NCBI RefSeq assembly: GCF_018499875.1
Contig: NZ_JAHBAY010000002.1
Coordinates: 310,001 to 374,000, forward strand
From: Kineosporia corallincola
Lineage (GTDB): Bacteria > Actinomycetota > Actinomycetes > Actinomycetales > Kineosporiaceae
Direction of reading: 5' to 3'
DNA length: 64,000 nt
Each line of letters opens with the position of its first letter. The first letter of the stretch is position 1. Under the pieces are notes generated by a model. That model ran no database searches and was not told the origin of the DNA. It worked only from the letters and a program-made list of their open reading frames with translations. A program made the translations under genes and the position numbers. Positions 1 to 64,000 of this stretch are shown piece by piece.

Positions 1-1
1 G

Positions 2-1108
2 CTGCGGGTGACCGCCGAGCGGATGAAGAGCGTGCTGCGCGCCGGGGACGTGATCGGACGGCAGGGCGGCGACGAGTTCGTCGTCCTCATCGACCCTGTC
101 CCCAGCCCGGCCGAACTGATGGACATCGCCGAGCGCCTGGTCACCGCCGTCAGCGTGCCGATCATGACCGGGGCCGGCAAGGCCTCCGTCGGCGCCAGCG
201 TCGGCATCGCCCTGGCCCGCGACGGCGAGACCGACCCGGAGAAACTGCTCCAGGACGCCGACCTGGCCGCCTACCGGGCCAAGAGCAACGGCCGCGGGCG
301 CGCCGAGATCTTCGACGCCGCGCTGCGCACCGAGCTGGAGGCCCGGGCCAAGCTGGAGGCCGACATCCGGGCCGGCCTGGCCACCGACGAGTTCGAGCTG
401 CACTACCAGCCCGTGATGAGCGTGGCCACCGGCGAACTGCGCTCCTACGAGGCCCTGATCCGCTGGCGGCACCCCGAGCACGGGATGATCCCGCCGAACG
501 ACTTCATCCCCGCCGCCGAGGAGAGCCTGCTGATCTGCGAGATCGGCCGCTGGGTCCTCGATCACGCCACCCGGCAGCTGGCCGAGTGGACCCGCCAGGA
601 CCCGCACGGCCACGGCCACGTCACCATGGCCGTCAACATCTCCGCCCGGCACCTGGCGTCCACGTCGCTCGTCGACGAGGTGCGCCACGCCCTGGAGCAC
701 AGCGGCCTGGACGCCGCCCGCCTGGTGCTGGAGATCACCGAGACCGTGCTGCTCGACGAGCCCACCGCGGACGCGCACCTGCGCGACCTGCGCAACCTCG
801 GCGTCACCGTCAGTCTCGACGACTTCGGCACCGGCTACACCAGCATCGGCCAGCTCCAGAAACTCCAGGTCGACACCCTGAAGATCGACCAGTCCTTCCT
901 GCGCTCGGACGACCCCGCCACCCAGGCCCTGGTGCAGCTGATGATCACCGCGGCCCACGCCTTCAACCTCGACGTGGTCGCCGAGGGCGTGGAGACCCAG
1001 GAACAACTCGACCGGCTCGCCACCATCGGCTGTGAACTGGCCCAGGGCTACTACCTGGGACGCCCCCAACCCGCTGCCGACACCGGGGTCGTCGCCGGCA
1101 CCGTCTAG
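2..1108 (+). CDS. GGDEF-EAL cyclic-di-GMP protein, C-terminal part (5' end outside window)
   Basis: The reading frame is open at the left edge, so the N-terminus is missing. The visible part has the end of a GGDEF diguanylate cyclase domain (intact GGDEF, preceded at the expected 5-residue spacing by an RAGD I-site, RxxD, for product inhibition), then a full EAL phosphodiesterase domain. EAL hallmarks are all present: YEALIRW, ITET, DDFGTG, LKID, AEGVET and QGYYLG. Both activities are therefore possible on paper: synthesis of c-di-GMP from GTP, and its hydrolysis to pGpG. Sensor domains, if any, lie upstream. The gene ends inside a 13-bp triplicate repeat shared with the convergent DUF3500 gene. 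Confidence 0.93.
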   Translation: MRVTAERMKSVLRAGDVIGRQGGDEFVVLIDPVPSPAELMDIAERLVTAVSVPIMTGAGKASVGASVGIALARDGETDPEKLLQDADLAAYRAKSNGRGRAEIFDAALRTELEARAKLEADIRAGLATDEFELHYQPVMSVATGELRSYEALIRWRHPEHGMIPPNDFIPAAEESLLICEIGRWVLDHATRQLAEWTRQDPHGHGHVTMAVNISARHLASTSLVDEVRHALEHSGLDAARLVLEITETVLLDEPTADAHLRDLRNLGVTVSLDDFGTGYTSIGQLQKLQVDTLKIDQSFLRSDDPATQALVQLMITAAHAFNLDVVAEGVETQEQLDRLATIGCELAQGYYLGRPQPAADTGVVAGTV

Positions 1109-1137
1109 TGGGACCGTCTAGTGGGACCGTCTAGTGG
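1100..1137. repeat. 13-bp tandem repeat, three copies, carrying both convergent stop codons
   Basis: The unit ACCGTCTAGTGGG occurs at 1100-1112 and 1113-1125, and with its last base changed or missing at 1126-1137. Each copy contains CTAG, which gives TAG on either strand. The plus-strand GGDEF-EAL gene stops in the first copy and the minus-strand DUF3500 gene stops in the third. This looks like a small slippage duplication. Confidence 0.9.
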
Positions 1138-2057
1138 AACAGGGCCAGGTGACGCCCCAGCGCGTCGTCCCCGAAATCGTTCTCCGGGTCACGCCACACC
1201 GCGTGCACGTGGTTGGCCTCGCGCTGGGTCTGGTCCCACTCCGCCAGCAGCCCCGGCCCCTGGAGCCGGAAGTAGTGCGGGCGCCCCGGCGCCGTGCTGC
1301 CCGCCCAGGCGAAATGCACCGTGTCCAGCCGGTTCCCGGCGTACTTGGCGGCCTCCCGCCGGGCGACGGAGGCCGGCACCCGCTCCACGAACGTGCCCAG
1401 CAGCCGCCGCAGCACCTCCCGCTGCGCCCGCGCCAGCACGGCAAGGGCCGCCTGAGACGCGTCCGGCGAGCGCACCAGCTCCCCGGCCAGGTCCTCGCTC
1501 GCGCCCAGCGGCCGCAGCGACGGCCCGCCCAGCAACGGCGACGCCGCTGGGTCGGCGCCCAGGAAACTCGGCGTGCTCGCCGCCACCTGCCCGTCCAGCA
1601 CCAGGTGCTGCACCGACACGTGGTGCCCGCCGAACCGCCACGACCACGGCCCGTCCGGGCCCGGTTCGCCGAACACCCGCAGCCAGTACAGCTGCGGGTC
1701 ACGGCCGCGCTCGCGGCCCCAGTCGACCTCCCAGCCGTCGGCGCGGTCGAGCACGTTCTCCAGGCCGATGATCGTGCAGGCGGTGACGTAGCCGGCCTCG
1801 GACAGCCCGGCCGACAGCAGCCGCATCGCCAGGCCCTGCTGCCCGGGCCGCATCGCGGACAGCGGCAGGCCGCCGTGGTCGGTGGGCGTGTCGTACCAGC
1901 GGTGACGTTCTTCCTGCATCCGCTGCTGGGCCTGCCCGTCCGAGGGCCACGGGGTCAGCGCCCGCGCGCGCTGGGCGGGGTTCAGGCTGTCCAGCCAGTC
2001 GCGGGCGGCGGCGGTCATCCGCTCGGCGGTGTCTGCCGTGCCTCGGGTGTTCGGCAC
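1131..2057 (-). CDS. DUF3500 domain protein
   Basis: A 308-aa protein that reads as a DUF3500 member throughout. It opens with an AAARDWLDSLNPAQRARA-type helix, contains HRWYDTP, a central GLEN segment, GPWSWRFGGHHVS, and a C-terminal HFAWAG plus HVHAVWRDPENDFG stretch rich in His, Trp and acidic residues. The family has no established biochemical role; its conserved His and Asp residues suggest metal binding (inference). The GTG start at 2057 is only 3 nt after the stop of the upstream SRPBCC gene, so the two are probably one operon. An ATG at 2018 is an alternative start that still keeps the domain. No signal peptide is seen. Confidence 0.85.
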   Translation of the reverse strand: MPNTRGTADTAERMTAAARDWLDSLNPAQRARALTPWPSDGQAQQRMQEERHRWYDTPTDHGGLPLSAMRPGQQGLAMRLLSAGLSEAGYVTACTIIGLENVLDRADGWEVDWGRERGRDPQLYWLRVFGEPGPDGPWSWRFGGHHVSVQHLVLDGQVAASTPSFLGADPAASPLLGGPSLRPLGASEDLAGELVRSPDASQAALAVLARAQREVLRRLLGTFVERVPASVARREAAKYAGNRLDTVHFAWAGSTAPGRPHYFRLQGPGLLAEWDQTQREANHVHAVWRDPENDFGDDALGRHLALFH

Positions 2058-2060
2058 GGT

Positions 2061-2531
2061 TCAGTGCTTCTCGACGGTGCGGGCGAGGATGCCGAGGGTC
2101 GCCCGTAACCCGGCCTCGGGGATCACCGGGAAGTTCACCACCTCGCGGTACTCGGGCCGGATCCGGCTCCAGTCGTAGTAGGAGGTGACGAGCGTGCCCT
2201 CGTGGTTCGGGGTGAGTGTGTAGCCCCACAGGTGCTGGATGGGCGGCTGGACGATGCCGGAGATCATCCACTCGATGGCGGCGTCCTGCTCGAAGGCGGT
2301 GATGATCACCGTGACGTCGTACCTGCCCAGCGGCATGTCGTTGAGGGACTCGCGGTCCATGTGGACGACGAAGCGGTCGCCCACCCCGCCCACCGGCTCG
2401 CCCTCGGCCGACTGGAGCATGCCCGACGAGTCGATCCGCACGTGCCCCTGCGGGTCGGTCAGGACGGCGAACACCTCCGCCGGCGTCGCCGCGATCTGCC
2501 GGCCGACCTCGAAACGCTCCGTCGTCGTCAT
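2061..2531 (-). CDS. SRPBCC / polyketide cyclase-type lipid-transfer fold protein
   Basis: A 156-aa protein starting at ATG 2531. It has the START/SRPBCC pattern: an N-terminal IAATPAEVFAVLTDP helix-entry motif, alternating beta strands, and a long C-terminal amphipathic helix after EAGLRATLGILARTV. Such proteins bind hydrophobic ligands in a helix-grip pocket; the ligand here is unknown. It lies directly upstream of the DUF3500 gene (3-nt gap), and is divergent from the GNAT gene at 2670. The frame stays open further upstream, but those residues do not match the fold. Confidence 0.8.
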   Translation of the reverse strand: MTTTERFEVGRQIAATPAEVFAVLTDPQGHVRIDSSGMLQSAEGEPVGGVGDRFVVHMDRESLNDMPLGRYDVTVIITAFEQDAAIEWMISGIVQPPIQHLWGYTLTPNHEGTLVTSYYDWSRIRPEYREVVNFPVIPEAGLRATLGILARTVEKH

Positions 2532-2669
2532 GTCACCAGCCTGGCACCCGGCCCGGTCACGGGCCAGAGCGCCGCTGCCGGTGATCGGCCGATGCCCCAT
2601 GGTGGACGACGAAAGCCCTTTTCCCGGCCCAGGCCTCGGGCACCACACCCGGATGAGACGGTGGCCGTC

Positions 2670-3140
2670 ATGACCGGGACCATCCTGCGCCGGGCCCGCC
2701 CCGGCGACCACGACGCCGTCATCGACCTGCACCTCACCGCGCTGCGTGCCGCCGGGGCCGACGCCGGTCCGGGCCCCTGGGACGACGACCTGCGCGACGT
2801 GCTCACCCACTACGCCGAGTTCCTCGTCCTCACCGGACTCCCGCCCGGCGAGACCCTGATCGCGATGGGCGCCCTGCGCCGCGTCGACGCGATCACCGGT
2901 GAGATCAAGCGCATGCGCACGCTTCCGTCCCACCAGGGCCGCGGGCACGGCCGCACGATCCTCACCGCCCTGGAACAGCGAGCGCGCACGCTCGGGATGC
3001 GGCGACTGATCCTGGACACCACCGCACGGCAGACGGCCGCCGTCGCCCTCTACACCGGTGCCGGATACCGCCCGTTCACGACCACTGTCGTCGCCGGGCT
3101 ATCATCGGTAGTTTTCGAGAAACCCATATCCCCTCAATAA
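2670..3140 (+). CDS. GNAT family N-acetyltransferase
   Basis: A 156-aa protein beginning MTGTILRRARPGD. The acetyl-CoA pyrophosphate-binding loop is seen as QGRGHG (about residues 89-94), followed by the long motif-A helix and the C-terminal ALYTGAGYRPF motif typical of GNAT proteins. It should transfer an acetyl group from acetyl-CoA to an amine, but the substrate cannot be read from the sequence. The start is the ATG at 2670, because upstream codons are antisense to the SRPBCC gene. It stands alone and ends shortly before the coiled-coil gene. Confidence 0.85.
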   Translation: MTGTILRRARPGDHDAVIDLHLTALRAAGADAGPGPWDDDLRDVLTHYAEFLVLTGLPPGETLIAMGALRRVDAITGEIKRMRTLPSHQGRGHGRTILTALEQRARTLGMRRLILDTTARQTAAVALYTGAGYRPFTTTVVAGLSSVVFEKPISPQ

Positions 3141-3222
3141 CTTTCGCCGAACTGCACTCCTACTGCCCCGCCTTCCCGTACGGGGCCACGGGCCCCTCCA
3201 TGATCGATCTAGGCTCACCGGC

Positions 3223-3789
3223 ATGGCCGCAGGCATGAGCGACATGGCACGAAGAATCGGTACCCTGGAGGACACGTTGGAGATCACCAAGAGCCCCCCT
3301 CACGATCGGCTTTCCCGCATGGATCACCGCATCGACAACACGGTGAAACTCTTCGAGGCCCACCGCGACGACATGAAAGACCTTCAGCGCTCGGTCTTCA
3401 CGATCGAGAAGCGCACCCTCCTGCTCGAGCGCAACGTCGACCGGATCCGGATCGACGTCGAGGGCATGCGTCGCGACAACGCCTCGATGCACGAAGACAT
3501 CACCGATATCATCAAGCGCCTCGACCGTCACGACGCCAGGTTCGACCAGCAGGACAAGCGCTTTGACACCCTGGAACAGCGCTTCGACACCCTGGAACAG
3601 CGCTTCGACACCCTCGAGCAACGCTTCGACACCCTGGAACAGCGCGTTGACACGCTGTCGGCCGAGGTCACCTCGATACGCCTCACCCAGGACAAGATGC
3701 TGGCCAACCAGGAAGCCCTCGCGGTCATGGTGAGAAGCACCCAGGACAACATCAGCGCCATCATGAAACACATCATCAAGAACAACTGA
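3223..3789 (+). CDS. Coiled-coil protein with tandem RFDTLEQ heptads
   Basis: A 188-aa hydrophilic protein with no signal peptide or membrane segment. From about residue 30 to the end it is predicted alpha-helical coiled coil. The centre has four near-identical heptads RFDTLEQ (residues about 113-140) followed by RVDTLSAEV. The gene uses more A/T than its neighbours, and the protein ends in IIKNN. The closest general resemblance is to Apolipoprotein/t-SNARE-like bacterial coiled coils; no function can be named. In-frame ATGs occur at 3223 and 3235 and the choice is uncertain. A strong hairpin follows the stop codon. Confidence 0.75.
   Translation: MAAGMSDMARRIGTLEDTLEITKSPPHDRLSRMDHRIDNTVKLFEAHRDDMKDLQRSVFTIEKRTLLLERNVDRIRIDVEGMRRDNASMHEDITDIIKRLDRHDARFDQQDKRFDTLEQRFDTLEQRFDTLEQRFDTLEQRVDTLSAEVTSIRLTQDKMLANQEALAVMVRSTQDNISAIMKHIIKNN
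3559..3642 (+). repeat. 21-nt in-frame tandem repeat, four copies
   Basis: Four copies of a 21-nt unit beginning CGCTTCGACACCCTGGA lie at 3559, 3580, 3601 and 3622, with a degraded fifth copy at 3643. The period is exactly one heptad, so expansion or contraction preserves the coiled-coil register. Only a few synonymous changes separate the copies, which suggests recent duplication. Confidence 0.92.
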
Positions 3790-3802
3790 CGGAGCAGATG
3801 AC

Positions 3803-3828
3803 GGGCCGCCCGAGCGCCAGGGCGGCCC
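3803..3828 (+). terminator. Hairpin terminator after the coiled-coil gene
   Basis: A perfect 9-bp stem (GGGCCGCCC at 3803 with GGGCGGCCC at 3820) and an 8-nt loop start 14 nt after the stop codon. There is no T-run, as is usual for GC-rich actinomycetes. Confidence 0.65.
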
Positions 3829-3842
3829 CTCCGCCCGTCCGC

Positions 3843-3890
<48 letters not shown>

Positions 3891-3931
3891 GGTCAGCGGC
3901 ACCTGCCCCAGGCCGGCACCAGATCCCGTCC

Positions 3932-4795
3932 GTGGAGACCCCACCCGTGCCCGACCGACCCAGCCTGCTGCTCGTCACCGACCTGACCTACCCCGCGCGC
4001 GGGCGCCGCTACGGCGACGAAGACGTCCGTCTGGCCGCACAGTTGCGCACCGACTTCGACGTGGCGCTGTGCCACCCCCTCGACGCCCGCGCTCTGATGG
4101 ACGGTTTCGACCTGGTGCTCGTGCGCAACAGCGGCCCGGTCATTCACCACCAGCACGAGTTCGAGGCCTTCGCCGGCCACGCCCGCCGCACCGGCGCCCG
4201 GGTGTTCACCCAGCTCACCGGCCGCGCCGACATGGCCGGCAAGCAGTACCTCGTCGACCTCGGCCGCGCCGGGCACCCGGTGATCCCCACCGTCGACGAC
4301 CCGGCCCACCTCGGCGACCTGCCGCCCGCCGAGGAGTACGTGGTCAAGCCCAAGCTCGGCGCCGACTCCATCGGGCTGCGCGTCGTGCCGCGTCACGAGC
4401 TCACCGGCACCGCGGCCCCGGACCGGAGCCTGCTGGTGCAGCCGCGCATCCGGTTCCGCTACGAGGTCTCGTTCTACTTCGTCGACCACGACTTCCAGTA
4501 CGCCCTGCACGCCCCCGACCCGCACCGGCGCTGGGACCTGGAGCCCTACCCGGCCACCGCGGACGACCTGGCCTTCGCCCAGCGGTTCATCGACTGGAAC
4601 ACGATCGAGCACGGCATCCAGCGTGTGGACGCCTGCCGCACCCCCGAGGGCGATCTCCTGCTCGTCGAGCTGGAAGACCTCAACCCCTACCTGTCGCTCG
4701 ACCGCCTCGACGAGAACACCCGCCAGGCGTTCGTCGTCAGCCTGCGCTCCGCCCTGCACCGCCTGCACGCCCGGCCGACGTCACCGCAGAACTGA
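3932..4795 (+). CDS. ATP-grasp-like protein of unknown substrate
   Basis: A 287-aa cytosolic protein (GTG start at 3932, alternative GTG at 3947). The order resembles glutathione-synthetase/RimK-like ATP-grasp proteins: an N-terminal Rossmann-like part (SLLLVTDLTYP), a middle region with GKQYLVDL, a lysine-containing strand YVVKPKLGADSIGLRV that fits the ATP-binding grasp loop, and a C-terminal acidic strand LVELEDLNPYLSL that would carry the Mg-binding E and N residues. Such enzymes ligate a carboxylate to an amine or thiol; the substrate cannot be inferred. The last 59 nt overlap the 3' end of the convergent TOPRIM gene. Confidence 0.6.
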   Translation: METPPVPDRPSLLLVTDLTYPARGRRYGDEDVRLAAQLRTDFDVALCHPLDARALMDGFDLVLVRNSGPVIHHQHEFEAFAGHARRTGARVFTQLTGRADMAGKQYLVDLGRAGHPVIPTVDDPAHLGDLPPAEEYVVKPKLGADSIGLRVVPRHELTGTAAPDRSLLVQPRIRFRYEVSFYFVDHDFQYALHAPDPHRRWDLEPYPATADDLAFAQRFIDWNTIEHGIQRVDACRTPEGDLLLVELEDLNPYLSLDRLDENTRQAFVVSLRSALHRLHARPTSPQN

Positions 4796-5411
4796 GGACG
4801 GCGACCAGGCAGGCCGGCTCGTCCCCGCTCGCCAGCGCCTGCACCAGACGCGGCGGGTACTGGATCTTGCGGCCCGACCGGGTACCGAGAAACCGGTGCA
4901 GCTGCGCCTCCACCGGCTCACCCCGGTGGTCCGGCTGCTGGGCGAACGCCTCGAACCGCGCCGCCTCACCCTCCGCCGCGACCACGTCCAGCACCGCGCC
5001 GGCGCCCAGGGCCCGGATCAGCTCGTCCTCCAGATCGCTGACGCAGGCATGAAATCCGGCGGCGGCCAGGCCGGCGCGTGCCGCGTCGTCCTCCAACAGG
5101 TTCTGCCGCGACCCGAGGTACCGCGGGAACCACCCGGCCCGCTCCAGACCTCTTCGCACATAACCGATCTCGGCCTCGTCGTAGAGGCCCACCAGCGGCA
5201 GGCCCGCGCCCTGCGGCCCGAGCAGCCCGACGAACCGGGCGATCCCCGACGCCCCGCCCATCGAGATCACCACGATCCGCAGCGCCGTCAGGTCAACACC
5301 CCGCCGCCGGGCCAGGGCCTCCACCGCACCCCGGTCGCTCTCCCCCTCGACCAGCACCACCACGGCCGCGTCGCACGCCTGGGCGTGGGCCAGAGCCGCC
5401 TCGGGAGTCAC
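4737..5411 (-). CDS. Stand-alone TOPRIM domain protein
   Basis: A 224-aa protein (GTG start) with the TOPRIM signature: VLVEGESDRGAVEALA at residues about 18-33 provides the conserved glutamate, and VSDLEDELI provides the DxD/E-type metal motif. TOPRIM domains occur in topoisomerases, primases, OLD-family nucleases and RNase M5. Here no ATPase or other partner is present in the chain. It may be a nuclease or nucleotidyl-transfer enzyme (family inference). The 3' end overlaps the ATP-grasp gene, so the two transcripts are antisense there. It is separated from the 7-gene operon by that operon's terminator. Confidence 0.75.
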   Translation of the reverse strand: MTPEAALAHAQACDAAVVVLVEGESDRGAVEALARRRGVDLTALRIVVISMGGASGIARFVGLLGPQGAGLPLVGLYDEAEIGYVRRGLERAGWFPRYLGSRQNLLEDDAARAGLAAAGFHACVSDLEDELIRALGAGAVLDVVAAEGEAARFEAFAQQPDHRGEPVEAQLHRFLGTRSGRKIQYPPRLVQALASGDEPACLVAVLSSAVTSAGRAGGAGRSAG

Positions 5412-5486
5412 CGCCGCACGGTACCAAGCAGCGCGAGCGGGCCGGGACCGCCCGTCACGTCATTGAACGAGCATTGAACGAACTCA

Positions 5487-5511
5487 GGCCGAGCTCAGAA
5501 CGAGCTCGGCC
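5487..5511 (-). terminator. Terminator of the seven-gene heterocycle operon
   Basis: A perfect 10-bp stem (GGCCGAGCTC at 5487, GAGCTCGGCC at 5502) with a 5-nt loop lies about 14 nt past the stop codon of the last operon gene. It also insulates the TOPRIM gene downstream. Confidence 0.75.
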
Positions 5512-5524
5512 GGCCGGAACGGGC

Positions 5525-6094
5525 TCAGCCCGGCAGGTACGACCTGCGCCAGCCGCCCGGGGTGGCGGTGAACTCGGTGCGGCGGCTGGCGGTGGCCGGA
5601 TGGCTCTGCCAGAAGGTGAGGCGCCGGGGACGCACCAGGTACCCGGTCCAGCCGGGAGGCGCGGTGGACGGCACCGGGTTCTGCGACCAGGCCGACCAGG
5701 CCGCGACCCGTCCCGGCTCGTCCAGCTGCGCCAGCTCGTGGGTGTTGTGCCAGGCCAGCTGCCGCAGATAGGGCGAGCGGGCGCGGTAGGCGGCCTCGAT
5801 CTCCTCGGCCGCCGACACCTCCGCCACCCCCTGCACGCTCAGCTGCCGGGTGAAACCCGGCCACAGCAGCAGCAGGGCGACCGGCGGGTGGGCCGACAGG
5901 TGCCCGGCCTTGCGGGAGCCGGCGTCGGTGTGGAACCGCAGCCCTTCCGGCGAGAACCCGCTCAGCAGAACCGTCCGGACGTCGGGCAGCCCGCCGGCGT
6001 CCACCGTGGCCAGCTGCATCTGCGGGCGTTCCGGGTCGTCGTCGCGTGGGAGCCACCCGGACAGCAGCTCCCACGCCTCACCCTCGACGATCAC
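5525..6094 (-). CDS. Pyridoxamine 5'-phosphate oxidase-family flavoprotein
   Basis: A 189-aa protein with the split-barrel FMN-binding fold of the PdxH/PNPOx family: PQMQLATVDAGGLPDVRTVLLSGF near the N-terminus, GLRFHTDAGSRKAGHLSAHP for the FMN-phosphate region, and the PdxH-like end FWQSHPA...RRSYLPG. True PdxH residues are only partly kept, so the substrate may not be PNP/PMP. The GTG start overlaps the creatininase stop by 4 nt (GTGA), so it is translationally coupled as gene 7 of the operon. It may supply a reduced or oxidised flavin step for the pathway (inference). Confidence 0.8.
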   Translation of the reverse strand: MIVEGEAWELLSGWLPRDDDPERPQMQLATVDAGGLPDVRTVLLSGFSPEGLRFHTDAGSRKAGHLSAHPPVALLLLWPGFTRQLSVQGVAEVSAAEEIEAAYRARSPYLRQLAWHNTHELAQLDEPGRVAAWSAWSQNPVPSTAPPGWTGYLVRPRRLTFWQSHPATASRRTEFTATPGGWRRSYLPG

Positions 6095-6867
6095 GGGTGG
6101 AACGCCGCGATCTCGGTGAACGCCCCCACCGCCCGCTGCACGGACTCGGTGAACAGGGCCGCGCCGGCCTCGGCCGTGGCACCGGTCGGGTCACCGATCA
6201 CACCCGAGCCGAAGTCGTCGCTGGTCCACCCGAAACTCACCGGGTAGCCGTTGAAACCGATGTACTCCAGCCCGGCGATGTGCTCGGGCACGTTGCGCTC
6301 GCCCAGGCTCAGGTCGACCAGGTCCGGGCGCAGGTGCAGCACCAGGGACGTCTCCCCGAACCCCGCGTGGATGCCCAGGCCGAGCTCGTCCGGCTCGCCG
6401 TCCACGCCCCGGCCCGCCCGCTGCACCCCGGCCGGCATGCTGAACGTGGCCAGGCCGAACCGGCGCCGCAGCTCCCGCAGCGCCACGCCGAGCAGGGCGG
6501 TGTTGCCGCCGTGCCCGTTCACGAACACCACCGTGCGCGCGGGCGTGGTGGCGATCGAGCGGCCCAGGTCGATCAGTGTCGCCCACAGCGTCTCGGCCGA
6601 CAGCCACATCGTGCCGGGCGCCCAGGCGTGCTCGTCCGACTTCGTGTAGGTCAGCGTGGGCAGCAGCCACAGGTCCAGGCCCCGTGAACGTCCCTCCAGC
6701 ACCGCCGCCTCCGCCACCTTCCCGGCGATCAGCGCGTCCGTGGCCAGGGGCAGGTGCGCACCGTGGTGCTCGATCGCCCCGGTCGGCAGAACCATGATGG
6801 ACGACGAGGTCAGCGTGCTCGCCACCGCCGGACCGGACAGCTCCTCCAGCCGGTGGATGCCGCTCAC
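6091..6867 (-). CDS. Creatininase-family amidohydrolase
   Basis: A 258-aa protein with clear creatininase hallmarks: LPTGAIEHHGAHLPLATD (residues 27-44, containing metal ligands of the E-x-H...D type) and FVNGHGGNTALL. The family includes creatinine amidohydrolase, the F420/riboflavin-pathway FAPy deformylase ArfB, and MftE. The fold and metals are clear but the substrate is open; the operon's CodA-like enzyme suggests a cyclic amide or N-heterocycle. The GTG start at 6867 is chosen because the upstream stop overlaps it (GTGA) and the protein aligns from there; residues further upstream are antisense-like. Confidence 0.85.
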   Translation of the reverse strand: MSGIHRLEELSGPAVASTLTSSSIMVLPTGAIEHHGAHLPLATDALIAGKVAEAAVLEGRSRGLDLWLLPTLTYTKSDEHAWAPGTMWLSAETLWATLIDLGRSIATTPARTVVFVNGHGGNTALLGVALRELRRRFGLATFSMPAGVQRAGRGVDGEPDELGLGIHAGFGETSLVLHLRPDLVDLSLGERNVPEHIAGLEYIGFNGYPVSFGWTSDDFGSGVIGDPTGATAEAGAALFTESVQRAVGAFTEIAAFHP

Positions 6868-8219
6868 GCCTGCCTCCCCGTGCGCACCGTCAGCTCCTGC
6901 TGGAGCTTGCCCGGGTTCAGCAACCCCAGTGGGTCGGTGGTGCGGGCCAGCTCCGCCGTGCGCTCGGGCTGGTAGTCCACGTACCACTGGTGGCAGTTGT
7001 GGAACCCGACGCCGAGCTCGGTGAGCTTGTCGAATCCGTCGTACACCTCCTGCGCGCTGGAGTAGATCCCGGCCAGCATGCCGATCGGGCGGCCCTTCTG
7101 CGCCTCGATGTGCAGCATCCCGCCGACGTACACCCGCTCCACCTCGGCGATCCGGTCGACCAGCGCGTCACCGGCCACCTCGACGTGGAAATACCGGCCC
7201 GGGTGCGACTTCTGGAGCCACTCGATCGGGTGGTTGTACGAGATCCGGCTGATCTTCAGCATCGCCTGGGTGCCCTCCCGGACCAGCTCGACCCGGCCGC
7301 CGGCCTGCTCGACCAGGGCGGTCGCGGCCGGCAGCGAGGCCTCGTCGAGGATCGCCCGCAGGCTCGCCCGGCCGGCCGGGATGCCCTCGTCGGCCGGCAG
7401 CGCCGCCGCCAGCACCGGCGGGTCGGCCGACACCAGCCGCGGTGTGGGCTCCAGCTCGGCGAACGGCCGGATCACGCTCAGTGCCTGCTCGAACGTGTCG
7501 AAGCTGGCGAAGAACCCGCGCCACGGCTGCAACGGCTCCAGCGCGATCTTCGCCCGGGCGATGATCCCGGCCGTGCCGTAGTTGTGGATGTACGGCTCGG
7601 CGTCCGCGCCCTCCACGTGCACCAGGGTGCCCTCACCGTCGGCGTGCACCACGTCCAGGGCCAGCGCGAAGTCCTGGTGCAGCATGCCGTGCCGGATCGA
7701 GCCGGTGCCCCCGGAACCGCCCGAGAGGAAGCCCCCGATGCTGGAGTTCGCGGTCGAGGGGTACATCAGCACCTGCTGGCCGCGGGCGTTGGCCTCGTGC
7801 TCGATCTTGGCCATCGGCACCCCGGCCTCGACCACCACGTAGCCCTCGCCGAACTCCACGATCGCCCGGGCCCGCGTGGTGTCCAGCACCAGCCCGCCGC
7901 TCATCGGGATCGCCTGGCCGTAGTTGCCGGTGCCCTTGCCGCGCGGCGTCACCGGCACCCGGTGACGCACCGCCGCGGCCACGGTCGCGGCGATCAGCTC
8001 CGCGCTGGTCGGCCATGCCACCAGCTCGGCCCGGCCCAGCGGCAGCTGCTCCACGATGATCGGCGACAACCTGGCGCCGTCCACCGACGCCCGCTCCAGG
8101 GCGGCGGCGTCGGCACTGACGTTCTCCGCGCCGAGCAGGTCCCGCAGTTCGGCCGCGAGCGCCCGCACGTTCTCGTTCGTCACCGCCGCTGTCACCGCCG
8201 CCGTCACCTCGCCCGTCAC
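6864..8219 (-). CDS. FAD-linked (PCMH-type) oxidase
   Basis: A 451-aa protein of the GlcD/BBE-like FAD-binding family. The PCMH FAD domain is seen as VTPRGKGTGNYGQAI (about residues 91-105) and SSIGGFLSGGSGGTGSI, followed by a cap domain and the C-terminal LLNPGKL motif found in glycolate oxidase-like enzymes. It would oxidise a hydroxyl or amine carbon, passing electrons to O2 or an unknown carrier. No Fe-S partner is encoded nearby. The GTG start at 8219 overlaps the lipoprotein stop by 4 nt, so it is coupled to the importer genes. Confidence 0.85.
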   Translation of the reverse strand: MTGEVTAAVTAAVTNENVRALAAELRDLLGAENVSADAAALERASVDGARLSPIIVEQLPLGRAELVAWPTSAELIAATVAAAVRHRVPVTPRGKGTGNYGQAIPMSGGLVLDTTRARAIVEFGEGYVVVEAGVPMAKIEHEANARGQQVLMYPSTANSSIGGFLSGGSGGTGSIRHGMLHQDFALALDVVHADGEGTLVHVEGADAEPYIHNYGTAGIIARAKIALEPLQPWRGFFASFDTFEQALSVIRPFAELEPTPRLVSADPPVLAAALPADEGIPAGRASLRAILDEASLPAATALVEQAGGRVELVREGTQAMLKISRISYNHPIEWLQKSHPGRYFHVEVAGDALVDRIAEVERVYVGGMLHIEAQKGRPIGMLAGIYSSAQEVYDGFDKLTELGVGFHNCHQWYVDYQPERTAELARTTDPLGLLNPGKLQQELTVRTGRQA

Positions 8220-9397
8220 TTCAGGCCGATCGTCTGGTCGAGGAACTCGTTGGTGAACAGGTCCTCGGCCTTCAGGCCGTCCTTGGGCGCGGTGTTGCTC
8301 GCGGTGAAGATCGGGGTGTCGATGTCGATGATCTTCTGGATGCGCTCGGCGTCGAAGTCACCGATGTAGTCGTTGTCGCCGTTGCTCACGACGCCGTCGG
8401 AGATCAGCGTCTTGACCGAGTAGTCGGCCACGCCCTGGCTGTACACCCAGCCGTTGTTGAACTCGGTGACCAGCTCCAGCACCAGCTTGTTCGTGGCGGC
8501 CGGGTCGGCGAAGTAGTCCACCTCGGCCTGCTGGAGCACCGGCACCAGCTTCTTCAGGCAGGCGCTGTCCTGGTCCAGGTCGGCGGTGCGCACCGTCATC
8601 GCGGAGGAGTAGAACGGGTAGCCGGCGTCGTGCACCAGCTGGTACTTGACCGCCTTGCCCCAGGCCGGCACCTCGTTCTGGTAGATGTACGGCTCGGCGC
8701 TGGCGAAGCCCTGCTGCGCGTCCTTGCCCTGCGCGGCGGCGAACTTGGCCGGGGTGCCGTCGTAGGTGCCGTCGGTGACGCTCTTGTCGAGGATGCCGGA
8801 GCTGATCAGGTACTCCATGTACGCGGCGCCGCCGAAGTAGCGGGTCACCCCGCCGCTGGCCTTGAGTGCCTTGCCGAGCGAGGCGATGTCGGTGACGTCC
8901 GGGTAGGTCTGCGGGTCCCACATGATCATCTGCGGGCTCTTCTCCAGCGGGGCGAACACCGCGGTGATCGGGTTGTCCTTCGACATCCGCACCGCCTCGT
9001 CGGTATTCACGTAGCCCAGCATGATGTCCTTGTCCTGGTACATCTGGCTGGTCACCGTGGAGTAGCCGATCGCCGGCCCGCCGGAGCGGATCTCGACGTT
9101 CACGCCGGTGGACTTGCCCTCGTACATCAGCGGGCCGGACACCGACTTCTGGTCGGCGTCCACCGTGTAGTCGGCGCCGAGCAGCTGGTACAGGTGGCCG
9201 TGCTCGGCCTCCGGGTTCCAGTCGGTCTGGATGACGACGGTGGCCGGGCAGTCGGCGGACAGGTCCACCGACCCGGCAGCGGCCGGGGCGGCCGTCGCGG
9301 TGCCGGAGGACGAGCCGCCACCGCAGGCGGCCAGGGCGAGCACGGCGGCGGCGGACAGGCCGGCCGCCAGGCTCGTGGACAGGGAGCGACGCATCAT
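8216..9397 (-). CDS. ABC importer substrate-binding lipoprotein (NMT1/ThiY-like)
   Basis: A 393-aa lipoprotein. The signal peptide ends in the lipobox LAAC with C25 as the predicted lipidated residue, followed by a Gly/Ser/Thr/Ala linker. The body has TDWNPEAEHGHLYQLLG, as in binding proteins of the NMT1/THI5 and SsuA/TauA type, which serve importers for pyrimidine precursors, sulfonates and similar compounds. It delivers substrate to the permease and ATPase encoded immediately upstream. It lies 22 nt after the permease gene and overlaps the oxidase start, placing transport and catabolism in one operon. Confidence 0.85.
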   Translation of the reverse strand: MMRRSLSTSLAAGLSAAAVLALAACGGGSSSGTATAAPAAAGSVDLSADCPATVVIQTDWNPEAEHGHLYQLLGADYTVDADQKSVSGPLMYEGKSTGVNVEIRSGGPAIGYSTVTSQMYQDKDIMLGYVNTDEAVRMSKDNPITAVFAPLEKSPQMIMWDPQTYPDVTDIASLGKALKASGGVTRYFGGAAYMEYLISSGILDKSVTDGTYDGTPAKFAAAQGKDAQQGFASAEPYIYQNEVPAWGKAVKYQLVHDAGYPFYSSAMTVRTADLDQDSACLKKLVPVLQQAEVDYFADPAATNKLVLELVTEFNNGWVYSQGVADYSVKTLISDGVVSNGDNDYIGDFDAERIQKIIDIDTPIFTASNTAPKDGLKAEDLFTNEFLDQTIGLK

Positions 9398-9419
9398 TTC
9401 GGTTTCCTTCCGGGAAGTT

Positions 9420-10196
9420 TCAGCTCTGGTCGGCCCACTTGCCGGTGACCAGCCGGCCCAGCAGCCCGAACAGCAGGAACACGAAGACCCCGAGCAGCGA
9501 CGCGGTGATGATGGCCGCGAACGTGCCGGCGCCGTTGAGGCGGGAGTTGGACACCTGGATCAGCACGCCCAGGCCCGGGGTGCCGCGCTGGAAGAACTGG
9601 TCACCGACGATGGCGCCGATCACCGCCAGCCCGGCCGCGGTGCGCAGCCCCACGAAGATCGCCGGCAGCGCCGCCGGCAGCTGGAGCTTGACCAGGGTGG
9701 TCAGGCGCCCGGCCCCGTTGAGCCGGAACAGCTCACGCTGCGCCTTGTCGACCGAGGCCAGGCCGAAGAGCGTGTTGGACACCAGGGGGAACAGCGCGAT
9801 CATCACCGTCACGATCACCCGTGAGGTGAACTCGTAGCCGAAGATGGTGCCGATCAGCGGCACGATCGCCAGGATCGGGATGGTCTGGAGGATCACCGCG
9901 TACGGGTACAGCGAGCGCTCGATCCAGCGGGCCTGCGACATCAGCACCGCCCACGACATCCCGATCAGCACGGCGATCAGCAGGCCGGTGGCGGTCACCA
10001 CGACGGTCTGGAACAGGTTCTCCAGCAACGACTGCCGGAACTGCGCGTCGGTGAACGCGGTCTGTGCCACCAGGTGCGGGTAGGGCACCACGAACGCCAG
10101 CTGCTTGCCGGCGTCGTACCACCAGGCCACCAGGTACCAGGCCCCGATCACCAGGGCCAGCACGATGGTCGGCTGCCACCACGGGATGCGTTTCAT
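9420..10196 (-). CDS. ABC importer permease (SsuC/TauC type)
   Basis: A 258-aa membrane protein with about six hydrophobic segments and the BPD_transp_1 EAA loop region (LFRLNGAGRLTTLVKLQLPAALP...). It is the transmembrane partner of the ATPase with which it shares an ATGA overlap. A typical length for SsuC/TauC/ThiX permeases. A single permease gene implies a homodimer. Confidence 0.9.
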   Translation of the reverse strand: MKRIPWWQPTIVLALVIGAWYLVAWWYDAGKQLAFVVPYPHLVAQTAFTDAQFRQSLLENLFQTVVVTATGLLIAVLIGMSWAVLMSQARWIERSLYPYAVILQTIPILAIVPLIGTIFGYEFTSRVIVTVMIALFPLVSNTLFGLASVDKAQRELFRLNGAGRLTTLVKLQLPAALPAIFVGLRTAAGLAVIGAIVGDQFFQRGTPGLGVLIQVSNSRLNGAGTFAAIITASLLGVFVFLLFGLLGRLVTGKWADQS

Positions 10197-10942
10197 CGGT
10201 GACCCTCCCTCAGGGCGTGCGAGATTTTGCCGACCAGCGTGGCGAATTCGGCGGTGAAGCGGATGTCCGGGTCGCGGGGCATCGCGAACGGCACCTCGAA
10301 GGTGTCGACGATCGTGCCCGGGCGCCCGGACATCACCAGCACCTTGGTGGACAGGTACACGGCCTCGGCGACCGAGTGGGTGATGAACAGGCCGGCGAAG
10401 TTCTGCCGGACGAACAGCCGCAGCAGCTCGTCGTTGAGGCGCTCGCGGGTGATCTCGTCCAGCGCGCCGAACGGCTCGTCGAACAGGAACAGTTCCGGGT
10501 CGAGGGTCAGCGAGCGGGCCAGGGAGGTGCGCATCCGCATGCCGCCGGACAGCTGCCGGGGCAGGTGCTTCTCGAAGCCGGTGAGCCCGACCAGCTCGAT
10601 CGCCTCGGCGGCCCGCGCGGCGCGCTCGGTCTTGGGCACGTGGTGCAGCTCGGCGAGCAGTTCGACGTTGCGGCGCACCGAGCGCCAGGCCAGCAGGGTG
10701 GCGTCCTGGAACACGTAGCCGATGCGCTGTGAGGAGACGGTGGCGGTGCCGGCGGAGACCTGCTCCAGGCCGGAGGCGATGCGCAGCAGGGTGGACTTGC
10801 CGCAGCCGGAGGGGCCGACCACGGAGACGAACTCGCCGCGCGAGACGGTCAGGTCGACGCCGGTGAGGGCCTGGGTCGGGCCGAAACTCATGGCCACGTC
10901 GCGGAAGTCGAGCAGGACATCGGGTGGGGTGGGGTCGGGCAT
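10193..10942 (-). CDS. ABC importer ATPase (SsuB/TauB type)
   Basis: A 249-aa ATPase with Walker A GPSGCGKST, Q-loop YVFQDA, signature LSGGMRMR, Walker B LFLFDEPFGALDE and an H-switch (LFITHS). It energises the neighbouring importer. The ATG at 10942 is preferred because a purine-rich GGAAGAGAG lies just upstream; a GTG at 10972 that overlaps the upstream stop (GTGA) is the alternative and would add ten residues. Ends in an ATGA overlap with the permease. Confidence 0.9.
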   Translation of the reverse strand: MPDPTPPDVLLDFRDVAMSFGPTQALTGVDLTVSRGEFVSVVGPSGCGKSTLLRIASGLEQVSAGTATVSSQRIGYVFQDATLLAWRSVRRNVELLAELHHVPKTERAARAAEAIELVGLTGFEKHLPRQLSGGMRMRTSLARSLTLDPELFLFDEPFGALDEITRERLNDELLRLFVRQNFAGLFITHSVAEAVYLSTKVLVMSGRPGTIVDTFEVPFAMPRDPDIRFTAEFATLVGKISHALREGHR

Positions 10943-10968
10943 GCTCTCTTCCGCTCTCGCCGGGTGGT

Positions 10969-12195
10969 TCACAGGGCTGTTTCGTGGACGACGGACGACC
11001 GGGACACCAGCACCCCGCGGTGGATCACCCGGCGTTCGGCCGGGCCGGCGGCCACGACCTCGCCGAGACTGGTGCCGCGCACGGCCAGGAAGTCGGCGAC
11101 CGCGCCGACGCGGGCGCCGGCCGGGGGCAGGCCGAGCACGGCGCGGGAGCCGTCGGCGATCGCGTGGTAGGCCTCGTCGAGGGTCAGGTGCCCGGCGGTG
11201 ACCAGCAGCGACGCGGTCTCCAGGGCGTCGGCGCGGCCGACCGGGTTGAACGGGTCGCGCAGGTTGTCGGCGCCGCCGGCCACCGGTACACCGGCGTCCA
11301 GGAAGGCCCGCAGCGCGGTCAGGCCGCGGGGGGTGGCGACGGGGTGTTCCCAGCCCTGGAGGTAGAGGTTGGTGATCGGCAGCGAGATGATCCCGATGCC
11401 GGCGGCCCGGACCGCCTCGACGGTGGGCGCGAGTTCGGCTGCGGTCATGGTGCCCTGCCGCACGCAGTGCCCGGCCGAGCGCACCCGGTCGGCCGGCCAG
11501 TCCGTCACCGATCGCGCGTAGTGCGCGAGGGTCGGTGTGGCGGTGAGGTTCTCGTCGGTGTGGAGGTCGGCGCCGACGCCCCGCTCCCGGGCGATCGCGA
11601 GCAGCCGGTCCAGGTCGCGCAGCGGGTCGGGAGCCAGGTGCGGGGCGCCACCGACCAGGTCGACGCCCAGATCCAGGGCGGCGTGCACGACGTCGGTGGG
11701 GGTGTCGGGGGCGGCGAGCGCGACGATCTGGAGGTCGAGCAGGTGGCGGACCTGTTCGCGGAGCCCGGTCAGGGCCCGCACGCCGCGCAGCGGTTCGGGG
11801 CCGGGCAGCAGGTCGACGTGGGTGCGCACGGCGGTGGTGCCGTTGGCCAGCATCATCCGCAGGGCGGCGGTGGCCCGGGCGGCGATACCGGGGGTGGTCA
11901 TGGCGCGGCTGTGGGCCCGCCAGGAATCGATGGCCAGGCCGAGATCGCCCATCGGTGGCTGGATCTCGTCCCAGGACAGGGCCTTGTCGAGGTGGGAGTG
12001 CGGTTCGGCGGGGGCGGTGAGCAGCAGGAAGCCGGTCAGGTCGAGCCGGTGAGGGTCGGTGACCGCCGTGGGGCGCCCGGCATCCGCGGGGTTCACCGCG
12101 GTGACCATCCCGTCGTCGATGTCGACGTCCACCGTGCGGCCGTCCGGCAGCGTGGCACCGGCCAGGCGAGTGACATTCTCGAGCAAACCCGGCAT
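10969..12195 (-). CDS. Cytosine deaminase (CodA)-like metal-dependent hydrolase
   Basis: A 408-aa amidohydrolase, first gene of the operon. CodA-type landmarks: EPHSHLDKAL (two metal His), DLHTDENLTA (metal His and catalytic Glu region, as HCDE in CodA), SAGHCVRQG, LPITNLYLQG and GADNLRDPFNP. In E. coli CodA the last motif is HDDVFDP; here the residue equivalent to D314, which helps recognise the pyrimidine, is Asn. The fold and metal site are intact, so it should deaminate or hydrolyse a cytosine-like ring, but cytosine itself may not be the substrate. The ATG at 12195 has a strong GGAGGGGAG ribosome-binding site; the frame extends upstream but into the operator. Confidence 0.85.
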   Translation of the reverse strand: MPGLLENVTRLAGATLPDGRTVDVDIDDGMVTAVNPADAGRPTAVTDPHRLDLTGFLLLTAPAEPHSHLDKALSWDEIQPPMGDLGLAIDSWRAHSRAMTTPGIAARATAALRMMLANGTTAVRTHVDLLPGPEPLRGVRALTGLREQVRHLLDLQIVALAAPDTPTDVVHAALDLGVDLVGGAPHLAPDPLRDLDRLLAIARERGVGADLHTDENLTATPTLAHYARSVTDWPADRVRSAGHCVRQGTMTAAELAPTVEAVRAAGIGIISLPITNLYLQGWEHPVATPRGLTALRAFLDAGVPVAGGADNLRDPFNPVGRADALETASLLVTAGHLTLDEAYHAIADGSRAVLGLPPAGARVGAVADFLAVRGTSLGEVVAAGPAERRVIHRGVLVSRSSVVHETAL

Positions 12196-12232
12196 CTGCA
12201 CTCCCCTCCCGGGACTGATCTTGCGTAGGATG

Positions 12233-12263
12233 TCGCCGATGTTCCTGTGAGGAACATCGGCGA
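12233..12263. promoter_or_regulatory. 31-bp palindrome, probable operator between regulator and operon
   Basis: Perfect 13-bp arms (right arm GGAACATCGGCGA at 12251) with a 5-nt spacer TGTGA. It lies 38 nt upstream of the deaminase ATG and 60 nt upstream of the XRE-cupin gene, so one dimeric regulator could control both. On position and symmetry, the XRE-cupin protein is the obvious candidate. Confidence 0.8.
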
Positions 12264-12323
12264 ATCTAGACACCTGTCGTTTCAGCCGTGTCACGCGCGA
12301 CGTCGAAGCTGTAAAGCCTGCGG

Positions 12324-12953
12324 ATGGAGGCGATCACCGTCAGCGACACCCAGCAGATGCTCGGCGCCCGGATCCGTCAGGTGCGCCGGGCCCGGGGCCT
12401 GACCCTGATCCAGCTGGCCGACGCGGCCGGGCTCACCCACGGATTCCTCAGCAAGCTGGAGCGCGGCCTGGCCAGCCCGAGCATGGCCTCCCTGGCCCAG
12501 ATCGCCCTGGCCCTGGGCACCAGCCAGGTGGAACTGCTGGCCGGGTCCGGGTCCGGGTCCGGGCCCGCGCCGGGCGGGCCCACCGGCCACCACGAGCCTC
12601 CCGCCGCCGCACGGGCACCCGGCCCGGTCCGGGTGCAGCGCTCCGGCGAGGGGGTGAGCGGACCCTACGGCCTGGGTCGCGCCCGCCTGCTGACCAGCGG
12701 CGACCGGCGTCTCCAGCCGATGCTCAGCGAGGGCGAGAACACCGACCCCGGCGAGTACTTCCAGCACGACGAGGACGAGTTCGTCCACGTGATCGCCGGG
12801 CGGGTGCTCGTGGACCTGGGCCCCGGCGACGTGGTGACGCTGGGGCCGGGCGACTCGCTCTACCTCGGCGGGGGCACCCCGCACCGCTGGAGCACCGGCG
12901 GGCCCCAGCCGTACCAGCTGTTCATCGTCAAGGAGAATCCGCAGGCCCGGTAG
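12324..12953 (+). CDS. XRE-family regulator with C-terminal cupin sensor domain
   Basis: A 209-aa protein: an N-terminal helix-turn-helix (IRQVRRARGLTLIQLADAAG, with recognition helix around FLSKLERG), a Gly/Ser/Pro linker containing GSGSGSG from a 6-bp DNA repeat, and a C-terminal cupin barrel (QHDEDEFVHVIAGRV, GDSLYLGGGTPHRW). Such proteins sense a small metabolite through the cupin and bind DNA as dimers. Divergent from the heterocycle operon with the palindrome between them, it is very probably its regulator. No clear ribosome-binding site precedes the ATG. Confidence 0.88.
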   Translation: MEAITVSDTQQMLGARIRQVRRARGLTLIQLADAAGLTHGFLSKLERGLASPSMASLAQIALALGTSQVELLAGSGSGSGPAPGGPTGHHEPPAAARAPGPVRVQRSGEGVSGPYGLGRARLLTSGDRRLQPMLSEGENTDPGEYFQHDEDEFVHVIAGRVLVDLGPGDVVTLGPGDSLYLGGGTPHRWSTGGPQPYQLFIVKENPQAR

Positions 12954-13037
12954 CTGCATCCGGCCCACCCACCAGACCGACGCCGAAGACCCCTCCGCTG
13001 CGGTACTTTCCCGCGCACGTGCCGCTACGGTGACCCG
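12954..13037. other. Short spacer without recognised genes
   Basis: Together with the following fragment, this makes a stretch of about 300 bases between the XRE-cupin and Nudix genes. No hairpin, operator or convincing intact gene was seen in it. Confidence 0.5.
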
Positions 13038-13150
13038 ATGACGGTGCTGCTGTCGGCCGGCGACGTGCACGGGGCTCTCGACCTGGAGGCTCTCGCACAC
13101 GGCAGCGGCCACGCGCAGCGACGGTCCGGTGACCTGCCCGCCGAGGGCAC
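13038..13150 (+). pseudogene. Possible ornithine cyclodeaminase N-terminal remnant
   Basis: The first 20 residues, MTVLLSAGDVHGALDLEALA, resemble the start of ornithine cyclodeaminase/mu-crystallin proteins (pattern LLS-x-x-DV-x-x-xLDL-x-xLV). After that the frame loses the family pattern, and a CPPRAP segment resembling the next block appears in another frame. The whole piece is far too short for the 310-340-aa family. It may be a decayed fragment; chance resemblance is possible. Confidence 0.3.
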
Positions 13151-13252
13151 CGCGACCTTGCTGTTCCCCGGCCTGGCGGCCGGTTCACCGCCGCCCGCGG
13201 GAAACTCGTCATCCCCGATGCCTACCGGCCGGTCGGCGCCTAGCGTGGCAGG

Positions 13253-13762
13253 GTGATCTACACCGAAGCCGAACACGCCCAGTGGCTCGCCGCCCTGCCC
13301 CGCAAGCACATGGGCGCCGGGGTCCTGCTCACCGATCCCGAACAGCGCGTACTGCTGGTCGAGCCCGTGTACCAAGACACCTGGCTGCTGCCGGGCGGCA
13401 TCGTCGAGGCCGGGGAGTCGCCGCGGGCCGGGGCCTTCCGTGAGGTGCACGAGGAGCTCGGCCTGCGGATGGAACCGGGCCGGTTGCTCGTGGTCGACTG
13501 GGGCAGCAAGCGTCCCGACGGCGGGGACAGCCTGAACTGGCTGTTCGCGGGCTCCCCGGTGGCGGAGGCCGAGATCCGCCTCCAGGCCGAGGAACTGCGG
13601 GCCTGGGCCTGGTGCACCCCCGCCGAGGTGGATCGCCTGGCGCACCCGCGCATCGCCCGCGAGATCGCGGCCGCCCTGACCGCACTACGCGAGGGTCACA
13701 CCCTCTACCTGGAGAACGGGCACCCGGTGGATCAGGCAGATCAGCCTCCCACCACGCAGTGA
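13253..13762 (+). CDS. Nudix hydrolase
   Basis: A 169-aa protein with a complete Nudix box: G49, E55, R63-E64, E67-E68 and G70, in the G-x5-E-x7-RE-x2-EE-x-G spacing. These enzymes cleave nucleoside diphosphate-linked compounds (X-ppN) using Mg2+. The substrate is not evident; the protein fits the small house-cleaning Nudix group. GTG start. No operon partner is obvious. Confidence 0.88.
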   Translation: MIYTEAEHAQWLAALPRKHMGAGVLLTDPEQRVLLVEPVYQDTWLLPGGIVEAGESPRAGAFREVHEELGLRMEPGRLLVVDWGSKRPDGGDSLNWLFAGSPVAEAEIRLQAEELRAWAWCTPAEVDRLAHPRIAREIAAALTALREGHTLYLENGHPVDQADQPPTTQ

Positions 13763-13907
13763 GATCGTCCGGTTACCGGCGGTTTGCTACAGTCCAGGCA
13801 GTCAGGCGTCACCGTCCGCCTCGTCCTGCCCGGGGAACGCCATAAACCTCGTCCGACTCACGCCGTTCGAAGCCAGCGCCACCCTCAGCCTCTTCCGGCG
13901 CCGCGGG

Positions 13908-15047
13908 GTGCCGGCCTCTCTCCTGCTGCTCACCGTCCCGATTTTGCTCGGCGGGGTCGGGCTGCTGGCCGCTGTGCAGGGCACGCTGATCCATCACCAC
14001 GGCGGCCGCACGCTGCACGCCGATCTGCTCAACGTCATCGGCGAGGCCCCGGCCCCCACCGACACGTACTTCCCGTACCTGCGGGACTACCCCACCCTCG
14101 TCGTCCTCACCTTCACCGGCCTGACCGTCGCGCTCGCGTACCGCAACTGCGCGCTGATGGAGCGGTTCCTGCCCCGGCTCAAGGCCAACGGCCTGCTGTT
14201 CGTGCGGCCCCACGACCTGGACGCCTCGGCCCGGGCCCTGGCCCGGGCCAACCGCCGCTTCCGGCTGATCCGCAGGGCCCGGCCGCTGGTCATGGCGGCC
14301 TCTGCCGGGGTCGCCGCGCTGCTCATGCTCAGCGGCCGGACCGGCCCCACCTTCGGCACGCTGGCCCCGGCCGGTTCCGCCGCCGAACGGGAGGCCTGGA
14401 GCTCGCAGGCCTACCAGGGCTGGTGGGCGAGCCTGACCGGCCCGCACTGGCTGGGCGCGGTCACCTACTTCGCCGGGGCGTCGTTCATCGTCTACGTCAT
14501 CCTGAAGCACAACATCATCGGCATCTGCTTCGTGTCGTTCTTCGCCGCCACCGGCCCCCTGCTGCGCTACCGGGTGGACCGCCGCAACCGGGACGGCTAC
14601 TTCGGCTGGCTGATCATGCGCGACCTGCTGGCCACCGTCTTCGTCTCCCTGACGCTGAGCATCGTGGCCTTCGCGTCCATGTTCATCCTGATCCCGGTGA
14701 ACTCGGCCCCCTGGACCCTCCCGTTCCTCGTGCTCTACTTCGTCGGGGTGCCGTCGTACGTGATCCTCCCGATGCGCCTGCTGGAACGCGCCGTCGACCG
14801 CTACCGGCAGCGGGAGATCACCCTGACCGGCGATGCCTTCCGGCGTGCCCGCGCGGACGACACCCTGCCGGACGCGGAACGGCTGAACCTGAACGCCCTG
14901 GAACGGCAGGAGATCCTGGCGATCCAGCAGGCCCGGCCCCAGCTGTTCCGGGGCCGCACCATCGCGGTGACCGCCTCGATCTACATCATCCCGGTCCTCA
15001 CCTCCACGGCACAGACCGTCCTGTCGTACCTCCAGGTGTCCCACTGA
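13908..15047 (+). CDS. Multi-pass integral membrane protein, unknown function
   Basis: A 379-aa protein with about six or seven hydrophobic segments: near residues 3-25, 60-80, 130-145, 180-215, 245-270, 275-300 and 355-375. A basic cytosolic loop (RRARPLVM, RYRVDRRNRDG) and a charged segment before the last TM are also seen. It is not recognised as a transporter family. The GTG at 13908 lacks a good ribosome-binding site, and the frame stays open upstream with a plausible amphipathic sequence (LVRLTPFEASATLSLFRRRG), so the true start may be earlier with a non-standard codon. It converges on the amidohydrolase gene with an 18-nt gap. Confidence 0.7.
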   Translation: MPASLLLLTVPILLGGVGLLAAVQGTLIHHHGGRTLHADLLNVIGEAPAPTDTYFPYLRDYPTLVVLTFTGLTVALAYRNCALMERFLPRLKANGLLFVRPHDLDASARALARANRRFRLIRRARPLVMAASAGVAALLMLSGRTGPTFGTLAPAGSAAEREAWSSQAYQGWWASLTGPHWLGAVTYFAGASFIVYVILKHNIIGICFVSFFAATGPLLRYRVDRRNRDGYFGWLIMRDLLATVFVSLTLSIVAFASMFILIPVNSAPWTLPFLVLYFVGVPSYVILPMRLLERAVDRYRQREITLTGDAFRRARADDTLPDAERLNLNALERQEILAIQQARPQLFRGRTIAVTASIYIIPVLTSTAQTVLSYLQVSH

Positions 15048-15065
15048 AAAGCCCTGAGCGGCGGC

Positions 15066-16370
15066 TCACTTCGCCGTACGGCCCCGCACCCGCCGGTTCA
15101 GCGCCGTCACCAGCTCCCGCTCGTCCGCGTTCACCAGCTCGTAGTCCCGCACCACCACCCGCCCACCGACCACCACGTGCCGCGGGCGCCGGCCCGGGTT
15201 CGCCCACAGCAGCCCGGCGACCGGGTCGGCGACCCCGGCGTCGGCGACCCCCGACACGTCCCACACGCACAGGTCCGCGAACGAACCCGGGCGCAGGTTG
15301 CCCAGGTCGGCCCGGCCCAGCCCGGCCGCCGACCCGGCGGTCGCGGCCGACAGCACCTCACGGGCACTCAGCGGGCGTCCCACCAGGGCCGAGACCTGCA
15401 TCGCCAGGCGGACGTCCGCCAGCAGGTGACCGGCGTCGTTGCTGCCGCCCCCGCTGGTGCCCAGCCCGACCGGGACCCCGGCGTCGAGCAGCGCCGCCAC
15501 CGGCGCGACGCCCCAGCCCATCGGCACGTCGCAGCCCGGGGCGTGGGTGGCCGTGACGCCTGCGGACGCCAGCCGTTTGATCTCCGGCGCGGTGACGTCG
15601 CACAGGTGCGCGATCGTCACCCCGCTCTCCAGCCACCCCCACTCCTCCAGCAGCTCCAGAGGACGGCGCCCGTACCGTTCCAGCGCCACCTCCACGTCCA
15701 CCTGCTCGTTGGCCTGGGTCCGGCGGCGCAGCCCGAAACGGGCCGCCACCTCGGCCATCAGCTCGAAGGTCTCGCGCCGGTCGCTGTGCACACCGGCCGG
15801 GCCGACGGCCAGCTGGAGCATGCCGTCGTGGCTGATCCCGGTGCTCGTACCGGGCAGCAGGGCCTGCACGAGCCGGGTGGCCGAGGCGGCCGCCGCCTGC
15901 GGGTCGTCCCCGGCGCTGCCGCGCACGAAAACCAGCCGGGCGCCGAGCTCGCGCGCGGTCCCCGCCACCGCCGAGGCGATGCCGACGTCGTCGGCGCCCT
16001 GCGGCCAGGTGAGGTGATGGTCGGCGATCGTGGTGACGCCGCACAGCAGGGCCTCGGCCACGCCCACCCCCGCCGCCGCACGGGCCAGCTCCGGGTCGAC
16101 CCCGGCCGAGCGGTAACCGGCCGCCATCACGCCCAGCCACTCACGCATCGGCACGCCACGGGTGCCGGGCAGGGTGCGGAAGGCGCTCTGGAACAGGTGG
16201 TGGTGGGCGTTGACCAGGCCGGGCGTGACCACGGCCCCCTCGGCGTCCAGAATCTCCGGGCCGGTGACCTCCTGGGCCGCGCTGACCCTGCCCTCCTCGA
16301 CGAACAGGTTCCCCGAGATCTCGGTGGCCGGGTCGACGAGAATCCTGCTGGCGCCGGTGATCGTGAGCAT
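15066..16370 (-). CDS. 8-oxoguanine deaminase-like ATZ/TRZ amidohydrolase
   Basis: A 434-aa amidohydrolase of the ATZ/TRZ subgroup. It has GLVNAHHHLFQSAFR (metal His pair), ADHHLTW, EQVDVEVAL, IAHLCDVTAPE and GLGTSGGGSNDAGHL, which matches 8-oxoguanine deaminases and hydroxyatrazine ethylaminohydrolases. It would remove an amino or alkylamino group from a purine or triazine ring; 8-oxoguanine to urate is the most likely reaction from motif similarity. Start at ATG 16370, giving a family-typical length; open codons upstream overlap the divergent DUF1349 gene. Confidence 0.82.
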   Translation of the reverse strand: MLTITGASRILVDPATEISGNLFVEEGRVSAAQEVTGPEILDAEGAVVTPGLVNAHHHLFQSAFRTLPGTRGVPMREWLGVMAAGYRSAGVDPELARAAAGVGVAEALLCGVTTIADHHLTWPQGADDVGIASAVAGTARELGARLVFVRGSAGDDPQAAAASATRLVQALLPGTSTGISHDGMLQLAVGPAGVHSDRRETFELMAEVAARFGLRRRTQANEQVDVEVALERYGRRPLELLEEWGWLESGVTIAHLCDVTAPEIKRLASAGVTATHAPGCDVPMGWGVAPVAALLDAGVPVGLGTSGGGSNDAGHLLADVRLAMQVSALVGRPLSAREVLSAATAGSAAGLGRADLGNLRPGSFADLCVWDVSGVADAGVADPVAGLLWANPGRRPRHVVVGGRVVVRDYELVNADERELVTALNRRVRGRTAK

Positions 16371-16464
16371 CCGGTGGTTGTACCAGATGCCCGCGCGGAG
16401 AACGGAGAAATCGGCTGCGGACAGCTCTGGGACGGTGACACCAGGCTCTGCAAGGATCATGGTC

Positions 16465-17070
16465 ATGACGACGACCAGCGTGCCCGGTCTGCCCTTCGAC
16501 CTGACCGCCTCTCCCGACTCCACCTGGACGATCGACGCCGACGTCCTGCGCACCACCGCACACCCCCGCAGTGACATCTTCGTCGACCCGACCTTCGCCA
16601 CCGATCCCCAGCTCAACGCGTCCACCCTGCTGGCGCTGCCCCCCGGCGGCGACTTCCAGCTCAGCGCCCGGGTGCGCGTGGACTTCGCCTCCACCTTCGA
16701 CGCCGGCGTGCTGCTGCTGTGGGCCGGTGACCGGCACTGGGGCAAGCTCTGTTTCGAGTACTCCCCGGCCGGCGAGCCGATGGTGGTCTCGGTGGTCTGC
16801 CGGGAGATCTCCGACGACGCCAACGCGTTCGTGGTCGAGGACGGCGCGGTCTGGCTGCGGGTGTCCCGGATCGGGCGCACGTTCGCCTACCACGCCTCCA
16901 CGGACGGAAAGGTGTGGAAGATGGTGCGTTACTTCGCCCTCGACGTGCCCGGCAACGCGGTGCGCGTGGGGTTCGAGGCGCAGTCACCGACCGGTGAGGG
17001 CTGCACCGTGGACTTCGACGAGATCCGTTTCGCGCCCGAGCGTCTCGAGGACGTGCGCAACGGGTCCTGA
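16465..17070 (+). CDS. DUF1349 concanavalin-like domain protein
   Basis: A 201-aa protein with a jelly-roll pattern typical of DUF1349 (regulation of enolase 1 type): FQLSARVRVDF, AGVLLLWAGDRHWGKLCFEYS, WLRVSRIGRTFAYHASTDGKVW and the ending GCTVDFDEIRFAPERL. Cytosolic, no signal peptide. The role is unknown; a ligand-binding or structural role is inferred from the fold. An AAGGAT ribosome-binding site precedes the tandem ATGs 16459 and 16465. It is divergent from the 8-oxoguanine deaminase-like gene. Confidence 0.78.
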   Translation: MTTTSVPGLPFDLTASPDSTWTIDADVLRTTAHPRSDIFVDPTFATDPQLNASTLLALPPGGDFQLSARVRVDFASTFDAGVLLLWAGDRHWGKLCFEYSPAGEPMVVSVVCREISDDANAFVVEDGAVWLRVSRIGRTFAYHASTDGKVWKMVRYFALDVPGNAVRVGFEAQSPTGEGCTVDFDEIRFAPERLEDVRNGS

Positions 17071-17248
17071 GCCGGCGCTGATCACGCGGACTCACCACAC
17101 TCACAACCGGGCACCGGCCCGGTGAGTACACCGTAACCTCACCGACAGCCCGGGACACGGGCGCGACATCGGGGCTTCCTACCGTGACGGCGACAGGTGA
17201 CCAGCATCCGTCCGGATATCAGGTCACCGGCTCAGCCGCAGGAGGGAC

Positions 17249-20200
17249 ATGGGAAGCCAGATGACGTCGGTGGCGCCGGTGGCGTCGGTGCAGGACGCCC
17301 CGGCCGAGGAGGTCCGCACGGTCTGCTCGTACTGCGGTGTCGGCTGCGGGATCGTGCTGGACGTCGTGCGGGATGCTTCCGGTCGTCGCCGGGCCCTGAA
17401 GGCGTCCGGCGACCGGCAGCACCCGGGCAACCGCGGGCGGCTGTGCACCAAGGGCGCCACCAGCGCCCAGCTGCTGGCAGCGCCGGGACGTCTGGAACAC
17501 GCCCTGGTCCGGGCCGACCGGGCACAGGAACCGGCCGCCACCGGGGTGGACGAGGCGATCGCCGTGGCCGCCGGGCGGCTGCGCGCCATCTGGGACGAGC
17601 ACGGACCGGACTCGGTGGCGCTGTACGTGTCCGGTCAGATGAGCCTGGAGGCCCAGTACCTGGCCAACAAACTGGCCAAGGGCTACCTGCGCACCAACCA
17701 GATCGAGTCCAACTCCCGGCTGTGCATGGCCTCGGCCGGCACCGGTTACAAACTCTCCCTCGGCGCCGACGGTCCGCCCGGCTCGTACGACGACCTCGAC
17801 CACGCCGACGTGTTCCTGGTGATCGGCTCGAACATGGCCGACTGCCACCCGATCCTGTTCCTGCGGATGATGGACCGGGTGCGCGCCGGGGCCCGGCTGA
17901 TCGTCGTCGACCCCCGCCGCACCGCCACCGCCGAGAAGGCCGACCTGTTCCTGCAACTGCGGCCGGGCACCGACCTGGCGCTGCTGAACGGGCTGCTGCA
18001 CCTGCTGGCCGCCGGCGGCCACCTCGACCACGACTTCATCACCGAGCACACCCGGGGCTGGGACACCATGCCCGCCCTACTCGCCGACTACCCGCCCGAC
18101 GTGGTCGAGGCGCTCACCGGCGTCCCCGAAACCGCTCTGCGCCAGGCCGCCACGATGATCGGCACCGCCGCGAACTGGGTCAGCTGCTGGACGATGGGCC
18201 TGAACCAGAGCACCCACGGCACCTGGAACACCAACGCCCTGGTCAACCTGCACCTGGCCACCGGCGCGATCTGCCGCACCGGCAGCGGCCCGTTCTCGCT
18301 CACCGGCCAGCCCAACGCGATGGGCGGACGCGAGATGGGCTACATGGGCCCGGGTCTGCCCGGCCAGCGCGCGGTCACCGCCGACGCCGACCGGGCGTTC
18401 GTCGAGGACCTGTGGCAACTGCCGGCCGGCACCCTGCGCCCCGACGGCTTCGGCACCGGCACCGTGGACCTGTTCCGCCGGATGGCCGACGGCGAGGTGC
18501 GGGCCTGCTGGATCATCTGCACCAACCCGGTCGCCAGCGTCGCCAACCGCCGCACCGTGATCGAGGGCCTGGAGAGGGCCGAGCTGGTCATCACCCAGGA
18601 CGTGTTCACCGACACCGAGACCAACGCCTACGCCGACGTGGTGCTGCCCGCCGCGATGTGGTCGGAGTCCGACGCCGTCATGGTCAGCAGCGAGCGCACC
18701 CTGACCCTGGCCCCGCACGCGGTCGATGCCCCGGGGCAGGCCCTGCCGGACTGGCTGCTGATCGTGAAGATGGCCCGGGCCATGGGTTTTCACGACGGTT
18801 TCAGGTATGCCGGTGCGCAGGAGGTGTTCGACGAGATCACCCGGGCCGGCAATCCGCAGACCGGTTACGACCTGCGCGGCGCGAGCTACCCGCGGCTGCG
18901 CGAGAGCCCGCTCCAGTGGCCGGTTCCCGCGGGCGGCTCCAGCCGTAACCCGGTGCGGTACCTCAACGACGGCGTCAGTCAGCGTCTTCTCGAACGCGAG
19001 GACGGCGTGCGCCCGCGGCTGGCCTTCCCGACCACCGACGGCCGGGCCGTGTTCCATCCCCGCCCGCACACCGACCCGGCCGAGATGCCGGACGAAGACT
19101 ACCCTTTCGTGATGAACACCGGCCGCCTGCAACACCAGTGGCACACCCTGACCAAGACCGGGAAGGTGGCCTCGCTGAACCGGCTGAACCCGGGCCCGTT
19201 CGTCGAGATACATCCGGTGGACGCCGTGCGGCTGGGGATCGCGGAGGGCGACCGGGTGGAGGTGGCCTCGCGACGCGGGCGGGCGGTGCTGCCCGCGACG
19301 ATCACCGACCGGGTGCAGCCGGGTGGGTGTTTCGCGCCGTTCCACTGGAACGACCTGTACGGCGAGTATCTCAGTGTGAACGCGGTGACCAGCGACGCGG
19401 TGGACCCGCTGTCGTTCCAGCCGGAGTTCAAGGTGTGCGCGGTGTCGCTGACCCGGGTGGCCGCGGCCCCCACCGCGGCGCCGGTGGTTCCCGATGCGCC
19501 GCAGGAGCTCTCCGCGCCGGGCCGCAGCGTCGTGGTGCTGTACGCGTCGCAGACCGGCAACGCCGAGGAGTTCGCCTCGCGCACGGCCCGGCGGCTGTCC
19601 GGCGCGGGTCGTCCCGCCCGGCTGATCATGATGGACGACGTGAGACCGGCCGCGCTCCCCGCCGGCTGCGACCTGCTGGTGATCACCAGTACGTTCGGGG
19701 ACGGCGAGGCCCCGGACAACGGCAGCGCGTTCTGGCGGTCCCTGGCCGGCGACGGCACCGGGGCCCTGACCGGAACCCGTTACGCCGTGCTGGCGTTCGG
19801 CGACTCCAGCTACGACGACTTCTGCGGGCACGGGCGGCGGCTGGACGCCCGGCTGGCCGAGCTCGGCGCCACCGCCCTGCACCGGCGCACCGACACCGAA
19901 CCACACGACGACGACGTGCGCGACCGATGGCTGGAGCACGTCGTGGGGCGGCTGGCCGGCGAGGGGGCGGCGCCGGGCGAACAGGCCACACCGGACGGCA
20001 GGGCCACACCGGACTACCAGGCCACGCCGGATGGCAGAGCCGCGCCAGGCGACGAGGCGGCGCCAGGCGACAAGGCGGCCTCCGGCGACGAGGCGGCCTC
20101 CGGCGACAGGGACGGGCCCGGTCACCCGGTGGCCACCCGGAAGAACCCCGGCACCGCGCGCCTGGTCGGCAACCGGCTGCTCGGGCTGGAGGGATCGGCG

Positions 20201-21283
20201 AAGGAGGTGCGCGAGTTCGTGTTCGACACCGGCGACAGCGACCTGCCGCTGACCTACCGGGCCGGGGACGCGCTGGGGATCCTGCCGCGCAACAGCGAGC
20301 AGCTGGTGGAGGAATTCCTTCTCGGCACCGGCCTGGACCCTCAGGCCGGCGCCGAGATCGACGGCGTGGGTGAGGTCTCCGTGCGCGAGGCCCTCTCCGC
20401 CCACCTCGACATCAGCCGCCTGACCCCCGGCCTGCTCACCCGCCTGCTCGACCGCACCCCCGACCACACCCCCGGCCCGGCCCCGGCCACGGCCGCCACC
20501 CGGCACCTGCGCGGGCTGCTGCGCCCGGGCAACACCGTGGAGCTCGGCAAGTGGCTGTGGGGCCGCCAGCTGCCCGACGCCCTGCGTGAACTCGGCGTCC
20601 GGCTCACCCCCGGCGACCTGCCCGGGCTGCTGAAACCGCTGACCCCACGGCAGTACTCGATCTCCAGCAGCCCGCTCACCGACCCGCACCGGATCCGGCT
20701 GACCGTCTCGGTGGTGCGCTACCCGGGCCCGGCCGGTCATGCCCGCACCGGGGTCTGCTCGGCCTACCTGGCCGACGCCCCACACGGGCAGCCGATCGAG
20801 GCGTACGTGCAGCCGACCCGGCACTTCCGGCCGCCCGCCGGTGCGCGGACGCCGGCCATCATGATCGGGCCGGGCACCGGCGTCGCCCCGTTCCTGGGCT
20901 TCCTGGAGGAACGCCGCGCCCTCGGGCACCCGGGCCGCAACTGGCTGTTCTTCGGCGAGCAGCACCGCGCCAGCGACTTCTACTACCACGCCGAGCTCGA
21001 CCAGCTCTTCCGCGAGGGCACCCTGACCCGCCTGGACCTGGCGTTCTCCCGCGACCAGCGCGCCAAGGTCTACGTGCAGGACCGGATGCTGGAGCACGGC
21101 CGCCAGGTGTGGCGCTGGCTGGAGGACGGCGCCCACGTGTACGTCTGCGGCGACGCCCGGCGGATGGCCAGGGACGTCGACGCCGCCCTGCGCCGGATCA
21201 TCACCCGGCACGGCGGCACCGACCCGGACGACTACCTGAAACGGATGACGGCGCAAGGACGTTACGCCCGAGACGTCTACTGA
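17249..21283 (+). CDS. Assimilatory nitrate reductase fused to a flavodoxin/NADPH reductase module
   Basis: A 1344-aa protein. N-terminal 4Fe-4S site with C26, C29, C33 and C66; molybdopterin oxidoreductase domain to about residue 600 with C159 in NSRLCMAS as the likely Mo ligand; Mo-cofactor dinucleotide-binding domain to about 735; flavodoxin domain from about 759 (YASQTGNAEEF); a repetitive Ala/Gly/Asp linker about 907-955; then an FAD/NADPH module like the sulfite reductase flavoprotein (RQYSISSS, GPGTGVAPFLGF, YVCGDARRMARDVD). It can carry electrons from NADPH through FAD and FMN to reduce nitrate to nitrite in one chain. An AGGAGG ribosome-binding site lies just 3 nt before the ATG. No nitrite reductase is present in the window. 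Confidence 0.92.
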   Translation: MGSQMTSVAPVASVQDAPAEEVRTVCSYCGVGCGIVLDVVRDASGRRRALKASGDRQHPGNRGRLCTKGATSAQLLAAPGRLEHALVRADRAQEPAATGVDEAIAVAAGRLRAIWDEHGPDSVALYVSGQMSLEAQYLANKLAKGYLRTNQIESNSRLCMASAGTGYKLSLGADGPPGSYDDLDHADVFLVIGSNMADCHPILFLRMMDRVRAGARLIVVDPRRTATAEKADLFLQLRPGTDLALLNGLLHLLAAGGHLDHDFITEHTRGWDTMPALLADYPPDVVEALTGVPETALRQAATMIGTAANWVSCWTMGLNQSTHGTWNTNALVNLHLATGAICRTGSGPFSLTGQPNAMGGREMGYMGPGLPGQRAVTADADRAFVEDLWQLPAGTLRPDGFGTGTVDLFRRMADGEVRACWIICTNPVASVANRRTVIEGLERAELVITQDVFTDTETNAYADVVLPAAMWSESDAVMVSSERTLTLAPHAVDAPGQALPDWLLIVKMARAMGFHDGFRYAGAQEVFDEITRAGNPQTGYDLRGASYPRLRESPLQWPVPAGGSSRNPVRYLNDGVSQRLLEREDGVRPRLAFPTTDGRAVFHPRPHTDPAEMPDEDYPFVMNTGRLQHQWHTLTKTGKVASLNRLNPGPFVEIHPVDAVRLGIAEGDRVEVASRRGRAVLPATITDRVQPGGCFAPFHWNDLYGEYLSVNAVTSDAVDPLSFQPEFKVCAVSLTRVAAAPTAAPVVPDAPQELSAPGRSVVVLYASQTGNAEEFASRTARRLSGAGRPARLIMMDDVRPAALPAGCDLLVITSTFGDGEAPDNGSAFWRSLAGDGTGALTGTRYAVLAFGDSSYDDFCGHGRRLDARLAELGATALHRRTDTEPHDDDVRDRWLEHVVGRLAGEGAAPGEQATPDGRATPDYQATPDGRAAPGDEAAPGDKAASGDEAASGDRDGPGHPVATRKNPGTARLVGNRLLGLEGSAKEVREFVFDTGDSDLPLTYRAGDALGILPRNSEQLVEEFLLGTGLDPQAGAEIDGVGEVSVREALSAHLDISRLTPGLLTRLLDRTPDHTPGPAPATAATRHLRGLLRPGNTVELGKWLWGRQLPDALRELGVRLTPGDLPGLLKPLTPRQYSISSSPLTDPHRIRLTVSVVRYPGPAGHARTGVCSAYLADAPHGQPIEAYVQPTRHFRPPAGARTPAIMIGPGTGVAPFLGFLEERRALGHPGRNWLFFGEQHRASDFYYHAELDQLFREGTLTRLDLAFSRDQRAKVYVQDRMLEHGRQVWRWLEDGAHVYVCGDARRMARDVDAALRRIITRHGGTDPDDYLKRMTAQGRYARDVY
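19975..20112 (+). repeat. Degenerate in-frame repeats encoding the flavodoxin-FAD hinge
   Basis: Imperfect repeats of 15-27 nt encode GEQATPDGRATPDYQATPDGRA-like, then GDEAAPGDKAASGDEA-like, sequence within the nitrate reductase fusion. This is a flexible hinge between the FMN and FAD domains, expanded by duplication and much longer than the usual connector. Confidence 0.75.
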
Positions 21284-22101
21284 GGCACCTCCTGGGCCGA
21301 ATCCGTGGCCGGTGTCTCCCGCAGCCCCTGCTTGGCCTGCTGGATCAGCCGGTACACGTGCGCGCGCAGCTCGGCGAAGCGGGCGTCGGAGCGGGTGGTG
21401 AGCTGGTCGCGGGCGGCGGGCAGGTCCACCGTGACGTCCTCGAGGATCACCGTGGGCCGGTTCGACAGCACCAGCACCCGCTGCCCGAGATACACCGCCT
21501 CGTCGATGTCGTGCGTCACGAACACGATCGTGACGCCCAGGTGCTGCCACAGGTCGCGCACCAGGTCCTCCAGCTCGGCGCGGGTCTGGGCGTCCACCGC
21601 GGCGAACGGCTCGTCCATCACCAGGACGCCGGGCCGGTAGGCCACCGCCCGGGCGATCGCGACCCGCTGCTGCATGCCGCCGGACAGCTGCCAGGGATGG
21701 GCGTCCTGGCTGTCGAGCAGACCGACCGCGGCCAGCGCGTCGTCCACCGCGCCCCGCCGCTCCGGCTTGCGCATGCCCTTCTCGATCAGCGGGCGTTCCA
21801 CGTTCTGCCGCACCGTCATCCAGGGGAACAGGCTGCGCCCGTACTCCTGGAACACCACCGCCATGCCCGCCGGCGGGCCGGTCACCCTCTCCCCGGCCAG
21901 CCGCACCTCACCGGCGCTGGGCTCCAGCAGGCCCGCGATGCACCGCAGCAGCGTGGTCTTGCCCGCCCCCGAGGGCCCGACCACGCAGACCAGCTCACCC
22001 CGCCCCACCGTGAAGGTCAGCTCCCGCACCGCCTCCACCCGGCGCCCGTGCCCGGTGTAGGTCTTGGCCAGAGCCCGCACGTCCAGCGCGATCTCGTTCA
22101 T
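21277..22101 (-). CDS. ABC importer ATPase (SsuB/TauB/NrtD type)
   Basis: A 274-aa ATPase with Walker A GPSGAGKTT, Q-loop VVFQEYGRS, signature LSGGMQQR, Walker B LVMDEPFAAVD and FVTHD. Last gene of a four-gene importer operon and convergent with the nitrate reductase, with a 7-nt overlap of the two 3' ends. The start overlaps the permease stop by 1 nt (TGATG). NrtD and SsuB proteins are closely similar, so the motifs do not tell the substrate. Confidence 0.9.
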   Translation of the reverse strand: MNEIALDVRALAKTYTGHGRRVEAVRELTFTVGRGELVCVVGPSGAGKTTLLRCIAGLLEPSAGEVRLAGERVTGPPAGMAVVFQEYGRSLFPWMTVRQNVERPLIEKGMRKPERRGAVDDALAAVGLLDSQDAHPWQLSGGMQQRVAIARAVAYRPGVLVMDEPFAAVDAQTRAELEDLVRDLWQHLGVTIVFVTHDIDEAVYLGQRVLVLSNRPTVILEDVTVDLPAARDQLTTRSDARFAELRAHVYRLIQQAKQGLRETPATDSAQEVPQ

Positions 22102-22886
22102 CAGGCTCCCCGATCAGCGTTGCGTGCACCCCGGTGCCAGGCCAGCACCCGGTGCTCGACGACACGGAACACCACCGACAGCACCACCCCGAGCAGACCG
22201 AGCACGATGATCCCGGTCCACATCTGCGGGATCGCGAATCCCCGCTGGAACTGCACCACCGACGCCCCGAGCCCGTGGTTGGCGCCGAACAGCTCGCTGA
22301 TCACCATGAGGATCACGGCGATCGACAGCGCCTGCCGGGCCCCGGCCGCGATCTGCGGGCCCGCCGCCGGCAGGATCACGTGCCGCAACCGGCTGCGGCG
22401 CCGCAACCGGTAGCTGCGGGCGGTGTCGAGCAGCACCTCGTCCACCGCCCGCACCCCCTCCACCGTGTTCAGCAGCACCGGCCACACACAGCCCAGCACG
22501 ATGGTGATCACCTTCGACGCCGATCCGGTGTAACCGGCGAACAACGCGATCACCGGCACCAGCACCGGCGGCGGCACGGCCCGGAAGAACTCCAGCGCCG
22601 GTTCGGTCAGGGCCCGCACCACCGGCGACAGCCCGATCGCCACCCCGGCCGCGACCCCGGCCAGCAGGGCCACGGCATACCCGATCAGCAGCCGGGACAC
22701 GCTCGGCAGCACGTCGGTGCCCAGCCGCTCGCCGAACCAGGTGCCGGGGAACGCCCGCACGACGGTCTCCAGCGGCGGCCAGAAGTAGCTGGTGCTGTTC
22801 GCCGTGAGCAGCCACCAGGCCGCGATCAGGACCACGGGCAGGACCACGGCGGCCAGCACCCGTCGTCCGAGACCGAGGATCGTCAC
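22101..22886 (-). CDS. ABC importer permease 1
   Basis: A 261-aa inner-membrane permease of the BPD_transp_1/SsuC group, with about six hydrophobic segments and the conserved cytoplasmic loop region around DTARSYRLRRRSRLRHVILPAAGP. GTG start overlapping the upstream permease stop by 4 nt. It is one of two different permeases in the operon, so the transporter is probably a heterodimer. Confidence 0.9.
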   Translation of the reverse strand: MTILGLGRRVLAAVVLPVVLIAAWWLLTANSTSYFWPPLETVVRAFPGTWFGERLGTDVLPSVSRLLIGYAVALLAGVAAGVAIGLSPVVRALTEPALEFFRAVPPPVLVPVIALFAGYTGSASKVITIVLGCVWPVLLNTVEGVRAVDEVLLDTARSYRLRRRSRLRHVILPAAGPQIAAGARQALSIAVILMVISELFGANHGLGASVVQFQRGFAIPQMWTGIIVLGLLGVVLSVVFRVVEHRVLAWHRGARNADRGA

Positions 22887-23662
22887 GCGGCCACCTCCCG
22901 GCGCACGGAGGGATGCCAGTGCAGCAGACGCCGCTCCAGCGCCCGGGCGAAAAGATTGACCAGCACCCCGATCAGGCCCACCACCACGACCAGGGCGTAG
23001 GTGCGCGGCACCGCCCCCGACGACTGTGCCCGGCCGATCGCCTGGCCCAGCCCGGGCACCCCGATCACCAGCTCGGCGGTGATCTCCAGGATCAGCGCCA
23101 CCGCCGCCGCCAGCCGGAAACCGGTGAGCACGTAGGGCAGAGCCGTCGGCCAGATCACCGTGCGGGCGATCGACAGCCGCGAGAACCGGTAGGAGCGGGC
23201 CGTGTCCCGGGCCACCGGATCCACGTCGGCCACCCCGTAGAGCACCTGCACCAGCACCTGCCAGGTGGCGGCGTAGACCACGAGCGTCAGCGCCGACTGC
23301 GGGCGGCTGCCCCAGATCAGCACCACCAGCGGGATCAGCGCCACCGACGGGATCGGGCGCAGGAACTCGATGGTGGACGACGTGAACTCGCGCAGCACCG
23401 GGACACTTCCGATGATCCCGCCCGCCACCACCCCGATCGCCATGGCCACCAGCAGGCCGAGCACCCAGCCGCGCAGGGTCTGGCCGGTCGCCGTCCAGAA
23501 CGCGCCGGTGCCCAGCAGCCCGCCGAGCTCGGCGGCGGTCTCGCTGGCCGGAGGCAGGTAACGGCGGTCGACCAGGCCGCTGCGCGGCAGGAACTCCAGC
23601 ACCGCGCCCACGGCGAACAGCCCCAGCAGGCCCAGCATAAGGTCGCGAAGTCTCTGGTTCAT
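22883..23662 (-). CDS. ABC importer permease 2
   Basis: A 259-aa membrane protein related to permease 1 (loop DTARSYRFSRLSIARTVIWPTALP). The pair of permeases with one ATPase and one binding protein is less common among SsuC/TauC/NrtB-type systems, which often use a homodimer. It follows the binding-protein gene after 4 nt. Confidence 0.9.
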   Translation of the reverse strand: MNQRLRDLMLGLLGLFAVGAVLEFLPRSGLVDRRYLPPASETAAELGGLLGTGAFWTATGQTLRGWVLGLLVAMAIGVVAGGIIGSVPVLREFTSSTIEFLRPIPSVALIPLVVLIWGSRPQSALTLVVYAATWQVLVQVLYGVADVDPVARDTARSYRFSRLSIARTVIWPTALPYVLTGFRLAAAVALILEITAELVIGVPGLGQAIGRAQSSGAVPRTYALVVVVGLIGVLVNLFARALERRLLHWHPSVRREVAA

Positions 23663-23666
23663 GGCG

Positions 23667-24869
23667 TCAGGGCAGCAGTTTCGCCACGTCCGGCACGTTC
23701 TCCACCAGGCCGTCCTGCTGGGCCAGCTGCCCCAGCAACTGCACCGACTCGCTGTCGATCGTCTCCGGCCAGCGCGGCAGCACCACGGCCTCGCGCACCT
23801 CCGGCTCGATGTCGGTGTACGTGGAGAGCACCTCGCGCGCGGCGTCCGGGTGATCGTCGGCGTACGTCAGCGACTCCCGCATGGCGGTGGCGAACCTGGT
23901 GACGACGTCAGCGTGCTCGCTCGCGTACTGCTGCGAGGTGAAGTACAGCCCGACGGTCAGATCCGGGTCGGTCTGCGCGAAGTTGGAGGCGATCTCGCGC
24001 ATGCCCTGCTGCTTGGCGATGGTCAGGAACGGTTCCACCACCTGCCCGGCGTCCACGTCACCACCGGCCACCGCGGCCGGGATCTCGGGGAACGCCAGCT
24101 CGGTGTAGTCGATCGCCGACGGGTCGCCCCCGGCGTCGCGCACCACCTTGTTCGTGGTGGTCGTGTTGATGTTCTTCAGGGTGTTCACCGCCACCCGCTT
24201 GCCGGCCAGGTCGGCCGCCGTCCGGATCGGGCTGTCGGCCGGCACCACGATCCCGCCGAAGTCCTTGCCCTTCTCACCGGTCGAGGCCACGCCCTCGGCA
24301 ACGGCTTTCAGCGGCAGGTTCTGCGAGGCCGCCACCAGCAGCGAGGTGGTGTTGCTGAACCCGAACTCGTACTGCCCGCTGACCACGCCCGGCACGATCG
24401 CCGCGCCGCCCTGCGCGGTCGCCAGTTCCGGCTCCAGGCCCTGCTTCTCGAAGATGCCCTGCTCGATCCCCAGATAGATCGGCGCGACGTCGAGGATCGG
24501 GATCACCCCGACCTTGATCTTCACCGGCCCGGAGCCGCTCGCACCTCCGCCGCCCCCGTCGTCGTCGGAGCCACCACCGCAGGCGGCCAGCACCAGCGCC
24601 GCGGCCACCGTTCCCGTCAGAAGTCTCACCGGCAACCCGATCGGCAGTCCACGCGGCCGCCCCACCGGCATCCCCACCGGCATCCCCACCGGCATCCCCG
24701 TCGGCAACCCGGTCGGCCGCCCAACACGTCGCCCCGTCCACCACGCTGCCTGCCGCCCCGTGCGGCGCACCGCTCGCCGCCCCGTGCGCGACCCCGCCGA
24801 CCGGCCGCCCCCGGCCCGGGACCGCCCGTCCCGTGCTGCTCCTCGCGCTCCCCAGACCCATCCGCGCAT
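23667..24869 (-). CDS. ABC importer substrate-binding lipoprotein (NMT1/THI5-like) with odd N-terminus
   Basis: A 400-aa protein of the NMT1/SsuA group (VGVIPILDVAPIYLGIEQGIF, GQYEFGFSNTTSLLVAAS, GKRVAVNTLKNINTTTT). The lipobox LAAC places the lipidated Cys at about residue 97, behind an unusually long Arg/Gly-rich leader with three GMPV repeats, whereas normal leaders are 18-35 residues. The ATG at 24869 has an excellent AAGGAGGA ribosome-binding site, so the long leader seems real; the Met residues at 59, 63 and 67 would give a normal leader if used. Upstream lies an operator motif shared with the extradiol dioxygenase gene, which argues against a purely nitrate role. Confidence 0.82.
   Translation of the reverse strand: MRGWVWGARGAARDGRSRAGGGRSAGSRTGRRAVRRTGRQAAWWTGRRVGRPTGLPTGMPVGMPVGMPVGRPRGLPIGLPVRLLTGTVAAALVLAACGGGSDDDGGGGGASGSGPVKIKVGVIPILDVAPIYLGIEQGIFEKQGLEPELATAQGGAAIVPGVVSGQYEFGFSNTTSLLVAASQNLPLKAVAEGVASTGEKGKDFGGIVVPADSPIRTAADLAGKRVAVNTLKNINTTTTNKVVRDAGGDPSAIDYTELAFPEIPAAVAGGDVDAGQVVEPFLTIAKQQGMREIASNFAQTDPDLTVGLYFTSQQYASEHADVVTRFATAMRESLTYADDHPDAAREVLSTYTDIEPEVREAVVLPRWPETIDSESVQLLGQLAQQDGLVENVPDVAKLLP
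24663..24698 (-). repeat. 12-bp tandem repeat x3 in the lipoprotein leader
   Basis: Three perfect copies of CACCGGCATCCC (plus strand) encode GMPV-GMPV-GMPV on the minus strand, each adding an in-frame ATG. This is a possible source of alternative translation starts. Confidence 0.85.
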
Positions 24870-24915
24870 CGCCGGCTCCTCCTTGAGTTCGCAGCAACGG
24901 GACAACACCTAAGAC

Positions 24916-24929
24916 GATTGTCAACAATC
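24916..24929. promoter_or_regulatory. Operator-like motif upstream of the two-permease importer
   Basis: GATTGTCAACAATC: 6-bp inverted arms around CA, 46 nt upstream of the lipoprotein ATG. On the minus strand it sits between TTGACG and TTAGGT, which could serve as -35 and -10. Thirteen of the 14 bases occur again on the opposite strand at 25517. The form suits a GntR/FadR-type repressor (inference). Confidence 0.65.
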
Positions 24930-24999
24930 CCGTCAACGATTTGGTGGACCGCTGGCCGACAAGCCAGACCTTTTCTCCGCAGGATCCGGACCGCCTGAG

Positions 25000-25037
25000 T
25001 TTTTGACACCGGCCAGGCGCCCGAGGTGGTGTCAAAC
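25000..25037. repeat. Dispersed palindromic element, copy A
   Basis: Arms TTTGACACC (25002-25010) and GGTGTCAAA (25028-25036) enclose a 17-nt loop beginning GGCCAGGCGCC. A second copy lies near 45230. Both are intergenic, so this may be a small genome-wide palindromic repeat or a structured RNA/terminator-like element. Confidence 0.75.
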
Positions 25038-25146
25038 GCGAATGAGATCTCCCGCGGAGGTCCGCCCGGTTCAGGGTCACCCGTGCCCGCCGACACCGCG
25101 GTCGGGTGGAGCGGCCCCGGCAACAGCCCGGGCCAGTAGGCCCGCC

Positions 25147-25430
25147 CCAGCACAGCCCGAAGTCACGGCAAACCCAGCGACAGCCCGACACCGCGGCAAA
25201 CCCCAGCAACGGCCCGAAGCCACGGCAAACCCCAGCGACAGCCCAAAGTCACGGCACCCCAGCGACAGCCCGACACCGCGCCAGACTCCAGCGACAGCCC
25301 GAGGCCACGGCAATTCCCAGCGACAGCTCGACACCGCGGCGGGCCCAGCGACAGCCCGACACGGCGGCGGGCCCAGCGACAGCCCTAAATCACGCCAGGT
25401 CCCAGCGACAGGCGGAAGTCGTGTCAGGTT
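25147..25430. repeat. Array of about ten degenerate 27-29-bp tandem repeats
   Basis: Units begin CCAGCGACAGCCCGA and most end ACGGCAAACC or a variant. Unit starts: 25147, 25174, 25203, 25232, 25259, 25288, 25317, 25345, 25373 and 25402. There are no unique spacers, so it is not a CRISPR array. Period lengths vary between 27 and 29, which breaks any reading frame, so it is not protein repeat DNA. It sits in the middle of the 800-bp gap between the importer and the dioxygenase; apart from the two operators and the palindrome, nothing else is seen in that gap. Confidence 0.88.
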
Positions 25431-25516
25431 CGGCAACCAGCCCGGGACCGGCCGGTCCCGGACAGATGCCGACGGCCAGGCCCCAGGGCGGCGCCCGCCC
25501 GTCGCCGAGACCACCG

Positions 25517-25530
25517 GATTGTTGACAATT
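25517..25530. promoter_or_regulatory. Operator-like motif and -35 of the extradiol dioxygenase gene
   Basis: GATTGTTGACAATT contains TTGACA (25522-25527), a good -35; a weak GTTACG follows after 17 nt. Its first 13 bases are the reverse complement of the motif at 24916, so the importer operon and the dioxygenase probably answer to the same regulator, which is not encoded in an obvious place in the window. Confidence 0.7.
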
Positions 25531-25669
25531 TTGTGCACATCGCTGTTACGGTCGAACCGGGCACCGCCCCGCCGCGCGGCGAAATCTCCAGGGGCGCCCG
25601 CTTTCCCACCACGGATGCCGATGCCGACGACCTGCCCCTCGGGACAGCGCCGGCCCGAGAGGTGACCCG

Positions 25670-26650
25670 ATGACCGACGCCCCCGAGCCCGTCCTCACCC
25701 ACGATCCCGACCGGCCGCGCGACATCGCCCACCTCGGGCCGGTCGAGCTGTACACACCGGCGCTGGAGGAGTCCGCCGAGTTCTTCGTGCGGCAGATGGG
25801 CCTGCGGCAGGTGCACCGCGAGCGCGACAGCGTGTATTTGCACACCTGGGACGACTACCAGTCGTGGACCGTGCGCCTGGTGCGCCGGGAGCGGGCCGGG
25901 GTGGGGCGGACCTACCTGCGGGCATCCGGCCCGGCGGCGCTGGCCCGCACCGCCTCGGCGTTGCGTGAGGCCGGCATTGCCTGCGAAACCACTTCTGCGG
26001 TGCGGGGTCTGGGCGTCGTCCTCAATTTTGACGCGCCGGACGGGCACCCGATGGGACTGTACTGGGACGTGGAGCGTTACCGGCCCGGCGCGGACGACCG
26101 GCCCGGGCTGAAGAACCAGGCGGCGGCGTACCCGGGCCGGGGCGCGAACGTGCGCCGGCTGGACCACATCAATTACCTGACGTCCGACGTGCCTGCCGCC
26201 GTGCGTTTCGCCGGGGACCTGCTGGGCGGGCGGTGCACCGAGCGGATCGTGAAGGACGACGGGCAGCCGCAGGCGGTCTGGTTCAGCCTGATGAACAAGA
26301 CCTACGACCTGGTCTGGACCGAGGACTGGACCGGAACCCGGGGCAGGCTGCACCATCTCGCGTTCGCGACCGACACCCGGGAGGAGATCCTGCGGGCGGC
26401 GGACGTGTTCCTCGACGCCGGCACACACATCGAGACCGGGCCGCACAAGCACGCGATCCAGCAGACGTTCTTTCTGTACGTGTGGGAGCCGGGCGGCAAC
26501 CGGATCGAGCTGTGCAACGCCGGGGCCCGGCTGATCCTGGCGCCGGACTGGGAGACGATCTCGTGGAGCCGGGCGGAGCGGGCGAAGAGGCAGGCCTGGG
26601 GGTTACGCACGATCGAGAGTTTCCACACGCACGGGACACCGTCTCTTTAA
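25670..26650 (+). CDS. Type I extradiol (catechol 2,3-dioxygenase-like) VOC dioxygenase
   Basis: A 326-aa protein of two vicinal-oxygen-chelate domains. The C-terminal domain keeps a metal triad: H166 (RLDHINYL), H229 (RLHHLAF) and E280 (NRIELC), with H261 in the second shell, as in XylE-type enzymes. It should open a catechol ring next to the hydroxyls with O2 and Fe2+. The particular catechol is unknown. No hydrolase, hydratase or aldolase of a meta-cleavage pathway follows; the next gene is a sulfotransferase. Its promoter motif matches that of the importer operon on the other side of the repeat region, suggesting uptake and cleavage of one compound. Confidence 0.85.
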   Translation: MTDAPEPVLTHDPDRPRDIAHLGPVELYTPALEESAEFFVRQMGLRQVHRERDSVYLHTWDDYQSWTVRLVRRERAGVGRTYLRASGPAALARTASALREAGIACETTSAVRGLGVVLNFDAPDGHPMGLYWDVERYRPGADDRPGLKNQAAAYPGRGANVRRLDHINYLTSDVPAAVRFAGDLLGGRCTERIVKDDGQPQAVWFSLMNKTYDLVWTEDWTGTRGRLHHLAFATDTREEILRAADVFLDAGTHIETGPHKHAIQQTFFLYVWEPGGNRIELCNAGARLILAPDWETISWSRAERAKRQAWGLRTIESFHTHGTPSL

Positions 26651-26685
26651 CTCTCCATTTACGGACGTTCTATTACCTTCCGGCC

Positions 26686-27567
26686 ATGCCGATGCCCGCC
26701 CGTGTGTACGACAGCCCCCGTGACGACGGTAGCCGCTGGGCGGAATTCGCCTTCCGCCCCGGCGATGTCGTGGTCAGCGCCCCGGCCAAGTCCGGCACCA
26801 CGTGGAGCCAGATGATCTGTGCGCTCCTGCTGCGGGGGCCCGGGGAGCAGCCGGTTCCGCTGGGTGAGATCTCCCCCTGGCTCGACGCCCGCACCATGCC
26901 CCGGGCGGAGGTCTTCGCCGCGCTGGAGGCACAGCCGGGCCGGCGGGTGATCAAGACGCACACCCCGCTGGACGGTGTGCCCGTGGTGCCGGGCGTGCAC
27001 TACCTGGTGGTGGCGCGGCATCCGCTCGATGCGGCGGTTTCGCTCTACCACCAGTTCGGCAACATGGACCGGGCCGAGCTGCGGCGCCGGCAGGGCCGGG
27101 GCGACGGCCCCGTCCCGGCCCTGCCGCCGCTGCGGGAATGGTTGCGGGAGTGGATTTTCGCCGACGCCGACCCGGTCTCGGTGCCGACCGGCCTGGCCGG
27201 GATGCTGCACCACCCGGCCGTCGCGTGGCCACGGCGGCACGACGAGAACGTGCTGCTGGTGCACTACGCGGATCTGTCCGCCGACCCGGCGGGCCAGATC
27301 CGGCGGATCGCCACGTTCCTGCTGGTCGAGATGCCCGACGAGGCGATGCCGGACCTGGTCCGCGCCACCGGTCTGGACGCCATGCGGGCCCAGGCCGACC
27401 AGCTGATCTCCCGCGCCCTGCCGTTCCGGGACCGCGCCGCGTTCTTCCGCTCCGGCCGCTCGGGCACCGGGCTGGAGGCCGTCGACGCGCAGACCCTGGC
27501 CCACTACCGCGAGCGCGCCGCCCGGCTGCTGCCCGCCGGGCTTTCCGAATGGCTGCATCGGCCCTGA
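26686..27567 (+). CDS. Sulfotransferase
   Basis: A 293-aa PAPS-dependent sulfotransferase. The 5'-phosphosulfate loop is PAKSGTTW (residues 33-40), the 3'-phosphate motif is in VARHPLDAAVSLYHQF, and a candidate catalytic His lies in KTHTP. It would move sulfate from PAPS to a hydroxyl or amine acceptor; the acceptor is unknown. It starts 35 nt after the extradiol dioxygenase, same strand, so probably co-transcribed. Start at ATG 26686 (a second ATG follows at 26692). Confidence 0.87.
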   Translation: MPMPARVYDSPRDDGSRWAEFAFRPGDVVVSAPAKSGTTWSQMICALLLRGPGEQPVPLGEISPWLDARTMPRAEVFAALEAQPGRRVIKTHTPLDGVPVVPGVHYLVVARHPLDAAVSLYHQFGNMDRAELRRRQGRGDGPVPALPPLREWLREWIFADADPVSVPTGLAGMLHHPAVAWPRRHDENVLLVHYADLSADPAGQIRRIATFLLVEMPDEAMPDLVRATGLDAMRAQADQLISRALPFRDRAAFFRSGRSGTGLEAVDAQTLAHYRERAARLLPAGLSEWLHRP

Positions 27568-27658
27568 TCCCGATCGCCCCAGCCGGACCTCTGTCGCGCG
27601 TCCCGCCGGAGATAAACTGAATCGGATCAATCGGAACAATCTACGCAAGGAGCCAACG

Positions 27659-29875
27659 ATGTCTCCCTCCCACACGCTGCCCCGGCCGGGGCGCGGGTCC
27701 CTCGCGATGCTGGCCGGCCTCGTGCTGGCCCTCGCGAGTTTCCTCGTGCTCACCCCGGCCGGGCCCGCCTCGGCCGCGGCCACCCTGCTGTCGCAGGGGC
27801 GCCCGGCCACCGCCTCCTCCAGCGAGAACGGCGCCGCCACCGCAGCCGGCCTGGCCGTCGACGGGGACACCGGAACCCGCTGGTCCAGTGCCTTCTCCGA
27901 CCCGCAGTGGCTCCAGGTCGACCTGGGCAGCAGCCAGGCGATCAGCCAGATCCGGCTGAACTGGGAAGCGGCGTACGCGTCGGCCTTCACCGTGCAGACC
28001 TCGCCGGACGCGAGCACCTGGACCACCATCACGCCGGTCACCGCCGGCACCGCCGGGATCCAGACCATCGATGTGAGCGGAACCGGGCGCTACGTGCGGA
28101 TGAACGGGACCGCCCGGGCCACCGCGTACGGCTACTCGCTGTGGGAGTTCCAGGTCTACGGCGGCACCGACACCGGCACGCTGCCGACCTCCGACACCCC
28201 GGACTTCGGCGCGAACGTCAAGATCTACGACCCGTCGACGCCGGCAGCCACCATCCAGGCGGACGTCGACGCGGCCTTCAACTCCCAGCTGAACAGCTCC
28301 ACCGCGCAGTTCGGGACGCAGCGCTACGCCTTCCTTTTCAAGCCGGGAACGTACGGCCGGGTCTGGGCGAACCTGGGTTTCTACACCTCGGTGGCCGGTC
28401 TCGGTCTCAACCCCGACGACGTGACGATCAACGGCGCGCTCAACGTGGACTCCGGCTGGAACTACGGCGACACGGCGAACGCCACCCAGAACTTCTGGCG
28501 CAGCGCGGAGAACCTGTCCGTGGTGCCCGAGGGCGGCACCGACCGGTGGGCGGTGTCGCAGGCGGCGCCGATGCGCCGGGTACACATCAAGGGCAACCTG
28601 ACCATGGGGCCGTCCAACCAGGACACCGGGCAGGGCTACTCCAGCGGCGGCTACCTGGCCGACAGCAAGGTGGACGGGCAGATCTCCTCCGGGTCGCAGC
28701 AGCAGTGGTACACCCGCGACAGCACGATCGGCAGCTGGACCGGTGGGGTGTGGAACATGGTGTTCTCCGGCGTCAGCGGGGCACCGGCCCACGCGTTCCC
28801 GAGCCCGCCGCACACCACGCTGGCCGCCACCCCGGTGACCCGCGAAAAGCCCTACCTGTACGTGGACAGCGCGGGGAAGTACCGGGTGTTCGTGCCCTCG
28901 GTGCGACGCAACTCGGCGGGAGCCACCTGGCCGAACACGGCCGGCAGCTCGATCCCGATGAGCCAGTTCTACGTGGCCAGGCCGGGTGACAGCGCGGCGC
29001 GCATCAACCAGGCCCTGGCCCAGGGGCTGAACCTGTTCTTCACGCCCGGCACCTACACCCTGAGCGAGACGATCCGGGTGACCCGGGCCGACACCGTCGT
29101 CACCGGCATCGGTTTCCCGACGCTGATCCCCTCCGGCGGCGTCACCGCGCTGAGCGTGGCCGACGTGGACGGCGTCAAGATCAGCGGCCTGACCTTCGAC
29201 GCGGGGACGACGAACAGCCCCACCCTGATGACCGTGGGCACGGCCGGCACGCACACCGACCACGCGGCGAACCCGATCAGCGTGCAGGACGTGTTCTTCC
29301 GCGTCGGCAGCAGCGTGCAGGGCAAGGCGACCACGACCCTGGCCGTGCACAGCGACGACACGCTCATCGACCACATCTGGGCCTGGCGGGCCGACCACGG
29401 CGGTGCTGCCACCGGCTGGACCGCCAACACCGGTGACACCGGCGTGCTGGTCAACGGGGACGACGTGCTGGCCACCGGCCTGTTCGTCGAGCATTACCAG
29501 AAGTACGAGGTGATCTGGAACGGCAACCGCGGCCGGACGATCTTCTTCCAGAACGAGAAGCCGTACGACGTGCCGAACCAGGCGTCCTGGATGAACGGGT
29601 CGCAGAACGGTTACGCCGCCTACAAGGTCGCGGACGCCGTCACCGATCACGAGGTGTGGGGCGGCGGCTCGTACGCGTTCTTCAGCGCCAACCCGGCGGT
29701 GAAACTGGACCACGCGTTCGAGGTGCCGAACAAGACGGGGGTCAAGCTGCACAGCGTGCTGACCGTCTCGCTCGGCGACGTCGGCACGATCAGCAACGTC
29801 GTCAACAACACCGGCGGGGCGGTGCCCAACCCGGCCGGGAACACCGTGCCGCGCAACGTGGTCTCCTATCCCTGA
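27659..29875 (+). CDS. Secreted discoidin plus parallel beta-helix carbohydrate-active protein
   Basis: A 738-aa exported protein: a long signal peptide with basic n-region, hydrophobic core about residues 15-36 and cleavage near ASA-AA; then an F5/8 type C (CBM32-like) domain (about 42-168: GRPATASSSE, WLQVDLGSSQAISQIRLNWE, WEFQVYGG); then about 550 residues of beta-helix-type sequence (FFTPGTYTLSETIRV, VDGVKISGLTFD, DDTLIDHIWAWRADHG). The arrangement resembles GH87/GH55-type glucanases and pectate-lyase folds, but the exact CAZy family cannot be fixed. Likely acts on an extracellular polysaccharide. AAGGAG ribosome-binding site. The spacer before it contains AATCGGA twice. Confidence 0.78.
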   Translation: MSPSHTLPRPGRGSLAMLAGLVLALASFLVLTPAGPASAAATLLSQGRPATASSSENGAATAAGLAVDGDTGTRWSSAFSDPQWLQVDLGSSQAISQIRLNWEAAYASAFTVQTSPDASTWTTITPVTAGTAGIQTIDVSGTGRYVRMNGTARATAYGYSLWEFQVYGGTDTGTLPTSDTPDFGANVKIYDPSTPAATIQADVDAAFNSQLNSSTAQFGTQRYAFLFKPGTYGRVWANLGFYTSVAGLGLNPDDVTINGALNVDSGWNYGDTANATQNFWRSAENLSVVPEGGTDRWAVSQAAPMRRVHIKGNLTMGPSNQDTGQGYSSGGYLADSKVDGQISSGSQQQWYTRDSTIGSWTGGVWNMVFSGVSGAPAHAFPSPPHTTLAATPVTREKPYLYVDSAGKYRVFVPSVRRNSAGATWPNTAGSSIPMSQFYVARPGDSAARINQALAQGLNLFFTPGTYTLSETIRVTRADTVVTGIGFPTLIPSGGVTALSVADVDGVKISGLTFDAGTTNSPTLMTVGTAGTHTDHAANPISVQDVFFRVGSSVQGKATTTLAVHSDDTLIDHIWAWRADHGGAATGWTANTGDTGVLVNGDDVLATGLFVEHYQKYEVIWNGNRGRTIFFQNEKPYDVPNQASWMNGSQNGYAAYKVADAVTDHEVWGGGSYAFFSANPAVKLDHAFEVPNKTGVKLHSVLTVSLGDVGTISNVVNNTGGAVPNPAGNTVPRNVVSYP

Positions 29876-29986
29876 TCCCGGGTGCCGGAGCTGAACCCTT
29901 CCGCGCTCCGCCGCGTACTGCTTGTTGTCAGCAAGTTCCAAGGGCAGACAACCCGATGTGATCAGATCCGAGAAGGAGAGCTCGCA

Positions 29987-30220
29987 ATGCGCCTGAACTC
30001 ATTGCGCACCGCCGGAACCGGGGTCGTCCTGGCTGCCGTCGCCACCATCGGGGTCGCCACGGCCTCGTCCGCATCCGCCGACACCGTGCTCGATCAGTGG
30101 TACCCGACGGCCTACGACTGCCAGTACGCCGGCAACGTCTACGCGCAGCAGGGCCTCATCAGCGGTTTCAGCTGCAACCCGGGCAACGGTGGATACATCC
30201 TCACCGGATGGCACTGGTAG
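29987..30220 (+). CDS. Small secreted protein, unknown function
   Basis: A 77-aa precursor. A signal peptide runs to ASA about residue 33, leaving a mature protein near 45 residues that starts DTVLDQWYP, contains two Cys (likely one disulfide) and ends in an aromatic tail GWHW. AAGGAG ribosome-binding site. Similar small secreted proteins of unknown role are common in actinomycetes. It converges on another small secreted gene across a strong terminator. Confidence 0.7.
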   Translation: MRLNSLRTAGTGVVLAAVATIGVATASSASADTVLDQWYPTAYDCQYAGNVYAQQGLISGFSCNPGNGGYILTGWHW

Positions 30221-30320
30221 CCGACGGGTCAACTCCGGCAGGAATGCACCGTCATCGGGCCTGATGCCCGGATGAACAGTGCCACCTCAGACCGGACCTC
30301 CCGGTGAGGGCAGGTCCGGG

Positions 30321-30350
30321 CCGGGGGCCGCCCATTGTGGCGGCCCCCGG
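30321..30350. terminator. Bidirectional terminator between two small secreted-protein genes
   Basis: A perfect 12-bp stem (CCGGGGGCCGCC at 30321, GGCGGCCCCCGG at 30339) with a 6-nt loop, between convergent genes. Confidence 0.85.
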
Positions 30351-30416
30351 TCGGTACTTCGCTTCCACCGGTTTAATTGCCGCACAACCGGATTCGATTG
30401 CGCCGCCGGCTCTTCG

Positions 30417-30782
30417 TCAGGGCAGGCAACCGGCCTGGACCAGCGGACTGGCGTACGTGCCGTAGACATCGATCTCTTCGTTGCAGCTCGACGAGATCGT
30501 ACGGGTGCTTACATTCTTGACCGCCCCGGTGGAGAGGTCGGTCAGGCGCAGGACGTACGACTCACCGGCCGAGAAGCCGCTCGCACCAAGACAGTCCGAG
30601 GCACTGATGCCAGGCGTGGTGAGGCCACTGAAGACGGCCGTGAGACTGGTCCCCGAGACGTCGTTGCACCAGACGGTCGTCGTCGTGGCCGCGGAAGCAG
30701 GGCCGGCCTGACCGATCACCACGGTGGCCATACCGGCCAGGATAACTCCTGCTCCGGCTACTGACTTGGTCTTCAACCGCAC
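30417..30782 (-). CDS. Small secreted cysteine-containing protein, unknown function
   Basis: A 121-aa precursor with a signal peptide (about residues 1-31, ending GPASA-A). The mature part has four Cys, WCND, SDCLG, SSCNE and QAGC, likely two disulfides, and a beta-rich Ser/Thr-rich composition. No family recognised. Transcribed away from the thiamine operon. Confidence 0.7.
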   Translation of the reverse strand: MRLKTKSVAGAGVILAGMATVVIGQAGPASAATTTTVWCNDVSGTSLTAVFSGLTTPGISASDCLGASGFSAGESYVLRLTDLSTGAVKNVSTRTISSSCNEEIDVYGTYASPLVQAGCLP

Positions 30783-30990
30783 ACCGACTCCTCACTCAGG
30801 GGGACGTGAACAGGTCTGTCCTATCACCTGTTTCGGATGTTCGGTGAGCTCACCGCCCGCTTCGGGGCGATCTGTGCCCGATCTGACGGACGCTGCCGGC
30901 CGCAGAGGCAGCCCGGCGCGACCGCTGGTCCCGGCGTAGGCGTATGCGGGGGTTGCGCCATCGCCCGCCCAGGAGGTTATGGTGGCGGTG

Positions 30991-31078
30991 AACCACGGGA
31001 GCCCGGGCGCGGGCTGAGAGGGCGAACGATCGTCGCCGACCGTAGAACCTGCTCCGGATCATGCCGGCGAAGGGAGCG
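30991..31078 (+). ncRNA. TPP riboswitch (THI element)
   Basis: The conserved landmarks are in order: GGGAGCCC, CTGAGAGGG, then after a variable stem, ACCGTAGAACCTG, TCCGGATCATGCCGGCGAAGGGAG (in two blocks). It ends 2 nt before the thiO GTG, so translation control by hiding the start region is likely. A TATGGT at 30978 could be the -10 with transcription starting at the riboswitch 5' edge. It should turn the operon off when thiamine pyrophosphate is plentiful. Confidence 0.95.
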
Positions 31079-31080
31079 TC

Positions 31081-32252
31081 GTGAACAGCACTGTCATGCA
31101 GGGCAATTCGGGTTCACCGGACGTCATCGTGCTCGGCGGCGGCATCATCGGCCTGTCCAGCGCCTGGTCCCTGGCCCGTGCGGGGCTGCGGGTCGTGGTG
31201 GTGGATCCGGCCGGTGCCGTCGCGCGGCCACGTCCGGGAGCCACCTGGGCCGCGGCCGGCATGCTCGCCCCGGTCAGTGAGGCCAGCCTCGCCCACGAGC
31301 CCCTCACCCGCCTGGGAACGGCTGCCGTGCAGCGCTTCCCCGACCTGGTCGAGAGCATCCGGCAGGCCGGCGGCCCCGATCCGCAGTGGCGCCGCACCGG
31401 TTCGGTGGCCGTGGCCTACGACAGCGCCGACCGCGACGAGCTGCGCAGACGTCACGACGTGCAGCACCGCTGGGGTCTGGACGCCCGCATGCTGGAGGCG
31501 GACGAGTGCCGCGATCTGGAACCGGCCCTCGATCCGGGCGTGGCCGGCGGCGTCCTGATTCCCGATGACCATCAGGTGAATCCGCGCCGTCTGGTCGCCG
31601 GCCTGCTGCACATGCTGACCCGGGTGGCCGGGGTCGAGGTGATCGCCCGGGCCGGGCGCCCGCAGCTGGTGGGCGGCCGGGTCGAGGGGGTGCGGCTGGA
31701 TGACGGGCAGATGCGGTCGGCACCGGTCGTCGTGCTGGCCACCGGGGCCTGGAGCAGCGACGTCTGCCCCGTGCGCCCGGTCAAGGGGCAGATCCTGAGG
31801 CTGCGAATGTCCGCGCGGGATGCGCTGTTACGGCATCCGGTGCGCGGGATCGTCGCCGGGCGGGAGGTGTACCTGGTGCCGCGGGCCGACGGTGAACTGG
31901 TGGTGGGGGCCACCACCGAAGACGTCGGCCTGGACGAGAGTGTCACCGCCGCAGGCGTGTACGAGCTGCTGCGCGACGCGATCACTCTGGTGCCCGGCAT
32001 CCAGGACCTGGAGCTGACCGAGACGCTGGCGCGCTGCCGCCCCGCCTCCCCCGACGGCCTGCCGCTGATCGGCAGGTGCCACGTGCCCGGCCTGGTGCTG
32101 GCCACCGGGCACGGCCGCCACGGCGTCCTGCTCAGCGCCCTGACCGGCGACGCCGTGCGGGACGCGGTGCTGGGCCGGCCGCAGGACGACGCGGTGACGG
32201 CCTGCGATCCGGGACGTTTCACCGATCCGGTGACGCTGGAGGGACGGGCGGC

Positions 32253-32256
<4 letters not shown>
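31081..32256 (+). CDS. thiO: Glycine oxidase ThiO
   Basis: A 391-aa FAD-dependent DAO-family oxidase. The dinucleotide-binding motif VLGGGIIGLSSAW is at the N-terminus, ATWAAAGMLAP follows, and the C-terminal ATGHGRHGVLLSA is typical of glycine/D-amino-acid oxidases. It makes iminoglycine for thiazole synthesis. It lies directly behind the TPP riboswitch and overlaps thiS by 4 nt (ATGA). GTG start. Confidence 0.93.
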
Positions 32257-34314
<2,058 letters not shown>

Positions 34315-34357
34315 CCTGCGCTCACCCCGTTCCCCCGCTACGACGAGATGCCGCCCC

Positions 34358-35056
34358 ATGCCTGAATTCATACTCGTGGCCGAGGACGATCCCGGCCAGG
34401 CCGAGCTGGTCAGCACCTACCTGCTCCGTGAGGGGTTCGAAGTCACCGTCGTGCCCGACGGGTCGGCCGCGCTCGCCGTGGCTGCCCGACGCCGACCGGA
34501 CCTGGCCATTCTTGACGTCATGATGCCGGGGGTCGACGGGCTCGAAGTGTGCCGGCGCCTCGGTGGGGACGAGGGGGTCGCCGTCGTGCTGCTCACGGCC
34601 CGCTCCACCGAGAACGACATGCTGCTCGGCTTGTACCTGGGTGCGGACGACTACGTCACCAAACCCTTCAGCCCACGCGAGCTCGTGGCCCGCGTACGCA
34701 CCGTTCTGCGTCGTACCCGGCGCCAGAGTGCCCTCGCTGCTGAACAGATCGCCGTCGGGCCCGTGCTGGTCTGGCCCGACCGGCGCCAGGTGACCTACGC
34801 CGGGGTCCCGGTCGAGCTGACCCGGGCCGAGTTCGACATCCTGTGCGCGCTGGCCCGTCGTCCGGAGCTGCCGGTATCGCGTCGGCAGTTGCTGGAATCC
34901 CTGCACGGGGCAGCGGATTACATGACCGAGCGCACCATCGATACTCACGTGATGAATCTGCGTCGCAAGATCGAGCCCGACCCGCAGCAGCCGAGACTGG
35001 TGCAGACCGTCTACGGGGTGGGTTACAAATTGGTGACTCCCGCCGATGATCTCTGA
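34358..35056 (+). CDS. OmpR-family response regulator
   Basis: A 232-aa regulator: receiver domain with acidic pocket E9-D10-D11, phospho-acceptor D53 (LDVMMPG), T in LLTARS and K in TKPFSP; C-terminal winged helix (ELTRAEFDILCALA, VMNLRRKIEPD, VYGVGYKLV). It overlaps the histidine kinase start by 11 nt. The likely targets are the facing efflux genes and the lipoprotein gene (context inference). Confidence 0.93.
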   Translation: MPEFILVAEDDPGQAELVSTYLLREGFEVTVVPDGSAALAVAARRRPDLAILDVMMPGVDGLEVCRRLGGDEGVAVVLLTARSTENDMLLGLYLGADDYVTKPFSPRELVARVRTVLRRTRRQSALAAEQIAVGPVLVWPDRRQVTYAGVPVELTRAEFDILCALARRPELPVSRRQLLESLHGAADYMTERTIDTHVMNLRRKIEPDPQQPRLVQTVYGVGYKLVTPADDL

Positions 35057-36866
35057 GAACGAGCGGCGCGGGGCAGTGTCCGGACTGCGCTTCCGGCTCG
35101 TGGTCTTCTGCCTGGTGATCGCCGTGATCTCGATCGGCACCACGGCATGGATCGCCGTCAGCAGTACATCCTCGTCACTCAACCAGCAGTACAGCCAGAA
35201 CCTCAGCAATACCACGGCCGTGTACTCGGCCCTGTCGGAATACGCTGCCACGCAATCGTCCTGGGACGGGGTGACACCTCTGGTCGAAGACCTTGAGCAG
35301 CGCTACCGCACCAGGATCACCCTGACCCACGAGGGCGGCACGGTGATCGTCGACTCCCACGGTACCCGGCCCCTTCTCATCGGGACCCGCCCGACCGCGG
35401 TGATCAATCCACTGCAACCGGACGTGTCGATCGGGGACGTGGCCGTCGTCGGCGGGGTGGACGCCCGGGCGCTGGGCCCGTACCGGCTGACACCTGCACA
35501 GCAGGCCGCCACCCGGCGCAGTACGGCGGCGACACAGGCTTGCATCCGTGATCACGACGGGCTCACCGTTCCCGTCGAGACGCTTCCCAACGGTCGTGTC
35601 TTCCTGACCGACAACATCGATCCGTTGTTCTGTCCCTTGGATGATGCCGGGGGCCTGGCCACCGTGCCGGAACGACAGGCCGGGCAGCAGCTTCTTCCCG
35701 CTCTGGCCCGTTGCTTTCCCTCGGCTCACGTCACCGGGAGGCAGCAGATGACGGTGACGTTGGCGACCCGCAAAGTCACCGTCGAGCCCGCGTCGGCCGG
35801 TTTTCTCGATGCGGTCGGCCGGCTGCTGTCCCAGACCTCCGGTTCCACGAGGGAGTGTGTCATCGCCGCGCGTCGGGCCCAGCTGGCGCCCTTCGTCGCA
35901 CCCCCCGCCCAGCTGTTCCTGTCGACGTCGGTCACTTCGACCCTGCCGGGACTGACAGGCGTGGGATTACGCCGCGTCGTCCTGGCCGGTACGGTCATTC
36001 TGCTGGCCACCCTGACGATCTGCTTCGTCGCAGCGAGTCGCGTACGCCGTCCTCTGGCCGAATTGACCGACGCGGTGACCCGTATCGCGGCGGGTGCACG
36101 GACCGGGGCCCTGTCGTTGCACGGCACCAGCGAGATGCGGCAGCTGGCTGTCGCCGTGAACGACCTCACCGTGCAGCTCGACACCGCCGAGCAACGCCGT
36201 CAGGACATGGTCAGCGACATCGCGCACGAGCTGCGCACACCACTGGGGAATGTCCGGGGCTGGGTCGAGGCGATGCAGGACGGGGTCGTCGATCCCGACG
36301 CTGCCACGCTGGGGCGCGTCCACGGTGAGGCGCTGGTGCTCCAGCGCCTGATCGACGATCTTCAGGACCTGGCTCTGGCCGACGCCGGGCAACTGGCACT
36401 GCACCCCGAGCGGATCGACCTCGCGGTGCTCGCCGAACAGGTCGTGACCACGGCCCGAGTCGGCGCCCCCGGCGCGGTCGCGATGTCGCTGGACGCCCGG
36501 GGAGACGCCGTGGTGCAGGCCGATCCGGTGCGGTTCCGGCAGATCGTCGGCAACCTCGTCTCGAACGCGCAACGGGCGACGGCCACCGGTAGCATCCGCG
36601 TCACCGTCACCGGCCGCAGAGATGAGGTCACCGTCGCCGTCACCGACACCGGGCGGGGGATCGGCGAGGACGATCTGCCCCATCTGTTCGACCGCTTCTG
36701 GCGAGCGGACAAGTCCCGCAGCCGGGCCCGGGGCGGCAGCGGCCTCGGCCTGGCGATCACTCACGCTCTGGTCACCGCTCATGGTGGGCACATCACCGTG
36801 ACCAGCGAAGTTATGCACGGGACGACCGTGACGGTGCATCTGCCCCGCCGGCTCACACCAGGCTGA
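35046..36866 (+). CDS. Membrane histidine kinase
   Basis: A 606-aa sensor: TM about residues 15-38, a large extracytoplasmic domain to about 300 with four Cys (QACIRD, LFCPL, ARCFPS, RECVIA) that could form disulfides, second TM about 310-333, HAMP, dimerisation box with H394 (DIAHELRTPL), N box (NLVSNAQ), G1 DTGRGIG and G2 GGSGLGLAI. It should phosphorylate the preceding OmpR regulator. The sensed signal is unknown; the cysteines and the facing MacAB-like exporter suggest envelope or antimicrobial stress. Confidence 0.93.
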   Translation: MISENERRGAVSGLRFRLVVFCLVIAVISIGTTAWIAVSSTSSSLNQQYSQNLSNTTAVYSALSEYAATQSSWDGVTPLVEDLEQRYRTRITLTHEGGTVIVDSHGTRPLLIGTRPTAVINPLQPDVSIGDVAVVGGVDARALGPYRLTPAQQAATRRSTAATQACIRDHDGLTVPVETLPNGRVFLTDNIDPLFCPLDDAGGLATVPERQAGQQLLPALARCFPSAHVTGRQQMTVTLATRKVTVEPASAGFLDAVGRLLSQTSGSTRECVIAARRAQLAPFVAPPAQLFLSTSVTSTLPGLTGVGLRRVVLAGTVILLATLTICFVAASRVRRPLAELTDAVTRIAAGARTGALSLHGTSEMRQLAVAVNDLTVQLDTAEQRRQDMVSDIAHELRTPLGNVRGWVEAMQDGVVDPDAATLGRVHGEALVLQRLIDDLQDLALADAGQLALHPERIDLAVLAEQVVTTARVGAPGAVAMSLDARGDAVVQADPVRFRQIVGNLVSNAQRATATGSIRVTVTGRRDEVTVAVTDTGRGIGEDDLPHLFDRFWRADKSRSRARGGSGLGLAITHALVTAHGGHITVTSEVMHGTTVTVHLPRRLTPG

Positions 36867-36889
36867 GACTTCCCTCCAGGAGCGGATTC

Positions 36890-38098
36890 TCACAGGGCTG
36901 CCAGGGCGGCGGTCGGGGAGATCCGGCTCGCCCGCATCGCCGGGTAGAAGCCGGAGACGGCCCCGACCAGGACGGTGACCCCCACACCGGTGGAGCTCAC
37001 CCACAGCGGCACCACGACCGGCCACCCCTGGATCTGAGCGTAGACCGTCGTCACCACGCTCCCGCACACGCAACCCGTCACCCCTCCGAGGACCGACAGC
37101 AGGATCGCCTCGCTCAAGAACTGCACCCGCACCTGTCCCCGGGTTGCGCCGAGGGCGCGGCGCAACCCGACTTCCGGGCGCCGTTCGAGGACTGAGACGA
37201 TCATGGTGTTGGCGATGCCGATGCCGCCGATCACCAATGCCACCCCGGCCAGGCCGATCAGCAGGCCGGACGTCGTCGCTGTGGCCGCCTGACCCGCCGC
37301 GATCGCATCCGAGGGGATTCCCACCGCTATTGTTTCGGGAGCGGTCGGCGAGACCGACCGGGGAATGATGGTGCCTACCGCGTCGAGCTGGTCCTGCACC
37401 ACCCGCACGTAGACGCTGGTGGGGTGACCGGCGAACCGGTAGTGGGAGCGGGCGGTTTCCCATCCCATCAGCACCGAGGTGTCGATCTCGGGTGCGAGGG
37501 GCACGGGATCGAGCACACCCACCACCGGAACCAGCTCGGCTCCCACCACGACGTCGGCGCCCAGCCGGTCGATCCCGAGCCGCTGGGCCGCGGCGGAACC
37601 CAGGACGACCGAGGGATACCGCGCGGACGCTGTGGTGAACCAGCTCCCGAAGGCGACGTCGGCGTGCAGTGTGCCGAGTAGGGTCGGATCCGCGGCCAGC
37701 ACGGCGAGGCTGCCTGTCTCCCCTGCTGGGACGTGGTCGTTGCGGTAGGCGCTGAACGGCAGCGACGCGGTGGCCGAGGCCGCGAGCACCGGGCCGATCC
37801 GGGCAATGCTCGTGCGGGTGGTCCTCGGCAGGGTGGCCAGGCCCTCGCCCTGCGCCCGGTGAGCTCCGGTCACGTGCAGCAGGTTGGGGCCGAGGCTTTC
37901 GATTCGCCGCTGGATCTCAGCTCCGCCGGAGGAGGAGATACCGACGATGGCCACCATGGCGGCGACGCCGATCGCGATGCCCGCGGCAGCCAGAACCGTT
38001 CGTAGGGGCCTTGTCCGCAGGCCGGTGGCCCCCAGCCGGGCCACGTCAGCCAGGGCCAGCCGTGTGGGCCGCAGGTTGTTCCTCCGCGTACTCCTCAT
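36890..38098 (-). CDS. MacB/FtsX-type ABC permease
   Basis: A 402-aa protein: one TM near residues 30-55, a large external MacB_PCD-like domain, and three TMs at the C-terminus around residues 275-395 (FtsX domain, ending ASRISPTAALAAL). ATGA overlap with its ATPase. Together with the adaptor upstream it forms a MacAB-like set that may expel peptides, lipids or antibiotics, or transmit force in the envelope. Confidence 0.9.
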   Translation of the reverse strand: MRSTRRNNLRPTRLALADVARLGATGLRTRPLRTVLAAAGIAIGVAAMVAIVGISSSGGAEIQRRIESLGPNLLHVTGAHRAQGEGLATLPRTTRTSIARIGPVLAASATASLPFSAYRNDHVPAGETGSLAVLAADPTLLGTLHADVAFGSWFTTASARYPSVVLGSAAAQRLGIDRLGADVVVGAELVPVVGVLDPVPLAPEIDTSVLMGWETARSHYRFAGHPTSVYVRVVQDQLDAVGTIIPRSVSPTAPETIAVGIPSDAIAAGQAATATTSGLLIGLAGVALVIGGIGIANTMIVSVLERRPEVGLRRALGATRGQVRVQFLSEAILLSVLGGVTGCVCGSVVTTVYAQIQGWPVVVPLWVSSTGVGVTVLVGAVSGFYPAMRASRISPTAALAAL

Positions 38099-38775
38099 CG
38101 CTTCCGGCCCCCCCGCAGCTGTCCGTCGTTCATGGTCATCTGCCGTGGCAGTGCAGCAGCGAGTTCGGGGTCGTGGGTGATGATGACGATGGTGGTCCCC
38201 TGACTGTGCAGTTCACGCAGCAACGTCATGACGTCGTTCCCTGATGCGGTGTCGAGGTTTCCGGTGGGCTCGTCAGCCAGAAGGAGTGCCGGGCGCCCGA
38301 TCACGGCGCGGGCGATCGCCACGCGCTGGCGCTCACCTCCGGACAGCTGGTGCGGGAGGTGATGCAGGCGATGCAAAAGACCCACCCGCCCAAGAGTTTC
38401 CCTGGCCCGGGCTTGCCGGACTGTGCGGTGGGCCCCGGCGTAGAGCATGCCGTCCGCCACGTTGTCGAGAACGCTGGTGCCCACGGCGAGATGGAACTGC
38501 TGGAAGACGAAACCGATGGTCCGGGCGCGTAGCGCGGACAACTGCCGGTCCCGTAGACCGGCGATGTCGTACCCGTCGATCCGGACCTGGCCTGCGCTGG
38601 GAAGGTCCAGCGCGCCGAGCAGGTGCAACAGGGTTGACTTGCCCGATCCGGAACGCCCCACGATCCCGACCATTTCGCCACGCTCGATGTCCAGGTTCAC
38701 CCCACGGACCGCGACCACACCGCCCGGATAGGTTTTGGTGACGGCGGTGAGCTCCACCAGGGGCCCGCTACGCAT
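38095..38775 (-). CDS. LolD/MacB-type ABC ATPase
   Basis: A 226-aa ATPase: Walker A GRSGSGKST, VFQQFHL, signature LSGGERQR, Walker B LLLADEPTGNLD and IITHD. The EPTGNLD form is typical of the LolD/MacB/FtsE group. Starts inside the TGATG overlap with the adaptor stop. Confidence 0.93.
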   Translation of the reverse strand: MRSGPLVELTAVTKTYPGGVVAVRGVNLDIERGEMVGIVGRSGSGKSTLLHLLGALDLPSAGQVRIDGYDIAGLRDRQLSALRARTIGFVFQQFHLAVGTSVLDNVADGMLYAGAHRTVRQARARETLGRVGLLHRLHHLPHQLSGGERQRVAIARAVIGRPALLLADEPTGNLDTASGNDVMTLLRELHSQGTTIVIITHDPELAAALPRQMTMNDGQLRGGRKR

Positions 38776-40034
38776 CAGTCGCCGACCGGGAGGGACACTT
38801 GCAGGCCGGCGTACACACCGACGCCGCTGATCTCGGCCTTCCCCCCGGCGAAGAGCCCGGTCTTCACCGCCACGTAGCTGCCCGATGCGGTCTGCACCCC
38901 GTAACCACCTTCGGCCAGCGCGATGAGGGCTGCCGAAGGGACGCAGAGAACTCCGGCGCGGTGAGCGGTGACGTGGGTGACAGAGACCGCGACACCAGCC
39001 TTCTTCAGTGCGGACTGCCGGGCGACACGCAGGACGATGTCGAGACTCTGCCCTCCGTCGGAACCTGTTGCGTCCGAGAGTTTCACCGAGGAGATCACTC
39101 CCCGGACGGTGTCGCCGTTCTCGATGTCCACGTTCATTCTCGTCCCGATGCGCGCCCAGGTCGACGTACCGTCGACGGTCGCGGTGATCACGCGGGTTCG
39201 GCTCGTGCGCTCCAGTGCCGTGGGTGACATCGCCTGTCCTACGGTCACTCCCTCCCCGGGAACGATCCTCAGCGGACCGGAGGCATAGAAGATGTCTCCG
39301 AGTCCGACTTCTCCCGTCGGCCTTTCACCGAGGTCCCGCTGCCAGCGTCGCACGGCGTCGGCGGTCGAGCGGGTGTAGGTCTTCCGATCGTCCAGCCCTG
39401 CGTAGCCGAGCCTGGTGAGAGCCCGCTTCAGTTGCCGGACGTCCGCGCCCCGCAGCAATGGCCCGGTTGCCGTCTCGGTGCTGTCCGGGTCCGTGGACGC
39501 TTCCCCGGTTGCCTGGCCCGCACTCCCCCGGTCCGCTGTCTGACCAGTGGCGGCCTGCCCTGCGGTCGGCTCGGCCGGCAGCCGGAGAGTGCGGTACTGG
39601 GGAACTGCCCCGTACAGCAGAACCACCGGCCGATCGTCGACGCGGATCAGCGTTTCTCCCTCGTGGACTGTCGTACCGGCCTGGGGCAGCCAGGTGATCA
39701 GTCCCTGGGCCTGCAACGGCAGCGGCTGTGCCGCACCGTAAGTGGCCACGGCGGAGAAACTCTGGCTTTCCGTCAGGGTGCAGGATGCGATGGTGGTGAT
39801 GCGCATGGTGACGTCTGCCCGGGGAGCGGGCCGGTCGCCACCTCCCAGTCCAAGGGCCGCACCGCCGATGACAACCCCGACCACCACCAACGCAGCGCCG
39901 GTGAGTGTGACGACGCGGCCGCGTCGCGGCCGCACCGGTTCGCCCGGCTCCTCGGGCCTGCCCCGGCGCACGGCGACCGGTCTGCTCCTCGATATCCGCT
40001 TCATGCCGGTGCTCACCCTTCTCGTGATCTCCAT
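38775..40034 (-). CDS. Membrane-fusion-type adaptor with peptidoglycan-binding domain
   Basis: A 419-aa protein with one N-terminal TM after a basic RSRPVAVRRGRP segment. An HlyD/lipoyl-type region (LPLQAQGLITWLPQAGTTVHEGETLI) is interrupted by an Ala/Thr/Gly-rich linker and a PG_binding_1 repeat (ADVRQLKRALTRLGY, TRSTADAVRRWQ). Barrel-sandwich and beta-barrel parts follow. In monoderm bacteria such adaptors probably anchor the MacB-like pump in the wall. Start at ATG 40034; an ATG at 40004 is possible. Confidence 0.85.
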   Translation of the reverse strand: MEITRRVSTGMKRISRSRPVAVRRGRPEEPGEPVRPRRGRVVTLTGAALVVVGVVIGGAALGLGGGDRPAPRADVTMRITTIASCTLTESQSFSAVATYGAAQPLPLQAQGLITWLPQAGTTVHEGETLIRVDDRPVVLLYGAVPQYRTLRLPAEPTAGQAATGQTADRGSAGQATGEASTDPDSTETATGPLLRGADVRQLKRALTRLGYAGLDDRKTYTRSTADAVRRWQRDLGERPTGEVGLGDIFYASGPLRIVPGEGVTVGQAMSPTALERTSRTRVITATVDGTSTWARIGTRMNVDIENGDTVRGVISSVKLSDATGSDGGQSLDIVLRVARQSALKKAGVAVSVTHVTAHRAGVLCVPSAALIALAEGGYGVQTASGSYVAVKTGLFAGGKAEISGVGVYAGLQVSLPVGD

Positions 40035-40192
40035 GAGTGAACCGGAGCGACTGTCAAGAACCTGTCAGCATCCGATCCGGATCCCGTCGCCCTACCTGAG
40101 CGGGTGCCTCCTGCATGCCAGGCTCGCCGCGACACCACTGCACGACAGCGGCCTGCGCAGAGTGTGCGGGCCGCTCCAGAGAGGGGAATCGC

Positions 40193-40795
40193 ATGCCCAG
40201 CAACGCCCGGCCCGCCTGGACCACGGTCGCGGTGATGACGGCCACGGTCACGATCACCGCGCTGGCCGGCTGTTCGAGTGCCTCCACCGCCTCCATCGCC
40301 AGCGCGGCCCCGTCAGGCTCCCGGGCGACGCCGGCGACCAGTGAGGCCGGCTCCGATGCCAGGTTTCAGGACTACCTGGCGAGCGAACGAGCCTTCGCCA
40401 CGTGCATGCGCGCCGCGGGACTCGATGTGAGCGATCCCGAGCCTGACGGAACGCAGAGGGCGCCCTACAAGGAGCAGATCAAGGGCACCGGCCTCAGTAA
40501 GTCACAGCAGACCGCCATCGGCAGCTGCCAGACCAAGCTGCTCCCTGATCCCCGTCCCCAGAGCTACCCCCTCCTGAGTGACGAGGAGTTCGCCTTCAGC
40601 CAGAAGATGGCTGTCTGCTTCCGACAGCACGGTGTGCCCGAATACCCCGACCCTGTCCGTGAGACCGACCCGTCGCTGGCCGGTGTCAAGCATTACGACG
40701 CGGCTCTCGACGCCGTACCGACGGACACCACCACTTTCCGGGAAGCCTTGAACGACTGCTCCGTGGCCGTCACCGGACACACAGGTATCGGCTGA
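40193..40795 (+). CDS. Small lipoprotein, unknown function
   Basis: A 200-aa lipoprotein with lipobox LAGC (C27). The mature part has a pattern seen in other actinomycete lipoproteins next to MacAB/two-component loci: FATCMRAAGLDVSDPE, CFRQHGVPEYPDPV and a C-terminal LNDCSVAV, giving conserved Cys and acid/Pro blocks. The function is unknown. Divergent from the adaptor operon, and probably controlled by the same two-component system. Its stop codon abuts that of the convergent GntR gene directly. Confidence 0.75.
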   Translation: MPSNARPAWTTVAVMTATVTITALAGCSSASTASIASAAPSGSRATPATSEAGSDARFQDYLASERAFATCMRAAGLDVSDPEPDGTQRAPYKEQIKGTGLSKSQQTAIGSCQTKLLPDPRPQSYPLLSDEEFAFSQKMAVCFRQHGVPEYPDPVRETDPSLAGVKHYDAALDAVPTDTTTFREALNDCSVAVTGHTGIG

Positions 40796-41509
40796 TCAAC
40801 CGGCGGAGCTCCCGGGGACGTCCGGCAGATCCCCGTGATCGGCCGAGACCTCGCGCCACAGGCCGCCGATCGAGGGGTCCCCCACGGACACCCCGGCGGC
40901 CTCCGCCATCAGCAGCAGGCCGGTCGAGGTCAGGTGCGCCCGCATCGCCTCACCGGCCGCGGCGCCGTCACCACCGCGGACGGCCTCGACGATCGGCCGG
41001 TGCTCGGAGCAGATGGCGGCGTGGGTGCGGGCCGTGGGCTCACCCAGCAGGCCGGTGGTCTCGCGCAGCCCGGCCACGATCCGCGCGGCCCGCCGGTTGC
41101 CCGCGCCGAGCAGGACCAGCTGGTGCAGACGCCGGTCGTGCAGCCAGAACTCCTCGTCGTCCCGCGCGTTCTCCATGGCGTTCATGCAGGCCACCAGGTC
41201 GTCGCGGGCCTGGGAGTCGTCCAGCCGGGCCAGCCGGCGGGCGGCCGGCACCTCCAGCGACAGGCGCACGGCGAAGATCTCGGCCAGGTCGCGGGCCTGT
41301 GGCAGCAGCACGCGGAAGCCCCGGTTGCGGCTGATCTCGACCAGCCCCGCCTCCGACAGCCGCAGCATCGCCTCACGCACCGGGCTGCGGGAGAAACCCA
41401 GTGCCTCGGCCAGCTGGTACACCGAGTAGATCTCGCCCGGTACGTACCTCCGCTGCCGGATCCCGGCCCGGACCTCCGCGACCACCTGCTCGGACAACGA
41501 CGCCGCCAT
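40796..41509 (-). CDS. GntR-family regulator, FCD subgroup
   Basis: A 237-aa regulator: winged helix (QLAEALGFSRSPVREAMLRLSEAGLVE, in two blocks) and an all-helical FCD ligand domain with metal-binding His residues (HDRRLHQLVL, SEHRPIVEAVRGGD). Such proteins commonly sense hydroxy-acids or sugar acids. It is divergent from the FAD/Fe-S dehydrogenase and likely represses it. ATG start at 41509; in-frame ATGs at 41518 and 41527 also exist and would overlap the dehydrogenase start. Confidence 0.9.
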   Translation of the reverse strand: MAASLSEQVVAEVRAGIRQRRYVPGEIYSVYQLAEALGFSRSPVREAMLRLSEAGLVEISRNRGFRVLLPQARDLAEIFAVRLSLEVPAARRLARLDDSQARDDLVACMNAMENARDDEEFWLHDRRLHQLVLLGAGNRRAARIVAGLRETTGLLGEPTARTHAAICSEHRPIVEAVRGGDGAAAGEAMRAHLTSTGLLLMAEAAGVSVGDPSIGGLWREVSADHGDLPDVPGSSAG

Positions 41510-41512
41510 GAT

Positions 41513-41522
41513 TAACATGTTA
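41513..41522. promoter_or_regulatory. Perfect palindrome TAACATGTTA between overlapping divergent starts
   Basis: A 10-bp perfect palindrome in the 16-nt space between the most plausible starts of the GntR regulator and the dehydrogenase. It is a likely operator of the regulator and includes ATG on both strands. Confidence 0.6.
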
Positions 41523-41525
41523 CTC

Positions 41526-44372
41526 ATGTCCAGCCTCACCACGCTCCAGACCGACGCCGCCTCCGCCTTGCGCAGGGCCGGCCTGGAGGTCCGCGACGAC
41601 GCGGGCACCAAGGCGATGTACTCCACCGACGCCTCGTTGTACCGCATCCCGCCGCTGGCCGTGGTGCGTCCGCGGCACGTCGACGAGGTGGCGGCCACCC
41701 TGGCCGTCGCCCGCGACCTCGGGGTGCCGCTGACCTCCCGCGGCGGCGGCACGTCGATCGCCGGCAACGCCATCGGCCGGGGCATCGTGGTCGACTTCAG
41801 CCGGCACCTCAACCGGGTGCTGGAGGTCGACCCGGCCACCCGCACCGCCCGCGTCGAACCCGGCACCGTGCACGCCGTCCTCCAGAAAGCCGTTCTGCCG
41901 CACGGCGTCCGGTTCGGCCCCGACCCGTCCAGCCACCCGCGCTGCACGATCGGCGGGATGATCGGCAACAACGCCTGCGGCAACCGGGCGCTGGGCTACG
42001 GGCGCACCTCCGACAACGTCACCGCCATGACGCACCTGCTGGCCTCGGGCGAGACGCTGACCACCGGGTACGACGACGGCACACCGTTCGCGCACGGCCC
42101 GGCCTCCCTCCTCGACGAACTGAGGACGGCGACGGGCCGGCACCTCGCGGCCGTGCGCACCGAGTTCGACCAGTTCGGCCGCCAGCTGTCCGGGTACGCC
42201 GTGCAGCACCTCCTGCCCGAGCGCTTCGACCTGGGCCAGGCGCTGATCGGCTCGGAGGGCACCCTCGGCGTGCTCACCGAGGCCACGGTGCGCCTGGTCA
42301 AGGACCCCGACCACCGGGTCGTCGTCGCGATCGGCTTCCGCGACATCGTGGCCGCCGGTGAGGCCGCGCCCACCGTGGTCACCTTCGGGCCCACCGCCTG
42401 CGAGGGCATGGACGAGCGGCTGGTCGGGGTGCTGCGCGCCCGCCGCGGCGACAGCGCGATCCCGCCGATGCCCCGCGGCGGGGCCTGGCTGTTCGTCGAG
42501 ATCGCCGGCGACGACCGCACCGACGTGCTCGACCGCGCCCACGCGCTGGCCGCGGCCGGCCTGGGGCTGGAGGCGAGCGTCGTGGAAGACCCCGCCACCC
42601 AGGCGCGGTTGTGGCGGATCCGTGAGGACGGCGCGGGCCTGGCCGGTCGCGCGCCCTCGGGCAAGCCCGCCTGGCCCGGTCTGGAGGACGCGGCCGTGCC
42701 CCCGCAGCGCCTGGGCGCCTACCTGGCCCGTTTCGACGAGCTGGTGGCCGGGCACGGCATGACCTCGGCGCCGTACGGGCACTTCGGCGACGGCTGCATG
42801 CACGTGCGCCTGGACTACCCGCTCGACCGGCCCGACGGCCTCCGGGTACTGCGCGAGTTCCTCACCGCCGCAGCCGGTCTGGTGGCCGAGTTCGGCGGCT
42901 CGATCTCCGGCGAGCACGGGGACGGGCGGGCCCGCGGCGAGCTGCTGTCGCTGATGTACTCCCCCGGCGCGATCGCCCTGTTCGGCGCCGTGAAGAACGC
43001 CTTCGACCCGCAGAACCTGCTCAACCCGGGGGTTCTCGTCGATCCGGACCCGTTCGACGCCGACGTGCGCGCGGCCGGCGTCAGCTACCGCAAGAACCTG
43101 GCCTTCATCTACGAGCACGACGGCGGTGACCTGGCCCAGGCCCTGCACCGCTGCACCGGCGTGGGCAAGTGCCGGGCCGACAACTCCGCCGCCGGTGGCG
43201 TGATGTGCCCGTCGTACCTGGCCACCCGTGAGGAGAAGGACTCCACCCGGGGCCGCGCCCGGGTGCTGCAAGACGTGGTGCGCGGCGACCTGGACTGGCG
43301 ATCGCCCGCCGTGGAGGAGTCGCTGGACCTGTGCCTGGCCTGCAAGGGCTGTGGCTCGGACTGCCCGACCGGCATCGACATGGCCACCTACAAGTCCGAG
43401 GCGCTGTACCAGAAGTTCAAGGGGAAACTGCGCCCCCGCTCGCACTATTCGCTGGGCCGGCTGCCGCAGTGGGCGCGGCTGGCCGGGCGGGCGCCGCGGC
43501 TGGCGAACCTCGGCATGCGGCTGCCCGGGGTGAAGCGGCTGGCCCTGTTCGGCGCCGGCGTCGACTCCCGGCGCTCGGTGCCGGAGTTCGCCCGCACGCC
43601 GTTCCGCCGCTGGTGGTCGCGGCAGACCGAGGCCACGCGGACGGCCGGCGCCCCGGTGATGCTGTTCGTCGACTCGTTCTCCGACGGGTTCTCGCCGGAG
43701 GTGGCCGAGGCCACCGTGCAGGTGCTGCGCGACGCCGGGTACGAGCCGCAGCTGCCCTCGGCCGGCACCTGCTGCGGGCTCACCTGGATCACCACCGGTC
43801 AGCTCGACGCCGCGCGCCGCATCCTCGGCTCCACGGTCACCGAGCTGGCCGCGGCGGCCCGGGCGGGCATCCCCGTCGTCGGCATCGAGCCGTCCTGCAC
43901 AGCCGTGCTGCGCTCGGACGCCGTTGAACTGCTGGGCAACTCGCCGCTGGGAGACGACGCCCGGCTCGTCGCGTCGTCCACCAAGACCCTGGCCGAACTG
44001 CTCACGGCCACCGACGGGTGGACGCCGCCGGACCTGTCCGGCACCACGATCGTGGCCCAGCCGCACTGCCACCACCACGCCGTGCTCGGCTGGAACACCG
44101 ACCGGGCCCTGCTGGCCCGCACCGGGGCGGACATCCAGACCCTGGCCGGATGTTGTGGTCTGGCCGGCAATTTCGGCGTGGAGATCGGGCACTACGAGGT
44201 GTCGGTGAAGGTCGCCGAGGCCAACCTGCTGCCCGCCCTGGACGGCAAGCCGGACGCGGTGGTGCTGGCCGACGGGTTCTCCTGCCGCACCCAGATCGAG
44301 GACCTGCGCGAGCGGCCGTCGCTGCACCTGGCGCAGCTGCTGGCCGGCGCGGCGCGGCAGCCGCGGGGATGA
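41526..44372 (+). CDS. FAD- and Fe-S-containing 2-hydroxyacid dehydrogenase (GlcD-GlcF fusion type)
   Basis: A protein of about 948 aa. N-terminal PCMH FAD domain (TSRGGGTSIAGNAIG, GGMIGNNACGNRALG), FAD-oxidase C domain with GHFGDGCMHVRLDYP and SGEHGDGRARG, then two 4Fe-4S clusters (CTGVGKCRADN...MCPSY; CLACKGCGSDCPTGIDMA), then two CCG domains (GTCCGLTW, AGCCGLAGNFG). It oxidises D-lactate, glycolate or D-2-hydroxyglutarate and passes electrons to the quinone pool. Its GntR/FCD neighbour fits hydroxy-acid control. In-frame ATGs at 41508, 41517 and 41526; the last is preferred because the family pattern begins there. Confidence 0.9.
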   Translation: MSSLTTLQTDAASALRRAGLEVRDDAGTKAMYSTDASLYRIPPLAVVRPRHVDEVAATLAVARDLGVPLTSRGGGTSIAGNAIGRGIVVDFSRHLNRVLEVDPATRTARVEPGTVHAVLQKAVLPHGVRFGPDPSSHPRCTIGGMIGNNACGNRALGYGRTSDNVTAMTHLLASGETLTTGYDDGTPFAHGPASLLDELRTATGRHLAAVRTEFDQFGRQLSGYAVQHLLPERFDLGQALIGSEGTLGVLTEATVRLVKDPDHRVVVAIGFRDIVAAGEAAPTVVTFGPTACEGMDERLVGVLRARRGDSAIPPMPRGGAWLFVEIAGDDRTDVLDRAHALAAAGLGLEASVVEDPATQARLWRIREDGAGLAGRAPSGKPAWPGLEDAAVPPQRLGAYLARFDELVAGHGMTSAPYGHFGDGCMHVRLDYPLDRPDGLRVLREFLTAAAGLVAEFGGSISGEHGDGRARGELLSLMYSPGAIALFGAVKNAFDPQNLLNPGVLVDPDPFDADVRAAGVSYRKNLAFIYEHDGGDLAQALHRCTGVGKCRADNSAAGGVMCPSYLATREEKDSTRGRARVLQDVVRGDLDWRSPAVEESLDLCLACKGCGSDCPTGIDMATYKSEALYQKFKGKLRPRSHYSLGRLPQWARLAGRAPRLANLGMRLPGVKRLALFGAGVDSRRSVPEFARTPFRRWWSRQTEATRTAGAPVMLFVDSFSDGFSPEVAEATVQVLRDAGYEPQLPSAGTCCGLTWITTGQLDAARRILGSTVTELAAAARAGIPVVGIEPSCTAVLRSDAVELLGNSPLGDDARLVASSTKTLAELLTATDGWTPPDLSGTTIVAQPHCHHHAVLGWNTDRALLARTGADIQTLAGCCGLAGNFGVEIGHYEVSVKVAEANLLPALDGKPDAVVLADGFSCRTQIEDLRERPSLHLAQLLAGAARQPRG

Positions 44373-44414
44373 AACTCGCTGGCCCCGGACGTCCACGGCT
44401 GGTAGACATCCGCG

Positions 44415-45185
44415 GTGACGACGCCCCCCTCGTTCCCCGACCTGCTGCGCCTGATCGACGAGCGGTTCGCGACCTTCCGCGCCGTGATCGCCGCCGCCCC
44501 CGACCTCGGCGTGCAGGTTCCGACCTGCCCGGAGTGGACCCTGCTCGACCTGGCCCAGCACATGGGCCTGAGCCGGCGCCGGTGGGCGGCCACGATCGAG
44601 GCCGGACCGGACGCCACCGGTCGCGTCATGCTGGAAAGCGCTCCGGCAGAAGGCGAGACGCTGGACGCGTGGCTGGCCGACTCGGCGCAGGCGATGATCG
44701 GCGCACTGCGGGACGCCGGACCGGACCAGGGCTCGTGGGTGTGGTGGAAGGACGCGCAGTCACCGGCCACCTGCGGCGCGGTCGCCCGGCACCAGCTCCA
44801 GGAGATCGCCGTGCACACCTACGACGCCCAGCTGGCCGTCGGCGACCCGCAGCCTCTGGTCGCCGAGCTGGCGGTGGACGGTGCCGAGGAGTTCCTGTTC
44901 ACCTGCTGCGCCACGTCCAGCCCGTGGCCGTACCGGCCCGCTGTCGTGGACTACCAGGTCACCGAGGGCGTGACCTGGCGTCTGTGGCTGTCTTCCGAGG
45001 GCATCCGGATCGCCCGGCTGACGGACGACGAGATCGCGACCGCCGGGCCGGCCGATGCCACCGCCCGGTCCACGGCCGGCGACCTGATGCTGGTGTTCTA
45101 CAGCCGGAGCCCGCTGGAGACGCTCATGATGGACGGCGACCGGGCGATCTTCGAGCAGCTGGCGGCGTGGGACCCGTCCGCGTGA
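44415..45185 (+). CDS. Mycothiol-dependent maleylpyruvate isomerase-family enzyme
   Basis: A 256-aa DinB/MDMPI-fold protein: N-terminal helical domain with metal ligands H (LAQHMG), E and H (QEIAVHTYDAQL), and an MDMPI C-terminal domain. Family members use mycothiol as cofactor or conjugate it; the substrate is unknown. GTG start, 42 nt after the dehydrogenase, same strand. Confidence 0.83.
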   Translation: MTTPPSFPDLLRLIDERFATFRAVIAAAPDLGVQVPTCPEWTLLDLAQHMGLSRRRWAATIEAGPDATGRVMLESAPAEGETLDAWLADSAQAMIGALRDAGPDQGSWVWWKDAQSPATCGAVARHQLQEIAVHTYDAQLAVGDPQPLVAELAVDGAEEFLFTCCATSSPWPYRPAVVDYQVTEGVTWRLWLSSEGIRIARLTDDEIATAGPADATARSTAGDLMLVFYSRSPLETLMMDGDRAIFEQLAAWDPSA

Positions 45186-45227
45186 CCGTCCGGGCGGAGC
45201 CAGGACGGGGTGCCCGTCGTCGTTTTT

Positions 45228-45267
45228 GACACCACCGTCGGCGCCTGGCCGGTGTCAAAAACGAAAC
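45228..45267. repeat. Dispersed palindromic element, copy B
   Basis: Arms TTTTTGACACC and GGTGTCAAAAA enclose a 17-nt loop. The minus strand shares a continuous 23-nt identity with copy A at 25000 running from GTTTTTGACACC into GGCCAGGCGCC. The flank beyond GGTGTCAAA (CGAA..., TCTCCCG) resembles copy A in plus orientation, which means the loop is inverted relative to the flank. Confidence 0.75.
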
Positions 45268-45300
45268 GCTCTCCCGGTCCCCGCCCGAACAGTCGCACAC

Positions 45301-45341
45301 CGGATGCCGCCGGGCGGGACCGGACGACGCGGCGGCATCCG
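45301..45341. terminator. Bidirectional terminator hairpin
   Basis: A perfect 12-bp stem (CGGATGCCGCCG at 45301, CGGCGGCATCCG at 45330) with a 17-nt loop, between convergent genes. Confidence 0.75.
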
Positions 45342-45355
45342 TCAGCCTGCCCGGC

Positions 45356-45718
45356 TCAGGCCCAGGCCTCGACCCAGGCCTTGCCGCTGGCCCAGCCGAC
45401 GCCGGTGGCCGGCAGGTCCTGCTTGGAGTAGTAGACGACCTGCACAACCGCCGAGGGGGCGTTGCAGACCTTGTAGGTGCGCACCTCCTGGCCGTACCCC
45501 GACACGTCCGCGTCGTAGCTGTACTTGGTGCCCGTGCTGCCGATGATCTTCGCGACCCTGGCCTTCGACATGCCCACCTTGATCTTGCCGAACTCGGCCA
45601 CGGTGGCGCACGAGGTGTTCGCGGCGGCCGTCTGCGGAGCCACCGCCGCGTTCGCCGAGGCGGCGCCGCCGACCACCAGGGTGCCGGCGACTCCGATGCC
45701 GATGAGGGCACGACGCAT
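45356..45718 (-). CDS. Small secreted BamE/BLIP-like protein
   Basis: A 120-aa precursor with a signal peptide ending ASANA-A (about residue 24). The mature part has CATVAEFGKIKVGMSKARVAKIIG in two blocks, the short alpha-beta pattern of the SmpA/BamE and beta-lactamase-inhibitor-protein (BLIP) half-domain, then a Tyr-rich beta sheet and a second Cys, so one disulfide is likely. About 80 residues is a single BLIP repeat, not the tandem seen in true BLIP. Function unknown. Confidence 0.72.
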   Translation of the reverse strand: MRRALIGIGVAGTLVVGGAASANAAVAPQTAAANTSCATVAEFGKIKVGMSKARVAKIIGSTGTKYSYDADVSGYGQEVRTYKVCNAPSAVVQVVYYSKQDLPATGVGWASGKAWVEAWA

Positions 45719-45842
45719 GAAGTGAATTCCTTCCGGGACAACCCGGAACCGCTCCGGGGCTGCACGCTCCGTCGGACCGGCCCGACCACTCGTGATACTC
45801 CGGACGGGTCGAACCTCACCCGGCGCAGCCGCCTTCGAAGGA

Positions 45843-46115
45843 CGCCTTTCGCCTGGTACCCGGCCCTCGACGGGCTCCGTGCCCAGCGCGACAGCGCGTT
45901 CTTCCTGGCCCTGCTGGCCGGGGCATCAGTGGTGAACGCCGTTGCCGAGGAATCACTCTGGCGCCGGGCGATGCCGGAATTCCTCCGGCGCCAGGGCCTG
46001 GGCTGGTGGCCGGCCACGGCCGCCTGCTCGGTCTCGTTCGGGCTGGCGCACCGGTTCGCTGTGGCCCTCCGTGCTGGTCCACACCCTCGCCGACATCCTG
46101 CTGATCGGCGGGTGA
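45843..46115 (+). pseudogene. Frameshifted, truncated CPBP intramembrane protease
   Basis: One frame gives FFLALLAGASVVNAVAEESLWR, with the CPBP EExxxR motif, then VSFGLAH (FxxxH motif). Near 46050 the sense continues in the +1 frame as GSLWPSVLVHTLADILLIGG and a stop, carrying the third motif HxxxD/N. A one-base gain (or two-base loss) explains the break. N-terminal TM helices are also missing, so the gene is both truncated and frameshifted. Confidence 0.7.
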
Positions 46116-46154
46116 TCGGCCGGTGACCGGCAGACGACGGAGCATGATGGGCCC

Positions 46155-46307
46155 ATGGACGACGACTGGTCCGCGATCCGGGAGCATCTGCGGCGCCTGG
46201 CCACCGACCACGGCGCCCAGGCCGAGGGCAGCACCGCCGGCTGGCGCGGCGGCACGGTGCCGGCCGGAGCCACCGTGGCCTGGCGGCAGCTGCCGCGCTG
46301 GGAGTGA
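46155..46307 (+). CDS. Possible 50-aa small protein
   Basis: An open frame of 50 codons after ATG: MDDDWSAIREHLRRLATDHG, then a Gly/Ala-rich part ending WRQLPRWE. Helical, acidic start and a Trp-rich end look protein-like, and codon use is normal, but no good ribosome-binding site is present at the right distance (a GGAG is about 14 nt away). It may be real or chance. Confidence 0.3.
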   Translation: MDDDWSAIREHLRRLATDHGAQAEGSTAGWRGGTVPAGATVAWRQLPRWE

Positions 46308-46323
46308 GCCGCCGCAGCCCAGG

Positions 46324-47214
46324 TCAGAGGGCGAAATCGAACTCCTTCCCTAGCTTTTCGACGGTCGCCTCCCACAGCTGCGCCGCCGCCTGGGCATCCC
46401 GGCCGCGGCGCCCCGGCCGGCGCACCTTCGGGTAGCCCCGTACGCTGCCCAGGCCGTCCGGCCCCACGTACGCGTTCGCGGGCACGTCCTGCGTGGCCGC
46501 GTACAGGGTGGGCAGGGCACCGGGCTCGAGGTCGTTCAGGAGCGGCTGGGCCAGGCCGTTCAGCCAGCCGGAGAAACCCCCGACGTGCGCCACCAGGTTG
46601 GTCTTGGCGATCCCCGGATGCGCCACGACCGACCGCACCGGGCGGTGGGCGGCATCCAGCCGGCGCTGGAGTTCCAGGGAGAAGAGCACGACGGCGAGCT
46701 TGGAGTCGCAGTAGGCCTTCCACGGGTCGTACCGGCGCCCGCCCCGGTCCAGCTCGCCCGGGCGGATCCGGCCCTGTCGGTGCAACTGCGACGCGGTGTG
46801 CACGACCCGGCCGCCGATGTCCGGCAGCAGGGCGTTGGTCAGCGCGAACGGGCCGAAGTAGTTGGTGGCCATCTGGCTCTCGAGGCCGTCCGCGGTGGCG
46901 GCGTACGGGACCATCATGATCCCGGCGTTGTTGATCAGCACGTCCAGCTTCCCGGTCCACGACGCGGCGAACGCCCGCACGGAGTCCAGGTCGGCGACGT
47001 CCAGAAGACGCAGCTCGACCGCGCCCCGGGCCGGGCCGATCGTCCGCGCGGCCTGTGCCCCCTTGTCCAGGTTCCGCACCGCCATGACCACGTCGGCGCC
47101 GGCCCGGGCCAGCTCGCGGCTCATCACCAGGCCGATCCCGCCGGAGGCGCCGGTGACCACGAACACCTGACCGGTGAGGTCGGGAAGGTCTGCTGCGGTC
47201 CATCTCTCGTTCAT
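46324..47214 (-). CDS. Short-chain dehydrogenase/reductase
   Basis: A 296-aa classical-like SDR: TGASGGIG cofactor loop, DVADLDS (D for adenine), NNAGIMM, YCDSK (catalytic Tyr/Lys), and a longer C-terminus like the retinol dehydrogenase/WWOX-like group. NADP(H) preference is likely (VRNLDK after strand 2). The substrate is unknown. Starts at ATG 47214, divergent from the XRE regulator with an operator between. Confidence 0.9.
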   Translation of the reverse strand: MNERWTAADLPDLTGQVFVVTGASGGIGLVMSRELARAGADVVMAVRNLDKGAQAARTIGPARGAVELRLLDVADLDSVRAFAASWTGKLDVLINNAGIMMVPYAATADGLESQMATNYFGPFALTNALLPDIGGRVVHTASQLHRQGRIRPGELDRGGRRYDPWKAYCDSKLAVVLFSLELQRRLDAAHRPVRSVVAHPGIAKTNLVAHVGGFSGWLNGLAQPLLNDLEPGALPTLYAATQDVPANAYVGPDGLGSVRGYPKVRRPGRRGRDAQAAAQLWEATVEKLGKEFDFAL

Positions 47215-47259
47215 GGCGCCGACGCTAGAAGCCCCGGCCGGGCGGGGGAACGGCCGGTT

Positions 47260-47286
47260 CATCCACTGATCGGCAGACAGTGGATG
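47260..47286. promoter_or_regulatory. Operator palindrome between SDR and XRE genes
   Basis: Perfect 9-bp arms CATCCACTG (47260) and CAGTGGATG (47278) with a 9-nt spacer. It lies 46 nt upstream of the SDR gene and 30 nt upstream of the regulator gene, fitting autoregulation plus control of the SDR. Confidence 0.72.
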
Positions 47287-47315
47287 CGTGGCGGGCGAGG
47301 GTGGAGACTCGGCCC

Positions 47316-48152
47316 ATGGAACCAGCAGCTCTCGCCGACTTCCTCCGGACCCGGCGGGAACGCATGCAGCCCGAAGACCTCGGCCTGCCGCACGGCGAGC
47401 GCCGCCGCACCCGGGGGCTGCGCCGGGAGGAGGTCGCCGCGGCGGCGGGCATGTCGGCCGACTACTACTCGCGGATGGAACGGGCCGCCGGCCCCCGGCC
47501 GTCGGAGCAGATGATCGCGGCCCTGGCCCGAGGGCTGCGGTTGTCGCTGCCCGAGCGGGACTACCTGTTCCGGATCGCGGGTTACGAGGCGCCGCAACGC
47601 ATTCTGCGCACCGATCACGTGGACGCCGGGCTGATGCGCGTCGTCGACCGGCTCGTCGACACCCCCGCTGTCATCATGAACGCCCTGGGCGAGACACTCG
47701 TGCAGACGCCGGCGGGAGTGGCCCTGCTCGGTGATCACAGCCGGTACCAGGGCCTGTCCCGCAGCGCGATCCACCGCTGGTTCACCGACCCCGCCGAGCG
47801 GCTGATCTACCCGCCCGCGGACCGGGCACAGCATTCCCGGGTGCTCGCCTCGCACCTGCGCGACGTGATCGCCCGCTCCGGCCCGCAGGGGGTGCCCGGG
47901 CAGATCCTGGCGGCGCTGGAGGCCGGTGCGTCCGACTTCGCGCAGGTCTGGGCCGAGCACCCGGTGGGCGTGCGGTACAGCGAGCGCAAGCGGTTGCTGC
48001 ATCCGGAGGTCGGGGAGCTGGACCTGCACTGCCAGACCCTGCTGGACCCGGAGCAGGCGCAGACGCTGCTGGTGTTCACCGCCTCCCCGGGCAGCGCCAG
48101 CCAGGAGAAGCTCGAGCTGCTGGGGGTGATCGGCGCCCAGCGACTCGGGTGA
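47316..48152 (+). CDS. XRE regulator with MmyB-like ligand domain
   Basis: A 278-aa regulator: N-terminal helix-turn-helix (RTRGLRREEVAAAAGMSADYY in two blocks, ERAAGPRPSEQMIAALARGL) and the PAS-like MmyB domain (VIMNALGETLVQTP, IHRWFTDPAERLIYP, LHHPEVGEL-type end). MmyB-like proteins may bind fatty acids or similar ligands. The regulator-SDR divergent pair is a common actinomycete arrangement in which the regulator represses an oxidoreductase. Confidence 0.9.
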   Translation: MEPAALADFLRTRRERMQPEDLGLPHGERRRTRGLRREEVAAAAGMSADYYSRMERAAGPRPSEQMIAALARGLRLSLPERDYLFRIAGYEAPQRILRTDHVDAGLMRVVDRLVDTPAVIMNALGETLVQTPAGVALLGDHSRYQGLSRSAIHRWFTDPAERLIYPPADRAQHSRVLASHLRDVIARSGPQGVPGQILAALEAGASDFAQVWAEHPVGVRYSERKRLLHPEVGELDLHCQTLLDPEQAQTLLVFTASPGSASQEKLELLGVIGAQRLG

Positions 48153-48240
48153 GGCAGGCCACGTCCAGAAGCCTCTCCCTCGGGGCCGGGCGGCCTACCC
48201 TGCCCGTAGATCCGGTCCACCGCGGGAAAGCAGGAGCGCC

Positions 48241-51200
48241 GTGTTCACGAAGATTCTGGTGGCGAACCGTGGCGAGATCGCGGTGCGTGCCTTCCGCGCC
48301 GCCTACGAGGTCGGCGCCCGCACGGTGGCCGTGTTCCCGCACGAGGACCGCTGGAGCGAGCACCGGCTCAAGGCCGACGAGTCGTACGAGATCGGCGAGC
48401 GCGGGCATCCGGTGCGGGCGTACCTGGATCCGGAGGCGATCGTCGCGGTGGCGGTGCGGGCGGGCGCCGACGCGATCTATCCGGGGTACGGGTTCCTGTC
48501 CGAGAACCCGGCGCTGGCGGAGGCGTGCGCGCGGGCGGGGATCACGTTCGTGGGGCCCACCGCCGACGTCCTCGAACTCACCGGGAACAAGGCGCGGGCG
48601 ATCGCCGCGGCCCGGGCGGCCGGCGTCCCCACGCTCTCGAGCATCGCGCCGGGCACGGACGTCGAGGAGCTGGTGGACGGCGCGGCGGGCATGCCGTACC
48701 CGTTGTTCGTGAAGGCGGTGGCGGGCGGTGGCGGCCGGGGCATGCGCCGGGTGGACCGGCCGCAGGACCTGCGCGAGGCCGTGGAGGCCTGCATGCGGGA
48801 GGCGGACGGGGCGTTCGGCGACCCGACGGTGTTCATCGAGCAGGCGGTGGTGGACCCGCGGCACATCGAGGTGCAGATCCTCGCCGACGCGCGGGGTGAC
48901 GTGATCCATCTGTTCGAGCGGGACTGCTCGGTGCAGCGCCGGCACCAGAAGGTGGTCGAGATCGCGCCCGCCCCGAACCTGGATCCGGTTCTGCGGGAAC
49001 GGATGTGCGCCGACGCGGTGCGGTTCGCCCGGGAGATCGGCTACCGCAACGCGGGCACGGTGGAGTTTCTGCTGGCGCCGGACGGGTCGTACGTGTTCAT
49101 CGAGATGAACCCGCGCATCCAGGTCGAGCACACGGTGACCGAGGAGATCACGGACGTCGACCTGGTGCAGTCGCAGCTGCGGATCGCCGCCGGCGAGACC
49201 CTGGCCGGGCTGGGGCTCTCGCAGGACGGTGTGCGGGTGCGGGGCGCGGCGCTCCAGTGCCGGATCACCACCGAGGACCCGGCCAACCACTTCCGGCCGG
49301 ACACCGGCGTGATCACCACCTACCGCTCCCCCGGCGGTGGCGGCGTGCGGCTGGACGGCGGCACGGTGTACACCGGCGCCGAGGTGTCGGCGCACTTCGA
49401 CTCGATGCTGGCCAAGCTGACCTGCCGGGGACGCACGTTCGAGAAGGCGGTGGAGAAGGCGCGGCGGGCGGTGGCCGAGTTCCGCATCCGCGGTGTGTCC
49501 ACGAACATCCCCTTCCTGCAAGCGGTTCTGGACGACCCGGACTTCGCCTCGGGGCACGTCACCACGTCGTTCATCGAGACCCACCCGCAGTTGCTGGCGG
49601 CGCGCGGGTCCGGCGACCGGGGCAGCAAGCTGCTGACCTACCTGGCCGGGGTCACGGTGAACCAGCCGAACGGGGCCGCGCCGGTCACGCTCGATCCGTC
49701 GTCCAAACTTCCGCTCACCGACCTGGGATCGCCGGCGCCGGACGGAACCCGGCAGCTGCTGCGGGATCTCGGGCCGGAGGGGTTCGCCCGGCGGCTGCGC
49801 GAGCAGGACCGGGTGGCGGTCACCGACACCACGTTCCGCGACGCCCACCAGTCGCTGCTGGCCACCCGGGTGCGCACGCGCGACCTGCTGGCGGTGGCGC
49901 CGCACGTGGCCCGCACCACCCCGCAGCTGTGGTCGATCGAGGCCTGGGGCGGCGCGGCCTACGACGTGGCGCTGCGGTTCCTGGCCGAGGACCCGTGGGA
50001 GCGGCTGGCCGCGCTGCGGGCGGCGGTGCCGAACGTGGCGCTCCAGATGCTGCTGCGCGGCCGCAACACGGTGGGCTACACGCCGTACCCGACGCGGGTG
50101 ACGGACGCGTTCGTGGCCGAGGCGGCGGCGACCGGTGTGGACGTGTTCCGGATCTTCGACGCGCTGAACGACGTGGAACAGATGCGCCCGGCGATCGAGG
50201 CGGTGCGCTCGACCGGCGGCACGGTGGCCGAGGTCGCTCTATGCTACACCGGCGACCTGTCCGACCCGGCCGAAAAGCTGTACACCCTGGACTATTACCT
50301 GCGCCTGGCGGAACGGATCGTGCAGGCCGGCGCGCATGTGCTGGCGATCAAGGACATGGCCGGTCTGCTGCGCGCGCCCGCGGCGGCGAGACTGGTGACG
50401 GCGTTGCGCTCGCGCTTCGATCTGCCGGTTCACCTGCACACCCACGACACCGCCGGGGGCCAGCTGGCCACGCTCACCGCCGCGATCGCGGCCGGCGTGG
50501 ACGCGGTCGACGCGGCCAGCGCCTCGATGGCCGGCACCACCTCGCAACCCCCGCTGTCGGCGCTGGTGGCGGCCACCGACCACGGTGAGCGCGAGACCGG
50601 GCTGTCGCTGGCGGCGGTGAACGCGCTGGAGCCGTACTGGGAGGCGGTGCGGCGGGTGTACGCGCCGTTCGAGTCCGGCCTGACCTCGCCGACCGGGCGG
50701 GTGTACCGGCACGAGATCCCGGGCGGGCAGCTGTCGAACCTGCGGCAGCAGGCGATCGCGCTGGGGCTGGGCGAGAAGTTCGAGCAGATCGAGGACATGT
50801 ACGCGGCCGCGAACGACATCCTCGGCAACGTGCCGAAGGTGACCCCGTCGTCCAAGGTCATCGGCGACCTGGCGCTGAGCCTGGTGGCGGCGGGCGCCGA
50901 CCCGGAGGGATTCGCCGAGCACCCGGGCTCGTTCGACATCCCGGCCTCGGTGATCGGGTTCCTCAACGGTGAGCTGGGTGACCCGCCCGGCGGGTGGCCC
51001 GAGCCGTTCCGGTCGAGGGCGCTGGCCGGGCGCTCGTGGACGCCCCCGGCGCAGGAGCTCACGCCCGACCAGGAGGCGGCGCTGGCGCGGGATCCGCGCC
51101 GGACGCTGAACGAGCTGCTGTTCCCCGGCCCGACCCGGATCTTCGCCGAGGCCCGCTCCACCTACGGCGACACCTCGGTGCTGCCGACGCTGGACTACCT

Positions 51201-51618
51201 GTACGGGCTGCGGCAGGGTGAGGAGCACGTGATCGAGCTGGACGAGGGCAAGACCCTGATCGTCGGTCTCCAGTCGATCAGCGAACCGGACGAGCGGGGC
51301 TTGCGCACCGTGATGGCCCGGCTGAATGGGCAGATGCGGCCGATCAGCGTGCGGGACGAGCGGATCGCGGCGCAGGTGCCGACGGCGGAGAAGGCCGACG
51401 TGTCGCAGCCGGGGCACGTGGCGGCGCCGTTCCAGGGGGTCGTGACGGTGGTGGTGGCCGAGGGCGAGAAGGTGGCCGCCGGTGACACGGTGGCCACGAT
51501 CGAGGCGATGAAGATGGAGGCCTCGATCACCGCGCCGGTCGAGGGCGTGGTGCGGCGGCTGGCGTTCGGTGGCGTGCAGAGCGTGGACGGCGGCGATCTG
51601 GTGCTCGTGCTGGGCTGA
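48241..51618 (+). CDS. pyc: Pyruvate carboxylase
   Basis: A 1125-aa single-chain enzyme, full length for the family. Biotin carboxylase domain (residues about 1-450: ILVANRGEIAVRAFRAA, KAVAGGGGRGM for ATP, EMNPRIQVEHT), carboxyltransferase domain (about 520-800: DTTFRDAHQSLLATR, KDMAGLLR), PC/OADA allosteric-type region, and a C-terminal biotinyl domain with the EAMKMEAS site (biotin on K1091). It makes oxaloacetate from pyruvate, bicarbonate and ATP. GTG start with a GGAG ribosome-binding site. Confidence 0.97.
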   Translation: MFTKILVANRGEIAVRAFRAAYEVGARTVAVFPHEDRWSEHRLKADESYEIGERGHPVRAYLDPEAIVAVAVRAGADAIYPGYGFLSENPALAEACARAGITFVGPTADVLELTGNKARAIAAARAAGVPTLSSIAPGTDVEELVDGAAGMPYPLFVKAVAGGGGRGMRRVDRPQDLREAVEACMREADGAFGDPTVFIEQAVVDPRHIEVQILADARGDVIHLFERDCSVQRRHQKVVEIAPAPNLDPVLRERMCADAVRFAREIGYRNAGTVEFLLAPDGSYVFIEMNPRIQVEHTVTEEITDVDLVQSQLRIAAGETLAGLGLSQDGVRVRGAALQCRITTEDPANHFRPDTGVITTYRSPGGGGVRLDGGTVYTGAEVSAHFDSMLAKLTCRGRTFEKAVEKARRAVAEFRIRGVSTNIPFLQAVLDDPDFASGHVTTSFIETHPQLLAARGSGDRGSKLLTYLAGVTVNQPNGAAPVTLDPSSKLPLTDLGSPAPDGTRQLLRDLGPEGFARRLREQDRVAVTDTTFRDAHQSLLATRVRTRDLLAVAPHVARTTPQLWSIEAWGGAAYDVALRFLAEDPWERLAALRAAVPNVALQMLLRGRNTVGYTPYPTRVTDAFVAEAAATGVDVFRIFDALNDVEQMRPAIEAVRSTGGTVAEVALCYTGDLSDPAEKLYTLDYYLRLAERIVQAGAHVLAIKDMAGLLRAPAAARLVTALRSRFDLPVHLHTHDTAGGQLATLTAAIAAGVDAVDAASASMAGTTSQPPLSALVAATDHGERETGLSLAAVNALEPYWEAVRRVYAPFESGLTSPTGRVYRHEIPGGQLSNLRQQAIALGLGEKFEQIEDMYAAANDILGNVPKVTPSSKVIGDLALSLVAAGADPEGFAEHPGSFDIPASVIGFLNGELGDPPGGWPEPFRSRALAGRSWTPPAQELTPDQEAALARDPRRTLNELLFPGPTRIFAEARSTYGDTSVLPTLDYLYGLRQGEEHVIELDEGKTLIVGLQSISEPDERGLRTVMARLNGQMRPISVRDERIAAQVPTAEKADVSQPGHVAAPFQGVVTVVVAEGEKVAAGDTVATIEAMKMEASITAPVEGVVRRLAFGGVQSVDGGDLVLVLG

Positions 51619-51660
51619 CCGAGCGCTTCACCGAGCGCTTCACCGGGCGCCTGCGCGGGT
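51619..51660. repeat. Short duplication of AGCGCTTCACCG after pyc
   Basis: Two adjoining copies of the 12-mer and a degenerate third (GGCGCCTGCG) follow the stop codon. Too small to say more; it is not a hairpin terminator. Confidence 0.6.
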
Positions 51661-51739
51661 GCCTGACCGGGTGTCGGCGGCTCGTCGGTGGCCGGCCGCG
51701 TGAGACGCTCGCCCTCCTTCCGGACAGGGGGTGGGGCGG

Positions 51740-53254
51740 ATGATCAGGCTGCTCGCGGTGCTGGTGGGGGCCGCGTCGATCCGGGCGATGGTGCCCTGGT
51801 CGACGTACGAGGACCTCGGGTTCACGCTCGCCGACACGCAGGTGCTGCCGTTGCTGGGACTGCTGCCGGGGATCCTGCTGATCCCGCTGATGCCCCGGGA
51901 CGGCCGGGCGGTGCCGGGCGTGCTCGGCCTGGTGCTGCTCGGCGCGGTGCTGGTCGCGCTCGCGCCCGGCAAGAACGTGCTGATGATCGGTGCCGCCCTC
52001 CAGGGCCTGGCACTGGCGGTGATCCCGGTGCTGGCCGGGCGCGGCGTTCCCGGCACCGGTGGGCCGGGCAGCAGGACGGGCACCGGCGGGCCGGGCACCG
52101 AGGCCGGATCGAGCGCCGGGTCAAGCTCCGGGTCGAGCGCCGGTTCAGACGCCGGGTCGGACGCCGGGTCGGACGCCGGGTCAGACGCAAGGTCGAGCGC
52201 CGGTTCCGGTGACGATTCCGATGCCGGGCCCGTGCTGGCTCTGGCGATCGCGGGCAGCCTGACGGAGACGGCGATCAGTTCCGTGGTCGGGGACGGGTTG
52301 CTGCCGTGGGTCTCGGTGGTGCTGTCGGTGGTGGCGCTGGGGATCGCGCTGCGCGTTCCGGTCGCCCCCGCCGCACGTCCCACCGCGAACGCCGTGGTGC
52401 TGGCGGCTGCCGGGGGGTGCGCGTTGTTCGGGGCGTACTGGCTGTGGTCCGGCATCCAGGGAACGGCGATGCTGCTGGCCGCCGCCCTGCTGGCCGGCAT
52501 GTGGGTGCGCCGCACCCGGACGGTGCCGCCCGCCCTGCCCGTTCTGGTCACCCTCGCCCTGGGCCTGGCCTGTAGCGGGGTGACGTTCTGCGTGCTGCTG
52601 GCGATCCGGTCGGCGGCGACCAATGGCGGGAGCAGTGGCGGGAGCAGTGGCGGGAGCAGTGGCGGGAGCGGCGGGAACCGCCCCGCCGCCGGATGGGCCG
52701 ACCTGGCGCTGGTCGCGGGCATCGGGCTCGGGGCCTGGCTCGCGACCCTGCCGCGTTCGCCGTCCCGCCCGCCGTCCCGCCCGCTGTCGGGTTCCACCCG
52801 CAACCCCCTGGCCGGCGGGTGCCTGCTGATGGCCGCGGCACACTGCTGGGTGGCGGCACTCATCACGCAGGCCGTCCCGGCGGTCGTGGCCGGCACGGCA
52901 CTGCTCGGCATCGCCCTCGGCTACACCCTGGTCACGGCCGGGCGCACGGCCGGGCGCACGGCATGTCCCGGCCGGGCGAGCTGGACGGTGACCGCGACCG
53001 GGATCCTGCTCACCGCCTGGCTTCTCGGTTCCTCCCTGGGCTCCGGCGTGTATCTGCGGGTGGCCGAGGTGTTCGGCGAGCCGGGCGGGGTGACCGGCAT
53101 CCTCACCCAGATGAGCGGCGCCGGAACCGGGGGCGTGCGTCCTCTGTTGTTCCTGTTCGCCGCGGGGTTCGCCGCGCTCGCCGCCGGGCCCGCACTGGCA
53201 CGGCGCCTGCGCGCACCCCGCACCCCCTACCCGACGGCGTCCGGGCGTCCTTGA
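51740..53254 (+). CDS. Multi-pass membrane protein with Ser/Gly-repeat loops, unknown function
   Basis: A 504-aa protein with about 12 hydrophobic segments. It is not clearly MFS but has transporter-like size and layout (LPLLGLLPGILLIPLMPRDG, ALFGAYWLWSG, WVAALITQAVPAVVAGTALLG). Two low-complexity loops interrupt it: a SAGSDAGSDAGSD-type acidic loop near residues 115-155 and a GGSSGGSSGGSSGG loop near 295-312, each from 12-bp DNA repeats (unit near GGGTCGGACGCC; GGGAGCAGTGGC). ATG start at 51740; a GTG at 51731 is an alternative. Confidence 0.7.
   Translation: MIRLLAVLVGAASIRAMVPWSTYEDLGFTLADTQVLPLLGLLPGILLIPLMPRDGRAVPGVLGLVLLGAVLVALAPGKNVLMIGAALQGLALAVIPVLAGRGVPGTGGPGSRTGTGGPGTEAGSSAGSSSGSSAGSDAGSDAGSDAGSDARSSAGSGDDSDAGPVLALAIAGSLTETAISSVVGDGLLPWVSVVLSVVALGIALRVPVAPAARPTANAVVLAAAGGCALFGAYWLWSGIQGTAMLLAAALLAGMWVRRTRTVPPALPVLVTLALGLACSGVTFCVLLAIRSAATNGGSSGGSSGGSSGGSGGNRPAAGWADLALVAGIGLGAWLATLPRSPSRPPSRPLSGSTRNPLAGGCLLMAAAHCWVAALITQAVPAVVAGTALLGIALGYTLVTAGRTAGRTACPGRASWTVTATGILLTAWLLGSSLGSGVYLRVAEVFGEPGGVTGILTQMSGAGTGGVRPLLFLFAAGFAALAAGPALARRLRAPRTPYPTASGRP
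52138..52190 (+). repeat. 12-bp in-frame repeats encoding (S/D)AGSD
   Basis: Nearly identical GGTCGGACGCCG-type units are repeated about four times, giving a Ser-Asp-Ala-Gly loop in the membrane protein. Confidence 0.85.
52625..52672 (+). repeat. 12-bp in-frame repeat encoding GGSS
   Basis: Four copies of GGCGGGAGCAGT (last one diverged) encode GGSSGGSSGGSSGGSGG in a loop of the membrane protein. Confidence 0.9.
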
Positions 53255-53316
53255 TCATCGCGTCGGGCCCGGCGGCAGCCGCCTTGATACGTTCGTGTGA
53301 TCTACTCGACGCTGAC

Positions 53317-53391
53317 CTGGGATTTCCTCCCGTTCGGGGGTATCCCAGACTGGAGTGACGACTGACCGGGCCGAAAGGGGTCACGGTCAGT
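53317..53391 (+). promoter_or_regulatory. Two nested inverted repeats in the DUF7455 leader
   Basis: CTGGGAT (53317) pairs with ATCCCAG (53342), and ACTGACCG (53361) pairs with CGGTCAGT (53384). Both lie 50-125 nt upstream of the DUF7455 start and could form leader hairpins or operator sites; which one cannot be told. Confidence 0.4.
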
Positions 53392-53440
53392 GCCGACTGC
53401 ACCATCGCACCCGCTCCACCCGAGGGAAGAGGTACCACGA

Positions 53441-53752
53441 GTGACCGCGAGCGCCACCGAAGTCCAGGCCCCGACCATCCCGACCGCGTTCCAGGACATT
53501 CCCGCGCTGACGGCGACCGACCGGTGCGACGCGACCACCACCACGATCCGCGAGGGATCGGGCACGGCCAACCCGCGGGTGCCGTGTGGTGCGCAGGCCT
53601 ATGTCACGGCGCTGTTCCCGTCCGGCAGCGTGCTGCTGTTCTGCGGGCACCACGGGCACGAGCTGGAGTGCAGCCTGGTCGAGCAGGGCGCGGTGATCCG
53701 GGACGACTCGAACGTGCTCCAGCAGAACACCAAGCCGGGCGCCTCGGCCTGA
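53441..53752 (+). CDS. DUF7455 domain protein
   Basis: A 103-aa actinomycete protein. The conserved part is LTATDRCD, RVPCGAQAYV, LLFCGHHGHE and a C-terminal VIRDDS, with Cys and His residues that could bind a metal. The role is unknown; related genes are widespread and often close to sigma-factor or gyrase genes. A GGAAGAGGT ribosome-binding site lies 7 nt before GTG 53441, which decides against the upstream GTG at 53390. Confidence 0.85.
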   Translation: MTASATEVQAPTIPTAFQDIPALTATDRCDATTTTIREGSGTANPRVPCGAQAYVTALFPSGSVLLFCGHHGHELECSLVEQGAVIRDDSNVLQQNTKPGASA

Positions 53753-53771
53753 TCCTCGTGCGGCGGTGCCG

Positions 53772-53800
53772 CGGGTGAGGGGCGGTGTGCCCCTCACCCG
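53772..53800 (+). terminator. Terminator after the DUF7455 gene
   Basis: A perfect 11-bp stem (CGGGTGAGGGG at 53772, CCCCTCACCCG at 53790) with a 7-nt loop, 19 nt past the stop codon. Confidence 0.8.
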
Positions 53801-53911
53801 GGGCCGGTGCGGGACCGGTGCCCCGTCGGGGTCGCGTGAACGACGGCCAAGAGTCTTGGTGGACGACGAAAAACCGTTATCAGCGCCGCGAACGGGCGAT
53901 ATCGTCCCCGG

Positions 53912-54604
53912 ATGGAGATCGACTGGCCGGGCGTACGCGCCCGGGTGGAGCACCTGCGTGACGTGGAACAGCGGCGCCGGAACGAGACCGGAAGCTTCGA
54001 GATCCGGGTCTTCGGTTCTCAGCTGCACGCCTTCGGCCTGGCACCGCACCTGGACGAGAACGAGATCGCCGAGGCCGAGGGCCAGTTCGGCATCCGGCTG
54101 CCGGACGACTACCGCGCGTTCCTCGGTGAGGTCGCGGCCGGCGGGGCCGGGCCGTACTACGGCCTGTTCCCCCTGGCCCGCGACGGGCAGGGCCGCTGGG
54201 GCTGGACCGGCGACGGCGCCGAGCTGACCGAGATCACCTCCCTGGCAGCCCCTTTCGCGCCCACCGACGTCACCCGGCAGTTGCGGGAGCACGAGGCGCA
54301 GCAACCCGACGAGGACGACGACGAGGACCTCGAACGGTGGCAGGAGCGGGCCGAGGAGATCCTCTGGGAGCCCTCGCGCAGCGTGGGGGCCCTGTGCCTG
54401 TGCCATCGCGGTTGCGCGCTGCGCAAGTGGCTCGTCGTCAGCGGCCCGCGGCGCGGCCAGATCTGGGACGACTCCCGCGTCGACGGCCTGGACCTGGGAC
54501 CGGACGCCACCGCGGAGGGCGCACCGCTGACCTTCGGCCGCTGGTACCTGGACTGGCTGGAGACCGCGGAGGCCAAGGTGCTGGGAACGGCCGACCGGGC
54601 CTGA
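53912..54604 (+). CDS. SMI1/KNR4-family protein
   Basis: A 230-aa protein with the SMI1/KNR4 core: LDENEIAEAEGQFGIRLPDDYRAFL in two blocks, GPYYGLFPL, an acidic insertion (DEDDDEDLERW) and the C-terminal FGRWYLDWL motif. In bacteria this fold often serves as an immunity protein to toxins, or binds cell-wall-related partners, but no toxin gene is adjacent. It converges with deoC over a strong terminator. Confidence 0.85.
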   Translation: MEIDWPGVRARVEHLRDVEQRRRNETGSFEIRVFGSQLHAFGLAPHLDENEIAEAEGQFGIRLPDDYRAFLGEVAAGGAGPYYGLFPLARDGQGRWGWTGDGAELTEITSLAAPFAPTDVTRQLREHEAQQPDEDDDEDLERWQERAEEILWEPSRSVGALCLCHRGCALRKWLVVSGPRRGQIWDDSRVDGLDLGPDATAEGAPLTFGRWYLDWLETAEAKVLGTADRA

Positions 54605-54647
54605 CAGCACGAGCCGCACGAGGACGTCCGTGGGCGCCGCGCCTGCG

Positions 54648-54690
54648 AGGGCGATACGCGCCGAAAGGTGCTCCCGGCGCGTATCGCCCT
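54648..54690. terminator. Bidirectional terminator between SMI1/KNR4 gene and deoC
   Basis: A perfect 15-bp stem (left AGGGCGATACGCGCC at 54648, right at 54676) with a 13-nt loop; 44 nt after one stop and 11 nt after the other. Confidence 0.9.
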
Positions 54691-54700
54691 GCCGGGCAGC

Positions 54701-55375
54701 TCAGTACGTGCTGTTGCCGACCTTGCCCTCGAGCACGGCGCGGGCGGCCGACAGGCCCAGGCGGGTGGCGCCGGCGGCGACCATGGCCTCGGCGTCCTCA
54801 CGGCTGCGGATGCCGCCGGAGGCCTTGATCCGCACGTCCGGGCCGATCGCGGCGGCCATCACGGTGACGGCGTGCACGGTGGCGCCGCCGGCCGGGTGGA
54901 AACCGGTGGAGGTCTTCACGAAGTCGGCCCCGGCCCGGGTGGCGGCCTGGCTGACGGCGGTGAGCTGCTCGTCGGTCAGCGCGGCGGACTCGACGATCAC
55001 CTTGAGCACGCGCGGGGCGGGCACCTGGGCGCGCACGGCGGCGATCTCCCGCTCCACCGTCTGGTAGTCGCCGGTGACGGCGGCGCCGAGGTTGATCACC
55101 ATGTCCACCTCGTCCGCGCCGTCGGCGACGGACAGCCGGGCCTCCTCGGCCTTGGCCGCGGCGCTGTGGGCGCCGCTGGGGAACCCGCACACGGTGACCA
55201 CGGCGACCTCGGAGCCGGCGGCGGCCTCCTTGGCCACCGGCACCAGGGTCGGCGACACGCAGACGCCGAAGACCCCCAGTTCCCGGGCCTCGGCCACGAG
55301 GGCACGCACCTGGTCGGGGGTGGCTTCGGGCCTGAGCAGCGTGTGGTCGATGTAGCGGGCGAAGTTCTCGGTCAT
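54701..55375 (-). CDS. deoC: Deoxyribose-phosphate aldolase
   Basis: A 224-aa TIM-barrel class I aldolase. Schiff-base lysine K154 in FVKTSTGF, proton-relay lysine K184 in RIKASGGIR, and [10 protein letters not shown] at the start. It splits 2-deoxyribose 5-phosphate to glyceraldehyde 3-phosphate and acetaldehyde, in deoxynucleoside salvage. No other deo gene is near. Confidence 0.95.
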
Positions 55376-55428
55376 GAGCCGTACCCTACGGCTCCCCGCC
55401 CGCCGGTCATCCGCTGGGCAGAGCCTGA

Positions 55429-55878
55429 TCAGGCGTCATCGCGCAGCGACCGGATCATGCTGCGCAGAATCCGCAGGGCGTCGGCCTGCTCGGGGGCGGT
55501 CAGCCCACCCAGCATCCTGACCTCGACGGACCGCACCGCCGCGCTCGCCTGCTCCAGGGCGCGCCGGCCGGCGGGCGTGAGCCGGGTGGGCAGCGCCTTG
55601 CCGACCGGGGCCTGCGCCGGCCGGGTCACCAGGCCCTCCCGCTCCAGGGTCTGGAGCAGCACGTTCATCGACTGCCGGGTGACGAACGCGCCGCGGGCGA
55701 GCTCGGAGTTGGACAGACCCGGGCGCTGCGCCAGCAGTTCCAGGCAGGAGTAACGGGTCACGTTCATCCCCAGCGGCCGCAGCACCTCCTCCATCGCGAC
55801 GCGCAGCGCGCTGGAGGCCTCCTTCAGCAGGTAGCCCAGCGACGTCTCCAGGTGGATGCCCTCACCGTCTTGACTCAT
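55429..55878 (-). CDS. MarR-family regulator
   Basis: A 149-aa winged-helix dimer-type regulator ([32 protein letters not shown] in two blocks; wing with [13 protein letters not shown]). The ATG at 55878 lies inside an operator palindrome, so it is probably autoregulated. Divergent from the VOC gene and likely its regulator. Confidence 0.9.
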
Positions 55879-55894
55879 GTCAGCATTCTGACAT
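55877..55894. promoter_or_regulatory. MarR operator 1 (overlaps the marR start codon)
   Basis: ATGTCAG-CATT-CTGACAT: perfect 7-bp arms, 4-nt spacer. Overlaps the MarR ATG on the minus strand. Confidence 0.8.
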
Positions 55895-55904
55895 AGCTTC
55901 TTGC

Positions 55905-55922
55905 GTGTCAGAAAGCTGACAC
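55905..55922. promoter_or_regulatory. MarR operator 2 (upstream of the VOC gene)
   Basis: GTGTCAG-AAAG-CTGACAC: perfect 7-bp arms, 4-nt spacer. The centre is 28 nt from the centre of operator 1, and it lies 20 nt before the VOC gene start. Same core TGTCAG/CTGACA as operator 1. Confidence 0.8.
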
Positions 55923-55941
55923 ACATCGAAGGAGCAGCATC

Positions 55942-56310
55942 ATGCCGGTCACCGGACCCGACTTCATCTCCCTCCAGACCCGCGACCTGGCCGCCTCGCA
56001 GGCGTTCTACGAGCAGTACCTGGGCCTCGTGCGCTCACCGGCCGGCCCGCCGCACGCCGTCGTGTTCGCGACCGAGCCGATCGCCTTCGCCCTGCGCGAC
56101 CTGGTTCCCGGCACCGATCTGGACTCGGTCGACCAGCCCGGCCTGGGTGCCGCGATCTGGCTGCACGCCACCGGCGTTCAGGCGATCCACGACGCGCTGG
56201 CCGCCGACGGGCACACCATCGTCGCGGCGCCGGTCGACGGCCCCTTCGGCCGCACCTTCACCTTCGCCGACCCCGACGGCTACCGGATCACCCTGCACGA
56301 CCGGGCCTGA
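55942..56310 (+). CDS. Glyoxalase/VOC-family protein
   Basis: A 122-aa single VOC domain (FISLQTRDLAASQAFYEQYLGL, ATGVQAIHDAL, TFADPDGYRITLHD). Metal-binding positions are only partly conserved (the usual first His is Q), so it may be a binding rather than catalytic protein, e.g. sequestering an antibiotic or electrophile, which is frequent for MarR-linked VOC genes (inference). GGAG ribosome-binding site. Confidence 0.82.
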   Translation: MPVTGPDFISLQTRDLAASQAFYEQYLGLVRSPAGPPHAVVFATEPIAFALRDLVPGTDLDSVDQPGLGAAIWLHATGVQAIHDALAADGHTIVAAPVDGPFGRTFTFADPDGYRITLHDRA

Positions 56311-56593
56311 GCCTGGCCACCGGAAACCATTACCGCACAGGTCATCACGGCGCCGCGGAAGCGCCGGGGCGAACGACCGGCCACCGCAGGAAGGCCGTGC
56401 CGCACGCGATCTCCGACTCATCACCGGTCGCCACCGCGAGCCGGGAGATCGAGCAGGTGCGCCGGTGCAGGGCGCCCCGGCCGGGCCCGGTCGGCCGGCG
56501 ATCGTGCTCGCAGATCGTTCTTGACGAGTCACGCAGCGCAGCTTATCTTTACCGGCGAATCGGACATCCAGCACGGGTGCCGACGTGCCACAA
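56311..56593. other. Intergenic stretch without recognised genes
   Basis: Between the VOC and PL11 genes. It holds a weak 6-bp hairpin (CGGCGC at 56348, GCGCCG at 56361) after the VOC gene and otherwise nothing convincing. Open frames here look random. Confidence 0.5.
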
Positions 56594-56609
56594 GGGAAAG
56601 CGCTTTCCC
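56594..56609. promoter_or_regulatory. LacI-type operator upstream of PL11 lyase
   Basis: GGGAAAGCGCTTTCCC is a perfect 16-bp palindrome with the CG-centred GAAAGCGCTTTC core typical of LacI/GalR-family sites. It ends 29 nt before the start codon. No LacI-family gene is in the window. Confidence 0.85.
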
Positions 56610-56638
56610 CCGTACAGCGACGTACATGAGGGAGATCC

Positions 56639-58477
56639 ATGACCTGGAAGATGCGTGCTGCCGCCACTCTGGCGGTGCTGGTGGGAACGGCGCTGAGCCC
56701 GTTGCCGGCTCACGCCGTCAACCGTTCGGCCACCACCGCTAAGACGGTGACCGTGGACGGGCGGCAGGCGGAGAAGATCGACCGCGGCCTGGTGGCCGTG
56801 CCGACGGACGCCGGGGTGCTGGTCAGCTGGCGCCTGCTGACCGGCAAGGACCCGGCGTTCCACGTCTACCGCAACGGCAGAAGGATCACCCAGAAGGCGA
56901 TCAGCAAGGTGTCGAACTACACCGACACCCAGGGGAAGGCCGGCGACCGGTACGCGATCGCGCCGGTCGGCGGCACCCGCACGGCGGCCGTGACCGCCTG
57001 GGACACCGACCATCTCGACATCCCGCTGGACAAGCCCGGCGAGGGCTACAAGGCCAACGACGCCAGCGTCGGTGACCTGGACGGCGACGGGCAGTACGAG
57101 ATCGTGCTGAAGTGGGACCCGGCCGTCTCCAAGGACAACTCGCAGTCCGGCGTGACCGGTGAGGTGTACCTCGACGCCTACGAGCTGACCGGCGAGAAGC
57201 TCTGGCGCATCGCGCTGGGCAGAAACATCCGCGCCGGAGCGCATTACACCCAGTTCCTGGTGTACGACCTGGACGGCAACGGCCGCTCCGAGATCGTCAT
57301 GAAGACCGCCGACGGCACCGTCGACGGCAAGGGCGTGACCATCGGCGACGCGAGCGCCGACTACCGTAACTCGGCCGGCTACGTCCTGACCGGGCCGGAG
57401 TACCTCACCGTGTTCGACGGGAGAACCGGTGGGGCGCTGAACACCTCCGACTACGAGCCGCCGCGCGGCACGGTGACGGACTGGGGCGACGGCTACGGCA
57501 ACCGGGTGGACCGGTTCCTGGCCGGGGTGGCCTACCTGGACGGCGAGCGGCCGAGTTTCGTGATGGCCCGCGGCTACTACACCCGCACCGTGCTGGTGGC
57601 GTACGACTGGCGGGGCGGAAAACTCACCGAGCGCTGGACCTTCGACAGCAACGTGGCCGGCAAGCAGTACGAGGGCCAGGGCAACCACGAGCTGTCCGTG
57701 GCCGACGTGGACGACGACGGCAAGGACGAGATCGTCTACGGTGCACTGACTCTGGACGACGACGGCTCGGTCCTGTACAGCACCGGCCTGGGTCACGGCG
57801 ACGCGCTGCACGTGGGCGACCTCGACCCGGAGCACCCCGGTCTGGAGGTGTTCGGTGTGCACGAGTCCAAGAGCGCCGCCTACGGGCTGGAGATGCACGA
57901 CGCCGACACCGGGGAGATCCTGTTCGGCCGGCAGACCGGACTGGACACCGGCCGGGGCCTGTCCGCGGACATCGACCCCTCGCACCCGGGTGAGGAGGTC
58001 TGGGCGGTCAACGGTGCCTGGAACTCCCCCACCGGCTGGCTGTACAGCGCCCAGGGCGAGCTGATCTCGAACACCATCCCGTCGGCGAACTTCGCGATCT
58101 GGTGGGACGGCGACCTGAACCGCGAGCTGCTCGACCACGACTGGGACGCCACCACCGAGACCGGTGTGGGCACGATCGGCAAGTGGGACCCGGAGACCGA
58201 AACCACCGAGAACCTGCTCACCGCCACCGGAACCCTGTCGAACAACCACACCAAGGGCACCCCGTCGCTCCAGGCCGACATCCTCGGCGACTGGCGTGAG
58301 GAGGTGCTGTGGCGCAGCGACGACAGCACCTCGCTGCGGCTGTACAGCACGCCGTACTCCAGCAGGTACGGCTTCACCACCCTGATGCGCGACCCGGTGT
58401 ACCGGCTCGGCATCGCCTGGCAGAACGTGGCCTACAACCAGCCGCCGCACACCAGTTTCTACCTCGGCACGAAGTAG
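56639..58477 (+). CDS. Secreted rhamnogalacturonan lyase, PL11 family
   Basis: A 612-aa secreted enzyme with a signal peptide to about residue 26 (PLPAHA-V). The beta-propeller carries Ca-binding loops (DLDGDGQYEIVLKWD, DLDGNGRSEIVMKTADGT, DVDDDGKDEIVYG). PL11 hallmarks include EKIDRGLVAVP, GVLVSWRLLTG-DP-FHVYRNG, LGHGDALHVGDLDP and RYGFTTLMRDPVYR. It cleaves the rhamnose-galacturonate backbone of pectin by beta-elimination. A LacI-type operator precedes it, and a 22-bp hairpin follows. Suggests a plant-polymer-degrading lifestyle. Confidence 0.93.
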   Translation: MTWKMRAAATLAVLVGTALSPLPAHAVNRSATTAKTVTVDGRQAEKIDRGLVAVPTDAGVLVSWRLLTGKDPAFHVYRNGRRITQKAISKVSNYTDTQGKAGDRYAIAPVGGTRTAAVTAWDTDHLDIPLDKPGEGYKANDASVGDLDGDGQYEIVLKWDPAVSKDNSQSGVTGEVYLDAYELTGEKLWRIALGRNIRAGAHYTQFLVYDLDGNGRSEIVMKTADGTVDGKGVTIGDASADYRNSAGYVLTGPEYLTVFDGRTGGALNTSDYEPPRGTVTDWGDGYGNRVDRFLAGVAYLDGERPSFVMARGYYTRTVLVAYDWRGGKLTERWTFDSNVAGKQYEGQGNHELSVADVDDDGKDEIVYGALTLDDDGSVLYSTGLGHGDALHVGDLDPEHPGLEVFGVHESKSAAYGLEMHDADTGEILFGRQTGLDTGRGLSADIDPSHPGEEVWAVNGAWNSPTGWLYSAQGELISNTIPSANFAIWWDGDLNRELLDHDWDATTETGVGTIGKWDPETETTENLLTATGTLSNNHTKGTPSLQADILGDWREEVLWRSDDSTSLRLYSTPYSSRYGFTTLMRDPVYRLGIAWQNVAYNQPPHTSFYLGTK

Positions 58478-58485
58478 TCCCGCCC

Positions 58486-58534
58486 GCGGTGGTGCACGGC
58501 CCGCCCGTCAGCCGGGCGGGTCGTGCACCACCGC
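58486..58534. terminator. 22-bp terminator hairpin overlapping the 3' end of the c-di-GMP gene
   Basis: Outer arms GCGGTGGTGCACG (58486) and CGTGCACCACCGC (58522), a G-T pair, then inner arms CCCGCCCG and CGGGCGGG with a 5-nt loop. The right arm is coding DNA for the last residues of the minus-strand gene, whose stop codon starts in the loop. It serves both convergent genes. Confidence 0.85.
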
Positions 58535-61500
58535 CAGGGGCCGGGTGGACAGGTACCGGGTCAGGTCCGCCGCGGCCATCGGGCGGGCGAAGTGGTAGCC
58601 CTGCCCCACCACGCAGCCCAGCTGCCGCAGCAGCTCGTACTGCTCGGCGGTCTCGATGCCCTCGGCGGTGGTCTGCAACCGCAGGATGCGGGCGAGGTCG
58701 ACGACCGTGCGCACGATCGCCAGGTCCTCCTCCACGCCGGCGATGTTGTCGATGAACGACTTGTCGATCTTCAGCTTGTCCACCAGGAACCGCCGCAGGT
58801 ACGACAGCGACGAGTACCCGGTGCCGAAATCGTCGATGGACAGCCTGATCCCGAGGCGGCGCAGGTCGTCGAACTGGAGCATGGTGCCGCCCGGGTCGTC
58901 CATCAGGACGGTCTCGGTCAGCTCCAGGGTGAGGGCCTGCGCGGGCAGCCCGGTGTCGGACAGTACCGCCACCACGTCGTCCACCAGGTGCTCGTCGGTG
59001 AGCTGGCGGGCCGACACGTTCAGCGACAGCTCCAGGCCCGGCGCGGGCCCCGCCCGCCAGGCCGCGACCTGACGGCACCCCTCGGCCAGGATCCAGCGCC
59101 CGAGCTCGACGATGACGCCGGTCTGCTCGGCCACCGGGATGAACACCGCCGGCGAGATCGGGCCGCGCTCGGGATGACTCCACCGCAACAGCCCTTCCAC
59201 CCCGATCGTGGCACCGGTGCGCAGCTCCACCAGCGGCTGGTAGTGCAGCTGGAACTGCCCGGCCTCCAATGCCTTCTGGAGGTCGGCCTCCAGCTCCAGC
59301 CGCTCGGCCACCTCGGCGTGCATCTTCGACTCGAACACCACGGCCCGGTGCGTGCTGCTGTGTTTGGACCGGTACATCGCCAGGTCCGCCTGCCCGAGCA
59401 GGCCGGCGGCGTCGATCCCGGCAGCCGCCCCGTGCGCGATCCCGACGCTGGCGCCGATGAACACGTCGCGGCCGGCGATCCGGAAGGGCCGGGTGACGGC
59501 CGCGGTGATCCGCTCGGCCAGGCGCAGGCCGGTCTCCTCGCCGGAGGTGTTCTCCAGCAGGACGGCGAACTCGTCACCGCCCAGCCGGGCGGCCACGTCG
59601 CTGTCCCGGATGCACTGCCGCAACCGGGTGGCCACCTGGGACAGCAGGTCGTCGCCCGCGGCGTGGCCGAGGCTGTCGTTGACCGCCTTGAACCGGTCGA
59701 GATCGATGAACAGCACGGTGATCTCACCGCCGCGCCGGATCCCGGCGGCCACCGCCGACTGGAGCTGGTCGAGGAACAGCGCCCGGCTGGCCAGACCGGT
59801 CAGGGAGTCGTAGGCGGCCTCGCGGATCGCCTGGAGCGTGTTGGCGTCGTTGAGGGCCAGGCTGACCTGCTCGGCGAAGGCCGTCAGCAGGTCCCGGTGC
59901 TCGCCCGGCGCGGAGTCGTCGGGCAGCCGGCTGGCCAGCGCCCCGATGATCTGTCCCTCGGCGTGCACCGGCACCGCGACCAGGGCGCCCGAGGCGGTCA
60001 CCATGTGGTCGGCGGTGACCGCCTCGGCCGCGATCGCCAGGACGGCGTCGTTGCTGTCGGCCGGGCCGCGCAGGCCCGAGGTGGACGGGATCCGGGGCGG
60101 GGTCTCGCCCAGCGGATCGGCCAGCACCAGCGCCACGAACGCCCCCTCCAGCATCGTGGAGGCGCCACCGGTGACCGCGTCCAGGATGTCCGGCAGCGGC
60201 GCCCGGTGCGAGATGTCCTGCTGGATGGCCAGCAGCACCTTCAGCAGTCGCTCGCGCCGCCGCAGCGTCTCCAGCAGCCGCAGCCGCCGTTCCGCCTCCT
60301 GCTCGCGCAGGGCCCGGGCCTGGGCGTTGTCGAACGCGACCGCCAGCTGCCCGGCGATCAGCATGATCGCGTCCAGCCGCTCCACCGTGAACACGTCCGG
60401 GTAGAGCCGGTTCTCCAGCACCAGCATGATCCGGAAGGTGTCACCGGCGGTGATCGGGACGACCATCAGCGAGCAGCACGCCGCGCCGGCCAGGTAGGGG
60501 TCGCCGGCGAACCGGTCGTCGCGCCGCGCGTCGCCCACGATCAGTGGCTGACGGGTGCGCTCGGCGTAGCGGAAGGCGCTCTCGGGCAGCAGGTCCGCGG
60601 CCACCGCGGCGGCCAGGTCGAGGGTGGCGCCGCCGGTCGGGACGATCCAGGCGTCCTCGTCCTGGTTCCACAGGGCCAGGGTGACGGCGGTGGCACCGGT
60701 CATCCCGGCCAGCACCTCGGCCACCCGCTCGCCCAGCCGGTCGAACCCGGTCTCCCCGCTCAGCGCCTGCGAGGCGCGCAGCACCGCCAGCAGGTCGACG
60801 TCCGGGGACGACCCGGTCGTGGCGAGCAGCGGCAGGGCCGGGCCGGCCGGGTCGTGGAGGCCGGCCGGACTCGCCCGCACCGGGTCGGCCAGGGTCAGCT
60901 GCGGATACCGGGTGTGCAGGTGGGAGACCTTGGCCGCCGCGCCCCACCCGGCCCACAGGTCACGCGCCCGGGTGAGCAGGAGCTGCCCGGTGAGCTCGCG
61001 GCCCCCGCGCAGGTGGAAGACGGCGGCCCGTTCGGTGATCAGCGCACTGTGCCACGACAGCATCACCGGCGCCGAACGCGCCGCCGCGTCGAACAGCTGC
61101 CCGGCCCGCTCCGGATCGCCTGTCGCCCAGGCCTGTTCGGCCTCCAGCCAGGCGGACAGGTGCAGGTAGTTCTCCGGGCAGTCGACCGCGCGGCCCGCCA
61201 GCCAGGAGCGGCAGGCGTCCAGCCCGGCCAGCAGCGCCGGGCGGTCGGCCTCCGCCGCGCCGTGCAGCTGCTGCGCCAGGGACAGGCCGCGCAGCAGGTG
61301 GGCCCGCACCCCCAGGTACAGCGTGCTGACCACCGGCAGCAGCTCCATCGCGGCGGCGCTGTGCCGGTGCAGGCTCTGCGCGTCGTCCAGCGCCAGCGCG
61401 ATCGTGGCCTCACCCAGATGGACGACCGCCCGGACGATCGGGGTGCTGGCCCCGGCCTGCGGCCCGGCCGGGTCCTCCAGGCCGGCCAGCACCCGGGGCA

Positions 61501-64000
61501 GGCGGGCGGTGACGACCAGGGCCTTCTCCACCTCGCGGTTGCCCGCGCGCCGGGCGGCCCCGATCGCCTCCTCGGCGTTGCGCTCGATCTGCTCCAGCGA
61601 CTCGCACTCGATGCTGACGTCGAGCAGCCCGATGCTCATGAAGGCCGCCGTCAGCAGGTCCCCGTGGTCGACGAGCCCGGCCAGCCCCCGGCGGTAGGAG
61701 ACCAGGGTGTCGGGCAGCGACTCGAACCAGTACTGGCTGCTGGTGGCGAGAAGGCAACGGGTCTGCGAGGTCTCGGGCTCCCAGTGCCGGTGCTCACTGA
61801 CGGCCAGCAGGGTGTTCAGCACCGTGTAGCCGACCCCCGGGTCGCGGCCGTGCTCGGTGGCGACGATGCAGGCGTGGGCCAGCGACGACACCAGGGACCG
61901 GGTCGGCCCGTAGCGCGTCCACAGGTCCTGGCTGAGCATGACCAGCCAGTCCAGCATCATCCGGTTGCTGTAGAACGACGGCGCGGTCATCCGGTTGATG
62001 ATCGCCGCGACCGCCGCGCCCCGGGCGTCCTGGGCCGCGGGCCGGGCCTCCTCGGCCGCGGGCGTGGCCGGGTCGCGGGCCCAGCGGTGCAGGGAGTCGA
62101 GCCCGGGCCCGATCCGCCGCCACAGGGCGTCCCGCCCGCCCGGCCCCTCGGAGAACTCCGGCGGGACGGTGATCCCCAGGCGCGCCAGCGCTCCGGCCCC
62201 CAGGTCGAGCGCGTCGGGTGGGCGCCCCTGGGCGGTCAGCGCGGCGACCTGCACGGCCGTGCTGCCGGCCAGCACCTGTGGGTCGGCGTGCTGCATCCGC
62301 GCGTACAGCTGCCCGGCCTCGCTCATCCGGCCCAGCCCGTACAGGACGGTGTGCAGTTCCATCTGGGTGCGCAGGTGTTCGTCGTCCTCCGGTTCGGACA
62401 GCTCCAGCGACCCCGACAGCAGACGCTCGGCATCGGCCGGGTGGATCAGGCGCAGGGGTGCCGCGGCCCGGCGCATCAGGCGGGCGGCGGCGCGGCGTTC
62501 GGCGGGGTCGCTCAGGCAGGAGGCCACCGCGAGGTAGAGCCGGGCGGCGTCGGCGGTCCAGGCGCCGTCGGCCGACAGCCGCCGGGCCACCGCCAGATCG
62601 CTCTGCCGGCGGGCGGTTTCGTCCAGGCGCTCGCGTACGGCCCGCAGCACCCGGTCATGGGCGAACCGGAGCACGTCACCGTTCCGTTCGACCAGGCCCT
62701 CGCTGATCGCCGGGGCCAGGCACTCGGCCAGGTCACGGCGACCGGAGGCGACCTCCAGCTCGGCCGGTGCGGCCTGGAGCCCGAGCGCGGCGAGGGCGTC
62801 CAGCACGCTCAGGGTGTCCTCGCCGAGCTCGCCGACGCGGGCGGCCAGGAAGCTCTGCCCGCCCTCGCCGCCGAGGTGGCGGCGGATCCGCTCGCCGTCC
62901 CAGTTCCATCCGGTGCCGGTCAGTTCCAGGCTGCCGTCGGCGCGCAGCAGATTGAGCAGATCGATGGTGTCGCGCGGGTTTCCGTGGGTGCGGGCGGCCA
63001 CCACCTCGGCCAGGGCGGCGGCGTCCGGCACCTCCAGGCGCAGCATCCGGGCCAGCAGGTCGGTGAGGTCGGGGGTGCCCAGGTCGTCGAGGTGGATCGT
63101 CACCGGCGGCGTGTCCTGGGCCTGCCACCGGGTCAGGTACGCGGGCAGCACGTGGTCCGGGCCGAGATCGGTGTCCCGGTAGGCGGCGATCACCAGCAGC
63201 CCGGGGATCGGCTCGCCGGTGGTCAGGGTGTCGAGGAGGGCGACCGGGAAGGCCGGCCCGAGGTGCAGGTCGTCCAGCACCACGACGACCCGGTGCCCGG
63301 GCGAGGCGACGGTGCGCAGGATGTCGGCCATGGTGGCGACCGTGCGGGTCCGGAACGAGCTCACGTCCGCGAGATCCTCGGTGCCGGCCTGCGGTTCGGT
63401 CTCCATCACCAGGCCGAGCTCCGGGAACAGCGCGGCGGCCTCACCGGCCCGCCGGCCCAGCACGGCCCGCAGCCGGCGTCGGTAGAAGGCCAGCTCGCTG
63501 TCCGGCTCGGCCAGCAGCTGGCGCCCGATCCCGCGCATCACCTGGACCAGGGCGTCCGCCTGCCGGTCCAGGGCCTGGCCGAACGTGCCGGTGACGAACC
63601 AGCCGCCGGCCGCGGTCACGCTGCGTCGCAGGCAGGCGATCAGCGAGGTCTTGCCGGTGCCGGTGGCACCCGCCACCAGCACCGTGCCGGACGTGCTCAG
63701 GCAGTCCTTCAGCACGGCGATCTCCTGCTGGCGCCCGACCAGCCGCGAGGGCGGGGCCAGGCGCAGCGGGAAGTCGCGCTCGGCGACCGGGAAGGGCGGC
63801 AGCGTGGCCGGGTCGGGGTGGCCGCCGAGCTGCTCCCGCAGGCGGCGCAGGTCGTGGGCCAGGCCGTCGGCGCTCTGGTAGCGCCGGTCCGGGGACTTCT
63901 CCAGCAGCCGGGCGACGATGTCGCCGACCACCCGGGGCAGCACCGGGTTCACCTCGCAGACGTCCACCGGCACCCGGGTCAGCACGTCGTGCATCAGGGC
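58508..64000 (-). CDS. Kinase-like/STAND ATPase/TPR/GAF/GGDEF/EAL signalling protein (5' end outside window)
   Basis: At least 1830 residues remain; the N-terminus is cut. In order: the end of a Ser/Thr kinase C-lobe (LLEKSPDRRYQSADGLAHDL, residues about 28-50); an AAA_16-type ATPase (LVGRQQEIAVL; Walker A GATGTGKTS about 110; Walker B VVVLDDLHL about 235); a long helical TPR-like region to about 1050; GAF about 1065-1190; a second GAF-like domain about 1250-1385; GGDEF (intact GGDEF near 1471, with RDSD I-site); EAL domain whose first motif is EGL (VEGLLRW), but with ITET-like ELTET, DDFGTG, LKID, AEGIET and QGYHF intact. Probably turns a ligand or phospho signal into c-di-GMP turnover. Confidence 0.88.
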   Translation of the reverse strand, partial: ALMHDVLTRVPVDVCEVNPVLPRVVGDIVARLLEKSPDRRYQSADGLAHDLRRLREQLGGHPDPATLPPFPVAERDFPLRLAPPSRLVGRQQEIAVLKDCLSTSGTVLVAGATGTGKTSLIACLRRSVTAAGGWFVTGTFGQALDRQADALVQVMRGIGRQLLAEPDSELAFYRRRLRAVLGRRAGEAAALFPELGLVMETEPQAGTEDLADVSSFRTRTVATMADILRTVASPGHRVVVVLDDLHLGPAFPVALLDTLTTGEPIPGLLVIAAYRDTDLGPDHVLPAYLTRWQAQDTPPVTIHLDDLGTPDLTDLLARMLRLEVPDAAALAEVVAARTHGNPRDTIDLLNLLRADGSLELTGTGWNWDGERIRRHLGGEGGQSFLAARVGELGEDTLSVLDALAALGLQAAPAELEVASGRRDLAECLAPAISEGLVERNGDVLRFAHDRVLRAVRERLDETARRQSDLAVARRLSADGAWTADAARLYLAVASCLSDPAERRAAARLMRRAAAPLRLIHPADAERLLSGSLELSEPEDDEHLRTQMELHTVLYGLGRMSEAGQLYARMQHADPQVLAGSTAVQVAALTAQGRPPDALDLGAGALARLGITVPPEFSEGPGGRDALWRRIGPGLDSLHRWARDPATPAAEEARPAAQDARGAAVAAIINRMTAPSFYSNRMMLDWLVMLSQDLWTRYGPTRSLVSSLAHACIVATEHGRDPGVGYTVLNTLLAVSEHRHWEPETSQTRCLLATSSQYWFESLPDTLVSYRRGLAGLVDHGDLLTAAFMSIGLLDVSIECESLEQIERNAEEAIGAARRAGNREVEKALVVTARLPRVLAGLEDPAGPQAGASTPIVRAVVHLGEATIALALDDAQSLHRHSAAAMELLPVVSTLYLGVRAHLLRGLSLAQQLHGAAEADRPALLAGLDACRSWLAGRAVDCPENYLHLSAWLEAEQAWATGDPERAGQLFDAAARSAPVMLSWHSALITERAAVFHLRGGRELTGQLLLTRARDLWAGWGAAAKVSHLHTRYPQLTLADPVRASPAGLHDPAGPALPLLATTGSSPDVDLLAVLRASQALSGETGFDRLGERVAEVLAGMTGATAVTLALWNQDEDAWIVPTGGATLDLAAAVAADLLPESAFRYAERTRQPLIVGDARRDDRFAGDPYLAGAACCSLMVVPITAGDTFRIMLVLENRLYPDVFTVERLDAIMLIAGQLAVAFDNAQARALREQEAERRLRLLETLRRRERLLKVLLAIQQDISHRAPLPDILDAVTGGASTMLEGAFVALVLADPLGETPPRIPSTSGLRGPADSNDAVLAIAAEAVTADHMVTASGALVAVPVHAEGQIIGALASRLPDDSAPGEHRDLLTAFAEQVSLALNDANTLQAIREAAYDSLTGLASRALFLDQLQSAVAAGIRRGGEITVLFIDLDRFKAVNDSLGHAAGDDLLSQVATRLRQCIRDSDVAARLGGDEFAVLLENTSGEETGLRLAERITAAVTRPFRIAGRDVFIGASVGIAHGAAAGIDAAGLLGQADLAMYRSKHSSTHRAVVFESKMHAEVAERLELEADLQKALEAGQFQLHYQPLVELRTGATIGVEGLLRWSHPERGPISPAVFIPVAEQTGVIVELGRWILAEGCRQVAAWRAGPAPGLELSLNVSARQLTDEHLVDDVVAVLSDTGLPAQALTLELTETVLMDDPGGTMLQFDDLRRLGIRLSIDDFGTGYSSLSYLRRFLVDKLKIDKSFIDNIAGVEEDLAIVRTVVDLARILRLQTTAEGIETAEQYELLRQLGCVVGQGYHFARPMAAADLTRYLSTRPLAVVHDPPG

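Follow-up and report, generated by a model that had tools for sequence, protein, structure and literature searches.

A conserved actinobacterial operon from Kineosporia corallincola with a putative role in the uptake and catabolism of pteridines

Introduction

The routes by which bacteria degrade folate and other pterins, whether in soil or on plants, remain poorly understood. The pterin deaminases Arad3529 and that of Variovorax sp. F1 are amidohydrolases, and a gene annotated as 'endoribonuclease' lies downstream of the V. paradoxus deaminase gene; the Variovorax study traced folate only as far as deaminated and deglutamylated forms (PMC9513972). In addition, the title of structure 6v42 refers to a flavin oxygenase of folate catabolism, and a proteobacterial counterpart of the operon described here is already known at least through this title.

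Here we analysed a stretch of 64,000 nucleotides (the window) from the actinobacterium Kineosporia corallincola, in which an initial annotation had proposed a seven-gene operon for import and degradation of a cyclic N-compound. The conserved gene inventory, the importer, the regulator and the operator are now set out, as is the corresponding cluster of a second phylum. The analysis points to native functions of amidohydrolase, creatininase, PNPOx and MTHFR-like proteins, at present named by distant homology only. From the link to purine degradation an end product can be predicted, and the pathway becomes testable in harmless soil actinobacteria. A literature search of titles and abstract openings, outside which most subscription papers and any on 6v42 may fall, revealed no description of the actinobacterial operon.

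Results

Organization of the operon

The features of the locus are listed below with their positions in the window.

5487..5511, minus strand: hairpin, 10-bp stem and 5-nt loop, no T run, 13 nt past the last gene
5525..6094, minus strand: PNPOx-fold FMN-type protein, 189 aa (Pfam PNPOx_N PF01243, E 7.5e-16)
6091..6867, minus strand: creatininase-family hydrolase, 258 aa (Pfam Creatininase PF02633, E 6e-60)
6864..8219, minus strand: VAO-type FAD oxidase, candidate flavin oxygenase, 451 aa (Pfam FAD_binding_4 PF01565)
8216..9397, minus strand: substrate-binding lipoprotein (SBP), 393 aa (lipobox-like stretch and predicted fold, without Pfam match)
9420..10196, minus strand: ABC permease, 258 aa (Pfam BPD_transp_1 PF00528)
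10193..10942, minus strand: ABC ATPase, 249 aa (Pfam ABC_tran PF00005)
10969..12195, minus strand: CodA/pterin-deaminase-like amidohydrolase, 408 aa (Pfam Amidohydro_3 PF07969)
12233..12263, no strand: palindromic candidate operator, 31 bp, between the divergent CodA-like and regulator genes
12324..12953, plus strand: XRE-cupin regulator, 209 aa (Pfam HTH_3 and Cupin_2)
15066..16370, minus strand: TrzN/8-oxoguanine-deaminase-like hydrolase, named c3 (Amidohydro_1, start taken from alignment), linked and outside the seven-gene set

The coordinates bear out the compact, co-directional arrangement described initially: all seven genes are located on the minus strand, four junctions overlap by 4 nt (6091-6094, 6864-6867, 8216-8219 and 10193-10196) and the gaps between SBP and permease and between ATPase and CodA-like gene measure only 22 and 26 nt. 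The hairpin that was said to close the set is present, and the 76-nt stretch including it folds with -32.2 kcal/mol (z -2.51), but it lacks a T run and is therefore not a classical intrinsic terminator.

Conservation of the gene set

Because gene calling proved unreliable in GC-rich loci, where genes were missed or mis-called, occurrences were counted by tblastn and not from gene maps. Of 80 named actinobacterial loci, chosen as the best 80 of 256 relatives and in many cases from closely related genera, 68 contain all seven genes together; at the same thresholds the set was found in none of 16 control regions. The bit-score thresholds were chosen by us, and the controls were taken from the surroundings of GlcD-like paralogues (four in Kineosporia) and not at random. 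The 80 loci include a Demequina locus and three Kineosporia loci that also served in another conservation comparison; 19 of the set do not reach 21.2 kb, and locus L063, which bears the label Stenotrophomonas but resembles a Microbacterium contamination, was retained in the counts. The proposed search for a conserved neighbourhood thus had a positive outcome, with CodA-like, FAD oxidase, creatininase and PNPOx genes together with the importer in these 68 loci, and the seven genes form one conserved unit. The recurrence of gene set and operator across genera, and of the functional set across phyla, is more than chance.

Properties of the enzymes and the importer

Among solved structures, 6v42 is nearest to the FAD enzyme. 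The homology extends over the full length (phmmer E 4.3e-42, residues 17-439), and a structural model (pLDDT 85) retrieved 6v42 at rank 1 in Foldseek (E 5e-33, TM 0.81). The two proteins share only 34% identity, so that the substrate may differ. A scan of viral contigs with the FAD oxidase gave one pattern match and no relative.

In the CodA-like protein H66, H68, H212, E215, H243 and D310, which we take to be the CodA-type metal and catalytic residues, are invariant in 12 of 12 sequences from two phyla; the metal and catalytic residues expected of a pterin deaminase of the Arad3529 type are thus present. It resembles E. coli CodA (phmmer E ~4e-27) in the conservation of these residues, but with 184.1 bits it stays far under the NCBIfam cut-off for cytosine deaminase (PRK07583, 403 bits). 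The creatininase-family protein, with E33, H35, D44 and H119 invariant in 12 sequences from two phyla, likewise missed the cut-offs for creatininase proper (TIGR04448, 81.5 of 235 bits) and for MftE of mycofactocin synthesis (TIGR03964, 135.2 of 172 bits). Creatinine and cytosine, both considered as substrates in the initial annotation, are therefore unsupported. A pyridoxal-phosphate role of the PNPOx protein as PdxH was rejected, as the score was 95.5 of 180 bits (TIGR00558).

The binding protein contains a lipobox-like stretch with C25 invariant in 26 sequences. It matched no Pfam family, including NMT1/THI5-like, and its model (pLDDT 91) is nearest in fold to thiamin and FAMP binders and Thi5, with the thiamin-binding 4nmy and the FAMP-binding 3ix1 as best folds. 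SBPs of the two phyla are 23-28% identical, and BLAST of the window SBP against that of locus L141 gave no match.

Proteobacterial counterparts

The structure 6v42 is 65% identical to the oxidases of two rhizobial plasmid clusters (L146 and L147), which encode a CodA-like amidohydrolase, creatininase, SBP, ATPase and permease homologous to those of the window, and in addition an NAD(P)H oxidoreductase and a RidA-type gene. The claim that the gene combination matches no nameable pathway was consequently too strong, given the 6v42 title and these clusters with the same functional set. The likeness to 6v42/6v43 and the rhizobial clusters comprises the FAD fold, the full-length homology and the CodA-like, creatininase and ABC importer partners. 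The proteobacterial regions were picked by us from larger lists (4 of 10, 3 of 140 and 1 of 16 records). In the seven FAD regions opened, creatininase, SBP and permease were present in all seven and the amidohydrolase in six. RidA is annotated in six of the seven and carries an older name in L146, whereas PNPOx is not annotated in any of them. These RidA neighbours fit the 'endoribonuclease' annotated downstream of the deaminase gene of V. paradoxus (PMC9513972). By published description, the deaminases Arad3529 and that of Variovorax sp. F1 are comparable as cyclic-amidine hydrolases with a RidA/endoribonuclease-type neighbour in Proteobacteria; in contrast, no RidA-type gene was found among the window operon genes. 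The window also differs from the rhizobial clusters in having PNPOx and lacking the NAD(P)H oxidoreductase, and in its XRE-cupin control, where the rhizobial and Klebsiella clusters have LysR, or TetR in others. Purine, MetVF, SDR and c3 genes near the operons of Actinobacteria are a further difference. The R. etli cluster is flanked by genes annotated as urea amidolyase and allophanate hydrolase.

Genes linked to the operon

The boundaries drawn initially leave out the wider system, to which belong c3 in the window and, in the relatives, genes for a reductase, an SDR and MetVF as well as those of purine degradation. Among the best 80 of 256 relatives, c3 adjoins the operon in 65 loci, a VanB-type reductase, also present in the Klebsiella cluster, occurs in 72 and the MTHFR-like MetVF in 51. 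MetVF was likewise found in 6 of 10 further regions (one of which, L172, is probably the same locus as L065), and its matches to solved MTHFRs (E 1e-5 to 5e-3) are too weak and partial to bear on folate binding. MetVF, SDR and reductase are all missing from the Kineosporia locus, and these genomes yield only lower-scoring paralogues of MetVF and reductase.

The profile matches of c3 are TrzN (275 bits) and 8-oxoguanine deaminase (209-224 bits). It differs from TrzN in Q229 and S316, two residues that do not vary in an alignment of 20 c3 sequences, that of the window among them, and that align with His and Thr of TrzN. Deaminases carry Asp at the position equivalent to S316. An assignment as 8-oxoguanine deaminase is weakened by the Gln and Ser at the metal-His and catalytic-Asp sites, and the orthologue in L056 reached 263.6 of the 532 bits required by the NCBIfam model.

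At least one of six purine genes lies at 51 of the 80 loci (best 80 of 256 relatives) and at least two at 41, compared with 0 of 16 controls. The other 29 of these 80, a set in which 19 loci are cut short, have none, and neither do 9 of the 10 further regions, among them all six of a distant clade. The operon shares with aerobic purine catabolism (XDH, uricase, HIUase, UraD, allantoinase) this adjacency in 51 of the best 80 loci, but supplies an extra front end foreign to that route. Rieske N-demethylation of methylxanthines, an idea derived from the ferredoxin reductase, was dismissed: a search for the Rieske oxygenase family PF00848 was positive in only 1 of 10 operon-bearing genomes, and in the other nine the reductase must have a different partner. 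No folate-processing peptidase was recognized among the cluster representatives. M20 peptidases (PF01546) occur in 10 of 10 genomes, a family too broad to discriminate, and in Demequina, the sole genome in which M20 was placed, the nearest one is ~376 kb from the operon. Free pterin is therefore a likelier substrate than intact folate.

The operator region

The 31-bp palindrome reported between operon and regulator is located at 12233-12263 and reads TCGCCGATGTTCC-TGTGA-GGAACATCGGCGA. Its 21-base core occurs once in the 8.2-Mb genome with up to 2 mismatches allowed. At 53 of 80 loci (best 80 of 256 relatives), and almost never in control regions, an operator of the type TGTTGA-N5-TCAACA lies 5' of the CodA-like gene, with half-sites selected after inspection of the same loci in which they were then counted. 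Half-site and recognition helix of the regulator vary together. The XRE-cupin regulator was detected in 58 of these best 80 loci. A sigma-70 promoter scan at the operator gave no match. Domains, palindrome and recurrence at related loci all support a dedicated regulator with a palindromic operator.

Discussion

The general scheme of an importer, a deaminase-type amidohydrolase, a flavin oxidase and an amide hydrolase acting on a cyclic N-compound stands on the gene set and its conservation. The explanation we favour, with a confidence slightly above even, is that the operon serves the locally controlled uptake and catabolism of a pteridine, either a pterin in oxidised form or a product of folate breakdown. 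As part of this reading, and to a similar degree, the operon seems to be the actinobacterial version of the proteobacterial cluster that holds close homologues of 6v42. In its favour are the tie of the FAD enzyme to 6v42 and the rhizobial clusters, the fold of the binding protein, the purine and MetVF genes beside many relatives, the reductase in genomes that mostly have no Rieske oxygenase, and the operator. The low identity to 6v42, the missing RidA-type gene, the proteobacterial clusters with no annotated PNPOx, the divergence of the binding proteins, the loci devoid of purine genes and the lack of MetVF, SDR and reductase at the Kineosporia locus weigh against it.

From the observed genes, their conservation, the operator and the homologies we infer the substrate and the following order of reactions. 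The ThiY-like binding protein and the ABC importer would bring pterin into the cell, where the CodA-like amidohydrolase would strip the 2-amino group and convert pterin to lumazine. The VAO-type FAD enzyme may then oxidise the side chain or the pyrazine ring, aided by a reductase, which is VanB-type in most relatives, and the creatininase-family enzyme would open the ring lactam. PNPOx, and in relatives also SDR, c3 and MetVF, could contribute redox steps or further hydrolysis. Finally xanthine would be formed and finished by xanthine dehydrogenase, uricase and allantoinase, which are encoded alongside in many relatives. Contraction of the pterin ring to xanthine would be the chemistry behind this proposed end step. 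The XRE-cupin protein would bind the TGTTNN-N5-NNAACA palindrome and probably repress both directions until an intermediate binds the cupin domain.

The purine genes adjacent to 51 of the 80 loci (best 80 of 256 relatives) could also mean that the operon degrades a modified purine, e.g. a guanine with an N-alkyl or 8-oxo modification released by RNA turnover, with deaminases yielding xanthine or urate directly. The place of c3 within the TrzN/AtzB/8-oxoguanine deaminase group would fit, and the AtzB subgroup includes N2,N2-dimethylguanine hydrolases (PMC13054789). The ABC transporter next to the CodA-like homologue of pADP-1 includes AtzT, which was found with guanine bound (PMC6834077). We nevertheless consider this rather unlikely, since it is not apparent why a purine should also require creatininase, flavin oxygenase and MetVF, c3 has Ser and Gln at the catalytic-Asp and metal-His sites, purine genes are absent from 6 of 6 distant-clade regions and the 6v42 title says folate catabolism. 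Still less probable is another N-heterocycle, such as the thiamin pyrimidine, an s-triazine-like ring or a hydantoin, with the purine neighbours as part of a general nitrogen-scavenging island: the SBP fold nearest to thiamin and FAMP binders, the similarity of c3 to TrzN and the annotated urea amidolyase and allophanate hydrolase beside the R. etli cluster agree with it, whereas the specific tie of the FAD enzyme to 6v42 does not, and inspection of the cluster representatives, without a dedicated search, recognized no thiamin or triazine genes. The mixture of enzyme families within one operon might finally suggest a chance assembly of unrelated catabolic genes, but the conservation refutes this, as 68 of 80 loci (best 80 of 256 relatives) and none of the 16 controls carry the complete set of seven, and Proteobacteria share the same functions; we regard it as extremely improbable.

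In its most extended and tentative form, for which we see well below an even chance, the pteridine reading would comprise a complete mineralisation from pteridine to purine, with an MTHFR-like MetVF recruited for pterins together with its own [2Fe-2S] reductase, a new ring reaction of a TrzN-like hydrolase with altered metal site, and an XRE-cupin switch that responds to a pterin intermediate through one operator.

Operon layout and conservation

The gene coordinates in the window bear out the initial annotation of seven co-directional genes with 4-nt overlaps at four junctions. The 31-bp palindrome proposed between the operon and the XRE-cupin gene was also found, as was the hairpin after the gene set. 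The contig belongs to a genome of 8.2 Mb.

Features of the operon region (window positions)
10969-12195, minus: CodA-like amidohydrolase
10193-10942, minus: ABC ATPase
9420-10196, minus: permease
8216-9397, minus: binding lipoprotein
6864-8219, minus: FAD_binding_4 oxidase
6091-6867, minus: creatininase-family hydrolase
5525-6094, minus: PNPOx protein
12233-12263: 31-bp palindrome
12324-12953, plus: XRE-cupin gene
5487-5511: hairpin, 10-bp stem, without T run

An OLD-like TOPRIM protein is encoded on the same strand just past the hairpin (4737-5411). A fused molybdopterin oxidoreductase-flavodoxin reductase, nitrate-reductase-like, adjoins an NMT1-type ABC importer (17249-21283 and 21277-24908).

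The operon is real, conserved and regulated. Its gene order is identical in five congeners and Demequina aestuarii, with PNPOx beside the operon genes in three of these six. The suggested check for a conserved gene neighbourhood was run on relatives obtained by scanning genome contigs with a 7-sequence FAD oxidase alignment, and the best 80 of 256 loci were kept. Among these 80, tblastn detected CodA-like, ATPase, permease and PNPOx genes in 75 each, binding protein and creatininase in 76 each and XRE-cupin in 58; all seven structural genes occur together in 68, whereas no operon gene or XRE-cupin passed the same thresholds in 16 control regions around FAD (GlcD-like) paralogues. A class-wide search gave matches in 25 of 394 genomes. 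The ten regions fetched from it all contain CodA-like, ATPase, permease, binding protein and FAD genes, with creatininase in nine, the MTHFR-like protein MetVF in six and PNPOx in five. Six of the ten form a distant clade (FAD E 1e-102 to 1e-124; creatininase 6/6, MetVF 3/6, PNPOx 1/6). Locus L063, one of the 80 and labelled Stenotrophomonas maltophilia, nearly matches Microbacterium memoriense L065 in gene order and coordinates, and is probably a contamination.

A site of the operator pattern TGTTNN-N5-NNAACA with GA, CC or GG half-sites, which were picked from these same loci, precedes CodA in 53 of the 80 loci, and XRE adjoins in 52 of the 53. The target loci (1.58 Mb) contain 57 such sites, 55 of them upstream of CodA, and the controls (0.30 Mb) one; six further XRE-bearing loci have no site of this pattern. 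The window's operator is unique in its genome (21-base core, at most 2 mismatches). TGTTCC pairs with the recognition helix LTHGFLSK in 4/4 loci, and TGTTGA or TGTTGG with LSH[PS]FLSQ in all 45 loci with a parsable helix (four were unparsable). Since the four TGTTCC loci represent one lineage, the change counts as one event. The joint change of half-site and helix, seen in sequence comparison, supports a direct control of the operon by the neighbouring XRE-cupin regulator, which presumably represses it with a pathway intermediate as ligand.

Relation to a flavin oxygenase of folate catabolism

The best solved match of the FAD enzyme model (pLDDT 85) is the PDB structure 6v42 (Foldseek E 5e-33, TM 0.81), described as 'flavin oxygenase with cofactor bound involved in folate catabolism'; D-lactate dehydrogenases follow at E 1e-24. 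The same structure, 6v42, is also the top sequence match (E 4e-42). Computed over the printed part of the 6v42 sequence, identity is 65.0% with a plasmid oxidase from Rhizobium etli CIAT 652, 65.4% with one from Rhizobium sp. L51/94, and 43-47% with five further oxidases from Proteobacteria. The oxidase of the window shares 33.6% with 6v42, the Demequina one 31.1%.

Creatininase, binding protein and permease are present in all seven proteobacterial FAD regions opened, the CodA-like amidohydrolase and an annotated ATPase in six each, annotated RidA in six (in the rhizobial cluster L146 it carries an older name) and an NAD(P)H oxidoreductase in five. The Klebsiella cluster has in place of the latter a VanB-type reductase, 36% identical to its actinobacterial counterpart, and an extra amidohydrolase, 28% to the actinobacterial TrzN/8-oxoguanine-deaminase-like hydrolase c3. 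This cluster lies on Klebsiella pneumoniae plasmid p2B17602 (L145) and comprises both amidohydrolase types, two binding proteins, RidA, creatininase, flavin oxygenase and the VanB-type reductase. The two phyla thus share one functional kit, in which regulators and small partners have been swapped. We lean slightly towards the operon being a version of the folate/pterin-catabolic cluster that 6v42 implies; its chemistry is putative. New relative to that cluster are the unusual actinobacterial partners and the tie to purine degradation.

Linked genes and purine degradation

Neighbour clusters were named by NCBIfam matches of their representatives, HIUase and the second amidohydrolase c26 by inspection. 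In the best 80 of 256 loci we found a VanB-type ferredoxin reductase near the operon in 72 (tblastn), c3 in 65 (window copy at 15066-16370), MetVF in 51, an SDR in 47 (controls 1/16) and c26 in 10. Purine genes are frequent in the same 80: allantoinase 46, uricase 38, XdhC 36, HIUase 26, UraD 26 and XdhA 15. Of the 80 loci, 51 contain one or more of these six genes and 41 contain two or more, compared with 0/16 control regions; purine genes were found in one of the ten class-wide regions and in 0/6 of the distant clade. Further representatives resemble allantoate amidohydrolase, guanine deaminase and aminotransferase, by inspection alone.

Reductase, SDR and MetVF are all missing at the Kineosporia loci among the 80; in Kineosporia genomes, of MetVF and reductase only lower-scoring paralogues were found, and uricase lies away from the operon (6/6 genomes). 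In the window's genome, away from the operon, a methyltransferase-like gene comes after a MetVF-like paralogue (G000:C4:429504-430499; L139 9412-10518). Between regulator and c3 the window contains a NUDIX gene plus a gene for a 379-aa protein that matched no Pfam family (13253-15047), unlike K. mesophila (L027), where c3 directly adjoins the regulator.

A PF00848 Rieske oxygenase was not found in nine of ten operon-bearing genomes tested, so the VanB-type reductase probably has another partner; the flavin oxygenase is the partner that we propose for the reductases.

Amidohydrolases, probable substrate and proposed pathway

In both phyla the CodA-like proteins retain the residues to which we assign metal and catalytic roles (12/12 sequences). 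RidA proteins are frequently annotated as endoribonucleases. Published pterin deaminases come from A. radiobacter (Arad3529) and from Variovorax F1 (399 aa), and in V. paradoxus an endoribonuclease gene lies downstream of the deaminase gene (PMC9513972), a layout that thus agrees with the RidA-bearing clusters. The likeness of these deaminases to the CodA-like clusters is one of gene layout.

The nearest solved match of c3 is TrzN (275 bits), then AtzB/8-oxoguanine deaminase (224, 209) and 2paj (159), which we take to be isoxanthopterin deaminase. The metal site of the actinobacterial c3 hydrolases is unusual: c3 has Gln at a TrzN His and Ser at a TrzN Thr. Deaminases carry a catalytic Asp at this Ser position (PMC13054789), which makes the deaminase label of c3 doubtful, judged from these residues.

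The binding protein matched no Pfam family. Its model (pLDDT 91) has thiamin-binding and formyl-aminopyrimidine-binding proteins as nearest folds and is consistent with a flat ring containing aminopyrimidine as ligand. No folate peptidase was recognised next to the operon, which makes free pterins likelier substrates than intact folate. After import, the CodA-like enzyme would remove the 2-amino group, flavin oxygenation would follow and the creatininase-family enzyme would hydrolyse the lactam. PNPOx, and in relatives also SDR, c3 and MetVF with the reductase, may add further redox and hydrolysis, and the product would leave as xanthine, then urate and allantoin. The proposed ring contraction of pteridine to xanthine draws on classical work on tetrahydroxypteridine cycloisomerase. 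The chief alternative, a modified purine as substrate, we consider less likely, although AtzB-group enzymes hydrolyse N2,N2-dimethylguanine (PMC13054789).

A CodA-like homologue is also encoded on pADP-1, the atrazine plasmid of Pseudomonas sp. ADP (L144 11935-13266; 53% to a Comamonadaceae cluster member), where it adjoins ABC transporter genes near atzD. AtzT of this transporter was found with guanine bound (PMC6834077).
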